Positions 1-64,000 of a stretch of DNA of 64,000 nucleotides are shown in pieces (positions within the stretch are counted from its first letter, which is position 1; the number at the start of each line of letters is the position of its first letter). The stretch lies in NCBI GenBank assembly GCA_014843695.1, contig CM026403.1:3658150-3722149 (forward strand), written 5' to 3'. Source of the stretch: Archivesica marissinica (Eukaryota; Mollusca; Bivalvia; Venerida; Vesicomyidae). A program made the translations under genes and the position numbers. The notes under the pieces are model-generated. The model searched no databases. It saw nothing but the letters and a program-made list of their open reading frames with translations, and had not been told where the DNA came from.

Positions 1-224
1 TTAAAATGCACTTAAACTTTCAATATATTTTGTCTGACCGAAGGATTTTTTGTCCGACATATCGGGCGGTCCTACGGATTTCGTGAAGACTGCTTATATT
101 GTTGTTAATATATGTGTACTATAAACTTGTCCCTTTCGATATTACATGTATGCGAAGGTATGATGTTCAGCCAAATAATGGGAGAAAAGTATTATTTGTG
201 TACTTGCATATCTTTACTCAATAT

Positions 225-345
225 CGTGATAACGCAGTGGTAGCACATTCAGCGCATTGATAGCGCATTTGCATTGCCTCTTCTCCCGCCCTTGTGGCGA
301 TGGATTCCAGCAGGAATTAGGTCTAATTAATAAAATCAATTTGTA
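225..345 (+). mobile_element. SINE-B fragment
   Basis: A rearranged piece of the tRNA-derived SINE called SINE-B here. It has the tRNA-like A-box region (gataacgcagtggtagc) and then the internal tract 'attgcctcttctcccgccc..tggcgatggattcc..ggaat..aggtct', which matches the other copies in this window. The B box and 3' tail are missing. Confidence 0.65.
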
Positions 346-680
346 AAACTCAAAACTGTGACATTTTCCAAAAGAAAATGTTTAGTCTCGTAATAAAGTT
401 TATATAATATTAAAATCCATTTTATTTCTGTTATTAGTGACAAGACATATATTTTTTTTAATTATATTTACACAAAAGTGACATGCATTATTTCCAATCC
501 TCTTCACCTAGCAGACCACTATTACATGTACTGTAAGTTTGCTCAAATGGTAAATTAAACAACATAAATATATTTATAGCCCTTTCAACTCGGGTGACTG
601 AACGGAACCAGGGCCTTCATGTTCCTCTTGTGTCTATCTGTTGCATTATTAACACTTCCGAAATACTATTCATTTTTGCC

Positions 681-824
681 AGCAGGAAGTACCTCTGATG
701 GTCCTAGAAATGTAGTCAGGGCCGTCAGCGAAGTTTCCACTCAACAATTGTCAGCAGGAAGTACCTCTGATGGTCCTAGAAATGTAGTCGGGGCTGTCAG
801 CTAGGTTTCCACTCAACAATTGAC
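681..824. repeat. 72-bp tandem duplication, two copies
   Basis: The unit beginning agcaggaagtacctctgatg occurs at 681 and again at 753 with only a few differences. Because 72 is a multiple of three, a short reading frame runs through both copies, but it has no protein-like features and I do not treat it as a gene. Confidence 0.85.
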
Positions 825-964
825 TTCCATAGCAAACTTTATGCCTGTATCTGGAGAACAAAGCAAGATAGGCATATAGTTTCAATGGAACACCTATACA
901 ACCTCTAAAATAAACCGTATCTCATGACCTTGTGGCTTACCTTTTAGGGTCCTATCAAGGTCAT

Positions 965-1165
965 GCGAATATATATACCATGCTGAGTTCGAGTCCCACT
1001 GGAACCGTTGATTGTGCCTGTAAGCAAGGCATTTAAATTCCACGTTGCCTCTTCTCTCTCCCTCGTGGCGATGGATTATCAGGAATGAGGTCTCGAGAGT
1101 GATTTATATAAGTTGAAATAACTTGTTTCGCAATCGAGCTAAAATAAATTTGTATAGCCCTGTGT
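965..1165 (+). mobile_element. SINE-B, 3' two-thirds
   Basis: Begins within the tRNA-like head at a B-box-like sequence (gagttcgagtcccac). It continues through the family's body (ctctccctcgtggcgatgg, gaggtctcgagagtgatt) to the tail 'ataagttgaaataac..gtttcgcaatcgagctaaa'. Orientation is plus, the same as the host gene, and it lies in the first visible intron. Confidence 0.75.
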
Positions 1166-1252
1166 ATTCGAGCGTTTGTTCTTGTGTAAATTATGTAGTG
1201 CGATTGTATCTCTTGTTTTAATTGTTACATGTATTTAATTAACATCTTGTAG

Positions 1253-4200
1253 AAATGGTTGAGGCGATGAAAGATGTTGCCAAGCTGGAGATGGAATTAT
1301 CAGTAGAAGAGAGAAACTTACTGTCAGTAGCTTACAAGAACGTGATTGGAGCGCGGCGGGCTTCGTGGAGAATACTTAGCAGCGTGGAACAGAAGGCAGT
1401 GGAGAGGAAGGATACCAAAGAAAATTTGGATATAGTGCAAAAATACAGAGAAGCTGTAAGTCGCAATTTCAAATATTTTAAATTATTTTCTCTTGATGTT
1501 TGTGAACTGTTGAAAGACTCAAGAAGTGTACAGTTGCTGGTTCACCTGTTCAGTGCGTTTGGAGCAACTTCTCTGCATGGGTGAAGGAGTGGCAACCCAG
1601 ATTAATACCCCACCGGGTCTTATTTGGTTGCTATTTTTATTTGTAAATGGCGAGATTGTAGTTCGTTTTCTGGATTAAAAATTTATCCCTTGTGTTTTTT
1701 AACTTATTTGTCTTGATTTCAGACCAATATCTAAAAACGTTCAATTGTTACATTTCCCCCAGACTTTGTCTAAGATCTGCTTAGTCTACACAGTATTAGA
1801 ATCTATTAATATAGAATTAAAAGTATTGCATACCTGTCAAGACTGAAAGTATTTCTTAAAATGTAGCCTATGCCAGTCATTAAAATTAATGGAAAACAAC
1901 ACAGGATTACATTTGACAATGAAAGGCATGCTATTTATTATTGAAGGCAATCCAATGATCAATTAAAACTTCATGGTGTCACTTTATAAAAAATATATAA
2001 TGTATTTCAGTGGTGATTATTAGACCAATTCAATTTTTTTTAAGTTGTTCACTTTTGAAGCAGGCCTACCCAGGCACAATTTACGGTTTGGACACACATA
2101 ATTAAATTGCTCAGAAGATAACTCCCAAGCATTTGTATCATATTTATAACTTCCTGATTCTTTCAATTTGCCCTGAGGGGCATCAAAACCATCTGAATTT
2201 AATAAATCACCATACAGTCATGTGTACATGTAGAACCAATATTGATCATTAGATTGTTTAGCATAGCATTTCAACGATAGCCATCTTATCTTTGCGTTTT
2301 TAATACCCTGGTTTGTTACGATTATATGTAAATAGTCCGAGTCTAGTTATGATGACTGTCTATTTTTTATTTCGTATTAACAGTTTTTACACAGCATACA
2401 CAGTTCACGGTCACCAGTCGATTTCCAACAGTAGTAGCACGAACCTAGCTTAGCTGCTTTCTCTATGCCCAATTTGTTTCTCAACTTTCCGAAATTGAAG
2501 AAGACATGAGCTTGCTTGCGATGTTGCTGAACTCATTGCTGACTGCACCAGATCTCTCAACACACATCCACCACACAGTTCACTTTGTGTTATTAATAGC
2601 CAATTCATTCTGCAGTACTTTGGGAATAGGTAGAGTGCAGTACTTTGGGAATAGGCAGAGTGCAGTACTTTGGGAATAGGCAGAGTGCAGTACTTTGGGA
2701 ATAGGCAGAGTGCAGTACTTTGGGAATAGGTAGTGTCATGAGGTTCATTAGTTCCGGTACCGTTTTTGGCTTTGTGGTTTGGAGTAGCTCCAGTGCTTGG
2801 GGACATGTTCTGCCTCCGTAGGTAGGATGCAGTAGGTTGGCAAAACAGTTGTATTGTGTCGTTGAACCTCTTCTCAACATTCTTCCAGTATGGCTACTAC
2901 TTGACTCGTATTCTGTGCTGCTGGTATTATACATTGCTCTAGAAGATTCAGCCCGTGAGTGGAGCAGTCATAGACTGACAGTGTGGGATCTGCTTGTGTG
3001 TTTTACGTTTATTTATCGTCACTACTGGTTGCCCACATGAGCGACACCCCCTGAAGAGATTAGTCATTTTAGATTTTTGGAGGATAGTGCAATGATATAG
3101 ACAATGAGCCATTCCAGAGTCTCCTCTGGTTCTTTTACGTGCATGATGTAAAGCACCAACACAAGACCTTGGTTTAAAGTCGCATCTGGAAGACTGTTAA
3201 TTTTATTGGGGTCAGACGAGGGATCTGCTTGCTGTAGTTTTAGCAAGATATATGTATGAAGCCTTTTAGCACTTATTCATGTGTAATTAATTGACAGCAA
3301 ATTAAATGACTCTTAAACAAACACTGGAATCATACCTGATGCATGTACATGCTTGAGTAACACAGTGTAAAGATGAAGCCATGTATCTCTGTCTTTGTAT
3401 CGCTATGTTTTCAAGACAATGAATATTGAGTCGAGTGGTTACGTTCGCTGACTTGTATACCACTTTAAACCCATCATCACAGTTCACTGATGGTCACAGG
3501 TTCGATTGCCGCTCAGAGCTGTGTCTATTTATATGGAAAAAGTTGGCCTTTCTTACAGAGGTATGTGCAACATGTACTGGTTAACCGCTGGAGCCTGCCC
3601 ATGAAATGTGTTGTTAGGTAAACTGCCCAACGTCGATATAGCCCAAAATGGTGCTGATGCAGGCGTAAAAACAAACAACAATGAATATTGACACTTTTTG
3701 TGTTTTCTCCTACTAGCTAGTGGAATTGTTCACCCTGCATACACTTTATGATTGAAAGGGTCTAAACATATTTCTGTTGTCTCCAATTTCAGATTGAGGG
3801 AGAATTAAAAGAAATCAGTAAAGATGTGTTGGACATCCTTAGTAAACATTTAATTGCACAAGCAATTACTGGAGAATCCAAAGTGTTTTACTACAAAATG
3901 TAAGTAGCAAGTATAACCATGTTTATTTTGATTGAAGGCAGCAGTTGATGAGCAGGCTTGGCAAATTTGTGACTTCTATTAAGTGTTCTTTACCATTTCA
4001 AAGGTGATATATAATATGTACTGTCTACCTGGTGTCTTATAAAGTAATGGATATGGTTACTAGATGGAGGAATTGAACACAGTGATATAACTATGTGTTA
4101 GCCACATGTTTGCATAACGCTGTTTTCAAGTCTAACATAATGGTATGTATTCCAGAATGCTTTGTTCAAAAACACCTGTTCTGCTCTGAAATAACAGGAA

Positions 4201-7200
4201 GTTTGAAGTATCTAGCCGGTTACTACTTACTAGGGACTCGGTTACACTGGGCTGTTGTGTGTTTATACATGTATGTGTGTCAGACTAGTACGTCATCAAT
4301 TTATATGTGCCGATATGGCAATTGATATCTACACAAATACATGGGGCAAATATAAACAAATCATAAACATGAAATAGGTACATGTATATGCATTGTATTT
4401 GCAATAAAGATAGGCTCCTTAATCTTGTATTCCTGTTCAGAATTACAAAATTGCACTGTGTTCATGCACATGTCCTTGTTTGTATTCATGCACATGTCGT
4501 GGAACGGACTCGCATATTTAAACACATGGCTCCCATCTTCCCGTCTACATTCATTACATGGAGACTTTCCTGCCTTTATTGTTATTGGAAATGCCTCGCT
4601 ACGCAGTAGAACATACGACTGTCTTCAGAGCTCTAGATAAGTTTTGGTGTAAAGGGTAATGTACCCCTTGAATATTTTGGAAAATGGTAATGTACCCCTT
4701 CAATTATTTGCCAACGGGTATTTTACCAAACTTGACCCCTACAAACTTATCCTGAACATTTAAAGATGCTCAAATAAACTAATTAACTTTCAAACATTTT
4801 CTGTTTTGTACAAATCGAGCACTTTCGTTTGTGTTAACTTTACGCCAACTATACTGGCTTTTCCATATCCGCACCGTTTTGTCCGATAACTTAACACCCG
4901 TATGTTTTTTGCTTTTCTTTTCACATATATTGGCTACCGCAGGCTACGGATACAACTAGATCGTCAATTAACACCCTAGCAATGTCTGTGGAACGTCGTG
5001 ACTGTGTTGGACAGATAAATATTGTAACATACTACCTGTCACTTGCGACGGCGGCTTTCGAAAGCAACCACGCTTTGATCCAATGATACGAGAATGTGTG
5101 AATGGTGTTTTTGATTTAGCGGAACAATGTTCCGCTAATCGATTATAAGGTCACACGGGACTAAATCGTGCATTTTATTACACACATGTGCGTAAAATAT
5201 GTTTTGATTTTGAGACAACAATGGATTTGAATTACGTACCTTATCTAGAGCTCTGACTGTCTTCCTTATTTCAACTGTATAGTTTACAGATTGACACCTA
5301 GTGGGTTTAAACCTGTAGCTAGTTAGATGTGCCACTAGATGTAGAAGAGAAACTTTATATATTTAAAATGGTTCCATCAACTCCACATTTGATGTTTACA
5401 GGATATCTATATTATATTTAAAGCAAATTTTCATAGATATTGAAATGAATATGTCCGCTTTATATAAGAAATGCATGCAAATTAACGGTTTTACATTGTC
5501 GTCGAACCGTACTTGGTCCGTTTCGTACCGATTTCGTGCATAATAAAATTAAATGCAGATCAGCTTTCTTTTGTATAATCAACATTCCTATTGGTTTGTC
5601 AAGATTTATCTGCATGCAGGACCCAGAAGGCTCAGATGTTGAACTCAACTACTCCTGATCATTTGGTTGACCTTTGCAAAGTTCTGAGATACAATGTAGA
5701 ACTATACAAGTTACAAAGTAACATAAACTTAGTTGTATGGTCCTAATCCCAACTTGGCAAAGTAGTCGATGTTTTCTCTAATTCTGATATAAAAAAATTG
5801 GATGTTTACAGGATATTAATATTATATTTAATATGTCAAACGAATATCTTTGCAGGCAGGGCGATTACCACAGATACCTAGCAGAATTTGCAACGGGCAA
5901 GGACAGAAAAAAGGCTGCTGAGGATGCACTAGTAGCATACAAGAATGCCAGTGACAAGGCCATGACTGACCTGCCATCTACACACCCCATCAGACTAGGC
6001 CTCGCTCTCAATTTCTCCGTGTTCTATTATGAGATCTTGAACTCGCCAGACAGAGCCTGTCGGTTGGCAAAGCAGGCCTTTGATGAGGCAATAGCTGAAC
6101 TGGACAGCCTCAGTGAAGAGAGTTATAAAGATTCAACACTTATCATGCAACTATTGCGAGATAATTTAACTCTTTGGACCTCCGATCTGAATACTCAAGA
6201 CGGTAAGTGTTAATTAAAATTGACAGATCTTGTCAGTCAAGTTAAGAGGTTTTGTCTAGCCCCGGCTTGTATAGATACGATGCTGGTAGCGAGTCTTGTG
6301 GCCCGGCCTGTATAGATACGATGAGTCTTATGGAAATGCAAACACGTGATAAACTGAGCCATTTGTTTTTTCCCCAACGAATATGGAAGGCTTTTCTACT
6401 TGTATCATAGCTTTTTAGTTTGCGTTGTATGTCATAAACATTTGCTGTGCTGAACAATATGTGTGTAATAAACATAAAATAGCAGCGTTCGAACATGCTG
6501 TATTATATTTCCCCCTCACTTACACCGGTTCATGTTCCTTGATGTAATTGGTCATACCTTTTGTGAAGCCAAGTATCTGTAGTCAACATTTGCTTCAAAT
6601 GACATCTTTTGCACCACTGGATAAATCGGCATGAAACTTCGAAATAGTGATCGTTCTATATTGCTCAAATTCGATCACTGTGTCTTAAAACTACATGGAC
6701 AAAATTTCAAAAATATCATTTGTGAGGACAGTTTGTGTTGTCCATTATTATATGATAATCTCTAAAGTTTATAAGTAGAACTCCTTTAAAAATCTCGGAA
6801 ACCACAATGTCTAAAGATTTGATATTTTGCATACAGTCAAACATGTGTTAACTGTTGCCTCTATTTAGCTACGTCCGTGGTAAACACTTCCAGAACTATT
6901 GAAATGATGTTCGTTTTTGTGGTCTTCCTCCCATATTACATGATTCCCTCCTTCCTCCCCCATATTACATGATTCCCTCCTCCCCCATATTACATGATTC
7001 CCTCCCTCTCCCCCCCCCCATATTACATGATTCCCTCCCCCGTATTACATGATTCCCTCCCCCATATTACATGATTCCCTCTTGCTTCTCCTGTCCGGCA
7101 GTTTTATAAGCCAATGTTATAATAGGTTTTGCTAGTCCTGTCCGGCAGTTTTATAAGCCAATGTTATAATAGGTTTTGCTAGTCCTGTCCGGCAGTTTTA

Positions 7201-7333
7201 TAAGCCAATGTTATATAATAGGTTTTGCTAGTCCTGTCCGGCAGTTTTATAAGCCAATGTTATAATCGTGATTTCAGAAGACCAACAGAAACCGGAAGTA
7301 GAAGATATAGAACAAGAACAGGAGGCCTCATAG
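1253..7333 (+). CDS. YWHAE: 14-3-3 epsilon (exons 2-5; 5' exon outside the window)
   Basis: This is a phosphoserine/threonine-binding adaptor that works as a dimer in the cytosol, controlling the location and activity of many signalling clients. Coding exons read by splice sites and family alignment are 1253-1455, 3793-3899, 5856-6202 and 7278-7333 (TAG at 7331). Donors are gtaagt, gtaagt and gtaagt; acceptors are ttgtag, tttcag, tgcag and tttcag; the codons split across introns join cleanly. The ATG at 1255 is internal, matching the MVESM region of the family, not the start. Visible hallmarks are [20 protein letters not shown] (phosphate-binding Lys and Arg), [13 protein letters not shown] (Arg-Tyr of the binding pocket), [20 protein letters not shown] and [37 protein letters not shown] and [10 protein letters not shown] favour epsilon over zeta. 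The C-terminal tail is acidic ([12 protein letters not shown]), as usual. A Gln stands where Lys is common just after the exon 3/4 junction (KM-Q-GDYH). Exon numbering is inferred. Confidence 0.94.
2612..2736. repeat. 25-bp minisatellite, five copies
   Basis: Five head-to-tail copies of a 25-bp unit built around gcagtactttgggaataggc. They differ only at one C/T position and in the last copy. The array lies in an intron of the 14-3-3 gene. Confidence 0.95.
3007..3243 (-). mobile_element. SINE-A copy, minus strand
   Basis: Reverse complement of the family also present at 35990-36272 and 39527-39800. It shares the body (ccattccagagtctcctctg, aaagcaccaacacaagacc) and the end that reads on its own strand as 'gggcaaccagtagtgacgataaataaa'. 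The tRNA-like head is mostly lost here. Confidence 0.8.
3417..3691 (+). mobile_element. SINE-D with perfect 13-bp target duplication
   Basis: A tRNA-derived SINE at 3430-3678. The head has an A-box-like tcgagtggttacg and a B-box-like ggtcacaggttcgattgcc, about 65 bases apart. The body ends in 'gatatagcccaaaatggtgctgatgcaggcgtaaaa' and a short A-rich tail. The 13-base sequence caatgaatattga flanks it exactly (3417-3429 and 3679-3691), the mark of LINE-driven insertion. A second, oppositely oriented copy lies at 36294-36561. Confidence 0.87.
4626..5255. mobile_element. Non-autonomous hAT-type DNA transposon with perfect TSD
   Basis: The ends are perfect 16-bp inverted repeats, CAGAGCTCTAGATAAG at 4626-4641 and its complement at 5240-5255. 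Both are flanked by the identical 8-bp sequence actgtctt (4618-4625 and 5256-5263). An 8-bp target duplication and CA-G-starting termini are characteristic of hAT transposons. The 630-bp interior has no transposase reading frame, so it is non-autonomous. A near-perfect palindrome with 10-bp arms (tagcggaaca/tgttccgcta) lies at 5117-5137. It sits in the intron between 14-3-3 exons 3 and 4. Confidence 0.85.
5391..5830. repeat. Direct repeat pair before 14-3-3 exon 4
   Basis: A 30-base sequence starting gatgtttacaggatat occurs at 5391-5420 and again at 5801-5830, with about three differences. The second copy ends 25 bases before the exon acceptor, so it covers the probable branch-point region. 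The bases between the copies show nothing I recognise. Confidence 0.7.
6921..7083. repeat. 23-bp pyrimidine-rich minisatellite
   Basis: About six or seven irregular copies of 'cctcccccatattacatgattcc', varying in the length of the C run. It lies in the last 14-3-3 intron and is directly followed by a 47-bp array. Confidence 0.9.
7091..7265. repeat. 47-bp tandem repeat ending at a splice acceptor
   Basis: Three full copies and a fourth partial copy of a ~47-bp unit starting ctgtccggcagttttataag. The partial copy runs into the branch/acceptor region of the last 14-3-3 exon (acceptor AG at 7276-7277). One copy carries an extra 'ta'. Confidence 0.92.
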
Positions 7334-9330
7334 AAGCAGCAGGGAACCAACTTAGATCACCATCTATTAATAATTATTACATTTTATAAATCCACCATGA
7401 AATACAAACAAAGCAATGGACTGCACTGCGTTCGGAGATGTTAGTGTACGAGTTGAAAGATAACAACTTACTAATCTGGTACAATACCACTGTAGAAGAT
7501 GTAACTATTACTATATTGTATTGATTATACCAATTTATTCTGAAGATTGATGTGGGTGGGGAATGTGTAACTTAACATGTAGGGTTTGTGTTGTATGACT
7601 TGTGTTTTGTATGTGTATAATGTCTGCAGATAGTCATATTTATATATATTACATGTGTCGGGAGTCGTGAATGCCTGCTTAATAGAGGATTGCAAAGATC
7701 ATAGTGTCGACATTTATGTATATGTTACTACCCTTTTACTCTTTGATCTATATGGACCAGGAAGTACATTATTATTTCATATATTAAAATGATTTTTGGA
7801 TTAATTTTTTTGTACTGCAACTCTCTACATTAAATAATACGCTACATTAAATAATACGGATAATGAAAGTTATATTTGAAATTATATTTAATGTTTTGAA
7901 CCATAGTTAAATGGAAACTAGTTCATTCCATTATAATTTATTGTTACGTATTACAATTAAACATATATAATACCATATCCAAATGATTCACTTGATATAC
8001 ATAATTAGTCCTCATATATATATAAACATGATCTTTGACAAACCTGTATTTGGCAGTCAAGTGCATATGCACGGAATGGTTTTGTGTACATACACAGATA
8101 TCTCTTGCAGGTGTATTCAGTATTAGTTGTAGTTTTCACAAGGTAAATAAAAAAAATATTGCAGAGAATTTAACATTAAAGAATGCTGCAAAAATATGGG
8201 GAATATATAACTTATCTCTTACAATACACTACCACGTTGTTTTTTTAATCAAAAAAGCCATTTAATAACGGAGACCTTTTTGATGTAAAATAAATCTCGT
8301 ACAAATGAATGGAACATATGTATATATGTTTTTGATATTGTTTTGTGCTTTTTCTGTTTTTGTTTTTTTATATTTTTCATGTGATAAATTTTTATCTGTA
8401 TTAGTTAAGAAATGGACTAGTGCTGTATCACAAGATAATATTGGCAACACGTAGCAGTTTTTGTGGACAAATTTGAAGCGGTCTTTGAATAATTTTTTCA
8501 TGGTATTTCTATCAAAATAAATATCTTGTCTAGATTTAACTTATATAATAAATCATTTGCTAGAAACCTAGATGGTTTATTGGAGAGAGAAAATTGCAAT
8601 GAATATGTATATTTCCTCTTAAAATATAGAGCCAGCATTAATTTGAACAAATACAAAACAAATGCACAGTAGAAGTTATTAATATTATCACAAGTGTGTG
8701 TTTCCTGATGTATTGTTTTGTGGTTGACATTGCACTGATCACCAACTGACTTACTGTTTCCAGGAATAAATCGCGTACTTTGTAGTCTCTAATTTATTAA
8801 TTAAACAAAACCATGTTTTGGGCGTCAGTTCGCCCTGACATATGACTCGTGAATTTGCAAAATTCAGCCTTTATAAAGGCAAGGAATTGGTTGGAAAAGC
8901 AGTGGTTTTTCTTGAAGCAGTGATTAATTTTTCGAGTAGTAAATTCACATCCATAACGGAATTTGAAAATCGTGAAATACATGTACAATCTTCAGGGCTC
9001 ATTCTAGCTCGTTGTTAAGCACTCCTTCTATTCAAATGTTGTATTTGATATAGTCATGTTATGTGTTAACATTTATTAAATAATGCTATTTAAGGAATCA
9101 CATGTCTCCCAAACATTTGACATGCCCTGCTGTTATAATTTCTTCAAATGGGGATATTTATATAGAACGTCCTTGCGGGAGAGGGTGGGGAGCTGTTGTA
9201 TTTTGGTGAAAAGCAACATGTAGGAAAAATAGGAGCTTGGCGAGGGGATATTTTATGTACATGTTTATTACATCACGCGTTCATAGATTCCGAACAATTA
9301 TGAAAATGAGAGAAGAAGTCGGGGGGGAAG
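7334..9330. other. 14-3-3 3' UTR and intergenic DNA
   Basis: Sequence after the 14-3-3 stop codon is AT-rich with no supportable coding region. The first good poly(A) signal I see is AATAAA at 8146-8151, followed by others near 8289 and 8515, so the 3' UTR may be roughly 0.8 kb or more. Short reading frames at 8035-8501 and 8797-8988 have no recognisable content. Confidence 0.5.
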
Positions 9331-9333
9331 AGG

Positions 9334-9685
9334 TCTGTTGCAGCATTGACATGGATGGGTCTGTTGCAGCATGGACATGGATGGGTCTGTTGCAGCATGG
9401 ATATGGATGGGTCTGTTGCAGCATGAACATGGATGGTCTGTTGCAGCATTGACATGGATGGTCTGTTGCAGCATTGACATGGATGGGATGGGTCTCTTGC
9501 AGCATTGACATGGATGGGATGGGTCTCTTGCAGCATTGACATGGATGGGATGGGTCTGTTGCAGCATTGGCATGGATGGGTCTGTTGCAGCATGGACATG
9601 GATGGGTCTGTAGCAGCATGGACATGGATGGGATGGGTCTGTTGCAGCATGGACATGGATGGGTCTGTAGCAGCATGGACATGTT
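9334..9685. repeat. 27-bp (and 32-bp) minisatellite
   Basis: About a dozen copies of a unit built on gtctgttgcagcatggacat plus ggatggg; some copies carry an extra gggat and are 32 bp long. The array is open in several frames on both strands (for example Met-Leu-Gln-Gln-Thr-His-Pro repeats on the minus strand). These are by-products of the repeat and not genes. Confidence 0.93.
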
Positions 9686-9689
9686 CACA

Positions 9690-10660
9690 TGAACCAACTT
9701 ATAGCGTTAGGATTTAAAACATTGCAGTGTATGAATGAAAATGGTTAACATACAACTCGTGAATGTATGCAAAGGTAGTAATTTGTGGCTAGATACATCG
9801 TGACGTGTAATTGTATATTTAGTTTATACAGATTTATTTTAGATTCATTCATGGAGAGAAATGTCGCAGCAGATTTAAGCAAGACGCTTGTGGACACCAC
9901 CACTGCTTCTGTCTCTCGACCACCGGGTTAGAAGGCAGGTACCATATCCGTTGTGTATTAAGTTCAAGTTGTACACCAGTTTTGGTCAGCATATAAGCTT
10001 ATAGTACTGTGGCAGTGTTGAAAGTTTTATTTCCAAAGTGTTTAATGAAAGAATTTTGACAACAGCGTTTTCGTTGACGATGACATTGTACCATTGAACA
10101 AGGTAGTGATTTATTTGTGATTTCATATTGTCTTAGCTTTGCTCTACTATCTGTGTCTCATAATTTCAATCTCGTAGATGTACCTTCCTCCCAACATTAT
10201 TTGGCTTTTAACAAATAAACCTTGTACTATGTTATCCAATGTCTTCTTTAATTGTATTTATCCCCTTGTTAGGGAAGGCCACATCTTTTTAGTAATTGTG
10301 CAGAAAATGTATGTTCTGACAAGATACAAATGTATATTATCTCTATTACCTCATTCCTGTTGGAATTCATCGCCACGAGGGAGAGAAGAGGCAACCTGGA
10401 ATTTAAATGCCTTGTACAAGATGTTCACTATTGGCATATTTCCTCTTACAATTTACAGCCTGATAGCTGATTTACTGACGCACATTTCAATATTTATCAT
10501 CTATCCCATAGAGAGGAGATTAAAGGAATGCCATCCATAGATGATGTGTAAAACAGTGTTCAGCCATGTATGAACATGGTCACAAGTTCTGAACCACAAC
10601 AGAATTTTGAAATGACTGCACATATAGGAGGAAGTTCACCCATGCTTAGATATTATGTTC
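9690..10660. other. Intergenic, with a SINE-B scrap
   Basis: No gene is supported. A minus-strand SINE-B fragment lies at about 10366-10432 (tcatcgccacgagggagaga...gaatttaaatgccttg). A splice-acceptor-like tttattttag at 9834-9843 is followed by 26 open codons to TAG, but it matches no family I know. Confidence 0.5.
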
Positions 10661-10663
10661 ACA

Positions 10664-11166
10664 CTTAGTTGTGTGCCTACTGGCTACGTTCTAGTTGTGT
10701 GCATACTGGCTATGTTCTAGTTGTGTGCATACTGGCTATGTTCTAGTTGTGTGCCTACTGGCTACGTTCTAGTTATGTGCCTACTGGCTACGTTCTAGTT
10801 CTTTGCATACTGGCTATGTTCTAGTTGTGCATACTGGCTACGTTCTAGTTGTGTGGCTACGTTCTAGTTGTGTGCCTACTGGCTATGTTCTAGTTGTGTG
10901 CATACTGGCTACGTTCTAGTTGTGTGCATACTGGCTATGTTCTAGTTCTGTGCATACTGGCTACGTTCTAGTTGTGTGCATACTGGCTATGTTCTAGTTC
11001 TGTGCATACTGGCTATGTTCTAGTTCTGTGCATACTGGCTACGTTCTAGTTGTGTGCCTACTGGCTAAGTTCTAGTTATGTGCATACTGGCTATGTTCTA
11101 GTGGTGTGCATACTGGCTATGTTCTAGTTGTGTGCATACTGGCTACGTTCTAGTTATGTGCATACT
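10664..11166. repeat. 26-bp minisatellite, about 19 copies
   Basis: Tandem copies of a unit reading gttgtgtgcatactggctac plus gttcta, with g/t, c/t and c/a variants and a few shortened copies. The 19 bases ggctatgttctagttgtgt recur exactly in the right end of the miniature transposon at 37482-37634. Confidence 0.93.
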
Positions 11167-11195
11167 TGAATTTTGCTTCCCAATTGGGGGAACCC

Positions 11196-12175
11196 GGGAT
11201 ATTTGGATCAAGTAGATGACCGGAGAAAGGATATTGGTATCGAGTAGATGACCGGAGATTGGTATAGAGTAGGTGAAAGGATATTGGTATAGAGTATGTG
11301 ACTGAAGAAAGGATATTGATATCGAGTAGATGACCGGAGAAAGGATATTGGTATCGAGTAGATGACCGGAGAAAGGATATTGGTGTAGAGTAGGTACCTA
11401 GAAAAAGGATATTGGTATAGAGTAGGTGCCTAGAGACAGGATATTGGTGTAGAGTAGGTGCCTAGAGAAAGGATATTGGTATAGAGTAGGTACCTAGAGA
11501 AAGGATATTGGTGTAGAGTAGATGACTGGAGAAAGGATATTGGTATAGAGTAGATGACCGGAGAAAGGATATTGGTATAGAGTAGGTGCCTAGAGAAAGG
11601 ATATTGGTATAGAGTAGGTGCCTAGAGAAAGGATATTGGTATAGAGTAGGTGCCTAGAGAAAGGATATTGGTATAAGAGTAGGTGCCTAGAGAAAGGATA
11701 TTGGTATAGAGTAGGTGCCTAGAGAAAGGATATTGGTAGAGTAGATGACTGGAGAAAGGATATTGGTATAGAGTAGGTGCCTAGAGAAAGGATTTGGTAT
11801 AGAGTAGGTGCCTAGAGAAAGGATATTGGTATATAGAGTAGGTGCCTAGAGAAAGGATATTGGTAGAGTAGATGACTGGAGAAAGGATATTGGTATAAGA
11901 GTAGGTACCTAGAGAAAGGATATTGGTAGAGTAGATGACTGGAGAAAGGATATTGGTATAGAGTAGGTGCCTAGAGAAAGGATATTGGTATAGAGTAGGT
12001 GCCTAGAGAAAGGATATTGTTGTAAAGTAGGTGCCTAGAGAAAGGATATTGGTGTAGAGTAGGTGCCTAGAGAAAGGATATTGGTGTAGAGTAGGTGCCT
12101 AGAGAAAGGATATTGGTATAGAGTAGATGACAAGAGAAAGGGTATTGTGATGTAGATGACTGACCCGAGAAAGGA
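11196..12175. repeat. 32-bp minisatellite, about 30 copies
   Basis: Tandem units of ggtgcctagagaaaggatat plus tggtatagagta. A second variant reads gatgac(c/t)ggagaaaggatat. Copies vary between 29 and 34 bp through small indels, and the first copies are the most divergent. No coding content. Confidence 0.95.
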
Positions 12176-12324
12176 TATTATGTACTACATACATGTCCAA
12201 AAGCACCATTTGAACAAACTTGGTAGTGGTCCACTAGGTGATGAATGCTACATGCTTCATCAAATGTAACGTGTGACCAAGATCAGACACAATTTTGTGC
12301 AAACAGAACCTGCTATTGTTACAA

Positions 12325-12945
12325 GGTTTTTCTTTCTGTTGGGCGACAATGACAAGGTTTTTCTTTCCGTTGGGCGACAATGACATGGTTTTTCTTTCCG
12401 TTGGGCGACAATGACAAGGATTTTTTTCCGTTGGGCGACAATGACAAAAGTTTTTCTTTTCGTTGGGCTACAATGACAAGGTTTTTCTTTCCGTTGGGCG
12501 ACAATGACAAGGTTATTCTTCTGTTGGGCGACAATGACAAGGATTTTCTTTCCATTGGGCGACAATGACAAGGATTTTCTTTCCGTTGGGCGACAATGAC
12601 AAGGTTATTCTTCTGTTGGGCGACAATGACAAGGATTTTCTTTCCATTGGGCGACAATGACAAGGATTTTCTTTCCGTTGGGCGACAATGACAAGGATTT
12701 TCTTTCCGTTGGGCGACAATGACAAGGTTTTTCTATTCGTTGGGCGACAATGATTTTCTTTCCGTTGGGCGACAATGACAAGGTTTTTCTTTTCGTTGGG
12801 CGACAATGACAAGGATTTTCTTTCCGTTGGGCGACAATGACAAGGTTTTTCTTTTCGTTGGGCGACAATGATTTTCTTTCCGTTGGGCGACAATGACAAG
12901 GTTTTTCTTTTCGTTGGGCGACAATGACAAGGTTTTTCTTTTGGA
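12325..12945. repeat. 31-bp minisatellite (first array)
   Basis: About 20 copies of a unit reading acaaggtttttctttccgtt plus gggcgacaatg, with some copies shortened to 22 bp. The part from 12626 onward is repeated identically after the assembly gap at 22080-22399. Long open frames on the minus strand (VIVAQRKE-type repeats) come only from the periodicity. Confidence 0.95.
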
Positions 12946-13284
12946 ACTGGCCAATTTACAAAAGAACCCAGACGGGCGAGGTTTTATATAAGAATAAATT
13001 GGATAAAATAGCTGTTACAAGATATTCCTTTATCGTCACCTAGTGGCCAATTTATTTAACGAAAGTGGTCGGTTATCGGCAGGAACCTAGATTTGATCAA
13101 ACTATATCTGGTGTCGACTTGTAACAATCTTAATTACTAGTGTGTACAAGGCAAATATTGACAAACGTCGATCACAATATGCCACATTGAGCTTTTGGTT
13201 CAGGTGAGCTAAAATTTAGTTACTTGTGCCGGTAGACGGACATGACATCATGGGTGCATTATATCAATAAGATGTTTATACAAA

Positions 13285-13645
13285 TTTATCTTAGCTCGAT
13301 TGCGAAACAATTTCCTACAACTTATATTAACCGTTAGCACGCTGTAGGCGAAATGAGCAGATAACAAATATGTAATATATTTCTTATTCTTCCTCGAAAG
13401 TAGGGCTTGTGACATTTCATTCAAATCGTCCCATCTCTGCTCATTTCGCCTACAGCATGCTAAAGGTTAATCACTCTCGAGACCTCATTTATGATGGAAT
13501 CCATCGCCACGAGGGAGAGAGCAGAGGCAATGTGGAATTGAAATGCCTTGCCTAAGGGCACAATCGTAACGGCTCCAGCGGGGCTCAATCTCCGGACCTG
13601 AAGCGTACGCACATCCACTGCGCTATCACGACTTCCACATAAGAT
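13285..13645 (-). mobile_element. SINE-B, full length, with nested insertion
   Basis: On its own strand it starts with a tRNA-like head (gtgatagcgcagtgg A box, gattgagccccgct B box). It then passes through 'attgtgcccttaggcaaggc', 'ctctccctcgtggcgatgg' and 'gaggtctcgagagtgatt' to the tail 'gtttcgcaatcgagctaag'. The tail is split by a 136-bp miniature element at a TTAA site. An identical copy is at 22739-23099. Confidence 0.85.
13331..13466. mobile_element. piggyBac-like miniature element inside SINE-B
   Basis: A 136-bp element with inverted ends: CCGTTAGCACGCTGTAGGCG on the left and, on the opposite strand at the right, CCTTTAGCATGCTGTAGGCG, continuing into aaatgagcaga. TTAA flanks both sides (13327-13330 and 13467-13470). 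Removing the element plus one TTAA restores the SINE-B sequence seen intact at 45352-45578. TTAA duplication and CC-starting termini point to piggyBac-type transposition. The copy at 22785-22920 is the same. Confidence 0.85.
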
Positions 13646-14041
13646 GTAATGGGGCGGACGGCTGCATTTGTTAAATTTTAATATAGTATTACTGTACTGG
13701 ATCTTTCAAAGGTGTGCAGGCATGTAAAACTACAGTAAATCAGTTACAAAATGATTTATGTTTAAATTTATTTTCTATACAATACAAATACAACTGCTGG
13801 TAAAATTCCCTCAACAATATACTAGACCAGTACTTCCTCAGAAAATACTTGTCTGTCTATTAGAAATGCCTGCATTTGTAAAGCACGGTGCAGAATTAAT
13901 TCAATTGACCATATGAATGAGCAGAAACGTCTCTAAATCTGCTGGCGATTATGTTTCTCTATGCCTCAGTCATCGGTGAACAACATCTCTACTAGCTCTG
14001 GTTTTGCACATTGTCCCTCTTCTAATCTTTGAGACTGAAAT

Positions 14042-14420
14042 ACATATGCATGAAACACAAGTGCCAGGCGCAAAACACAAGTCCCAGATGGAAGACACAA
14101 GTCTCAGACAGAAGACACAAGTCCTCGCCGGAAGAAACGAGTCCCGAAGAAAGACACGAGTCCCGAAGAAAGACACGAGTCCCGAAGAAAGACACGAGTC
14201 CCGAAGAAAGACACGAGTCCCGAAGAAAGACACGAGTCCCGAAGGAAGACACGAGTCTCAGAATGAAGACACAAGTCCTCGCCGGAAGAAACGAGTACCG
14301 TAGGAAGACACGAGTCCCAGATAGAAGACACAAGTCCCAGATGGAAGAAACGAGTCTCAGATGGAAAACACGAGTCTCAGATGAAAGACACAAGTCTCAG
14401 ATGGAAGACCAGAGTCCCAG
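14042..14420. repeat. 19/20-bp minisatellite
   Basis: About 19 copies in two interleaved variants: 19 bp (acgagtcccgaagaaagac) and 20 bp (gacacaagtcccagatggaa). It produces overlapping frames on both strands with no protein-like features. Repeated unchanged at 23496-23874. Confidence 0.93.
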
Positions 14421-14433
14421 ACATATAGATATT

Positions 14434-17400
14434 TTCAAGATACAATATATTGTCGCATCATCAAGTACAATTTACTGTCACATCTAAACCTCAAGATACA
14501 ATACACTGTCATGTCTAACATTTTATATACAATACACTGTCATCTCTAACCTTCTATATACAATACACTGTCATCTCTAACCTTCTATATACAATACACT
14601 GTCATCTCTAACCTTCTATATACAATACACTGTCATCTCTAACCTTCTATATACAATACACTGTCATCTCTAACCTTCTATATACAATACACTGTCATCT
14701 CTAACCTTTTATATACAATACACTGTCATCTCTAACCTTTTATATACAATACACTGTCATCTCTAACCTTTTATATACAATACACTGTCATCTATAACCT
14801 TTTATATACAATACACTGTCATCTCTAACCTTTTATATACAATACACTGTCATCTCTAACCTTCTATATACAATACACTGTCAGCTCTAACCTTTTATAT
14901 ACAATACACTGTCATCTCTAACCTTTTATATACAATATACTGTCATCTATAACCTTTTAGATACAATACACTGTCATCTATTACCTTTTATATACAATAC
15001 ACCGTCATCTATAACCTGTTATATACAATACACTGTCATCGCTAACCCACTGTCATCTATAACCTTTTATATACAATACACTGTCATCTCTAACCTTCTA
15101 TATACAATACACTGTCATCTCTAACCTTTTATATACAATACACTGTCAGCTCTAACCTTCTATATACAATACACTGTCATCGCTAACCTTTTATATACAA
15201 TACACTGTCATCTCTAACCTTTTATATACAATACACTGTCAGCTCTAACCTTCTATATACAATACACTGTCAGCTCTAACCTTTTATATACAATACACTG
15301 TCATTGCTAATCTTCTATATACAATACACTGTCATCTATAACGTTTTAGATACAATACACTGTCATTGCTAACCTTTTATATACAATACACTGTCATCGC
15401 TAACCTTTTATATACAATACACTGTCAGCTCTAACCTTTTATATACAATACACTGTCATCTCTAACCTTTTATATACAATACACTGTCATCTCTAACCTT
15501 TTATATACAATACACTGTCAGCTCTAACCTTCTATATACAATACACTGTCAGCTCTAACCTTTTATATACAATACACTGTCATTGCTAACCTTCTATATA
15601 CAATACACTGTCATCTCTAACCTTTTAATACAATACACTGTCACTAACCTTTTATATACAATACACTGTCATCTCTAACCTTTTATATACAATACACTGT
15701 CATCTCTAACCTTTTATATACAATACACTGTCATCTCTAACCTTTTATATACAATACACTGTCATCTCTAACCTTTTATATACAATACACTGTCATCTCT
15801 AACCTTTTATATACAATACACTGTCATCTCTAACCTTTTATATACAATACACTGTCATCTCTAACCTTTTATATACAATACACTGTCATCTATAACCTTT
15901 TATATACAATACACTGTCATCTCTAACCTTTTATATACAATACACTGTCATCTCTAACCTTCTATATACAATACACTGTCAGCTCTAACCTTTTATATAC
16001 AATACACTGTCATCTCTAACCTTTTATATACAATATACTGTCATCTATAACCTTTTAGATACAATACACTGTCATCTATTACCTTTTATATACAATACAC
16101 CGTCATCTATAACCTGTTATATACAATACACTGTCATCGCTAACCCACTGTCATCTATAACCTTTTATATACAATACACTGTCATCTCTAACCTTCTATA
16201 TACAATACACTGTCATCTCTAACCTTTTATATACAATACACTGTCAGCTCTAACCTTCTATATACAATACACTGTCATCGCTAACCTTTTATATACAATA
16301 CACTGTCATCTCTAACCTTTTATATACAATACACTGTCAGCTCTAACCTTCTATATACAATACACTGTCAGCTCTAACCTTTTATATACAATACACTGTC
16401 ATTGCTAATCTTCTATATACAATACACTGTCATTGCTAATCTTCTATATACAATACACTGTCATTGCTAACCTTTTATATACAATACACTGTCATCGCTA
16501 ACCTTTTATATACAATACACTGTCATCTCTAACCTTTTATATACAATACACTGTCATCTATAACGTTTTAGATACAATACACTGTCATTGCTAACCTTTT
16601 ATATACAATACACTGTCATCGCTAACCTTTTATATACAATACACTGTCAGCTCTAACCTTTTATATACAATACACTGTCATCTCTAACCTTTTATATACA
16701 ATACACTGTCAGCTCTAACCTTCTATATACAATACACTGTCAGCTATAACCTTTTATATACAATACACTGTCAGCTCTAACCTTCTATATACAATACACT
16801 GTCAGCTCTAACCTTTTATATACAATACACTGTCATCTCTAACCTTTTATATACAATACACTGTCATCTCTAACCTTCTATATACAATACACTGTCATCT
16901 CTAACGTTTTAGATACAATACACTGTCATTGCTAACCTTCTATATACAATACACTGTCATCTATAATGTTTTAGATACAATACACTGTCATCTATAACGT
17001 TTTATATACAATACACTGTCATCTCTAACCTTTTATATACAATACACTGTCATCTATAACGTTTTAGATACAATACACTGTCATTGCTAACCTTTTATAT
17101 ACAATACACTGTCATCGCTAACCTTTTATATACAATACACTGTCAGCTCTAACCTTTTATATACAATACACTGTCATCTCTAACCTTTTATATACAATAC
17201 ACTGTCAGCTCTAACCTTCTATATACAATACACTGTCAGCTATAACCTTTTATATACAATACACTGTCAGCTCTAACCTTCTATATACAATACACTGTCA
17301 GCTCTAACCTTTTATATACAATACACTGTCATCTCTAACCTTTTATATACAATACACTGTCATCTCTAACCTTCTATATACAATACACTGTCATCTATAA

Positions 17401-20400
17401 CGTTTTAGATACAATACACTGTCATTGCTAACCTTTTATATACAATACACTGTCATCGCTAACCTTTTATATACAATACACTGTCAGCTCTAACCTTTTA
17501 TATACAATACACTGTCATCTCTAACCTTTTATATACAATACACTGTCATCTCTAACCTTTTATATACAATACACTGTCAGCTCTAACCTTCTATATACAA
17601 TAAACTGTCAGCTCTAACCTTTTATATACAATACACTGTCATTGCTAATCTTCTATATACAATACACTGTCATCTATAACGTTTTAGATACAATACACTG
17701 TCATTGCTAACCTTTTATATACAATACACTGTCATCGCTAACCTTTTATATACAATACACTGTCAGCTCTAACCTTTTATATACAATACACTGTCATCTC
17801 TAACCTTTTATATACAATACACTGTCATCTCTAACCTTTTATATACAATACACTGTCAGCTCTAACCTTCTATATACAATAAACTGTCAGCTCTAACCTT
17901 TTATATACAATACACTGTCATTGCTAATCTTCTATATACAATACACTGTCATCTATAACGTTTTAGATACAATACACTGTCATCTCTAACCTTTTATATA
18001 CAATACACTGTCATCTCTAACCTTTTATATACAATACACTGTCATCTATAACCTTTTATATACAATACACTGTCATCTCTAACCGTTTATATACAATACA
18101 CTGTCATCTCTAACCTTCTATATACAATACACTGTCAGCTCTAACCTTTTATATACAATACACTGTCATCTCTAACCTTTTATATACAATATACTGTCAT
18201 CTATAACCTTTTAGATACAATACACTGTCATCTATTACCTTTTATATACAATACACCGTCATCTATAACCTGTTATATACAATACACTGTCATCGCTAAC
18301 CCACTGTCATCTATAACCTTTTATATACAATACACTGTCATCTCTAACCTTCTATATACAATACACTGTCATCTCTAACCTTTTATATACAATACACTGT
18401 CAGCTCTAACCTTCTATATACAATACACTGTCATCTATAACGTTTTAGATACAATACACTGTCATTGCTAACCTTTTATATACAATACACTGTCATCGCT
18501 AACCTTTTATATACAATACACTGTCAGCTCTAACCTTTTATATACAATACACTGTCATCTCTAACCTTTTATATACAATACACTGTCATCTCTAACCTTT
18601 TATATACAATACACTGTCAGCTCTAACCTTCTATATACAATAAACTGTCAGCTCTAACCTTTTATATACAATACACTGTCATTGCTAATCTTCTATATAC
18701 AATACACTGTCATCTATAACGTTTTAGATACAATACACTGTCATTGCTAACCTTTTATATACAATACACTGTCATCGCTAACCTTTTATATACAATACAC
18801 TGTCAGCTCTAACCTTTTATATACAATACACTGTCATCTCTAACCTTTTATATACAATACACTGTCAGCTCTAACCTTCTATATACAATACACTGTCAGC
18901 TATAACCTTTTATATACAATACACTGTCAGCTCTAACCTTCTATATACAATACACTGTCAGCTCTAACCTTTTATATACAATACACTGTCATCTCTAACC
19001 TTTTATATACAATACACTGTCATCTCTAACCTTCTATATACAATACACTGTCATCTCTAACCTTTTATATACAATACACTGTCATCTCTAACCTTTTATA
19101 TACAATACACTGTCATCTCTAACCTTTTATATACAATACACTGTCATCTCTAACCTTTTATATACAATACACTGTCATCTATAACCTTTTATATACAATA
19201 CACTGTCATCTCTAACCTTTTATATACAATACACTGTCATCTCTAACCTTTTATATACAATACACTGTCATCTCTAACCTTTTATATACAATACACTGTC
19301 ATCTATAACCTTTTATATACAATACACTGTCATCTCTAACCTTTTATATACAATACACTGTCATCTATTACCTTTTATATACAATACACCGTCATCTATA
19401 ACCTGTTATTACAATACACTGTCATCGCTAACCCACTGTCATCTATACCTTTTATATACAATACACTGTCATCTCTAACCTTCTATATACAATACACTGT
19501 CATCTCTAACCTTTTATATACAATACACTGTCAGCTCTAACCTTCTATATACAATACACTGTCATCGCTAACCTTTTATATACAATACACTGTCATCTCT
19601 AACCTTTTATATACAATACACTGTCAGCTCTAACCTTCTATATACAATACACTGTCAGCTCTAACCTTTTATATACAATACACTGTCATTGCTAATCTTC
19701 TATATACAATACACTGTCATCTATAACGTTTTAGATACAATACACTGTCATTGCTAACCTTTTATATACAATACACTGTCATCGCTAACCTTTTATATAC
19801 AATACACTGTCATCTCTAACCTTTTATATACAATACACTGTCATCTATAACGTTTTAGATACAATACACTGTCATTGCTAACCTTTTATATACAATACAC
19901 TGTCATCGCTAACCTTTTATATACAATACACTGTCAGCTCTAACCTTTTATATACAATACACTGTCATCTCTAACCTTTTATACAATACACTGTCAGCTC
20001 TAACCTTCTATATACAATACACTGTCAGCTATACCCTTTTATATACAATACACTGTCAGCTCTAACCTCTACCTTCTATATACAATACACTGTCAGCTCT
20101 AACCTTTTATATACAATACACTGTCATCTCTAACCTTTTTATATACAATACACTGTCATCTCTAACCTTCTATATACAATACACTGTCATCTCTAACGTT
20201 TTAGATACAATACACTGTCATTGCTAACCTTCTATATACAATACACTGTCATCTATAATGTTTTAGATACAATACACTGTCATCTATAACGTTTTATATA
20301 CAATACACTGTCATCTCTAACCTTTTATATACAATACACTGTCATCTATACGTTTTAGATACAATACACTGTCATCTTGCTAACCTTTTTATACAATATA

Positions 20401-21079
20401 CACTGTCATCGCTAACCTTTTATATACAATACACTGTCAGCTCTAACCTTTTATATACAATACACTGTCATCTCTAACCTTTTATATACAATACACTGTC
20501 AGCTCTAACCTTCTATATACAATACACTGTCAGCTATAACCTTTTATATACAATACACTGTCAGCTCTAACCTTCTATATACAATACACTGTCAGCTCTA
20601 ACCTTTTATATACAATACACTGTCATCTCTAACCTTTTATATACAATACACTGTCATCTCTAACCTTCTATATACAATACACTGTCATCTCTAACGTTTT
20701 AGATACAATACACTGTCATTGCTAACCTTCTATATACAATACACTGTCATCTATAATGTTTTAGATACAATACACTGTCATCTATAACCTTCTATATACA
20801 ATACACTGTCATCTATAACGTTTTAGATACAATACACTGTCATTGCTAACCTTTTATATACAATACACTGTCATCGCTAACCTTTTATATACAATACACT
20901 GTCATCTATAACCTTTTATATACAATACACTGTCATTGCTAATCTTCTATATACAATACACTGTCATCTATAACGTTTTAGATACAATACACTGTCATTG
21001 CTAACCTTTTATATACAATACACTGTCATCGCTAACCTTTTATATACAATACACTGTCAGCTCTAACCTTTTATATACA
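14434..21079. repeat. 31-bp satellite array, left of gap
   Basis: Roughly 210 copies of a 31-bp unit, ctctaaccttttatatacaa plus tacactgtcat. Recurrent variants are cagctctaacc, cattgctaatc, catcgctaacc and ataacgttttagatac. A truncated unit (gctaacccactgtcat) marks a higher-order period of about 1.1 kb: positions near 15042, 16139, 18296 and 19427. A cluster of small indels at about 19380-20400 looks like consensus error. The array stops at the run of Ns. Confidence 0.97.
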
Positions 21080-22079
21080 NNNNNNNNNNNNNNNNNNNNN
21101 NNNNNNNNNNNNNNNNNNNNNNNNNNNNNNNNNNNNNNNNNNNNNNNNNNNNNNNNNNNNNNNNNNNNNNNNNNNNNNNNNNNNNNNNNNNNNNNNNNNN
21201 NNNNNNNNNNNNNNNNNNNNNNNNNNNNNNNNNNNNNNNNNNNNNNNNNNNNNNNNNNNNNNNNNNNNNNNNNNNNNNNNNNNNNNNNNNNNNNNNNNNN
21301 NNNNNNNNNNNNNNNNNNNNNNNNNNNNNNNNNNNNNNNNNNNNNNNNNNNNNNNNNNNNNNNNNNNNNNNNNNNNNNNNNNNNNNNNNNNNNNNNNNNN
21401 NNNNNNNNNNNNNNNNNNNNNNNNNNNNNNNNNNNNNNNNNNNNNNNNNNNNNNNNNNNNNNNNNNNNNNNNNNNNNNNNNNNNNNNNNNNNNNNNNNNN
21501 NNNNNNNNNNNNNNNNNNNNNNNNNNNNNNNNNNNNNNNNNNNNNNNNNNNNNNNNNNNNNNNNNNNNNNNNNNNNNNNNNNNNNNNNNNNNNNNNNNNN
21601 NNNNNNNNNNNNNNNNNNNNNNNNNNNNNNNNNNNNNNNNNNNNNNNNNNNNNNNNNNNNNNNNNNNNNNNNNNNNNNNNNNNNNNNNNNNNNNNNNNNN
21701 NNNNNNNNNNNNNNNNNNNNNNNNNNNNNNNNNNNNNNNNNNNNNNNNNNNNNNNNNNNNNNNNNNNNNNNNNNNNNNNNNNNNNNNNNNNNNNNNNNNN
21801 NNNNNNNNNNNNNNNNNNNNNNNNNNNNNNNNNNNNNNNNNNNNNNNNNNNNNNNNNNNNNNNNNNNNNNNNNNNNNNNNNNNNNNNNNNNNNNNNNNNN
21901 NNNNNNNNNNNNNNNNNNNNNNNNNNNNNNNNNNNNNNNNNNNNNNNNNNNNNNNNNNNNNNNNNNNNNNNNNNNNNNNNNNNNNNNNNNNNNNNNNNNN
22001 NNNNNNNNNNNNNNNNNNNNNNNNNNNNNNNNNNNNNNNNNNNNNNNNNNNNNNNNNNNNNNNNNNNNNNNNNNNNNNN
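21080..22079. other. Assembly gap of exactly 1000 N
   Basis: A round-number block of N, so it is a scaffolding placeholder and not a measured length. The sequence right of it repeats sequence that starts 9454 bp earlier on the left, and the left end of the gap matches sequence about 9315 bp further on. Reading frames crossing it are meaningless. Confidence 0.98.
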
Positions 22080-22399
22080 ATGACAAGGATTTTCTTTCCA
22101 TTGGGCGACAATGACAAGGATTTTCTTTCCGTTGGGCGACAATGACAAGGATTTTCTTTCCGTTGGGCGACAATGACAAGGTTTTTCTATTCGTTGGGCG
22201 ACAATGATTTTCTTTCCGTTGGGCGACAATGACAAGGTTTTTCTTTTCGTTGGGCGACAATGACAAGGATTTTCTTTCCGTTGGGCGACAATGACAAGGT
22301 TTTTCTTTTCGTTGGGCGACAATGATTTTCTTTCCGTTGGGCGACAATGACAAGGTTTTTCTTTTCGTTGGGCGACAATGACAAGGTTTTTCTTTTGGA
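22080..22399. repeat. 31-bp minisatellite (second appearance)
   Basis: Repeats 12626-12945 base for base as far as I can see. The array begins abruptly at the gap edge inside a unit. Confidence 0.93.
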
Positions 22400-22738
22400 A
22401 CTGGCCAATTTACAAAAGAACCCAGACGGGCGAGGTTTTATATAAGAATAAATTGGATAAAATAGCTGTTACAAGATATTCCTTTATCGTCACCTAGTGG
22501 CCAATTTATTTAACGAAAGTGGTCGGTTATCGGCAGGAACCTAGATTTGATCAAACTATATCTGGTGTCGACTTGTAACAATCTTAATTACTAGTGTGTA
22601 CAAGGCAAATATTGACAAACGTCGATCACAATATGCCACATTGAGCTTTTGGTTCAGGTGAGCTAAAATTTAGTTACTTGTGCCGGTAGACGGACATGAC
22701 ATCATGGGTGCATTATATCAATAAGATGTTTATACAAA

Positions 22739-23099
22739 TTTATCTTAGCTCGATTGCGAAACAATTTCCTACAACTTATATTAACCGTTAGCACGCTGTA
22801 GGCGAAATGAGCAGATAACAAATATGTAATATATTTCTTATTCTTCCTCGAAAGTAGGGCTTGTGACATTTCATTCAAATCGTCCCATCTCTGCTCATTT
22901 CGCCTACAGCATGCTAAAGGTTAATCACTCTCGAGACCTCATTTATGATGGAATCCATCGCCACGAGGGAGAGAGCAGAGGCAATGTGGAATTGAAATGC
23001 CTTGCCTAAGGGCACAATCGTAACGGCTCCAGCGGGGCTCAATCTCCGGACCTGAAGCGTACGCACATCCACTGCGCTATCACGACTTCCACATAAGAT
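22739..23099 (-). mobile_element. SINE-B (second appearance)
   Basis: Same element as 13285-13645, including the nested insertion. Confidence 0.82.
22785..22920. mobile_element. piggyBac-like miniature element (second appearance)
   Basis: Same element as 13331-13466, flanked by TTAA at both ends. Confidence 0.82.
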
Positions 23100-23495
23100 G
23101 TAATGGGGCGGACGGCTGCATTTGTTAAATTTTAATATAGTATTACTGTACTGGATCTTTCAAAGGTGTGCAGGCATGTAAAACTACAGTAAATCAGTTA
23201 CAAAATGATTTATGTTTAAATTTATTTTCTATACAATACAAATACAACTGCTGGTAAAATTCCCTCAACAATATACTAGACCAGTACTTCCTCAGAAAAT
23301 ACTTGTCTGTCTATTAGAAATGCCTGCATTTGTAAAGCACGGTGCAGAATTAATTCAATTGACCATATGAATGAGCAGAAACGTCTCTAAATCTGCTGGC
23401 GATTATGTTTCTCTATGCCTCAGTCATCGGTGAACAACATCTCTACTAGCTCTGGTTTTGCACATTGTCCCTCTTCTAATCTTTGAGACTGAAAT

Positions 23496-23874
23496 ACATA
23501 TGCATGAAACACAAGTGCCAGGCGCAAAACACAAGTCCCAGATGGAAGACACAAGTCTCAGACAGAAGACACAAGTCCTCGCCGGAAGAAACGAGTCCCG
23601 AAGAAAGACACGAGTCCCGAAGAAAGACACGAGTCCCGAAGAAAGACACGAGTCCCGAAGAAAGACACGAGTCCCGAAGAAAGACACGAGTCCCGAAGGA
23701 AGACACGAGTCTCAGAATGAAGACACAAGTCCTCGCCGGAAGAAACGAGTACCGTAGGAAGACACGAGTCCCAGATAGAAGACACAAGTCCCAGATGGAA
23801 GAAACGAGTCTCAGATGGAAAACACGAGTCTCAGATGAAAGACACAAGTCTCAGATGGAAGACCAGAGTCCCAG
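23496..23874. repeat. 19/20-bp minisatellite (second appearance)
   Basis: Repeats 14042-14420 exactly as far as I can tell. Confidence 0.93.
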
Positions 23875-23887
23875 ACATATAGATATT

Positions 23888-26800
23888 TTCAAGATACAAT
23901 ATATTGTCGCATCATCAAGTACAATTTACTGTCACATCTAAACCTCAAGATACAATACACTGTCATGTCTAACATTTTATATACAATACACTGTCATCTC
24001 TAACCTTCTATATACAATACACTGTCATCTCTAACCTTCTATATACAATACACTGTCATCTCTAACCTTCTATATACAATACACTGTCATCTCTAACCTT
24101 CTATATACAATACACTGTCATCTCTAACCTTCTATATACAATACACTGTCATCTCTAACCTTTTATATACAATACACTGTCATCTCTAACCTTTTATATA
24201 CAATACACTGTCATCTCTAACCTTTTATATACAATACACTGTCATCTATAACCTTTTATATACAATACACTGTCATCTCTAACCTTTTATATACAATACA
24301 CTGTCATCTCTAACCTTCTATATACAATACACTGTCAGCTCTAACCTTTTATATACAATACACTGTCATCTCTAACCTTTTATATACAATATACTGTCAT
24401 CTATAACCTTTTAGATACAATACACTGTCATCTATTACCTTTTATATACAATACACCGTCATCTATAACCTGTTATATACAATACACTGTCATCGCTAAC
24501 CCACTGTCATCTATAACCTTTTATATACAATACACTGTCATCTCTAACCTTCTATATACAATACACTGTCATCTCTAACCTTTTATATACAATACACTGT
24601 CAGCTCTAACCTTCTATATACAATACACTGTCATCGCTAACCTTTTATATACAATACACTGTCATCTCTAACCTTTTATATACAATACACTGTCAGCTCT
24701 AACCTTCTATATACAATACACTGTCAGCTCTAACCTTTTATATACAATACACTGTCATTGCTAATCTTCTATATACAATACACTGTCATCTATAACGTTT
24801 TAGATACAATACACTGTCATTGCTAACCTTTTATATACAATACACTGTCATCGCTAACCTTTTATATACAATACACTGTCACTCTAACCTTTTATATACA
24901 ATACACTGTCATCTCTAACCTTTTATATACAATACACTGTCATCTCTAACCTTTTATATACAATACACTGTCAGCTCTAACCTTCTATATACAATACACT
25001 GTCAGCTCTAACCTTTTATATACAATACACTGTCATCTCTAACCTTCTATATACAATACACTGTCATCTCTAACCTTCTATATACAATACACTGTCACTA
25101 ACCTTTTATATACAATACACTGTCAGCTCTAACCTTCTATATACAATACACTGTCAGCTCTAACCTTTTATATACAATACACTGTCATCTCTAACCTTTT
25201 ATATACAATACACTGTCATCTCTAACCTTCTATATACAATACACTGTCATCTCTAACCTTTTATATACATTACACTGTCATCTCTAACCTTTTATATACA
25301 ATACACTGTCATCTCTAACCTTTTATATACAATACACTGTCATCTATAACCTTTTATATACAATACACTGTCATCTCTAACCTTTTATATACAATACACT
25401 CTCATCTCTAACCTTCTATATACAATACACTGTCAGCTATAACCTTTATATACAATACACCGTCATCTCTAACCTTTTATATACAATACACTGTCATCTA
25501 TAACCTTTTATATACAATACACTGTCATCTATAACCTTTTATATACAATACACCGTCATCTATAACCTTTTATATACAACACTGTCATCGCTAACCCACT
25601 GTCATCTATAACCTTTTATATACAATACACTGTCATCTCTAACCTTCTATATACAATACACTGTCATCTCTAACCTTTTATATACAATACACTGTCAGCT
25701 CTAACCTTCTATATACAATACCTGTCATCGCTAACCTTTTATATACAATACACTGTCATCCAACCAAACAAACACCACCAACCCAAACAAACACCACTAT
25801 AACCTTTTATATACAATACACTGTCATTGCTAATCTTCTATATACAATACACTGTCATCTATAACCTTCTATATACAATACACTGTCATTGCTAACCTTT
25901 TATATACAATACACTGTCATCGCTAACCTTTTATATACAATACACTGTCATCTCTAACCTTTTATATACAATACACTGTCATCTATAACCTTTATATACA
26001 ATACACTGTCATCTCTAACCTTTTATATACAATACACTGTCATCTCTAACCTTTTATATACAATACACTGTCAGCTCTAACCTTTTATATACAATACACT
26101 GTCATCTCTAACCTTTTATATACAATACACTGTCACCTCTAACCTTTTATATACAATACACTGTCATCTCTAACCTTTTATATACAATACACTGTCATCT
26201 CTAACCTTCTATATACAATACACTGTCATCTCTAACCTTTTATATACAATACACTGTCATCTCTAACCTTTTATATACAATACACTGTCATCTCTAACCT
26301 TTTATATACAATACACTGTCATCTCTAACCTTTTATATACAATACACTGTCATCTCTAACCTTTTATATACAATACACTGTCATCTAAACTTTTATATAC
26401 AATACACTGTCATCTATAACCTTTTATATACAATACACTGTCATCTATAACCTTTTATATACAATACACTGTCATCTCTAACATACAAACACTGTCATCT
26501 ATAACCTTTTATATACAATACACTGTCATCTCTAACCTTCTATATACAATACACTGTCATCTCTAACCTTTTATATACAATACACTGTCAGCTCTAACCT
26601 TCTATATACAATACACTGTCATCTCTAACCTTTTATATACAATACACTGTCATCTCTAACCTTTTATATACAATACACTGTCAGCTCTAACCTTTATATA
26701 CAATACACTGTCATCTATAACCTTTTATATACAATACACTGTCATTGCTAATCTTCTATATACAATACACTGTCATCTATAACGTTTTAGATACAATACA

Positions 26801-29800
26801 CTGTCATTGCTAACCTTTTATATACAATACACTGTCATCGCTAACCTTTTATATACAATACACTGTCAGCTCTAACCTTTTATATACAATACACTGTCAT
26901 CTCTAACCTTTTATATACAATACACTGTCATCTCTAACCTTTTATATACAATACACTGTCAGCTCTAACCTTCTATATACAATAAACTGTCAGCTCTAAC
27001 CTTTTATATACAATACACTGTCATTGCTAATCTTCTATATACAATACACTGTCATCTATAACGTTTTAGATACAATACACTGTCATTGCTAACCTTTTAT
27101 ATACAATACACTGTCATCGCTAACCTTTTATATACAATACACTGTCAGCTCTAACCTTTTATATACAATACACTGTCATCTCTAACCTTTTATATACAAT
27201 ACACTGTCATCTCTAACCTTTTATATACAATACACTGTCAGCTCTAACCTTCTATATACAATAAACTGTCAGCTCTAACCTTTTATATACAATACACTGT
27301 CATTGCTAATCTTCTATATACAATACACTGTCATCTATAACGTTTTAGATACAATACACTGTCATCTCTAACCTTTTATATACAATACACTGTCATCTCT
27401 AACCTTTTATATACAATACACTGTCATCTATAACCTTTTATATACAATACACTGTCATCTCTAACCTTTTATATACAATACACTGTCATCTCTAACCTTC
27501 TATATACAATACACTGTCAGCTCTAACCTTTTATATACAATACACTGTCATCTCTAACCTTTTATATACAATATACTGTCATCTATAACCTTTTAGATAC
27601 AATACACTGTCATCTATTACCTTTTATATACAATACACCGTCATCTATAACCTGTTATATACAATACACTGTCATCGCTAACCCACTGTCATCTATAACC
27701 TTTTATATACAATACACTGTCATCTCTAACCTTCTATATACAATACACTGTCATCTCTAACCTTTTATATACAATACACTGTCAGCTCTAACCTTCTATA
27801 TACAATACACTGTCATCGCTAACCTTTTATATACAATACACTGTCATCTCTAACCTTTTATATACAATACACTGTCATTGCTAATCTTCTATATACAATA
27901 CACTGTCATCTATAACGTTTTAGATACAATACACTGTCATTGCTAACCTTTTATATACAATACACTGTCATCGCTAACCTTTTATATACAATACACTGTC
28001 AGCTCTAACCTTTTATATACAATACACTGTCATCTCTAACCTTTTATATACAATACACTGTCAGCTCTAACCTTCTATATACAATACACTGTCAGCTATA
28101 ACCTTTTATATACAATACACTGTCAGCTCTAACCTTCTATATACAATACACTGTCAGCTCTAACCTTTTATATACAATACACTGTCATCTCTAACCTTTT
28201 ATATACAATACACTGTCATCTCTAACCTTCTATATACAATACACTGTCATCTCTAACCTTTTATATACAATACACTGTCATCTCTAACCTTTTATATACA
28301 ATACACTGTCATCTCTAACCTTTTATATACAATACACTGTCATCTCTAACCTTTTATATACAATACACTGTCATCTATAACCTTTTATATACAATACACT
28401 GTCATCTCTAACCTTTTATATACAATACACTGTCATCTCTAACCTTTTATATACAATACACTGTCATCTCTAACCTTTTATATACAATACACTGTCATCT
28501 ATAACCTTTTATATACAATACACTGTCATCTCTAACCTTTTATATACAATACACTGTCATCTCTAACCTTCTATATACAATACACTGTCAGCTCTAACCT
28601 TTTATATACAATACACTGTCATCTCTAACCTTTTATATACAATATACTGTCATCTATAACCTTTTAGATACAATACACTGTCATCTATTACCTTTTATAT
28701 ACAATACACCGTCATCTATAACCTGTTATATACAATACACTGTCATCGCTAACCCACTGTCATCTATAACCTTTTATATACAATACACTGTCATCTCTAA
28801 CCTTCTATATACAATACACTGTCATCTCTAACCTTTTATATACAATACACTGTCAGCTCTAACCTTCTATATACAATACACTGTCATCGCTAACCTTTTA
28901 TATACAATACACTGTCATCTCTAACCTTTTATATACAATACACTGTCAGCTCTAACCTTCTATATACAATACACTGTCAGCTCTAACCTTTTATATACAA
29001 TACACTGTCATTGCTAATCTTCTATATACAATACACTGTCATCTATAACGTTTTAGATACAATACACTGTCATTGCTAACCTTTTATATACAATACACTG
29101 TCATCGCTAACCTTTTATATACAATACACTGTCATCTCTAACCTTTTATATACAATACACTGTCATCTATAACGTTTTAGATACAATACACTGTCATTGC
29201 TAACCTTTTATATACAATACACTGTCATCGCTAACCTTTTATATACAATACACTGTCAGCTCTAACCTTTTATATACAATACACTGTCATCTCTAACCTT
29301 TTATATACAATACACTGTCAGCTCTAACCTTCTATATACAATACACTGTCAGCTATAACCTTTTATATACAATACACTGTCAGCTCTAACCTTCTATATA
29401 CAATACACTGTCAGCTCTAACCTTTTATATACAATACACTGTCATCTCTAACCTTTTATATACAATACACTGTCATCTCTAACCTTCTATATACAATACA
29501 CTGTCATCTCTAACGTTTTAGATACAATACACTGTCATTGCTAACCTTCTATATACAATACACTGTCATCTATAATGTTTTAGATACAATACACTGTCAT
29601 CTATAACGTTTTATATACAATACACTGTCATCTCTAACCTTTTATATACAATACACTGTCATCTATAACGTTTTAGATACAATACACTGTCATTGCTAAC
29701 CTTTTATATACAATACACTGTCATCGCTAACCTTTTATATACAATACACTGTCAGCTCTAACCTTTTATATACAATACACTGTCATCTCTAACCTTTTAT

Positions 29801-32800
29801 ATACAATACACTGTCAGCTCTAACCTTCTATATACAATACACTGTCAGCTATAACCTTTTATATACAATACACTGTCAGCTCTAACCTTCTATATACAAT
29901 ACACTGTCAGCTCTAACCTTTTATATACAATACACTGTCATCTCTAACCTTTTATATACAATACACTGTCATCTCTAACCTTCTATATACAATACACTGT
30001 CATCTCTAACGTTTTAGATACAATACACTGTCATTGCTAACCTTCTATATACAATACACTGTCATCTATAATGTTTTAGATACAATACACTGTCATCTAT
30101 AACCTTCTATATACAATACACTGTCATCTATAACGTTTTAGATACAATACACTGTCATTGCTAACCTTTTATATACAATACACTGTCATCGCTAACCTTT
30201 TATATACAATACACTGTCATCTATAACCTTTTATATACAATACACTGTCATTGCTAATCTTCTATATACAATACACTGTCATCTATAACGTTTTAGATAC
30301 AATACACTGTCATTGCTAACCTTTTATATACAATACACTGTCATCGCTAACCTTTTATATACAATACACTGTCAGCTCTAACCTTTTATATACAATACAC
30401 TGTCATCTCTAACCTTTTATATACAATACACTGTCATCTCTAACCTTTTATATACAATACACTGTCAGCTCTAACCTTCTATATACAATAAACTGTCAGC
30501 TCTAACCTTTTATATACAATACACTGTCATTGCTAATCTTCTATATACAATACACTGTCATCTATAACGTTTTAGATACAATACACTGTCATTGCTAACC
30601 TTTTATATACAATACACTGTCATCGCTAACCTTTTATATACAATACACTGTCAGCTCTAACCTTTTATATACAATACACTGTCATCTCTAACCTTTTATA
30701 TACAATACACTGTCATCTCTAACCTTTTATATACAATACACTGTCAGCTCTAACCTTTTATATACAATACACTGTCATCTCTAACCTTTTATATACAATA
30801 CACTGTCATCTCTAACCTTTTATATACAATACACCATCATCTCTAACCGTTTATATACAATACACTGTCATCGCTAACCTTTTATATACAATACACTGTC
30901 ATCTCTAACCTTTTATATACAATACACTGTCATCTCTAACCTTCTATATACAATACACTGTCATCTCTAACCTTTTATATACAATACACTGTCATCTCTA
31001 ACCTTCTATATACAATACATTGTCAGCTCTAACCTTTTATATACAATACACTGTCATCTCTAACTTTTTATATACAATACACTGTCAGCTCTAACCTTCT
31101 ATATACAATACACTGTCAGCTCTAACCTTTTATATACAATACACTGTCATTGCTAATCTTCTATATACAATACACTGTCATCTATAACGTTTTAGATACA
31201 ATACACTGTCATTGCTAATCTTCTATATACAATACACTGTCATCGCTAACCCACTGTCATCTCTAACCTTTTATATACAATACACTGTCAGCTCTAACCT
31301 TCTATATACAATACACTGTCAGCTCTAACCTTTTATATACAATACACTGTCATCTCTAACCTTTTATATACAATACACTGTCATCTATAACCTTTTATAT
31401 ACAATACACTGTCATTGCTAATCTTCTATATACCATACACTGTCATCTATAACGTTTTAGATACAATACACTGTCATTGCTAACCTTTTATATACAATAC
31501 ACTGTCATTGCTAACCTTTTATATACAATACACTGTCATTGCTAATCTTCTATATACAATACACTGTCATTGCTAATCTTCTATATACAATACACTGTCA
31601 TTGCTAACCTTTTATATACAATACACTGTCATCGCTAACCTTTTATATACAATACACTGTCATTGCTAACCTTTTATATACAATACACTGTCATTGCTAA
31701 TCTTCTATATACAATACACTGTCATTGCTAATCTTCTATATACAATACACTGTCATCTCTAACCTTTTATATACAATACACTGTCATCTCTAACCTTCTA
31801 TATACAATACATTGTCAGCTCTAACCTTTTATATACAATACACTGTCATCTCTAACTTTTTATATACAATACACTGTCAGCTCTAACCTTCTATATACAA
31901 TACACTGTCAGCTCTAACCTTTTATATACAATACACTGTCATTGCTAATCTTCTATATACAATACACTGTCATCTATAACGTTTTAGATACAATACACTG
32001 TCATTGCTAACCTTCTATATACAATACACTGTCATCGCTAACCAATACAATACACTGTCACTCTAACCTTTATATACAATACACTGTCATCTCTAACCTT
32101 TTATATACAATACACTGTCATCTCTAACCTTTTATATACAATACACTGTCAGCTCTAACCTTCTATATACAATACACTGTCAGCTCTAACCTTTTATATA
32201 CAATACACTGTCATCTCTAACCTTTTATATACAATACACTGTCATCTATAACCTTTTATATACAATACACTGTCATTGCTAATCTTCTATATACAATACA
32301 CTGTCATCTATAACGTTTTAGATACAATACACTGTCATTGCTAACCTTTTATATACAATACACTGTCATTGCTAACCTTTTATATACAATACACTGTCAT
32401 TGCTAATCTTCTATATACAATACACTGTCATTGCTAATCTTCTATATACAATACACTGTCATTGCTAACCTTTTATATACAATACACTGTCATCGCTAAC
32501 CTTTTATATACAATACACTGTCATTGCTAACCTTTTATATACAATACACTGTCATTGCTAATCTTCTATATACAATACACTGTCATTGCTAATCTTCTAT
32601 ATACAATACACTGTCATCTCTAACCTTTTATATACAATACACTGTCATCTCTAACCTTTTATATACAATACACTGTCAGCTCTAACCTTTTATATACAAT
32701 ACACTGTCATCTCTAACCTTTTATATACAATACACTGTCATCTCTAACCTTTTATATACAATACACTGTCAGCTCTAACCTTTTATATACAATACACTGT

Positions 32801-33350
32801 CATTGCTAACCTTTTATATACAATACACTGTCAGCTCTAACCTTTTATATACAATACACTGTCATTGCTAACCTTTTATATACAATACACTGTCATTGCT
32901 AACCTTTTATATACAATACACGGTCATCTCTAACCTTTTATATACAATACACTGTCAGCTCTAACCTTTTATATACAATACACTGTCAGCTCTAACCTTC
33001 TATATACAATACACCGTCATCTCTAACCTTTTATATACAATACACCGTCATCTATAACCTTTTATATACAATACACTGTCATCTCTAACCTTTTATATAC
33101 AATACACTGTCAGCTCTAACCTTTTATATACAATACACTGTCAGCTCTAACCTTTTATATACAATACACTGTCATCTCTAACCTTTTATATACAATACAC
33201 TGTCAGCTATAACCTTTTATATATAATACACTGTCATCTCTAACCTTTTATATACAATACACCGTCATCTATAACCTTTTATATACAATACACTGTCATA
33301 TTTCAATATACAATACAGTATATCACATTTGAACCTCAAGATACAATACA
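23888..33350. repeat. 31-bp satellite array, right of gap
   Basis: About 300 copies of the same 31-bp unit as the left array. The first ~900 bp match the left array exactly (offset 9454); then small indels appear from about 24880. The truncated marker unit recurs near 24494, 25589, 27676, 28748 and 31244. On the minus strand each common unit reads TATATAAAAGGTTAGAG, which contains a TATA-box consensus. Errors cluster at 25385-26700, including a foreign CA-rich piece at about 25761-25798. The array decays into degenerate units near 33300. Confidence 0.97.
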
Positions 33351-33479
33351 TGTATGTATTGGGCTTAGATGTGACAGCATATTTTGTCTGGGGTTTAGGT
33401 GATACATTGTGTATTAGGCTTATATATTGGGTTTAGATGAAACAGTTTATTGGGAAGTGGGGAGTGTATTATACATGTA

Positions 33480-35346
33480 TATTGGGATTAATGTGTAATG
33501 GTGTATTTTGTTTATGTGTGGCAGTGTATTTTGTTTATGTGTGGCAGTGTATTTTGTCTTTGGTTTAGGTGTGATAGTGTATTATGTATTGGGTTTAGGT
33601 GTGATAGTGTATTATGTATTGGGTTTAGGTGTGATAGTGTATTGGGTTTAGGTGTGATAGTGTATTATGTATAGGGTTTAGGTGTGATAGTGTATTATGT
33701 CTTGGGTTTAGGTGTGATAGTGTATTATGTATTGGGGTTAGGTGTGATAGTGTATTATGTCTTGGGTTTAGGTGTGATAGTGTATTATGTCTTGGGTTTA
33801 GGTGTGATAGTGTATTATGTATAGGGTTTAGGTGTGATAGTGTATTATGTATTGGGTTTAGGTGTGGTAGTGTATTATGTCTTGGGTTTAGGTGTGATAG
33901 TGTATTATGTCTTGGGTTTAGGTGTGATAGTGTATTATGTCTTGGGTTTAGGTGTGATAGTGTATTATGTCTTGGGTTTAGGTGTGATAGTGTATTATGT
34001 ATTGGGTTTAGGTGTGACAATGCATTATGTATTGGGTTTAGGTGTGATAGTGTATTATGTCTTGGGTTTAGGTGTGGTATTGTATTATGTATAGGGTTTA
34101 GGTGTGATAGTGTATTATGTCTTGGGTTTAGGTGTGATAGTGTATTATGTCTTGGGTTTAGGTGTGATAGTGTATTATGTCTTGGGTTTAGGTGTGATAG
34201 TGTATTATGTCTTGGGTTTAGGTGTGATAGTGTATTATGTATTGGGTTTAGGTGTGACAATGCATTATGTATTGGGTTTAGGTGTGATAGTGTATTATGT
34301 CTTGGGTTTAGGTGTGGTATTGTATTATGTATAGGGTTTAGGTGTGATAGTGTATTATGTCTTGGGTTTAGGTGTGATAGTGTATTATGTATTGGGGTTA
34401 GGTGTGATAGTGTATTATGTCTTGGGTTTAGGTGTGATAGTGTATTATGTCTTGGGTTTAGGTGTGATAGTGTATTATGTCTTGGGTTTAGGTGTGGTAG
34501 TGTATTATGTATAGGGTTTAGGTGTGATAGTGTATTATGTCTTGGGTTTAGGTGTGATAGTGTATTATGTCTTGGGTTTAGGTGTGATAGTGTATTATGT
34601 CTTGGGTTTAGGTGTGGTAGTGTATTATGTATAGGGTTTAGGTGTGATAGTGTATTATGTCTTGGGTTTAGGTGTGATAGTGTATTATGTATTGGGGTTA
34701 GGTGTGATAGTGTATTATGTCTTGGGTTTAGGTGTGATAATGTATTATGTATAGGGTTTAGGTGTGATAGTGTATTATGTCTTGGGTTTAGGTGTGATAT
34801 TGTATTATGTATAGGGTTTAGGTGTGATAGTGTATTATGTATTGGGCTTAGGTGTGATAGTGTATTATGTATAGGGTTTAGGTGTGATAGTGTATTATGT
34901 ATTGGGTTTAGGTGTGATAGTGTATTATGTCTTGGGCTTAGGTGTGATAGTGTATTATGTATTGGGTTTAGGTGTGATAGTGTATTATGTCTTGGGTTTA
35001 GGTGTGATAGTGTATTATGTATAGGGTTTAGGTGTGACAATGTATTATGTCTTAGGTTTAGGTGTGATAGTGTATTATGTATTGGGTTTAGGTGTGATAG
35101 TGTATTATGTATTGGGTTTAGGTGTGATAGTGTATTATGTATTGGGTTTAGGTGTGATAGTGTATTATGTATTGGGTTTAGGTGTGATAGTGTATTATGT
35201 CTTGGGTTTAGGTGTGATAGTGTATTATGTATTGGGTTTAGGTGTGGTAGTGTATTATATATTGGGTTTAGGTGTGATAGTGTATTATGTATTGGGTTTA
35301 GGTGTGATAGTGTATTATGTATTGGGGTTAGGTGTGATAGTGTATA
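33480..35346. repeat. 30-bp minisatellite, about 60 copies
   Basis: Very regular tandem units of tgtgatagtgtattatgtct plus tgggtttagg, with c/a, t/a and g/a variants; divergent units occur before 33590. Because 30 is a multiple of three, both strands stay open over long distances: 586 codons on the minus strand from a true ATG at 35385, of the form TLSHLNPRHN repeated, and GVIVYYVLGL repeats on the plus strand. I consider these frames by-products. The gggttta motif resembles telomeric repeats only superficially. Confidence 0.96.
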
Positions 35347-35529
35347 AATGCATTGGGCTATATTGTCAGCAGGCAACAGTCGCATTGGACACTAATGAAG
35401 TGTGTATATAATAAAGGTTGTGTTTTGAGTGAAATAATAGCAACATCTACTGTGAAATGGATATGGTTTCCGTCTCATAACCAATTGGTTGAGAATTTGG
35501 ACCGGAACCACGGTGGTGCTGTCATTAGG

Positions 35530-35655
35530 CACAATACTTAATTTGGTATTGTCTCTTCTCTCCCTCAATGTGATGGATTCCATCAGGAATGAGGTCTCGA
35601 GAGGAATTAAACTAATGTTATAGCAACTTATTTACAATCAAGCTAAATGGAATTT
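35530..35655 (+). mobile_element. SINE-B 3' fragment
   Basis: Matches the body and tail of SINE-B (tctcttctctccctcaatg, gaggtctcgagaggaatt, atttacaatcaagctaaatg). The head is missing. It lies just downstream, in gene orientation, of TXNDC17 exon 3. Confidence 0.7.
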
Positions 35656-35686
35656 ACATAAACTAGCGAATAAAATATCCTACTAC

Positions 35687-38048
35687 CTGTCCAATCTTCA
35701 TCAACGTTGGTACACTCTTCAATCGCAAGCTTAGGTCTTTACGAAAATCATTGTTTTGGTCTTTCCAGCTGAAGGCAGAAGAAAGATTCCCTTTCTGATT
35801 TTGGAGTCCTGTTTTGGGCAACTCATTTATTATATTCTCTGAAACTGCACCTGCAGCTGAATTAATCAACACATGATTGAGTTGCTGGCATGTGATTACA
35901 CTTATAATTGTTCATAGATGAATTAATTACAATATTATATATAACACTGGTCCAGTGGTTGTCTCCCTTACAAGATATATATAGAGACTATTAAGTTACA
36001 GTAGCACGATGGACTGGTAATTCAGGGATCGCAGGTTCGATCTCCCATCTGACTCTAATAAAATTAACAATCTTTCAGATGGGACTTTAAACCGTGGTAT
36101 TGTGTCGGTGCTGTACACCATGCACATAAATGAACCAGAGGAGACCCTGGAATGGGTCTCTATCTGTATCATTGCACTATCCTCCAAAAATCTAAAATGA
36201 TTAATCTCTTCAGGAGGCGTCGCTCATATGGGCAACCGGTAGAGACGATAAATAAATGCAACACACACACAAATTACCGTCTTATAAATTTTATGTTATA
36301 TGTTATATTACGGGTTTTACGCCTGCATCAGCACCATTTTGGGCTATATCGCCGGCGGGCAGTTTACCGAACAACACCTTTCCTGGGCAGGCTCCAGCGG
36401 TTAACCAGTACTTGGGTGCACCAACCGCCATAAGAAAGTGCCAACTTTTTCATATAAATGAGACACGGCCTGAGAGGGGCTCGAACCCGTGACCATCAGT
36501 GATGATAGGTTACAGTGGTATCCAAGTCAGCGACCGTAACCACTCGACCACGGAGGCGGACTATAAATTTTAATTCATTAGTTGGAGAACATATATAACG
36601 AGAGGCTATGTCAAGCCTTGTATTGTTTTCGGAGACGAGCCTAATAATTTAAAATTTATAAGACAGTAACCTAATATTGTATTTATCCATCCTATCTTCT
36701 GATAAAAAGGGAAGTTTTAGAGAGGAAAGATAACTGAATATACATGATCTGAAGTTTATCATACCACCTGTGAACATATGACGTCATACACGCAGCGCTA
36801 TGACGCCACAAATTCTTTATTAGCAACCTAAGATTTAACATAGTACTCTGGCCTTTTGACAGCAGTCCAATATTAATAATAATGGACTGTAAGTACGATG
36901 GTATGACGTCACGATGGTGTTTTAATACTTACAATGCTATATCACCGACACCACACATACAATGCTATATCACCGACACCACACTTACAATGCTCTATCA
37001 CCGACACCACACATACAATGCTGTATCACCGACACCACACATACAATGCTATATCACCGACACCACACTTACAATGCTATATCACCAACACCACACTTAC
37101 AATGCTATATCACCGACACCACACTTACAATGCTATATCACCATCACCACACATACAATGCTATATCACCAACACCACACTTACAATGCTCTATCACCAA
37201 CACCACAGTGAATGAAGACAGCATCCTCCGGAAGTTTTTGAAGATGGGCTTCCACAACAGGATCAGCTACAGCAAATAATACAGGTATTTTTATTTGTAA
37301 AGAAGTACTCTTGAGGTTATGTTGTTCAGGTTATATAGTATAATACATATTGTTCAGGTTATATAGTATAATACATATTGTTAGTGCAGATTAACCTGTC
37401 TCTTTATACATTCAAATTATTTGCAAGAATTCACAGATAGATGGACTTAAATAATTTTATGCATCATCAAATAGGAGAAGCCACAGGCACTCGACGTGGA
37501 GCTAGGACACAATAAAGGAGAACATAGCCGCCGCCTCTTCTGACACCCCCATGGACCAGATCTCCCCTTGGCGGGTCAGGAGGGGTGGCCGGCTATGTTC
37601 TAGTTGTGTTTTAGCTACACGCCGAGTGCCTGTGAGACAAGCATGTAATCGTCATCAGTCTATCTCTATTCCTTAGACTTATGGTAGTCATATTCCTCCT
37701 ATGTCTAGTTCAGCAATTGATGTTGACTTTCCAAGATGATAGGTAGTGCCTATTTCATAGTAGGCTAGCATATGTATTAATGTGTTACTGTGTCATCCAA
37801 TTGAATTGTATCAATTGTATTTCATAGCGTTTTCTACTTTCACTTTCACTATTGACTAAATATGTTATGGATTTGTAATACCTCTGTTCACATATCCCCT
37901 TACCGGTCACACAGTCCGGACACCAGCTTTTACCATCCTTGCCAACTGAACCAGAAAACAGGGCAAACAGTGTCTTCCCTGTGTGTTCGCCAACTGCTGA
38001 TTTAAATGCATCATACCCCTGGACATGTAATTTTAAGATGTTTGACAT
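35687..38048 (-). CDS. TXNDC17: Thioredoxin domain-containing protein 17 (TRP14), three exons, 3' end not found
   Basis: A cytosolic thioredoxin-fold oxidoreductase; the family is reduced by thioredoxin reductase and acts on a narrow set of substrates such as cystine and protein disulfides. Exons on the minus strand are 38048-37904, 37266-37185 and 35768-35687. Exon 1 begins MSNILKLHVQGYDAF and contains GKSWCPDCVT with the WCPDC active-site motif typical of TRP14. Exon 2 reads ADPVVEAHLQKLPEDAVFIH followed by CGVGDRA. Exon 3 reads WKDQNNDFRKDL..LKSVPTLMKIGQ with the conserved cis-proline (VPT). Junction codons close exactly (G|CT Ala, TT|C Phe), with donors gtaagg, gtaagt and gtagta and acceptors tgtag and cttcag. 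About 20 C-terminal residues of the family are missing; reading on past exon 3 gives VVGYFIR and a stop. An upstream in-frame ATG at 38063 is possible but fits the family less well. Confidence 0.92.
35990..36272 (+). mobile_element. SINE-A copy
   Basis: A tRNA-derived SINE with an A-box-like gtagcacgatgga, a B-box gcaggttcgatctcc, and the body 'cagatgggactttaaaccg..gtgtcggtgctgtacacc'. It ends ggcaaccggtagagacgata plus an AC-rich tail. It lies in the intron between TXNDC17 exons 2 and 3. Confidence 0.85.
36273..36670. mobile_element. Inverted-repeat element split by SINE-D
   Basis: The ends are inverted repeats, 19 of 21 bases matching: attaccgtcttataaattt at 36273 onward and, on the other strand, gttactgtcttataaattt from 36670. 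The interior left after removing the SINE is about 110 bp, and I see no reading frame. The outer target duplication is not clear. Confidence 0.6.
36294..36561 (-). mobile_element. SINE-D copy with 11-bp target duplication
   Basis: On its own strand it has the head 'gtggtcgagtggttacggtcgctgactt' and a B-box-like ggtcacgggttcgagcccc, and ends 'agcccaaaatggtgctgatgcaggcgtaaaa'. Flanks are tataaatttta at 36283-36293 and 36562-36572. It matches the copy at 3430-3678 and interrupts an older inverted-repeat element. Confidence 0.87.
36571..36930. other. TXNDC17 intron sequence without recognised content
   Basis: Apart from the right arm of the inverted-repeat element ending at 36670, this is plain AT-rich intron. 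I see no exon, promoter or repeat that I can support. Confidence 0.6.
36932..37206. repeat. 28-bp minisatellite duplicating the TXNDC17 exon 2 splice donor
   Basis: Ten near-identical 28-bp units (plus strand acaatgctatatcaccgaca plus ccacactt). On the gene's strand each unit is the last 23 bases of exon 2 plus the first five bases of the intron, so each recreates the exon end and a donor. Six junctions read GTAAG and four read GTATG. The true donor is at 37184-37183 and the last one is exactly 252 bases further into the intron, at 36932-36931. Confidence 0.95.
37310..37382. repeat. 28-bp direct duplication
   Basis: Two adjacent copies of ttgttcaggttatatagtat plus aatacata, in the first TXNDC17 intron. 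Confidence 0.85.
37482..37634. mobile_element. Miniature hAT-like element, family M1 (copy 1)
   Basis: A 153-bp element with ~40-bp imperfect inverted ends, cacaggcactcgacgtggag on the left and cacaggcactcggcgtgtag read inward from the right. Flanks ggagaagc and agacaagc agree at 6 of 8 bases, compatible with an aged 8-bp hAT target duplication. A second copy is at 44672-44920. It lies in TXNDC17 intron 1. Confidence 0.78.
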
Positions 38049-38078
38049 TGTGTTTCTAATCATTACACTCCTCTGTCA

Positions 38079-38084
38079 CACGTG
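38079..38084. promoter_or_regulatory. Possible E-box upstream of TXNDC17
   Basis: The palindrome CACGTG, within gtcacacgtgac, lies about 30 bp before the start codon. It is a binding-site consensus for bHLH-zip factors. Only the sequence match supports it. Confidence 0.25.
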
Positions 38085-38364
38085 ACTAAAATATGAGTGA
38101 ACACAATTCAGCCCTCATTAGTGAGCCCTCATTTGCAGCAAACATTAAATATTTCCAGCAAACACTAATTATACCAGCAAACACTAACTTGTAATTTTCC
38201 ATTATTATGACAATCTCATTGATCGACAAAGGATCCGGGTATAAAACAATGAAATTTCAATTACAGACAATAGCACATTGGATAGAGAATATCTAGCAAA
38301 CTTGGCAATGAGACCCTATATAATTAGGCATAGGTACATAGCATTGTGTAATAGCTATAAAAGA

Positions 38365-38830
38365 TCACCACATGACACTATACAATAACCTCCACACCGT
38401 GCACGTCGGGAACAAGGCACAGCTCACAGCAGGAAATTGGATCACCGTTCCGAAGTGACCAATCAACGTCGCTGACGCATACAGACGAGGACACGCATCG
38501 ACTCTTTTGAGTGTCTTACACTTACCTAGATCAGCGACAGCTAGCACTGGGGCGCTGAAGAGGCGACGAGTGACTGGGTAGGAGAAGGCGGCAGTCGTTT
38601 CGCGTGGATGTCGCACTTGTCGCCTCGAACACTTTTGTCTGTCTCCAATGACGGGCGAGCGGTTGGAGACGGAGGGATGCGACCTCGACCCCGGATGCGT
38701 CAACGTGGTGGACAACGACGGAACAACCGAACCATTTTGCTGCTGTGAGCCGACTAATCGTGGCCCTAAAAAGAACCGAGAAAATAACCACCTTGGACAT
38801 GATGGCGGAGAGAGACTACCAGTACCATAA
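38365..38830. other. GC-rich island of unknown origin
   Basis: Clearly richer in G+C than its neighbours. Open frames overlap on both strands: minus 38365-38715 and 38531-38800, plus 38648-38830. On the minus strand an open stretch runs to a good donor (gatctag|gtaagtgt, near 38525), so it could be a 5' exon of an unrecognised minus-strand gene or a piece of a mobile element. I do not recognise any of the translations. Promoter or CpG-island function for TXNDC17 is possible but untested. Confidence 0.35.
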
Positions 38831-39094
38831 TCACCATAATCACCAGTACCATAATCTTCTCCAGCATAATCATCCTGGACTTAAGCAACTTAGACACAAC
38901 CAACAAGAAATAACTATCGAGTAACCTAATCATCTTGGACCGAAATCTTACGGGAATCCACAACTACAAACTTCAATCTACATGACTCTACAAGACACCG
39001 ACGACTCAACACTTCATCGAATAATCGACGGTGCGAAAGCACGTTTGCTCGCACATATGGTTTACCGGCGGCGAGGGTAAAGAAACGCAATCAT

Positions 39095-39385
39095 CATCAC
39101 TATACAATAATGATCAACTCCCTGAACTGGCAAACACTTGAATATCGACGCATACAATCATCAGTAATATACCTATACAATCAAAAATAACTTGGTATGC
39201 GCCGACCACAACCACCTAACACACACAAGGAACCTGCACTACTTAATTCCTCCATCCCGAACCCAATACCATATAAACTATTCCCCACGAACAATACGTC
39301 TCTGGAATGGCCTCCCCTACTATGTACAGTCCAGCCCCAGCTTAACCATTTTTGCTGAGCGGTTGGCCACGGTACCAATAATGTA
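39095..39385 (+). pseudogene. LINE reverse-transcriptase C-terminal fragment
   Basis: The last ~95 residues of a non-LTR retrotransposon ORF2. LNWQTLEYRRIQSSVIYLYN reads in one frame, followed after a one-base shift by a stretch containing YLIPPSRTQYHIN and PRTIRLWNGLPYYVQSSPSL. The pattern 'PRTIRLWN.LP..V..APSL..F' is typical of the region just before the stop codon in Jockey/CR1-type LINEs. It is 5' truncated and frameshifted, so it is dead. It is a different subfamily from the copy at 42.1 kb, whose matching region reads [18 protein letters not shown]. Confidence 0.75.
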
Positions 39386-39526
39386 ACATGATGTCTGTTT
39401 TTAACCTTAGCATGTAGTTCTTTTAACACTCTCTGTCTCACTAATTGAGCTTTATAACCACTGTCCCTGACAAGCCTGTCATACTCGCGTCTGAGTGTTG
39501 GGAGTACCATGTAGATGTACAGACGG
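39386..39526. other. Short stretch after LINE fragment
   Basis: Probably the 3' untranslated end of the LINE fragment. A minus-strand open frame here (LRREYDRLVRDSGYKAQLV) is intriguing, but I cannot assign it. Confidence 0.3.
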
Positions 39527-39800
39527 ATCTGTAGTACAGTGGTAACACGCTGGACTGCTAATCCAGGGATCCCCCGTCTGACCATAATAAAATTAACAGT
39601 CTTTCAGATGGGACGTTAAACCGAGGTCTCGTGTCGGTGCTTTACACCGTGCACGTAATAGAACCAGATGAGACTCTGGAATGTGTCTCTGTCTGTATCA
39701 TGCACTATCCTCCAAACTCTAAAATGACTAATCTCTTCAGGAGGCGTTGCTCATATGGGCAACCAGTAGCGACGATAAATAAACGTAACACACACACTAT
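39527..39800 (+). mobile_element. SINE-A copy
   Basis: Same family as 35990-36272, with the tRNA-like head gtggtaacacgctggactgc and the same body and end (gggcaaccagtagcgacgat). The B-box region is damaged (gggatcccccgtctgac). Confidence 0.83.
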
Positions 39801-39874
39801 ACAATTCTGGGCAGACGCTATTCTTAGTTAATTGGTCAGCACCATAAGAAAAAAGAGCATACATATGCTAAGGG

Positions 39875-40858
39875 ATCTCTATGATATTGGGTAGCTAGCA
39901 AACTAGGCGATGCGACCATATAACATGTATGCATATGCATACTGGTGTAATAACTGCTTAGCAACACCAACTACGGGCCTCGTTGGTACTAAGTAGCGTG
40001 TAAAGTAGGTGATGTGAACCACAAGAGTATACGTATGTAGTCTGGTATAATAGCTGCTTAGAAACATCAAGTATGACTCTCTATCGTGGCCTGGGTGAGG
40101 CCTACACTTAGTAATCGAGCCATCACCCGTTCGAAAACCACATAATTACGGCTCAGGGCCTCTTTGGTACTGAATAGCGAGCACAATAGGCGATGTGACC
40201 CCACAATACATGGTATACGTATGTAGCCTGGTATAATAGCTGCTTAGAAACATCAAGTATGACTCTCTATCTTGGCCTGGGTGAGGCCTTTCACTTCGTA
40301 AACGGGACACAACCCCTTCGAAAACCACATAATTACTGATTCGGACCTGTTTAGTATTGAATAGCGAGCAAAGTAGGCAATTTGACCCCCACAAGACCGG
40401 GTATACGTATGTAGCCTGGTATAATAGCTGCTTAGAAACACCAAGTATGACTCTCTATATTGGCCTGGTGAGGCCTACACTTAGTAAACGGGACACCACC
40501 CTTTCGAAAACCACAGAATTACGGCTCTGGACCTCTTTAGTAGTGAATAGCGAGCAAAGTGGGCGATGTGACCCACACAATACATGGTATATACGTATGT
40601 AGCCTGGTATAACAGCTGCTTAGAAACACTAAGCATGACTCTCTATCTTGGCCTAGGTGAGGCGGCTGAGGCCTACACTTAATAAACGGGTCACAACTCC
40701 TTCGAAAACCACCACAGAATTACGGCTCCGGGCCACTTTAGTATAAATAGCGAGCAAAGTAGGCGATGTGACCCCACAAGACCGGGTATACGTATGTAGC
40801 CTGGTATAATAGCTGCTTAGAAACACCAAGTATGACTATCTATCTTGGCCTAGGTGGA
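39875..40858. repeat. ~188-bp tandem repeat, five copies plus a degenerate one
   Basis: The landmark acgtatgtag recurs at about 40031, 40217, 40405, 40593 and 40790, giving periods of 186, 188, 188 and 197 bp. Each unit includes gtataatagctgcttagaaa, tatgactctctatcttggcc and tgaatagcgagcaaagtagg. A degenerate unit precedes the array at 39875-39990, and a still weaker one may lie at 38280-38395. No coding function is visible. Confidence 0.9.
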
Positions 40859-40926
40859 TGTCTGTGATATAGATTACAAATGCAGGGGAGGGTCGCCACT
40901 AATGTTAGTAAAACTTGTGACCGAAT

Positions 40927-41157
40927 CAGGCGCGTAGCTAGGCTTACGCATGTACGTACGTGCGTAAGATTTATTCTGAATCGTAAGGGGGGACACTGCC
41001 ATTGATCATTCACAAGAAAGCAGACATAAACGAAATGCCAACATACATTGATTGTAGCTGATGTTAATAGTAGGCAAAAGTCACCTGATACCATATAGCG
41101 GGGAAAAATTCTCCTAGAATGGTGCGTAATCCATATTTAGGCCTAGCTACGCACCTG
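40927..41157. mobile_element. Miniature inverted-repeat element, family M2
   Basis: A 231-bp element ending in inverted repeats caggcgcgtagctaggc and gcctagctacgcacctg, 16 of 17 bases matching. No convincing target duplication is visible, so the superfamily is uncertain; CAGG ends would suit hAT. No reading frame inside. Confidence 0.72.
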
Positions 41158-41365
41158 TCAACCCATTTGCTTCATATAAATTATAACAGTTTCACTCATA
41201 ATTATAATATTCGTTACATTTCATTTGTTACAACTATTGTGCAGTCTGTGTATATGTATGTTCTTGGATAGCAATAAAATATGATTAAAATAAAATTGAT
41301 TGTCGTCTGCATATCACGATTGTGACTTTGGCTTTCTAACGTGTCTAGAACATAGTTTGATGAAA

Positions 41366-41425
41366 ACAAACCGGGGAAATACTTGTTATATATGCACAAA
41401 CCGGGGAAATACTTGTTATGTATGC
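41366..41425. repeat. 30-bp direct duplication
   Basis: Two adjacent copies of acaaaccggggaaatacttg plus ttatatatgc. Confidence 0.85.
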
Positions 41426-41525
41426 GTTTAAAGAGTGTTCCATGATGCATCGTTTGGTGCATACACTGACAGGTTGGAATCGATAGCGCAAATGCCTGCT
41501 CATGATATGGCGGTCGTGACAAGGC

Positions 41526-41689
41526 CAGGGGCGGGTCCAGGAATAGGAGGGACGCAAAGTTGGAGACAATCATTCGGAGTTTGGGCAGACACTCTCAGTT
41601 AATTCTGGAAACATATAGTTTGTGAACTTTGCATCGATTGGACAGTAATATGCAATATATTTCAAGATAATGACTCAGATACGCCCCTG
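41526..41689. mobile_element. Possible degenerate miniature element
   Basis: Ends caggggcg and cgcccctg are perfect 8-bp inverted repeats with weaker similarity further in. No target duplication is visible. The short match makes this uncertain. Confidence 0.4.
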
Positions 41690-42087
41690 CACACCTTACA
41701 TATACCCTAGTCAATTAGAACCCTTGTCATACGCCCTAGCATAATTGTCCATCGTACGCGACGATTTTCGATTTTAATCATTGTGTGTAAATATCAACAC
41801 AATTTACAGTAAAAGATGGTTTGCTAAATAACGTCGAAAGTCCGCGAACTTACGTCACAGGCTGTGCTCCGATCGATAAACTCACTATGACGTTAACAGT
41901 AGTGTTTGTACTATTACCAGTCTGTTGTCACGTTTCGTTGTTTGCTTAGCACGTTGCGTCAAAGCTGAGTTGCTGTGCGTTGCTTCAAATGAAGAGTGTT
42001 TCTAATTATGTTTAATATGTGTCTACGAAAAAAGCCAACCAGTCGTACCCCAATTGAAAATGCTACCCCTAGTGTGGCTGGCAATAG
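41690..42087. other. Intergenic DNA 5' of the LINE
   Basis: No recognised gene or repeat. The bases just before 42088 could belong to the LINE in another frame, since the reverse-transcriptase similarity starts abruptly after an in-frame TAG at 42085. Confidence 0.4.
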
Positions 42088-43629
42088 TGTGTCAAAGAAC
42101 ACTATCGCGTTTATCCACTTGATGTATCTAAATCAACGGGCTCTGATAATATACATGCCAGATTCTTAAAGCTTTCTGCCAAAATCATTGCTCCAATTTT
42201 AACACAAATATTCAATTCTAGCATAAACTCCAACAAAGTTCCCAAAGCATTTAAATTAGCCAAAGTTATACCCATTCACAAAAAAGGTGACAAATCAGAT
42301 AAAAATAATTACAGACCTATATCAATATTACCTGTTATGTCATTGATTCTTGAGCGCCATGTCAGCTTTCACTTGAAACAATTTCTCGAGGAACATAATT
42401 TATTATATAATCGACAGTCCGGATTCCGTAAAAATCATTCATGTCAAACTGCCCTTACACGCTTACTGGATGACTGGATATCAGCAATTGATAAGAATGA
42501 AGTAGTGGGCACAGTCTTTCTGGATCTTTCCAAAGCCTTTGATCTGGTTGATCATTCTATCTTAATACGTAAATTAGCTTATTATGGTCTTGCTGAATCA
42601 TCACAAAATTGGTTTTCCTCGTACTTAGCTGACAGGTTCCAACAAACGAATGTTTCTGGTGCTCGTTCTGATACTGGACCTGTTGTTTCTGGTGTTCCTC
42701 AGGGGTCTGTCTTAGGTCCCATTCTCTTTATAATTTACATCAATGACTTACCTATGACTCTTACCAGCACAGTTGCAGACATATTTGCTGACGATACAAC
42801 TATATCTTCCTCCGATCAATCTCTTGACACTCTTACTACTTCTTTATCTACTGATTTGATAAATGTTCAACAGTGGTGTTTAGACAATCGTATGATTCTC
42901 AATACTTCTAAGACCAAAATCATGTATATTTCCTCTAAATCAAAAGCTCATAGTATCAGTGAGTCTGCTCTTGAAGTGAAAGTGAACAACACCGTCATAC
43001 ATCCGAGTTCTGCTGAACGACTACTCGGAGTTATGATTGACAATACACTATCCTGGGATAAGCATACTGACAATGTTCTCAAAAAATGTAACTCTTATTT
43101 ATATTTATTGTCTCGTATAAAAAGGTATCTCTCTATTCCCAATCGCAACCTCTTCTACAATGCTTACATATTGCCTCAATTAGACTTTTGTTGTGTGATA
43201 TGGGGTAACTGCAACTCATCTTTAGAAGATAAAATAGTTCGGTTACAAAAGAGAGCAGCTAGACTAATTCTAGATCAGGACTTTGACACTCCATCGAAAT
43301 TATTATTCTCCCAACTAAAATGGATGACCTTTCCAGAACGAGTCATATATCAGAAGGCTATACAAATGTATAAAACATTACATGGAGCTGCTCCAGACTA
43401 TTTAAAATCATCCTTCACTTTTACTTCTGATATACATCCTAGAATTCTTAGATCAACCTCAGAATATCAATTATACACACCAAGACCAAATTGTGAATTA
43501 TTTCGTAATACATTTGAATTTTCAGGATCATCTATTTGGAATTCATTGCCTCACTCAGTTCAAAATGCTCCAACTATCCAACAGTTCAAAATTCTCTACT
43601 TAAGGTGGCACTATAACAATTCAAACTAA
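42088..43629 (+). CDS. Non-LTR retrotransposon reverse transcriptase, 5' truncated
   Basis: The enzyme domain of a LINE, which copies its RNA at nicked chromosomal DNA. The frame is open from 42088, with no plausible start until the ATG at 42337, and continues to TAA at 43627. Motifs in order: [20 protein letters not shown] (N-terminal RT region), [25 protein letters not shown], motif [18 protein letters not shown], motif [21 protein letters not shown], motif C catalytic FADDT, then [19 protein letters not shown] and the C-terminal [20 protein letters not shown] and [13 protein letters not shown]. The catalytic aspartates are intact. The endonuclease domain and any ORF1 are missing, so this copy cannot move alone. 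The Jockey/CR1-Daphne group is my inference from motif style. Confidence 0.9.
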
Positions 43630-44042
43630 TCGCGCACTTCTACTGTTATTATAAACGTGTATTGCGATTGCTATATTTATTAGAATCGTAAATATGACTG
43701 TCTTTAAGTTGATTTCATACATATTTTGAAGATACCACTACAAGTCAAATCTGCATATTGTTAGATAAGATCTAGCATCATAAATTGTCTCATTCCCATT
43801 TTCTACTCTGCTAGCCAAGTCCATATATCATCATTTTCCATTACATATTAAATATAGTTTCTCTATTTTTCAGCTTTTACATTACTATATTATTCCAATG
43901 TGCAGTTCTCACTTATAGTGCTATGTTTTGATTGCATTTGATTGTATATATGTTGAGGGCCTCATGGTAGATTAACTTTTGTTAAATGAGTACTCTCGTT
44001 AAATAAAGTCTTTATTATTATTATTATTATTATTATTTATTA
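42088..44042 (+). mobile_element. 5'-truncated LINE with ATT-repeat tail
   Basis: The element runs from the truncated RT frame through a ~400-bp 3' UTR to the end 'taaataaagtcttt' and about ten ATT triplets at 44010-44042. A simple-repeat tail at the 3' end and a cut-off 5' end are the usual marks of target-primed reverse transcription. The 5' boundary is uncertain by up to ~100 bp. Confidence 0.82.
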
Positions 44043-44300
44043 TTGAAATTGTGGAATGAACTCGAAGAGCAACACAATTATTCTACGGCCATGAAGACGG
44101 CAATATCTATGCAAAACTCAAACTACATGTACTTGCGCGGTTAGAGATGTGGACTCTAGTACTGGTTTTTACCCAAGAAATGTGGGTGGTCTACTTTCCG
44201 CCATTTTTTTACAGAGATAGATAGACTGACTGACTGGCTGGCTGAGCTAAACCTCACAACACTTGAACACAGGCGAAACAGATTGTTTCATTTGTATTTA
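44043..44300. other. Intergenic, nothing recognised
   Basis: Plain non-coding sequence between the LINE tail and the next SINE. Confidence 0.5.
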
Positions 44301-44560
44301 CCATATTGGTGGTAAAGCGTAGAGCCAATGGTAGAGCGTCGGATTTGGTATCGAACGGTCGCGGGTTCGATACTCGGTCAGGCACCGTATGTAATTTAAT
44401 ATGCCATTGAGCAAGGCTTCACAAACTTCAACTTCAACGAGATACTCCTCAACGCCATTGACGGCCTTTACTGAGGAGGGTTGAAATACTGTGCACGGAC
44501 GGTGTGTGGTGTTTATCCAACGCAAACGGTAAGAATAATATACGCACATTTGCTTAGTAC
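44300..44560 (+). mobile_element. tRNA-derived SINE, family E
   Basis: The head resembles a tRNA: agagccaatggtagagcgtc (A box) and ggtcgcgggttcgatactcg (B box). The body includes ccattgagcaaggcttcaca. Only one copy is in the window, so the boundaries are approximate. The head lacks a full set of tRNA stems, so I do not call it a tRNA gene. Confidence 0.65.
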
Positions 44561-44671
44561 TGGTTAACCGCTATGTCAGCTAAGCCTGCCCAAAACATGG
44601 CTAGGTCCCGCAAGCGGTTTGACATTAATTGAACATGCATACATACCAAGACATGGGCTTATCGGTTTTCG

Positions 44672-44920
44672 CATAGGCACTCGGCGTGAACCTAGGACAC
44701 AATAAAGGAGAATATTGACCCTCCTCCATTGACCAGACCCTCCCCCATGACCAGATATTTCCCATATATCTACATAAATGGAAATTTGCTATCAAAATGG
44801 TCCTATGCAACATAAATGTGCATACTATGTAAATATTTATGAAAATGCCCCCATGTACAATAGTCAGTAGGGAGGTATGTTCTCCTTTATTGTGTGCTAG
44901 GTTCACGCCGAGTGTCCGTG
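44672..44920. mobile_element. Miniature hAT-like element, family M1 (copy 2)
   Basis: A 249-bp element with ~44-bp inverted ends containing cactcggcgtgaacctag and acacaataaaggagaa. Flanks ggttttcg and ggtgttca agree at 6 of 8 bases. It is longer and better preserved at its ends than the copy at 37482-37634; the interiors differ. Confidence 0.8.
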
Positions 44921-45169
44921 GGTGTTCATGCCTCTATGATTTGTTGTTGTTTTTTGTGATGATTTGTTGGTGAATAACATTCTCTTTTTTTGCATGTGAA
45001 ATAAATAGTACTGCCAACAGTGATCACACTTACATTAATGCGCTTGTCTAAACACAGGTAGCATAACATATTTTAGAATAAAATACAAATTCCACTCAAC
45101 ATGGCGTCGAAAAAAATACTAGATCAAAATTAATGCAACATAGATACTGATTACCGTTCACTGTTAGTT

Positions 45170-45240
45170 TATGCATATTTATTTTGCTCGATTGCGAAAC
45201 TCGTTCTTACAACTTATATTAATCACTTGTCGCAAGTCAT
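45170..45240 (-). mobile_element. SINE-B tail fragment
   Basis: Carries only the SINE-B 3' end (on its own strand, ttaatataagttgtaagaac and gtttcgcaatcgagcaaaat). Confidence 0.65.
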
Positions 45241-45351
45241 TATACATATATGACATTCCAATAAACATGGTTTTCATTTTCCATCTCATTGCAAAAAGGA
45301 CACAGACGTTGCGATCTTCAACATCATATCTTCCAGTTTAGTGTATACAAA

Positions 45352-45578
45352 TTATTTTAGCTCGATTGCGAAAGAAGTTCTTATAACTTATATTAATCAC
45401 TCTCGAGACCTCATTCCTGACGGAATCCATTAATTGTAACGAGGGAGAGAGAAGAGGCAATGTGGAATTTAAATGCTTTGCCTAAGGGCACACTCGTAAT
45501 AGCTCCAACGTGGCTAGAACTCCGGGCATTTCGCACTTGAAGCGAACGCGCTATCACTGCTTTATCACGATTTCCGGT
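45352..45578 (-). mobile_element. SINE-B, full length and uninterrupted
   Basis: Runs from the tail (tttagctcgattgcgaaaga) through cactctcgagacctcattcc and acgagggagagagaagaggc to the tRNA-like head (gcgctatcactgctttatca on the plus strand). It shows the site where the piggyBac-like insertion occurred in the other copy: here tatattaatcactctcgag is continuous. Confidence 0.83.
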
Positions 45579-45744
45579 TTCAATACGCAAAGGAGCTATA
45601 CCCTGCTGAAAGCGGCCCTGTGACGCAACGGAATGATTAGTCTACAGTAATATTCTGTATGGTATTCAGTTTTAATAGTCTTGTAACCTATACGTAGTTT
45701 GTATCTGCCTCGACGAGAAGGACCAATTTCACAATTCGTCTGTC

Positions 45745-45965
45745 CGATTAGCGCTGTGGTTAGCGTGCTCGCTTCTCACCAATGCAACCTGGGTTCGATC
45801 CTTGGACCGGGAAGTATGTGAGATGGTACGATGGTCGTCATATCTGGCAGGTAGATTTTCTCTGGGTTCTCCGGTTTCCTCCCACACGAATTACCACATT
45901 TACGCTTTCATCCGCGCCAACGAGAGTGATTAATATAAGTTATTTATAACGTTTTTAATTCATCA
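45745..45965 (+). mobile_element. tRNA-derived SINE, family C
   Basis: The head has an A-box-like gctgtggttagcgtgctcgc and a B box aacctgggttcgatccttgg. The body carries the tract tgggttctccggtttcctcc, which I recall from SINEs of many marine invertebrates. Its last 21 bases, cgagagtgattaatataagtt, match the SINE-B tail. Confidence 0.78.
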
Positions 45966-46342
45966 ACAATTTGCAATATGATGTACAATTATATAAAAAA
46001 TAAAATAAATAAAATAAAAAATTGTGCTGACATTTAACCGAGTGTAGTGCATGTTGACATTGAAAATCAAGTTCTTACAAGGCACGATAGGGAATGCGTT
46101 TATTCAGCCGTGAAATGTTTGCTATGTTTGTTATAGACACTCTAACATAGAAACTGCTTACACATGGAAGTTGTCGAACAAATACAGGTTCCCACCCAAT
46201 TTCACCATTATGCTGTATTGGGGTATAATTACGAATTCATAGGGGGAAAACCCGAGAGAACTATTCTGAACATCCTCAATGCATGAGAAATGTGTAATAC
46301 CCTAGATGCCTGCACCGTAGCTTACAGGCCACACAAATGAAT

Positions 46343-46515
46343 TACAATCAAACCTGTATTAAGCTAACTAATGGAATCATAGAAGGTGGCTGCCTAGCAC
46401 AGGTGGTTGCTTAATATAGGTCAAATGTATAATAAAGTAAGATATCTGGAAACTGGCTTCTTAATACAGGTTGATTGCTTAACGGAGGTGGCCACTAACA
46501 CTAGGTTTGGCTGTA
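46343..46515. mobile_element. Miniature Tc1/mariner-like element
   Basis: Inverted ends caatcaaacct and aggtttggctg (9 of 11 matching) are flanked directly by TA on both sides. The interior holds short alternating aggtggc/gcttaatacaggt motifs in inverted arrangement. TA flanks suggest Tc1/mariner-type transposition. Confidence 0.6.
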
Positions 46516-47444
46516 TATAGCTTTGTAAATACGAATAGTTTATTCAGCATTAAACATTTCATAACAATGTTTATAGCCTACACAATTAGCATACATAATT
46601 ATATAATATAGTGTGAACAGTTTTTTCAGAAGAGCATGGTTTTTTTAACAGTGTATAGAAGTATACAAGTCAACAATCACTATAATTTATAAATACTGTT
46701 AAAATGTATTTGAAAAATGCATGTTTTATTTGCAAAGAAGACAACGTTTGATAAGTTACAATTAGTTTTCTTAGACGTGGCAGACATTAAGTCGTAAAAT
46801 GTATGCATAACTGGCCAGTGACAAGTGATTATTATATATATACGTTGTTAAAGCTTGTTTCACAATCGTTGTAAAATAAATAAAATTTAAACGAGACAAT
46901 ATAATTCTCCGGAACAACATTTAAATATTGTAAATACACAGTAAGGGAATATGAGCAGAACGATGGACAATGGAAACTATCAGGCATGTCTTTAATGAAA
47001 ACAATTATAACCGTGGAATCATATTTCAAATTAATTACGCCCATACTATGCATATTCTCTGTCTATCCATCACTCAACCTTATTCACCAAGCTACAATGG
47101 ATAAACGTCTGTGTCCAAATAACCAAATTAAAAAAATTGTTATGGAAAACTATAAATATTATATGTTTTGTTTGGTTTATCGAATGATGCACACGATAAT
47201 GGTGTTATGCTTGGTTCCATTAGAAGACAAAGACGTGTCTGGGCTTGGGTGAATACGCATATAAATTTATATGTTCTAGAATGTGAAAGAAAAGATGACA
47301 TCCGCTGCTACACAACTCATTGACAATAACTACTAAATCACAAAGAATACATGCCTCTGGCCTTGCTATCAACCATATTGCATCCGTAGATGCAAAATCA
47401 GCAAAGGCAGAGCGAAAGAGAAAGAGAGCAGAAAACAGGAAGAA

Positions 47445-47497
<53 letters not shown>

Positions 47498-48407
47498 GAT
47501 GCCGTAAGATGAAGCAGAAGAGAAACTGTCAAAGCTATCTCGGAACAGAACCATGTTTAATAGAACCAATAATACACTATCTGCAATTGGAAACAAAATG
47601 TCCCAGGTAACGTATTACTTTCAGATTCCATTGCGTAGCCGAAGTAACATAAATGTTTTGTCAATACTATCTAAATAATATTCCAAAATAATGATCTAAA
47701 GCCAAGTCTTCTTTGTGACATCAATACTAATACGCTAAGTGTAACTGCCACGTACATGTCAACACTGTATGAACTTACGAAGTAAATAACTGATATATCG
47801 ATAACAAAAATATTGGAGTGTCTCAAGGAAGTGGGAAAGTCCATTTATAAAGCATAGCATCATTTATTTACTGTCTGCCTTTCTCTGATATAATTATCAC
47901 TTATAGTCTCTGCGCATTACATATAGATAAAGTTCTCATGTACATTTACAGGTCTCTTTCAAGACAAACATTTGTATAAATCAAGATGATAACTGGTTGT
48001 ATTATGCCATCAAAGGGCGTTGTTGGTCAAATCGGAAGGCACGAGGCACGCATCCACACTACTGCATTGTGTAATGTATGAATATAAGTCTCTTTTATGG
48101 ATTTAATGAGGTATCAGAAGTATGAATGTGAGATTGGACGGCCATGCGATACGTATGGTGACTACATAGCCAGAACGTATTATACCGGAAGTGCCAGATC
48201 GAGTTTCCCATTGGTTGCATCCGGAAGGAATACAGTTTGATTACATACAAAAGCCATGCATACATACTCATTTCCTAAATTTCTTCTGGCAGAAATATGT
48301 AATCAATAAGTTTCAGTTTGGATTAACGCAATCTAACCACCTATCCTATATTATGTTTCCTTTTCCCACTACAGTTGAGTCAAAAATAGCATTTCTATAT
48401 TTGCGGA
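46516..48407. other. Intergenic AT-rich DNA with a GA microsatellite
   Basis: No gene is supported. A (GA)n tract lies at about 47446-47494 and opens a minus-strand Ser/Leu frame that is not a gene. Short frames at 46832-47252 and 48191-48415 show no family features. Confidence 0.55.
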
Positions 48408-49360
48408 TTAACTAGGCCTATCTCATTGACATGTGACCTATGCATAGTTTTAGAACACATAGTTTTCACTTCGGTAGTAAAACACTTCACAAACTACACT
48501 AGTATGTACCACTTGCAGCATGGTTTTAGGGGGGGGGGCATGTGTGATCCAATTAGTAATGCTAGTCAACGACATGGTTACCTCAGCAACACGTAAATCT
48601 CGTCCTATTATATTTCAGTAAGCCTTTCGATAACGTCAATCACGAGAAAGTACTACTAAAATACATGGCTATGGAGTCAGTAGTAAAACAATATTTAACA
48701 TTAAGGTGGATTAACAGTTTACTAGATAATAGACTCAAGTTAGTTGTCCGTAATGGTATCAGTTCAGAAGCCATTCCTGTATCTTCTGGAGTTCCACAGG
48801 GATCCGTACTTGGACCCCTCCTATTCCCAGCCTATAAAAACGACCTCCCACAGAACATTAGTTCCAAAGTCCGTATCTTTGCAGATGATACTGCAGTCTA
48901 TCTATCACTGACATCTGCAAATGAGTCGGTCACATTTCAAAACGGTCTTAAGAGGTTAGAAGAGTGGGAGTTGGAGTGGGACATGGAATTTAACCCCTCC
49001 AAATGTCAAGTTATCCACGTCACCAGACGGAAACATCCTATTCCCAATCGATATAAACTCCATGGAGGCCTACTGGAGTCGGTCACTTCGCCCAAATACC
49101 TTGGCGTGGATATCTCAAATAATCTGTCGCGGGACGCTCACAGAAATAGGTCAACAAAGAGGGCTAACCAAATATTAAGGTTTCTATGTAGAAACATCCA
49201 GGTCAAATCCAAACCGCTTAAGTTCATGGCTTACCAGACTCTAGTCTAGTGAGACACAAGCTCAAATCCGAATATGGCTCCGAGATTTGGTCGTCTCATA
49301 CCCAAACACTGATAAACCAAATTGAAGATGTCCAACGAATAGCAGCCTGTTGAATAAAGG
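48408..49360 (+). pseudogene. Degraded LINE reverse transcriptase, second family
   Basis: Pieces of one RT domain appear in order but in several frames. TRPISLTCDLCIVLEHIVF and LQHGFRG come before a run of nine G at 48530-48538 that shifts the frame; QLVMLVNDMVTSATRKSRPI and a stop follow; then an open stretch from about 48621 has SKPFDNVNHEKVL (motif A, usually SKAFD), [20 protein letters not shown] (motif B) and FADDTAV (motif C), and MEFNPSKCQVIHVTRRKHPI. It ends at a stop after LKFMAYQTLV; beyond it, remnants of the usual continuation (SYPNTDKPNN-like, IEDVQRIAA) appear out of frame. Frameshifts and stops make it a dead copy. It is clearly a different family from the element at 42.1 kb. 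Confidence 0.87.
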
Positions 49361-50114
49361 CTGACTTCTAGCGTACATCTAGTGTTACAGTCTGTAACGT
49401 ACATACATGCTCAACTCCCTAAAGCTACGTTGACTAGATATACATTCCCGCGAGGGGTTTGCCATTAGGGGATGGCATATAGATAAAACTAATATTAAAT
49501 ACAAGTAATTCCTCATTGTACAAACCAGTTACATTATAGCTAATATTTGTTAATTATACAAAGTAATCAATTTTCATGCAATGTGTAATGTTGCTGATGT
49601 TTTGGCTTAAGCGTGTTTTTCTTTAATAAAGTACTGAATACCTGTGTCGCAAGAAATTAGTAGATGCATCATTGAAGAAAAAATATATGGCAGCGGAGAT
49701 ATTGGGTACTGTTGGGACTGAGAAAATGGGAGATAGGTATCATGAAATATGACAAGATGCACTGCATTGGTGATTGCTGATGTAAGGGATATATTGGTAG
49801 GACAGAAATTGAAATGGGGGGGGGGGGTAGACAGGACTTGAAACTATGGAAATATGAAAGATGGAAATGGGTTACCAGGATTACTTGCTAGCGACAACGT
49901 TAGTAAGAGGATAATGGAATGGAATTGTGGAATTATGCGATTTAATTGTAAGGCTATGAAATATTGTTAAAAGAACAAGTATGTGGTCATATCAGAACAC
50001 TCTTTTCCAAACATTAGGAATGGAATCATACGAGCATCTTCCCTACACACAGCGAATCAATTTCTTTTTAATGCCAATCTTGGTGCCTGCTCTATAATTC
50101 CTCCTTGGCACATG
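49361..50114. other. Intergenic, nothing recognised
   Basis: May start with the LINE 3' UTR (tttaataaagtact near 49622). A run of ten G lies at about 49818. No gene is seen. Confidence 0.5.
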
Positions 50115-50266
50115 CAGGATAACAAATCAGTATCACTATTTAACATCTGCAGGATAACAAAGCAGTATCACTATTTAACATCTGCAGGATAACAAAGCAG
50201 TATCACTATTTAACATCTGCAGGATAACAAAGCAGTATCACTATTTAACATCTGCAGGATAACAAC
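50115..50266. repeat. 35-bp minisatellite, 4.3 copies
   Basis: Units of caggataacaaagcagtatc plus actatttaacatctg start at 50115, 50150, 50185, 50220 and 50255 (partial). They are almost identical to each other. Confidence 0.94.
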
Positions 50267-50767
50267 GTATTTTATACTTTTATACTTATTTTATATACAT
50301 GTACTTTGCATACTAGTATATCGTGGACCTTTGCAACATATGACCTCGAAAGCCACTGTACTAATGACCCTTCATCCACACTTTCTGGGTGTTGTGTCTC
50401 CCTTAATTTAGCAGCACAAATGAATCAAATAACGCATATGTGATAAATTGTTCCTGTTCCTCGTTTTCTACTTGTCCATTTTCATCCAGCCTTGCCCGTT
50501 TTTCTAACTTCCTGGTCCATACAAATGCATTATTTAGTATTTTCTCCACTGTAAAAGAAACTTTATTATAGACAGGTTATGTTAACACACTGTATTTGAC
50601 TCAAATTATTTCATGTATTGAAGCTTGCAGGCGGTTGTTGGTTCTACATGGGTACCCGTCTGTGAATGAAATACTGCTCGGAGACCCAGGATCTTCCTCA
50701 ACCAATAACAGCTGGCGAGTCGCCATATTGCACTAAGCGGTCAATGAGACTTTAAACCCTGTTTAGC
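50267..50767. other. Intergenic, nothing recognised
   Basis: Unique-looking sequence leading into the composite satellite. No coding region is seen. Confidence 0.5.
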
Positions 50768-53700
50768 TGGAGAGCTATAATGCGACGCTGCTATATTGTG
50801 AGTCCGTTTAGCCGGAGGCGTGCTATGACGTTAAGTAACCTCTGGCGTGATGTGAAGGCCCGTAAGTTAATACCAATAATTTTATCGAATTGTTTTTCCT
50901 ATTTCTAACGGACTTTTAAAATTCAACTTCGGTTTCGGCTCCATCCAATGTCAGTGTTAATTCCACTAACTAATCTGTCTCTTAGCATTACTTCTATATT
51001 ATCTAGCCGGATGAAAGTGCTATGACGTTGAGTCCGTATATCCGGATGAGAGTGCTATGACGTTGAGTCCGTATAGCCGGATGAGAGGGCTATGACGTTG
51101 AGTCCGAATAGCCGGATAAGAGTACTATTACGTTGAGTCCGTATAGCCGGATGAGAGGGCTATGACGTTGAGTCCGTATAGCCGGATGAGAGTGCTATGA
51201 CGTGAGTCCGTATAGACGGATGAGAGTGCTATTACGTTGAGTCCGTATAGCCGGGTGAGAGTGCTATTACGTTCAGTCCGTATAGCCGGGTGAGCGTGCT
51301 ATGACGTTGAGTCCGTTTAGCCGGATGATAGTGCTATTACGTTGAGTCCGTATAGCTGGGTGAGAGTGCTATTACGTTCAGTCCGTATAGCCGGGTGAGC
51401 GTCCTATGATGTTGAGTCCGTTTAGCCGGATGAGAGGGCTATGACGTTGAGTCCGAATAGCCGGATAAGAGTACTATTACGTTGAGTCCGTATAGCCGGA
51501 TGAGAGGGCTATGACGTTGAGTCCGTATAGCCGGATGAGAGTGCTATGACGTGAGTCCGTATAGACGGATGAGAGTGCTATTACGTTGAGTCCGTATAGC
51601 CGGGTGAGAGTGCTATTACGTTCAGTCCGTATAGCTGGGTGAGAGTGCTATTACGTTCAGTCCGTATAGCCGGGTGAGAGTGCTATTACGTTGAGTCCGT
51701 ATAGTCGGATGAGAGTGCTATTACGTTCAGTCCGTATAGCCGGATGATAGTGCTATGACGTGAATCCGTATAGCCGAATGAGAGTGCTATGACGTTGAGT
51801 CCGTATAGCCGGATGAGAGTGCCATGACGTTGAGTCCGTATAGCTGGGTGAGAGTGCTATTACGTTCAGTCCGTATAGCCGGGTGAGAGTGCTATTACGT
51901 TGAGTCCGTATAGTCGGATGAGAGTGCTATTACGTTCAGTCCGTATAGCCGGATGATAGTGCTATGACGTGAATCCGTATAGCCGAATGAGAGTGCTATG
52001 ACGTTGAGTCCGTATAGCCGGATGAGAGTGCCATGACGTTGAGTCCGTATAGCCGGATGAGAGTGCTATTACATTGAGTCCGTATAGCCTGGTGAGAGTG
52101 CTATGACATTGAGTCCGTATAGCCGGATGAGAGTGCTATGACGTGAGTCCGTATAGCCGGATGAGAGTGCTATTACGTTGAGTCCGCATAGCCGGATGAG
52201 AGTGCTATGACGTTGAGTCCGTATAGCCGGATGAGAGTGCTATGACGTGTGTCCAATTAGCCGGATGAGAGTGTTATGAACCGAGCCCTTATAGCCGGAG
52301 GAGTGATATAATGTGAGCCTGTTGTTTTGTGCTATTAAAATAATACCAAATCAATAAATTCATCATAAATTGTCATTTAGTTTCTGGTAACCTCTGGCGT
52401 GATGTGAAAGTCCGTAAGTTAATACCATTCATTAAATCAATGATAAATTATAATGTTGGTAACCTCTGGCGTGATGTGAATGTCCGTATGTTAATACCAA
52501 TCAGTAAACATTGATATATTGTAATATAGGTAACCTCTGGCGTGATGTGAAAGTCCGTAAGTTAATACCAATCAATAAATCAATCATAAATTGTAATATA
52601 GGTAACCTCTGGCGTGATGTGAAGGCCCGTAAGTTAATACCAATCGTGTTATCGAATTGTTTTTCCTATTTCTAACGCACTTTTAAAATCCAACTTCGGC
52701 TTTGGCTCCGGCTCCACCCAATGTCAGTGTTAATTCCACTAACTAATCTGTCACTTAGCATTACTTCTATATTATCTAGCCAGATGAAAGTGCTACGACT
52801 TTGAGTCCGTATGGCCGGGTGAGAGTGCTATGACGTGAGTCCGTATAGCCGGATGAGAGTGCTATGACGTTGAGTCCGTATAGCCGGGTGAGAGTGCTAT
52901 GGCGTGAGTCCGTTTAGCCGGATGAGAGTGCTATGACGTTGAGTCCGTATAGCCGGATGAGAGTGCTATTACGTTGAGTCCGCATAGCCTGATGAGAGTG
53001 CTATGACGTTGAGTCCGTATAGCCGGATGAGAGTGCTATGACGTGAGTCCGTATAGCCGGATGAGAGTGCTATGACGTTGAGTCCGTATAGCCGGATGAG
53101 AGTGCTATGACGTTGAGTCCGTATAGCCGGATGAGAGTGCTATTACGTTGAGTCCGTATAGCCTGATGAGAGTGCTATGGCGTTGAGTCCGTATAGCCGG
53201 ATGAGAGTGCTATGACGTGAGTCCGTATAGCCGGATGAGAGTGCTATTACGTTGAGTCCGTATAGCCGGATGAGAGTGCTATGACGTGAGTCCGTATAGC
53301 CGGATGAGAGTGCTATGACGTTGAGTCCGTATAGCCGGATGAGAGTGCTAAGACGTTGAGTCCGTATAGCCGGGTGAGAGTGCTATGACGTTGAGTCCGT
53401 ATAGCCGGATGAGTGTGCTATGACGTGAGTCCGTATATCCGGATGAGAGTGTTATGACATGAGTCCGTATAGCCAAATAAGAGTGCTATTACGTTGAGTC
53501 CGTATAGCCGGATGAGAGTGTAATGACGTTGAGTCCGTATAGCCGGATGAGAGTGCTATGACGTTGAGTCCGTATAGCCGGATGAGAGTGTAATGACGTT
53601 GAGTTCGTATTGCCGGATGAGAGTGCTATGACGTGAGTCCGTATAGCCGGATGAGTGTGCTATGACGTTCAGTCCGTATAGCCGGATGAAAGTGCTATAA

Positions 53701-56700
53701 ACCGAGCCCTTATAGCCGGAGGAGTGATATAATGTGAACCTGTCTTTTTGTGCTGTTAAAATAATACCAAATCAATAAATTCATCATAAATTGTCATTTA
53801 GTTTCTGGTAACCTCTGGCGTGATGTGAAAGTCCGTAAGTTAATACCATTCATTAAATCAATGATACATTATAATGTTGGTAACCTCTGGCGTGATGTGA
53901 ATGTCCGTAACTTAATTCCATTCATTAAATCAATGATACATTATAATGTTTGTAACCTCTGGCGTGATGTGAAAGTCCGTAAGTTAATACCAATCATGTT
54001 ATCGAATTGTTTTTCCTATTTCTAACGCACTTTTAAAATCCAACTTCGGCTTTGGCTCCGGCTCCACCCAATGTCAGTGTTAATTCCATTAACTAATCTG
54101 TCCCTTAGCATTACTTCTATATTATCTAGCCGGATGAAAGTGCTATGACGTTGATTCCGTATGGACGGGTGAGAGTGCTATTACGTTGAGGCCGTATAGC
54201 CGGATGAGAGTGCTATGACGTGAGTCCGTATAGCCGGATGAGAGTGCTATGACGTTGAGTCCGCATAGCCAGGTGAGAGTGCTATGACGTGAGTCCGTTT
54301 AGCCGGATGAGAGTGCTATGACGTTGAGTGCGTATAGCCGGATGAGAGTGCTATTACGTTGAGTCCGTATAGCCGGATGAGAGTGCTATGACGTGAGTCC
54401 GTATAGCCGGATGAGAGTGCTATGACGTTGAGTCCGTATGGCCGGATGAGAGTGCTATGACGTTGAGTCCGTATAGCCGGATTAGAGTGCTATTACATTG
54501 AGTCCGTATAGCCGAATGAGAGTGCTATGACGTTGAGTCCGTATAGCCGGATGAGAGTGATATTACGTTGAGTCCTTATAGCCGGATGTGGGTGCTATTA
54601 CGTTGAGTCCGTATAGCCGGGTGAGAGTGCTATGACGTTGAGTCCGTATAGCCGGATGAATGTGCTATAACATGAGTCCGTATAGCCGGATGAGAGTGAT
54701 ATGACGTTGAGTCCGTATAGCTGGGTGAGAGTGCTATGACGTGAGTCCGTTTAGCCGGATGAGAGTGCTATGACGTTGAGTCCGTATAGCCTGGTGAGAG
54801 TGTTATGACGTTGAGTCTGTATAGCCGGATGAGAGTGCTATGACGTGAGTCCGTATAGACGGATGAGAGTGCTATTACGTTGAGTCCGTATAGCCGGATG
54901 AGAGTGCTATGACGTTGAGTCCGTATAGCCGGATGAGAGTGCTATTAGGTTGAGTCCGTATAGCCGGATGAGAGTGATATTACGTTGAGTCCATATAGCC
55001 GGGTGAGAGTGCTATGACGTTGAGTCCGTATAGCCGGATGAGAGTGCTATTACGTTGATTCCGTATTGCCTGGTGAGAGTGCTATGACGTTGAGTCCGTA
55101 TAGCCGGATGAGAGTGCTATGACGTGAGTCCGTATAGCCGGATGAGAGTGCTATGACGTGAGTCCGTATAGCCGGATGAGAGTGCTATTACGTTGAGTCC
55201 GTATAGCCGGATGAGAGTGCTATGACGTGAGTCCGTATAGCCGGATGAGAGTGCTATGACGTTGAGTCCGTATAGCCGGATGAGAGTACTATGACGTTGA
55301 GTCCGTATAGCCGGATGAGAGTGCTATTACGTTGAGTCCGTATAGCCGGATGAGAATGCTATGACGTTGAGTCCGTATAGTCGGATGAGAGTGCTATGAC
55401 GTTGAGTCCGTATAGCCGGATGAGAGTGCTATGACATTGAGTCCGTATAGCCGGATGAGAGTGCTATTACGTTGAGTCCGTAAAGCCGGATGAGAGTGCT
55501 ATGACGTTGAGTCCGTATAGCCGGATGAGAGTGCTATGACGTTGAGTCCGTATAGCCGGATAAGAGTGCTATGACGTGAGTCCGTATAACCAGATGAGAG
55601 TGCTATTACGTATATCCTATACTGGATGAGAGTGCTATTACGTTGAGTCCGTATAGCCGGATGAGAGTGCTATGACTGAGCCGTATAGCCGGATGAGAGT
55701 GCTATGACGTGAGTCCGTATAGCCGGATGAGAGTGCTATACGTGAGTCCGTATAGCCGGATGAGAGTGCTATGACGTTGAGTCCGTATAGCCGGATGAGA
55801 GTGCTATGACGTGAGTCCGTATAGCCGGATGAGAGTGCTATGACGTGAGTCCGTATAGCCGGATGAGAGTGTTATTACGTTGAGTCCGTATAGCCGGGTG
55901 AGAGTGCTATGATGTTGAGTCCGTATAGCCGGATGAGTGTGCTATGACGTGAGTCCGTATAGCCAACTGAGAGTGCTATTACATTGATTCCGTATAGCCG
56001 GATGAGAGTGCTATGACGTTGAGTCCGTATAGCCGGATGAGAGTGTAATGACGTTGAGTTCGTATTGCCGGATGATAGTGCTATGAACCGAGCCCTTATA
56101 GCCGGAGGAGTGATATAATGTGAGCCTATGTTTTGTGCTATTAAAATAATACCAAATCAATAAATTCATCATAAATTGTCATTTAGTTTCTGGTAACCTC
56201 TGGTGTGATGTGAAAGTCCGTAAGTTAATACCATTCATTAAATCAATGATAAATTATAATGTTGGTAACCTCTGGCGTGATGTGAAAGTCCGTATGTTAA
56301 TACCAATCAGTAAACATTGATATATTGTAATATAGGTAACCTCTGGCGTGATGTGACGGCCCGTAAGTTAATACCATTCATTAAATCAATGATAAATTAT
56401 AATGTTGGTAACCTCTGGCGTGATGTGAAAGTCCGTATGTTAATACCAATCGTGTTATCGAATTGTTTTTCCTATTTCTAACGCACTTTTAAAATCCAAC
56501 TTCGGCTTTGGCTCCGGCTCCACCCAATGTCAGTGTTAATTCCACTAATTAATCTGTCACTTAGCATTACTTCTATATTATCTAGCCGGATGAAAGTGCT
56601 ATGACGTTGAGTCCGTATGGTCGGGTGAGAGTGCTATTACGTTGAGTCCGTATAGCCGGATGAGAGTGCTATGACGTGAGTCCGTATAGCCGGATGAGAG

Positions 56701-59700
56701 TGCTATGACGTTGAGTCCGTATAGCCGGGTGAGAGTGCTATGACGTGAGTCCGTTGCCGGAGAGATATGACGTTGAGTCCGTATAGCCGGATGAGGTGCT
56801 ATGACATGAGTCCGTATAGCCGGATGAGAGTGCTATGACGTGATTCGTATAGCCGATGAGAGTGCTATTACATTGAGTCCGTATAGCCGGATGAGAGTGC
56901 TATGACGTTGATTCCGTATAGCCGGATGAGAGTGATATTACGTTGAGTCCGTATAGCCGGATGAGAGTGCTATTACGTTGAGTCCGTATAGCCGGATGAG
57001 AGTGCTATGACGTTGAGTCCATATAGCCGGATGAAAGTGCTATGACTGAGTCCGTATAGCCGGATGAGAGTGATATGACGTTGAATCCGTATAGCGGGTG
57101 AGAGAGCTATGACGTGAGTCCGTTGGGATGAGAGTGCTATGACGTTGAGTCCGTATAGCCGGATGAGAGTGCTATGACGTGAGTCCGTATAGCCGGATGA
57201 GAGTGCTATGACGTTGAGTCCGTATAGCCGGATGAGAGTGCTATGACGTGAGTCCGTATAGCCGGATGAGAGTGCTATGACGTTGAGTCCGTATAGCCGG
57301 ATGAGAGTGCTATTACGTTGAGTCCGTATAGCCGGATGAGAGTGCTATGACGTTGAGTCCGTATAGCCGGATGAGAGTGCTATTACGTTGAGTCCGTATA
57401 GCCGGATGAGAGTGCTATGACGTTGAGTCCGTATAGCCGGATGAGAGTGCTATGACGTTGAGTCCGTATAGCCGGATGAGAGTGCTATGACTTGAGTCCG
57501 TATAGCCGGATGAGAGTGCTATGACGTGAGTCCGTATAGCCGGATGAGAGTGCTATGACGTTGAGTCCGTATAGCCGGATGAGAGTGCTATGACGTGAGT
57601 CCGTATAGCCGGATGAGAGTGCTATACGTTGAGTCCGTATAGCCGGGTGAGAGTGCTATGACGTTGAGTCCGTATAGCCGGATGAGAGTGCTATTACGTT
57701 GATTCCGTATTGCCTGGTGAGAGTGCTATGACGTTGAGTCCGTATAGCCGGATGAGAGTGCTATGACGTGAGTCCGTATAGCCGGATGAGAGTGCTATGA
57801 CGTGAGTCCGTATAGCCGGATGAGAGTGTTATTACGTTGAGTCCGTATAGCCGGGTGAGAGTGCTATGATGTTGAGTCCGTATAGCCGGATGAGTGTGCT
57901 ATGACGTGAGTCCGTATAGCCAACTGAGAGTGCTATTACATTGATTCCGTATAGCCGGATGAGAGTGCTATGACGTTGAGTCCGTATAGCCGGATGAGAG
58001 TGTAATGACGTTGAGTTCGTATTGCCGGATGATAGTGCTATGAACCGAGCCCTTATAGCCGGAGGAGTGATATAATGTGAGCCTATGTTTTGTGCTATTA
58101 AAATAATACCAAATCAATAAATTCATCATAAATTGTCATTTAGTTTCTGGTAACCTCTGGTGTGATGTGAAAGTCCGTAAGTTAATACCATTCATTAAAT
58201 CAATGATAAATTATAATGTTGGTAACCTCTGGCGTGATGTGAAAGTCCGTATGTTAATACCAATCAGTAAACATTGATATATTGTAATATAGGTAACCTC
58301 TGGCGTGATGTGAAAGTCCGTAAGTTAATACCAATCAATAAATCAATGATAAATTATAATGTTGGTAACCTCTGGCGTGATGTGAAAGTCCGTATGTTAA
58401 TACCAATCGTGTTATCGAATTGTTTTTCCTATTTCTAACGCACTTTTAAAATCCAACTTCGGCTTTGGCTCCGGCTCCACCCAATGTCAGTGTTAATTCC
58501 ACTAACTAATCTGTCACTTAGCATTACTTCTATATTATCTAGCCGGATGAAAGTGCTATGACGTTGAGTCCGTATGGCCGGGTGAGAGTGCTATTACGTT
58601 GAGTCCGTATAGCCGGATGAGAGTGCTATGACGTGAGTCCGTATAGCCGGATGAGAGTGCTATGACGTTGAGTCCGTATAGCCGGGTGAGAGTGCTATGA
58701 CGTGAGTCCGTTTAGCCGGATGAGAGTGCTATGACGTTGAGTCCGTATAGCATGATGAGAGTGCTATGGCATTGAGTCCGTATAGCCGGATGAGAGTGCT
58801 ATGACGTGATTCCGTATAGCCGGATGAGAGTGCTATTACATTGAGTCCGTATAGCCGAATGAGAGTGCTATGACGTTGATTCCGTATAGCCGGATGAGAG
58901 TGATATTACGTTGAGTCCGTATAGCCGGATGAGAGTGCTATTACGTTGAGTCCGTATAGCCGGGTGAGAGTGCTATGACGTTGAGTCCATATAGCCGGAT
59001 GAATGTGCTATGACATGAGTCCGTATAGCCGGATGAGAGTGATATGACGTTGAATCCGTATAGCCGGGTGAGAGAGCTATGACGTGAGTCCGTTTAGCCG
59101 GATGAGAGTGCTATGACGTTGAGTCCGTATAGCCGGATGTGAGTGCTATTACGTTGAGTCCGTATAGCCTGGTGAGAGTGCTATGACGTTGAGTCCGTAT
59201 AGCCTGATGAGAGTGCTATGACGTGAGTCCGTATAGCCGGATGAGAGTGATATTACGTTGAGTCCGTATAGCCGGATGAGAGTGCTATGCCGTTGAGTCC
59301 GTATAGCCGGATGAGATTGCTATTACGTTGAGTCCGTATAGCCGGATGAGAGTGCTATTACGTTGAGTCCGTATAGCCGGGTGAGAGAGCTATGACGTTG
59401 AGTCCGTATAGCCGGATGAGTGTGCTATGACGTGAGTCCGTATAGCCGGATGAGAGTGCTATGACGTGAGTCCGTATAGCCAAATGAGAGTGCTATTACG
59501 TTGACTCTGTATAGCCTGATGAGAGTGATATGACGTTGAGTCCGTATAGCCGGATGAGAGTGCTATGACGTGAGTCCGTATAGCCGGATGAGAGTGCTAT
59601 GACGTTGAGTTCGTATAGCCGGATGAGAGTGCTATTACGTTGAGTCTGTATAGCCTGATGAGAGTGCTATGGCATTGAGTCCGTATAGCCGGATGAGAGT

Positions 59701-60926
59701 GCTATGACGTTATTCCGTATAGCCGGATGAGAGTGCTATAACATTGAGTCCGCATAGCCGAATGAGAGTGCTATGATGTTGAGTCCGTATAGCCGGATGA
59801 GAGTGATATTACTTGAGTCCGTATAGCCGGATGAGAGTGCTATTACGTTGAGTCCGTATTGCCTGGTGAGAGTGCTATGACGTTGAGTCCGTATAGCCGG
59901 ATGAGAGTGCTATTACGTTGAGTCCGTATTGCCTGGTGAGAGTGCTATGACGTTGAGTCCATATAGCCGGATGAGAGTGCTATTACGTTGAGTCCGTATT
60001 TCCTGGTGAGAGTGCTATGACGTTGAGTCCGTATAGCCGGATGAGAGTGCTATGACGTGAGTCCGTATAGCCGGATGAGAGTGCTATGACGTTGAGTCCG
60101 TATAGCCGGATGAGAGTGCTATTACGTTGAGTCCGTATAGCCGGGTGAGAGTGCTATGGTGTTGAGTCCGTATAGCCGGATGAGTGTGATATGACATGAG
60201 TCCGTATAGCCGGATGAGAGTGCTATGACGTGAGTCCGTATAGCCAACTGAGAGTGCTATTAAGTTGATTCCGTATAGGCGGATGAGAGTGCTATGCCGT
60301 TGAGTCCGTATAGCCGGATGAGAGTGTAATGACGTTGAGTTTGTATTGCTGGATGATAGTGCTATGACGTGAGTCCGTATAGCCGGATGAGTGTGCTATG
60401 ACGTTGAGTCCGTATAGCCGGATGAAAGTGCTATAAACCGACCCCTTATAGCAGGAGGAGTGATATAATGTGAGTCTGTTTTTTGTGCTATTAAAATAAT
60501 ACCAATCAATAAATTCATCAAAAATTGTCATTTAATATCTGGTAACCTCTGGCGTGATGTGAAAGTCCGTAAGTTAATACACCATTCATTAAATCAATGA
60601 TAAATTATAATGTTGGTAACCTCTGGCGTGATGTGAAAGTCCGTACGTTAATACCAATCAGTAAACATTGATATATTGTAATATAGGTAACCTCTGGCGT
60701 GATGTGAAAGTCCGTAAGTTAATACCAATCAATAAATCAATCATACATTGTAATATAGGTAACCTCTGGCGTGATGTGAAGGCCCGTAAGTTAATAACAA
60801 TCATTTTATCGACTTGTTTTTCCTATTTCTAACGCACTTTTAAAATCCAACTTCGGCTTCGGCTCCTGCTCCACCCAATTTCAGTGTTAATTCCACTAAC
60901 TAATCTGTCTCTTAGCATTACTTCTA
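50768..60926. repeat. Composite satellite: 34/35-bp monomers with periodic spacers
   Basis: About 220 monomers of gttgagtccgtatagccgga plus tgagagtgctatgac (35 bp), or a 34-bp form with gtgagtccg. They are interrupted five times by a ~500-bp spacer. Each monomer block ends at a conserved border unit (gagcccttatagccggagga at about 52278, 53705, 56091, 58046 and 60439). The spacer follows and then leads back into monomers through ctatattatctagccggatg. Spacing between corresponding points is about 1.4 to 2.5 kb. The blocks ending near 56.1 and 58.0 kb share long identical stretches at an offset of 1955 bp, pointing to recent block duplication. Confidence 0.95.
52300..52800. repeat. Spacer of the composite satellite (one of five)
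   Basis: Spacers lie at about 52300-52800, 53730-54135, 56115-56590, 58070-58550 and 60465-60926; a partial one at 50830-51010 opens the array. Each has a constant left part (gctattaaaataataccaaa), then two to five copies of a ~70-80 bp unit starting ggtaacctctggcgtgatgt, then a constant right part (caacttcggctttggctccg). The inner unit shares agtccgta with the 35-bp monomer. Confidence 0.9.
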
Positions 60927-61293
60927 AAACAAAGATTGTCACATGCTATGAAATCTGCTATGTGATGATCTTGTATATGTGTTGTATGATCCTTAAATCC
61001 CCTTTTCTCCTTCTTTTGTGGGGACAATAAATTTCGCATCAATTTATATGTTTTACTTCCAACACTTGACACAACAATTTTAATCGCATTTGTGATTCTA
61101 ATATCGTTACTAAGCAAGTGCAAGCATTCAGCTACATGTACATACGTACCAAATGGTATGACTCAAAATCTCTATTTCGTCTCTTTCAGCTAATACATCA
61201 TCACATTTACTATTGTCACATTCAATTTCTCCTTTATAGCCCTAGCATTTGTATCTGATGTGTTTAACACTCCGGACCCGGATAGCCATTATC
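60927..61293. other. Intergenic, nothing recognised
   Basis: Unique-looking AT-rich sequence after the satellite. A short minus-strand frame (60896-61123) has no recognisable content. Confidence 0.5.
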
Positions 61294-61372
61294 GATGGGT
61301 GGCGGAGTGGCTTGTCATGATCACTGGATGGAACGGGTTTGAGCCCTCTGAATTAAATAATCGGTTAGGTCC
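61294..61372 (+). mobile_element. tRNA-like SINE head
   Basis: Contains gggtggcggagtggcttgtc (A-box-like) and gaacgggtttgagccctctg (B-box-like) at tRNA spacing, resembling Leu/Ser tRNA heads of SINEs. No complete cloverleaf is apparent. Confidence 0.45.
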
Positions 61373-61984
61373 CACTTTCCCATTAACCATTTATAGACTG
61401 GGACAATTTCAGCGAAATGTTGGCGCTTAGAGTTTATGAGGCGTTTTTGAGGAAAAGTTGGCAAACAACTTTTTCCAAGGGATTTGGGTATGCTGAAAAT
61501 GAATATTTTGTTTGCCAAGCTCAATTTTGATTTTTCGGTACCCAAATTGCTAAAAACAAAAATGGCCGCCATGGGAAACTTAAAACGCCCATAACTTTTG
61601 AATGAAGGGTGATACAGCTTAATTGTTTGCACCAAATACCATGTTTTTGATGCCTACGAACACACTGAACACATCATAATGGAGCTATGTTCAATATAAA
61701 TGGGTGGAAAATAATATAAGTGGCATTTCATTTGAAAACTGACAAATAATAAACAAAATCAGAACGTTAGATCATGAAATGCCTTTATATTACCAGAAGC
61801 ATGGCACATAGTGACTGATAATATTAATAAGTGTATTTTACATGATTTATAAACTGTCCAACATATATTATACATAGCAGGAAAACTAGGCCGTAATGTT
61901 ATTCAGCATATTATATTATGTTTAAATAGTAAATGTCTATAACGGTGTACTGTATCGCAAGTCTTTGAAGTATTTCTTTCAGCT
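61373..61984. other. 3' flank of the nuclease-like gene
   Basis: Downstream of the minus-strand gene, with no supported coding region; it may include its 3' UTR. Around 61557-61610 it reads aaaatggccgccatgggaaa followed by cataacttttgaat, a kind of sequence I associate with dispersed repeats, but this cannot be confirmed here. Confidence 0.4.
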
Positions 61985-64000
61985 TCATTTGTTCATGCAA
62001 ATGTTGTCACTGTCTACACACTTGCAGGCTCCAGTGCATGTCAGTGTGCCCTTTCTGCAGGTGCAACTCTGTGATTTACAGCCGTTTGTGCATCCACATG
62101 CAACAATGTCCTTGCATGACTGGAATTGGAGGGAGTGACACAAGTTTTGGTGACAGCTGTCCACCTTCCAATGTCCAGCCCATGGTTGCAGGTGAGGGTA
62201 GGACTGGTTGTGGATTGGTAGCCTGCATCCAAACCATACTTTGGAAGTGTGCTCGCTGAACATGAAATTGTAGTGCATCTGATGTAGGAGGCAATGCATC
62301 TTGCGATTTACATTTGAAGAACAATTTGACACGAGCATTGTCACAGCTGGCTACATCTTGAACGTTGTACAACTTGCACAAAAACTGTTCTGCATCCTTC
62401 ATTGTATTTTGTGTCAGTTCTCCTGTTCCAAGGTCTTTGAGGAGATGGTTGTCTGTGGTGAACAGTTTCCATGCAGTTTTCTTGCTATGTCCAGCAAAGT
62501 AGGACACAGTATCGCAGCCCGTTATTGCATGGAATGGGATGAGGGTTTCAAACACTGAGTTGCTGAATGGAAGATTATGCCTGATATCATGTACAGGTAT
62601 GTATTTCCGACGTATTGATGTGCCTGTCTTCATCCACAACTTTCTGCAATTCATTTTGGGGAACTGTGGTAGCAGTAGCACCAAGACATCTGTGTCTCGC
62701 GCTGACACAACCACACTCTCTGCATCTGTGTGCATACAATGCAAGACAAGCCTTGTATCTGCCTCCTCATGGCTGGCCTCAAGCAGATGAATGACCAATT
62801 CCGGGTCAGATGTCCAAACTTTGTCCTCCCTCTGGAATCCACCATAGACTACCAGTATTTTCCCTGGAGGAGCATTTGCGATCAAATGTTTTGAGAGGAA
62901 ATCTGCTAGGTCTGCCTTGTTAGCAGGCACAGCCAGAAAATCATTCCAGGTGTTGGGGATTGGCACAGAACTGTCCTCGACAACTCCTCTGATCGGACGA
63001 GAATGTTTTGAACGTTTCTTCCTGGTACCAGTCTTGATTGATGTTTCTTTGTACCGATCAAAGGTGACATCGATCCTGTCAAAAGATCTCCCAGCATGAC
63101 TGACATTCAGCACAAATGCATCTCCCAGATCACCAAAGTTATTAACACCTGAAGGTTTCCCAAGTGCCACTACTAGGGCTTGGCCATCTATCACCAGACA
63201 TGATGTTCTGTCAAGGGTAATCTCTGGTGGACAGGTCACATCTTTGGTCATCACATCAGTTAGGATAGCTTTATTACCAACCCGCAGACTGCCATTTGTG
63301 TTTGCAATTGCAACTGGCACAGTCATCAGTTCATGCTGTAATACATTGTGAAGATCCACCTTCCTGTCTGCCTGGTAGGCACTGATGAGGCGCTGAAGTA
63401 TATTCCGGTCTGCCTTCATGGTGGATTCTTTACCCTTGGAGTCTTTCTGCGCCACATATAGCGATGAGAAGGTGAGTGCCTTTGACTTATGTATGGGATC
63501 TCTGAACTTGACTAGTGTATGGCCGCCACCAGAGGCAATCAATCTCTCATTCACGAATGTATTGAGTTGTACCTGGCCCAGATGCTCAGCTTTCAGAAGA
63601 CATTCTTTGATATCAGTAGTTGCAAAATACTTGGTAGAAATATTCTGGAGCACATCACAGGATGTGTCTAGTGCAAAAACTTTCATTCTTTGTAGAACTG
63701 ACATGATTTTGTCTTCATCCTCGGTGTCCCGTTTCATTCTAGCAGGAGTGGTTTCATTGTGAATCATTTGGTCTTCATGTCCAACCATAAACAGTGCCCT
63801 TGTCTTGGTTACAATGCAGGCCCTGAGATTATATGACAAGGCCCAGCGGCTCAATGCTGCTGTGGTTTTGGTAATTCCAATGATACCACCACCCTTTTCC
63901 CCTGTGCCATTTGGCTGTGGTGTTGGTCAACCTGGTTGAATCTCTGGTCTGATCCCTTCACAACAAAGTTGCCTTTGTAGAATTCCTCTTTGACTTCATC
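61985..64000 (-). pseudogene. PIN/XPG-like multicopy protein with CXC tail, frameshifted, 5' end outside window
   Basis: A member of an uncharacterised family that I recognise as expanded in invertebrate genomes. The core resembles XPG/FEN1-type PIN nucleases: HEEADTRLVLHCMHTDAESV, SARDTDVLVLLL and HAITGCDTVSYFAGHSKKTA carry the acidic residues expected in metal binding. The C-terminal part ends in a cysteine-rich CACGCTNGCKSQSCTCRKG-like segment, spaced CXC-X3-C-X4-CXC-X6-C-X3-CXC, like a zinc-binding CXC domain. Two frame breaks are visible. Near 63920 the upstream frame (DEVKEEFYKGNFVVKGSDQR) shifts to the one reading GGGIIGITKTTAALSRWALS. Near 62130 the core frame ends in a stop at 62076 while the CXC tail continues in another frame to TGA at 61985. 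The central ~590 codons are open. The listed frame's first codon at 63854 is TTG and the frame extends upstream, so it is not a real start. Either a recent pseudogene or consensus indels; nuclease activity is inferred only. Confidence 0.72.

Follow-up and report, generated by a model that had tools for sequence, protein, structure and literature searches.

The exon 2/intron 2 boundary of TXNDC17 in the clam Archivesica marissinica lies inside a minisatellite of ten 28-bp units, each of which carries a donor or donor-like site, and only the first of the ten donors encodes the full protein. The array was analyzed within a window of 64,000 nt (contig CM026403.1, positions 3,658,150 to 3,722,149), i.e., the whole stretch of DNA considered here. 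It is probably a boundary-spanning minisatellite in which donor 1 is dominant and a small fraction of splicing leaks into unproductive products, being mostly a passenger of its neighborhood. The anatomy of the array would also allow a regulatory role, which we regard as possible.

Conceptual translation of the minus strand revealed a TXNDC17 gene of four exons with a full frame of 125 codons plus a stop.

38048-37904, minus strand: exon 1 from the ATG onward (145 coding nt), containing the WCPDC active-site motif and followed by the donor site (CCG/GTAAGG)
37266-37185, minus strand: exon 2 (82 nt), with donor 1 at its end (GCATT/GTAAGT)
35768-35687, minus strand: exon 3 (82 nt), with the acceptor AG at 35770-35769
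23488-23420, minus strand: exon 4, coding sequence through the stop codon, the nearer of two copies
13966-14034, minus strand: exon 4, second identical copy, beyond the N gap in a duplicated stretch

The gene reads as a complete bivalve TXNDC17 (TRP14). The protein predicted from exons 1 to 3 scored 113.8 bits against PF06110 (cut-off, 23.1) and had 69 database matches, of which the closest named one was from Mercenaria mercenaria (77% identity), followed closely by Mya arenaria and Dreissena polymorpha; the solved structures with the best sequence match to the predicted protein are named TXNDC17. In an alignment of the clam protein with 12 homologs chosen from the 69 matches, the WCPDC motif was invariant across all 13 sequences. 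None of the 12 homologs contains an insertion at the exon 2/3 junction; thus, the product of donor 1 represents the ancestral form. Ten short or partial TXNDC17 proteins among the 69 matches were examined for signs of decoy splicing, and none had a GDRAL ending; since none of the ten is near-identical to the clam protein, this set is uninformative on decoy splicing.

The first two introns of the gene contain further repeats. An imperfect 31-nt inverted repeat in intron 1 (37482-37634; arms 87% complementary and 91 nt apart) may be a small mobile element. A 28-bp repeat of 2.2 copies (37322-37382), located in the same intron shortly before exon 2, is unrelated in sequence to the donor array. 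A stretch of intron 2 at approximately 36480-36560 (minus strand; GTGGTCGAGTGG ... GGGTTCGAGCCCC) resembles the head of a tRNA-derived SINE, and ARAGORN detected no tRNA genes in the window.

The array itself occupies the end of exon 2 and the adjoining part of intron 2.

36928-37207, minus strand: minisatellite of ten 28-bp units, of which unit 1 joins the final 23 nt of exon 2 to GTAAG and units 2 to 10 lie in intron 2

An earlier note on this DNA had described an array derived from an exon-intron boundary, with ten units in a row and 23 exon-end plus 5 intron bases in each. This description was borne out by a gap-free alignment, in which the ten units are in register from unit 1 (37207-37180), which spans the exon 2/intron 2 junction, to unit 10 (36955-36928). 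The identification of the gene and its exon ends in that note is likewise supported by the unit alignment, the homologs, and the isoform translations. TRF reported 28 bp × 10.0 copies at 36927-37207 (score, 478; 94% matches; 0% indels), and with these values the array is not a chance occurrence. The unit had been said to repeat "exactly," which is true of the register but not of the copies, as these differ from unit 1 by one to three changes. The range previously assigned, 36931-37266, covers the array but also includes the rest of exon 2 and ends a few bases within the last unit. Across the ten units, 4 of 28 columns are variable (mean pairwise divergence, 6.3%); unit 4 is identical to unit 10 and unit 6 to unit 9, a pattern that would fit block copying or conversion inside the array. 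The 23+5 split is one of two equivalent rotations, with one further T matching at the intron end. No further unit copies elsewhere in the window were found among the BLAST matches listed. Intron gain by tandem duplication, in which donor and acceptor both come from the duplicated segment, was considered and rejected: by reading, the AGs of the unit (TAGAG/TATAG/ACAG and GTAAG) have no preceding pyrimidine tract, and no acceptor signal was recognized.

The splice donors and the stop that they share are as follows.

37184-37183, minus strand: donor 1 (GT), the sole donor of the ten that encodes full TXNDC17
37156, 37128, 37100, 37072, 37044, 37016, 36988, 36960, and 36932 (first bases), minus strand: decoy donors 2 to 10, five GTAAGT and four GTATGT
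37183-37181, minus strand: TAA, in frame whenever donor 1 is skipped over (isoform translation)

The donors are spaced at 37184 minus 28k. The six GTAAGT sites are in units 1, 3, 4, 5, 8, and 10 and the four GTATGT sites in units 2, 6, 7, and 9, the same split of GTAAG and GTATG as given in the earlier note. In translations of the full set of ten isoforms, donor 1 yielded a protein of 125 aa and each of the nine others the same 76-aa product, in agreement with the claim that only the first donor keeps the frame and that later ones meet TAA. The sequence added by donors 4, 7, and 10 is divisible by 3 in length, yet the stop precedes; the statement that the last donor, 252 bases away, preserves the frame but includes the stop was correct, 252 being 9 × 28. 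This distance and the stop right after the junction are both automatic, the immediate stop because any phase-2 intron starting with GTAAG reads NNG TAA. Premature stops are usually subject to a distance rule for nonsense-mediated decay (NMD), and with 106 to 330 nt between the stop and the exon 3/4 junction, the decoy transcripts would fall under it.

The strengths of the ten donors were compared by pairing with the 5' end of U1. Donors 1, 3, 4, 5, and 8 each scored -8.0 kcal/mol, donor 10 scored -7.4 kcal/mol, and the GTATGT donors scored -4.2 kcal/mol, with the donors of exons 1 and 3 at -8.7 and -9.5 kcal/mol, respectively; a rough donor matrix likewise ranked the GTAAGT copies as equal. 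Five of the nine decoys share the 9-mer ATTGTAAGT with donor 1. By this crude measure, five decoys would rival donor 1 on near-equal terms, which counts against a passenger reading. Predicted structure did not separate the donors either: the mean unpaired probability was 0.40 at donor 1 versus 0.17 to 0.42 at the others, so that predicted accessibility is much alike along the array, with no structure that hides the decoys or exposes donor 1. Classical competition experiments often favor the intron-proximal of two equal donors. Taken with the equal-strength decoys and a structure that does not expose donor 1, this preference means that decoy use could be large.

Exon 2 plus the array is predicted to fold more stably than plain shuffles (z, -5.2; 0 of 100 reached so low a value). 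Of 200 arrays assembled from shuffled units, 31 match the real array in this respect, and a consensus unit repeated ten times folds lower than the real array, a value reached by 4 of 200 shuffled-unit arrays. A functional RNA structure was dropped as a candidate in view of the shuffled-unit result and the uniform donor accessibility. Column variation over the ten units gave no signal of selection on the extra donors. The GT is intact in 10 of 10 donors, the chance that none of the four variable columns hits GT being 0.73, and one of these columns is donor position +4. The codon of an arginine that is invariant in the 13 aligned sequences is altered in 8 of the 9 downstream units, one of the nine has a V-to-D change, and such loss of coding is what would be expected of intronic copies.

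Minisatellites that supply splice donors have precedents in human genes. The array in IFI6 (6-16, G1P3), the subject of Turri et al. in 1995, reportedly has a 12-bp unit that keeps the frame. According to a sentence citing that work, two downstream units of this minisatellite serve as donors and three mRNA species result (PMC4526556), and a further citing phrase speaks of minisatellites interfering with splicing. The IFI6 isoforms are said there to encode different proteins (PMC4526556), whereas the downstream donors of the clam all meet a stop. The closer parallel is the intron 18 VNTR of human ABCA7, an array of 25-bp units whose first two bases as a whole are the exon 18 donor GT (PMC5954066). 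Each ABCA7 unit contains a donor, that of the first unit serving as the real donor of the exon, and splicing at the next-unit donor keeps one unit in the transcript, with a frameshift and a premature stop as the result, much as in the clam. The next-unit isoform represented 2 ± 1% of transcripts, was alike in the tissues tested, and was unaffected by VNTR length, and the stop-bearing transcripts were raised by cycloheximide, i.e., were NMD sensitive (PMC5954066). Skipping of exon 19 increased markedly with VNTR length (p = 3.24e-13; 4.1-fold higher on a 9,711-bp than on an 837-bp allele in one person) (PMC5954066). The ABCA7 array begins at the donor, with no repeated exon bases described in the text available, whereas the clam unit includes 23 exon-end bases; ABCA7 alleles comprise about 12 to 427 units, compared with ten in the single clam assembly; and splicing was measured for ABCA7, whereas the clam array is known from its sequence. 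With 28 bp × 10.0 units head to tail, the clam array falls within the minisatellite size range (about 10 to 100 bp), and it has the real donor in unit 1 and donor-like sites in the others, as do arrays of the IFI6/ABCA7 kind.

Other comparisons were more distant. In potato RdRp (PMC4974935), the duplicated segment also spans a splice boundary and carries signals along, yet the duplication there occurred once, across an acceptor, and gave rise to a new intron. The clam has ten copies across a donor and no new acceptor, and hence no new intron. Earthworm metallothionein was set aside as a precedent, as the text available describes intronic minisatellites and no donor array. Among the papers listed by our searches, including one for TXNDC17 with bivalve, none dealt with the clam array.

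The likely course of events would begin with a tandem duplication of 28 bp that by chance extended across the boundary between exon 2 and intron 2 of TXNDC17. Slippage or unequal exchange, of the kind that fills this region with arrays, would then have amplified the duplication to ten copies, leaving copy 1 as the real exon end and donor and the nine others as putative intronic decoy donors, five of them with GTAAGT. With regard to donor usage, NMD, and near-neutrality, we infer that nearly all productive mRNA most likely derives from donor 1 and that occasional use of a downstream donor would place TAA just past the junction and expose the transcript to NMD, a small loss that would be tolerated.

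The surroundings of the gene are rich in such repeats. Minisatellites (TRF rows with a period of at least 10, merged, excluding a row that bridges the N gap) cover 33,200 of the 63,000 non-N bases in the window (53%) in 23 merged arrays, or 47% without the doubled stretch at 12626-21079. In intron 3 of TXNDC17, 11,612 of 12,198 bases are array. If founding units fell randomly, 0.04 to 0.08 per window would be expected to cover any of the gene's six junctions, a rough estimate that ignores selection, for a window that was looked at because of its array. With minisatellites filling 53% of the window, a boundary-spanning array is not very improbable by chance, and we infer that many such arrays are to be expected across a genome of this character.

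Several of these arrays were characterized individually. A 31-bp minisatellite (consensus ATACAATACACTGTCATCTCTAACCTTTTAT) at 14435-21079 and 23889-33299 fills most of TXNDC17 intron 3, which also contains a 30-bp array at 33501-35357. An array of approximately 20-bp units at 23529-23872 (copy at 14075-14418), pyrimidine-rich on the minus strand, ends 41 bases before exon 4; some of its units contain CTGAG acceptor-like spots, making it a second array near a TXNDC17 splice site. A 35-bp array (TAGCCGGATGAGAGTGCTATGACGTTGAGTCCGTA) at 51004-60434 is broken by blocks of a 72-bp repeat (about 52386-52645, 53806-53997, 56191-56451, and 58148-58408), of which another lies at 60529-60803.

Four other readings were weighed against that of a passenger minisatellite. 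The decoys may act as a splicing rheostat, in line with the tuning proposed in the earlier note: a sizeable share of transcripts, dependent on array length, would be diverted to NMD, which would set the level of TXNDC17. The five decoys that are strong by U1 pairing, the stop in 9 of 9 decoy isoforms at a distance that fits the NMD rule, and the cycloheximide response of the ABCA7 stop-bearing isoforms (PMC5954066), which indicates that NMD acts on such transcripts, would all suit this reading. We nevertheless consider it unlikely, as column variation gave no sign of selection on the donors, next-donor use in ABCA7 is small and independent of length (PMC5954066), and arrays of comparable size are commonplace in this region. 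That the ladder of decoys is kept as such a rheostat, with copy number and strength setting the NMD share and the dose of a redox protein, both differing between individuals, appears very doubtful.

The array may instead help: extra U1 sites past donor 1 would strengthen recognition of the short exon 2 and raise correct splicing. A donor can be favored by U1 bound a short way downstream of it, and donor 1 (ATT/GTAAGT) lacks the usual exonic CAG and has U1-like sites every 28 nt behind it. The same sites are, however, complete donors and hence would also compete, and we give this reading only a slim chance. Slimmer still, by analogy with ABCA7, is the chance that longer arrays would cause skipping of the following exon rather than decoy use. 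Exon 19 skipping in ABCA7 rises strongly with VNTR length (PMC5954066), but its alleles reach thousands of bases, against 281 for the clam array. If array length matters, skipping of exon 3 would be the first outcome to look for, one that the earlier note did not include; as exon 3 is 82 nt long, skipping it would shift the frame.

An assembly artefact, with a different true copy number or a misassembled array, is the least credible reading: despite a nearby overlap across 1000 N that is identical for 2,802 bases and then diverges, 281 bp is short for any long sequencing reads, and several different variants are distributed over the units in nonperiodic order. That overlap concerns 12626-21079, which repeats 22080-30456 across the gap (21080-22079); identity is complete over the first 2,802 bases and about 95 to 97% thereafter in alignments through the 31-bp array. 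As a result of this doubling, TXNDC17 exon 4 appears twice. The doubled stretch is probably an unmerged overlap of two contig ends or haplotypes.

The remainder of the window contains exons of a 14-3-3 gene at 1252-6207 on the plus strand (tblastn pieces at 1252-1506, 3793-3900, and 5845-6207; PF00244, 182 bits for the last), and two reverse transcriptase ORFs (PF00078) at 42337-43629 and 48665-49249, also on the plus strand and non-LTR-like by reading. A 592-aa ORF on the minus strand (62076-63854) has no Pfam match and 474 database relatives, spread over many animals and metagenome records, with an unnamed Logan protein as the best match (95% identity over 65% of the length); it is probably a mobile-element protein.

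Both this architecture and its proposed consequence (a decoy donor, a stop, NMD, and length variation) have already been published for human genes. What the clam contributes is a unit that takes in 23 exon bases, together with a further gene and a further phylum; as a single locus, it is a useful illustration and not a discovery. Boundary-spanning minisatellites provide a natural setting in which to see which of many near-equal donors in a row the spliceosome chooses. In the clam, the copies are near-identical and recur regularly every 28 nt, and only the first is productive, so that decoy use would be easily visible in transcripts. A mollusc genome as rich in minisatellites as this one may hold many such loci, through which two human anecdotes would become a survey.
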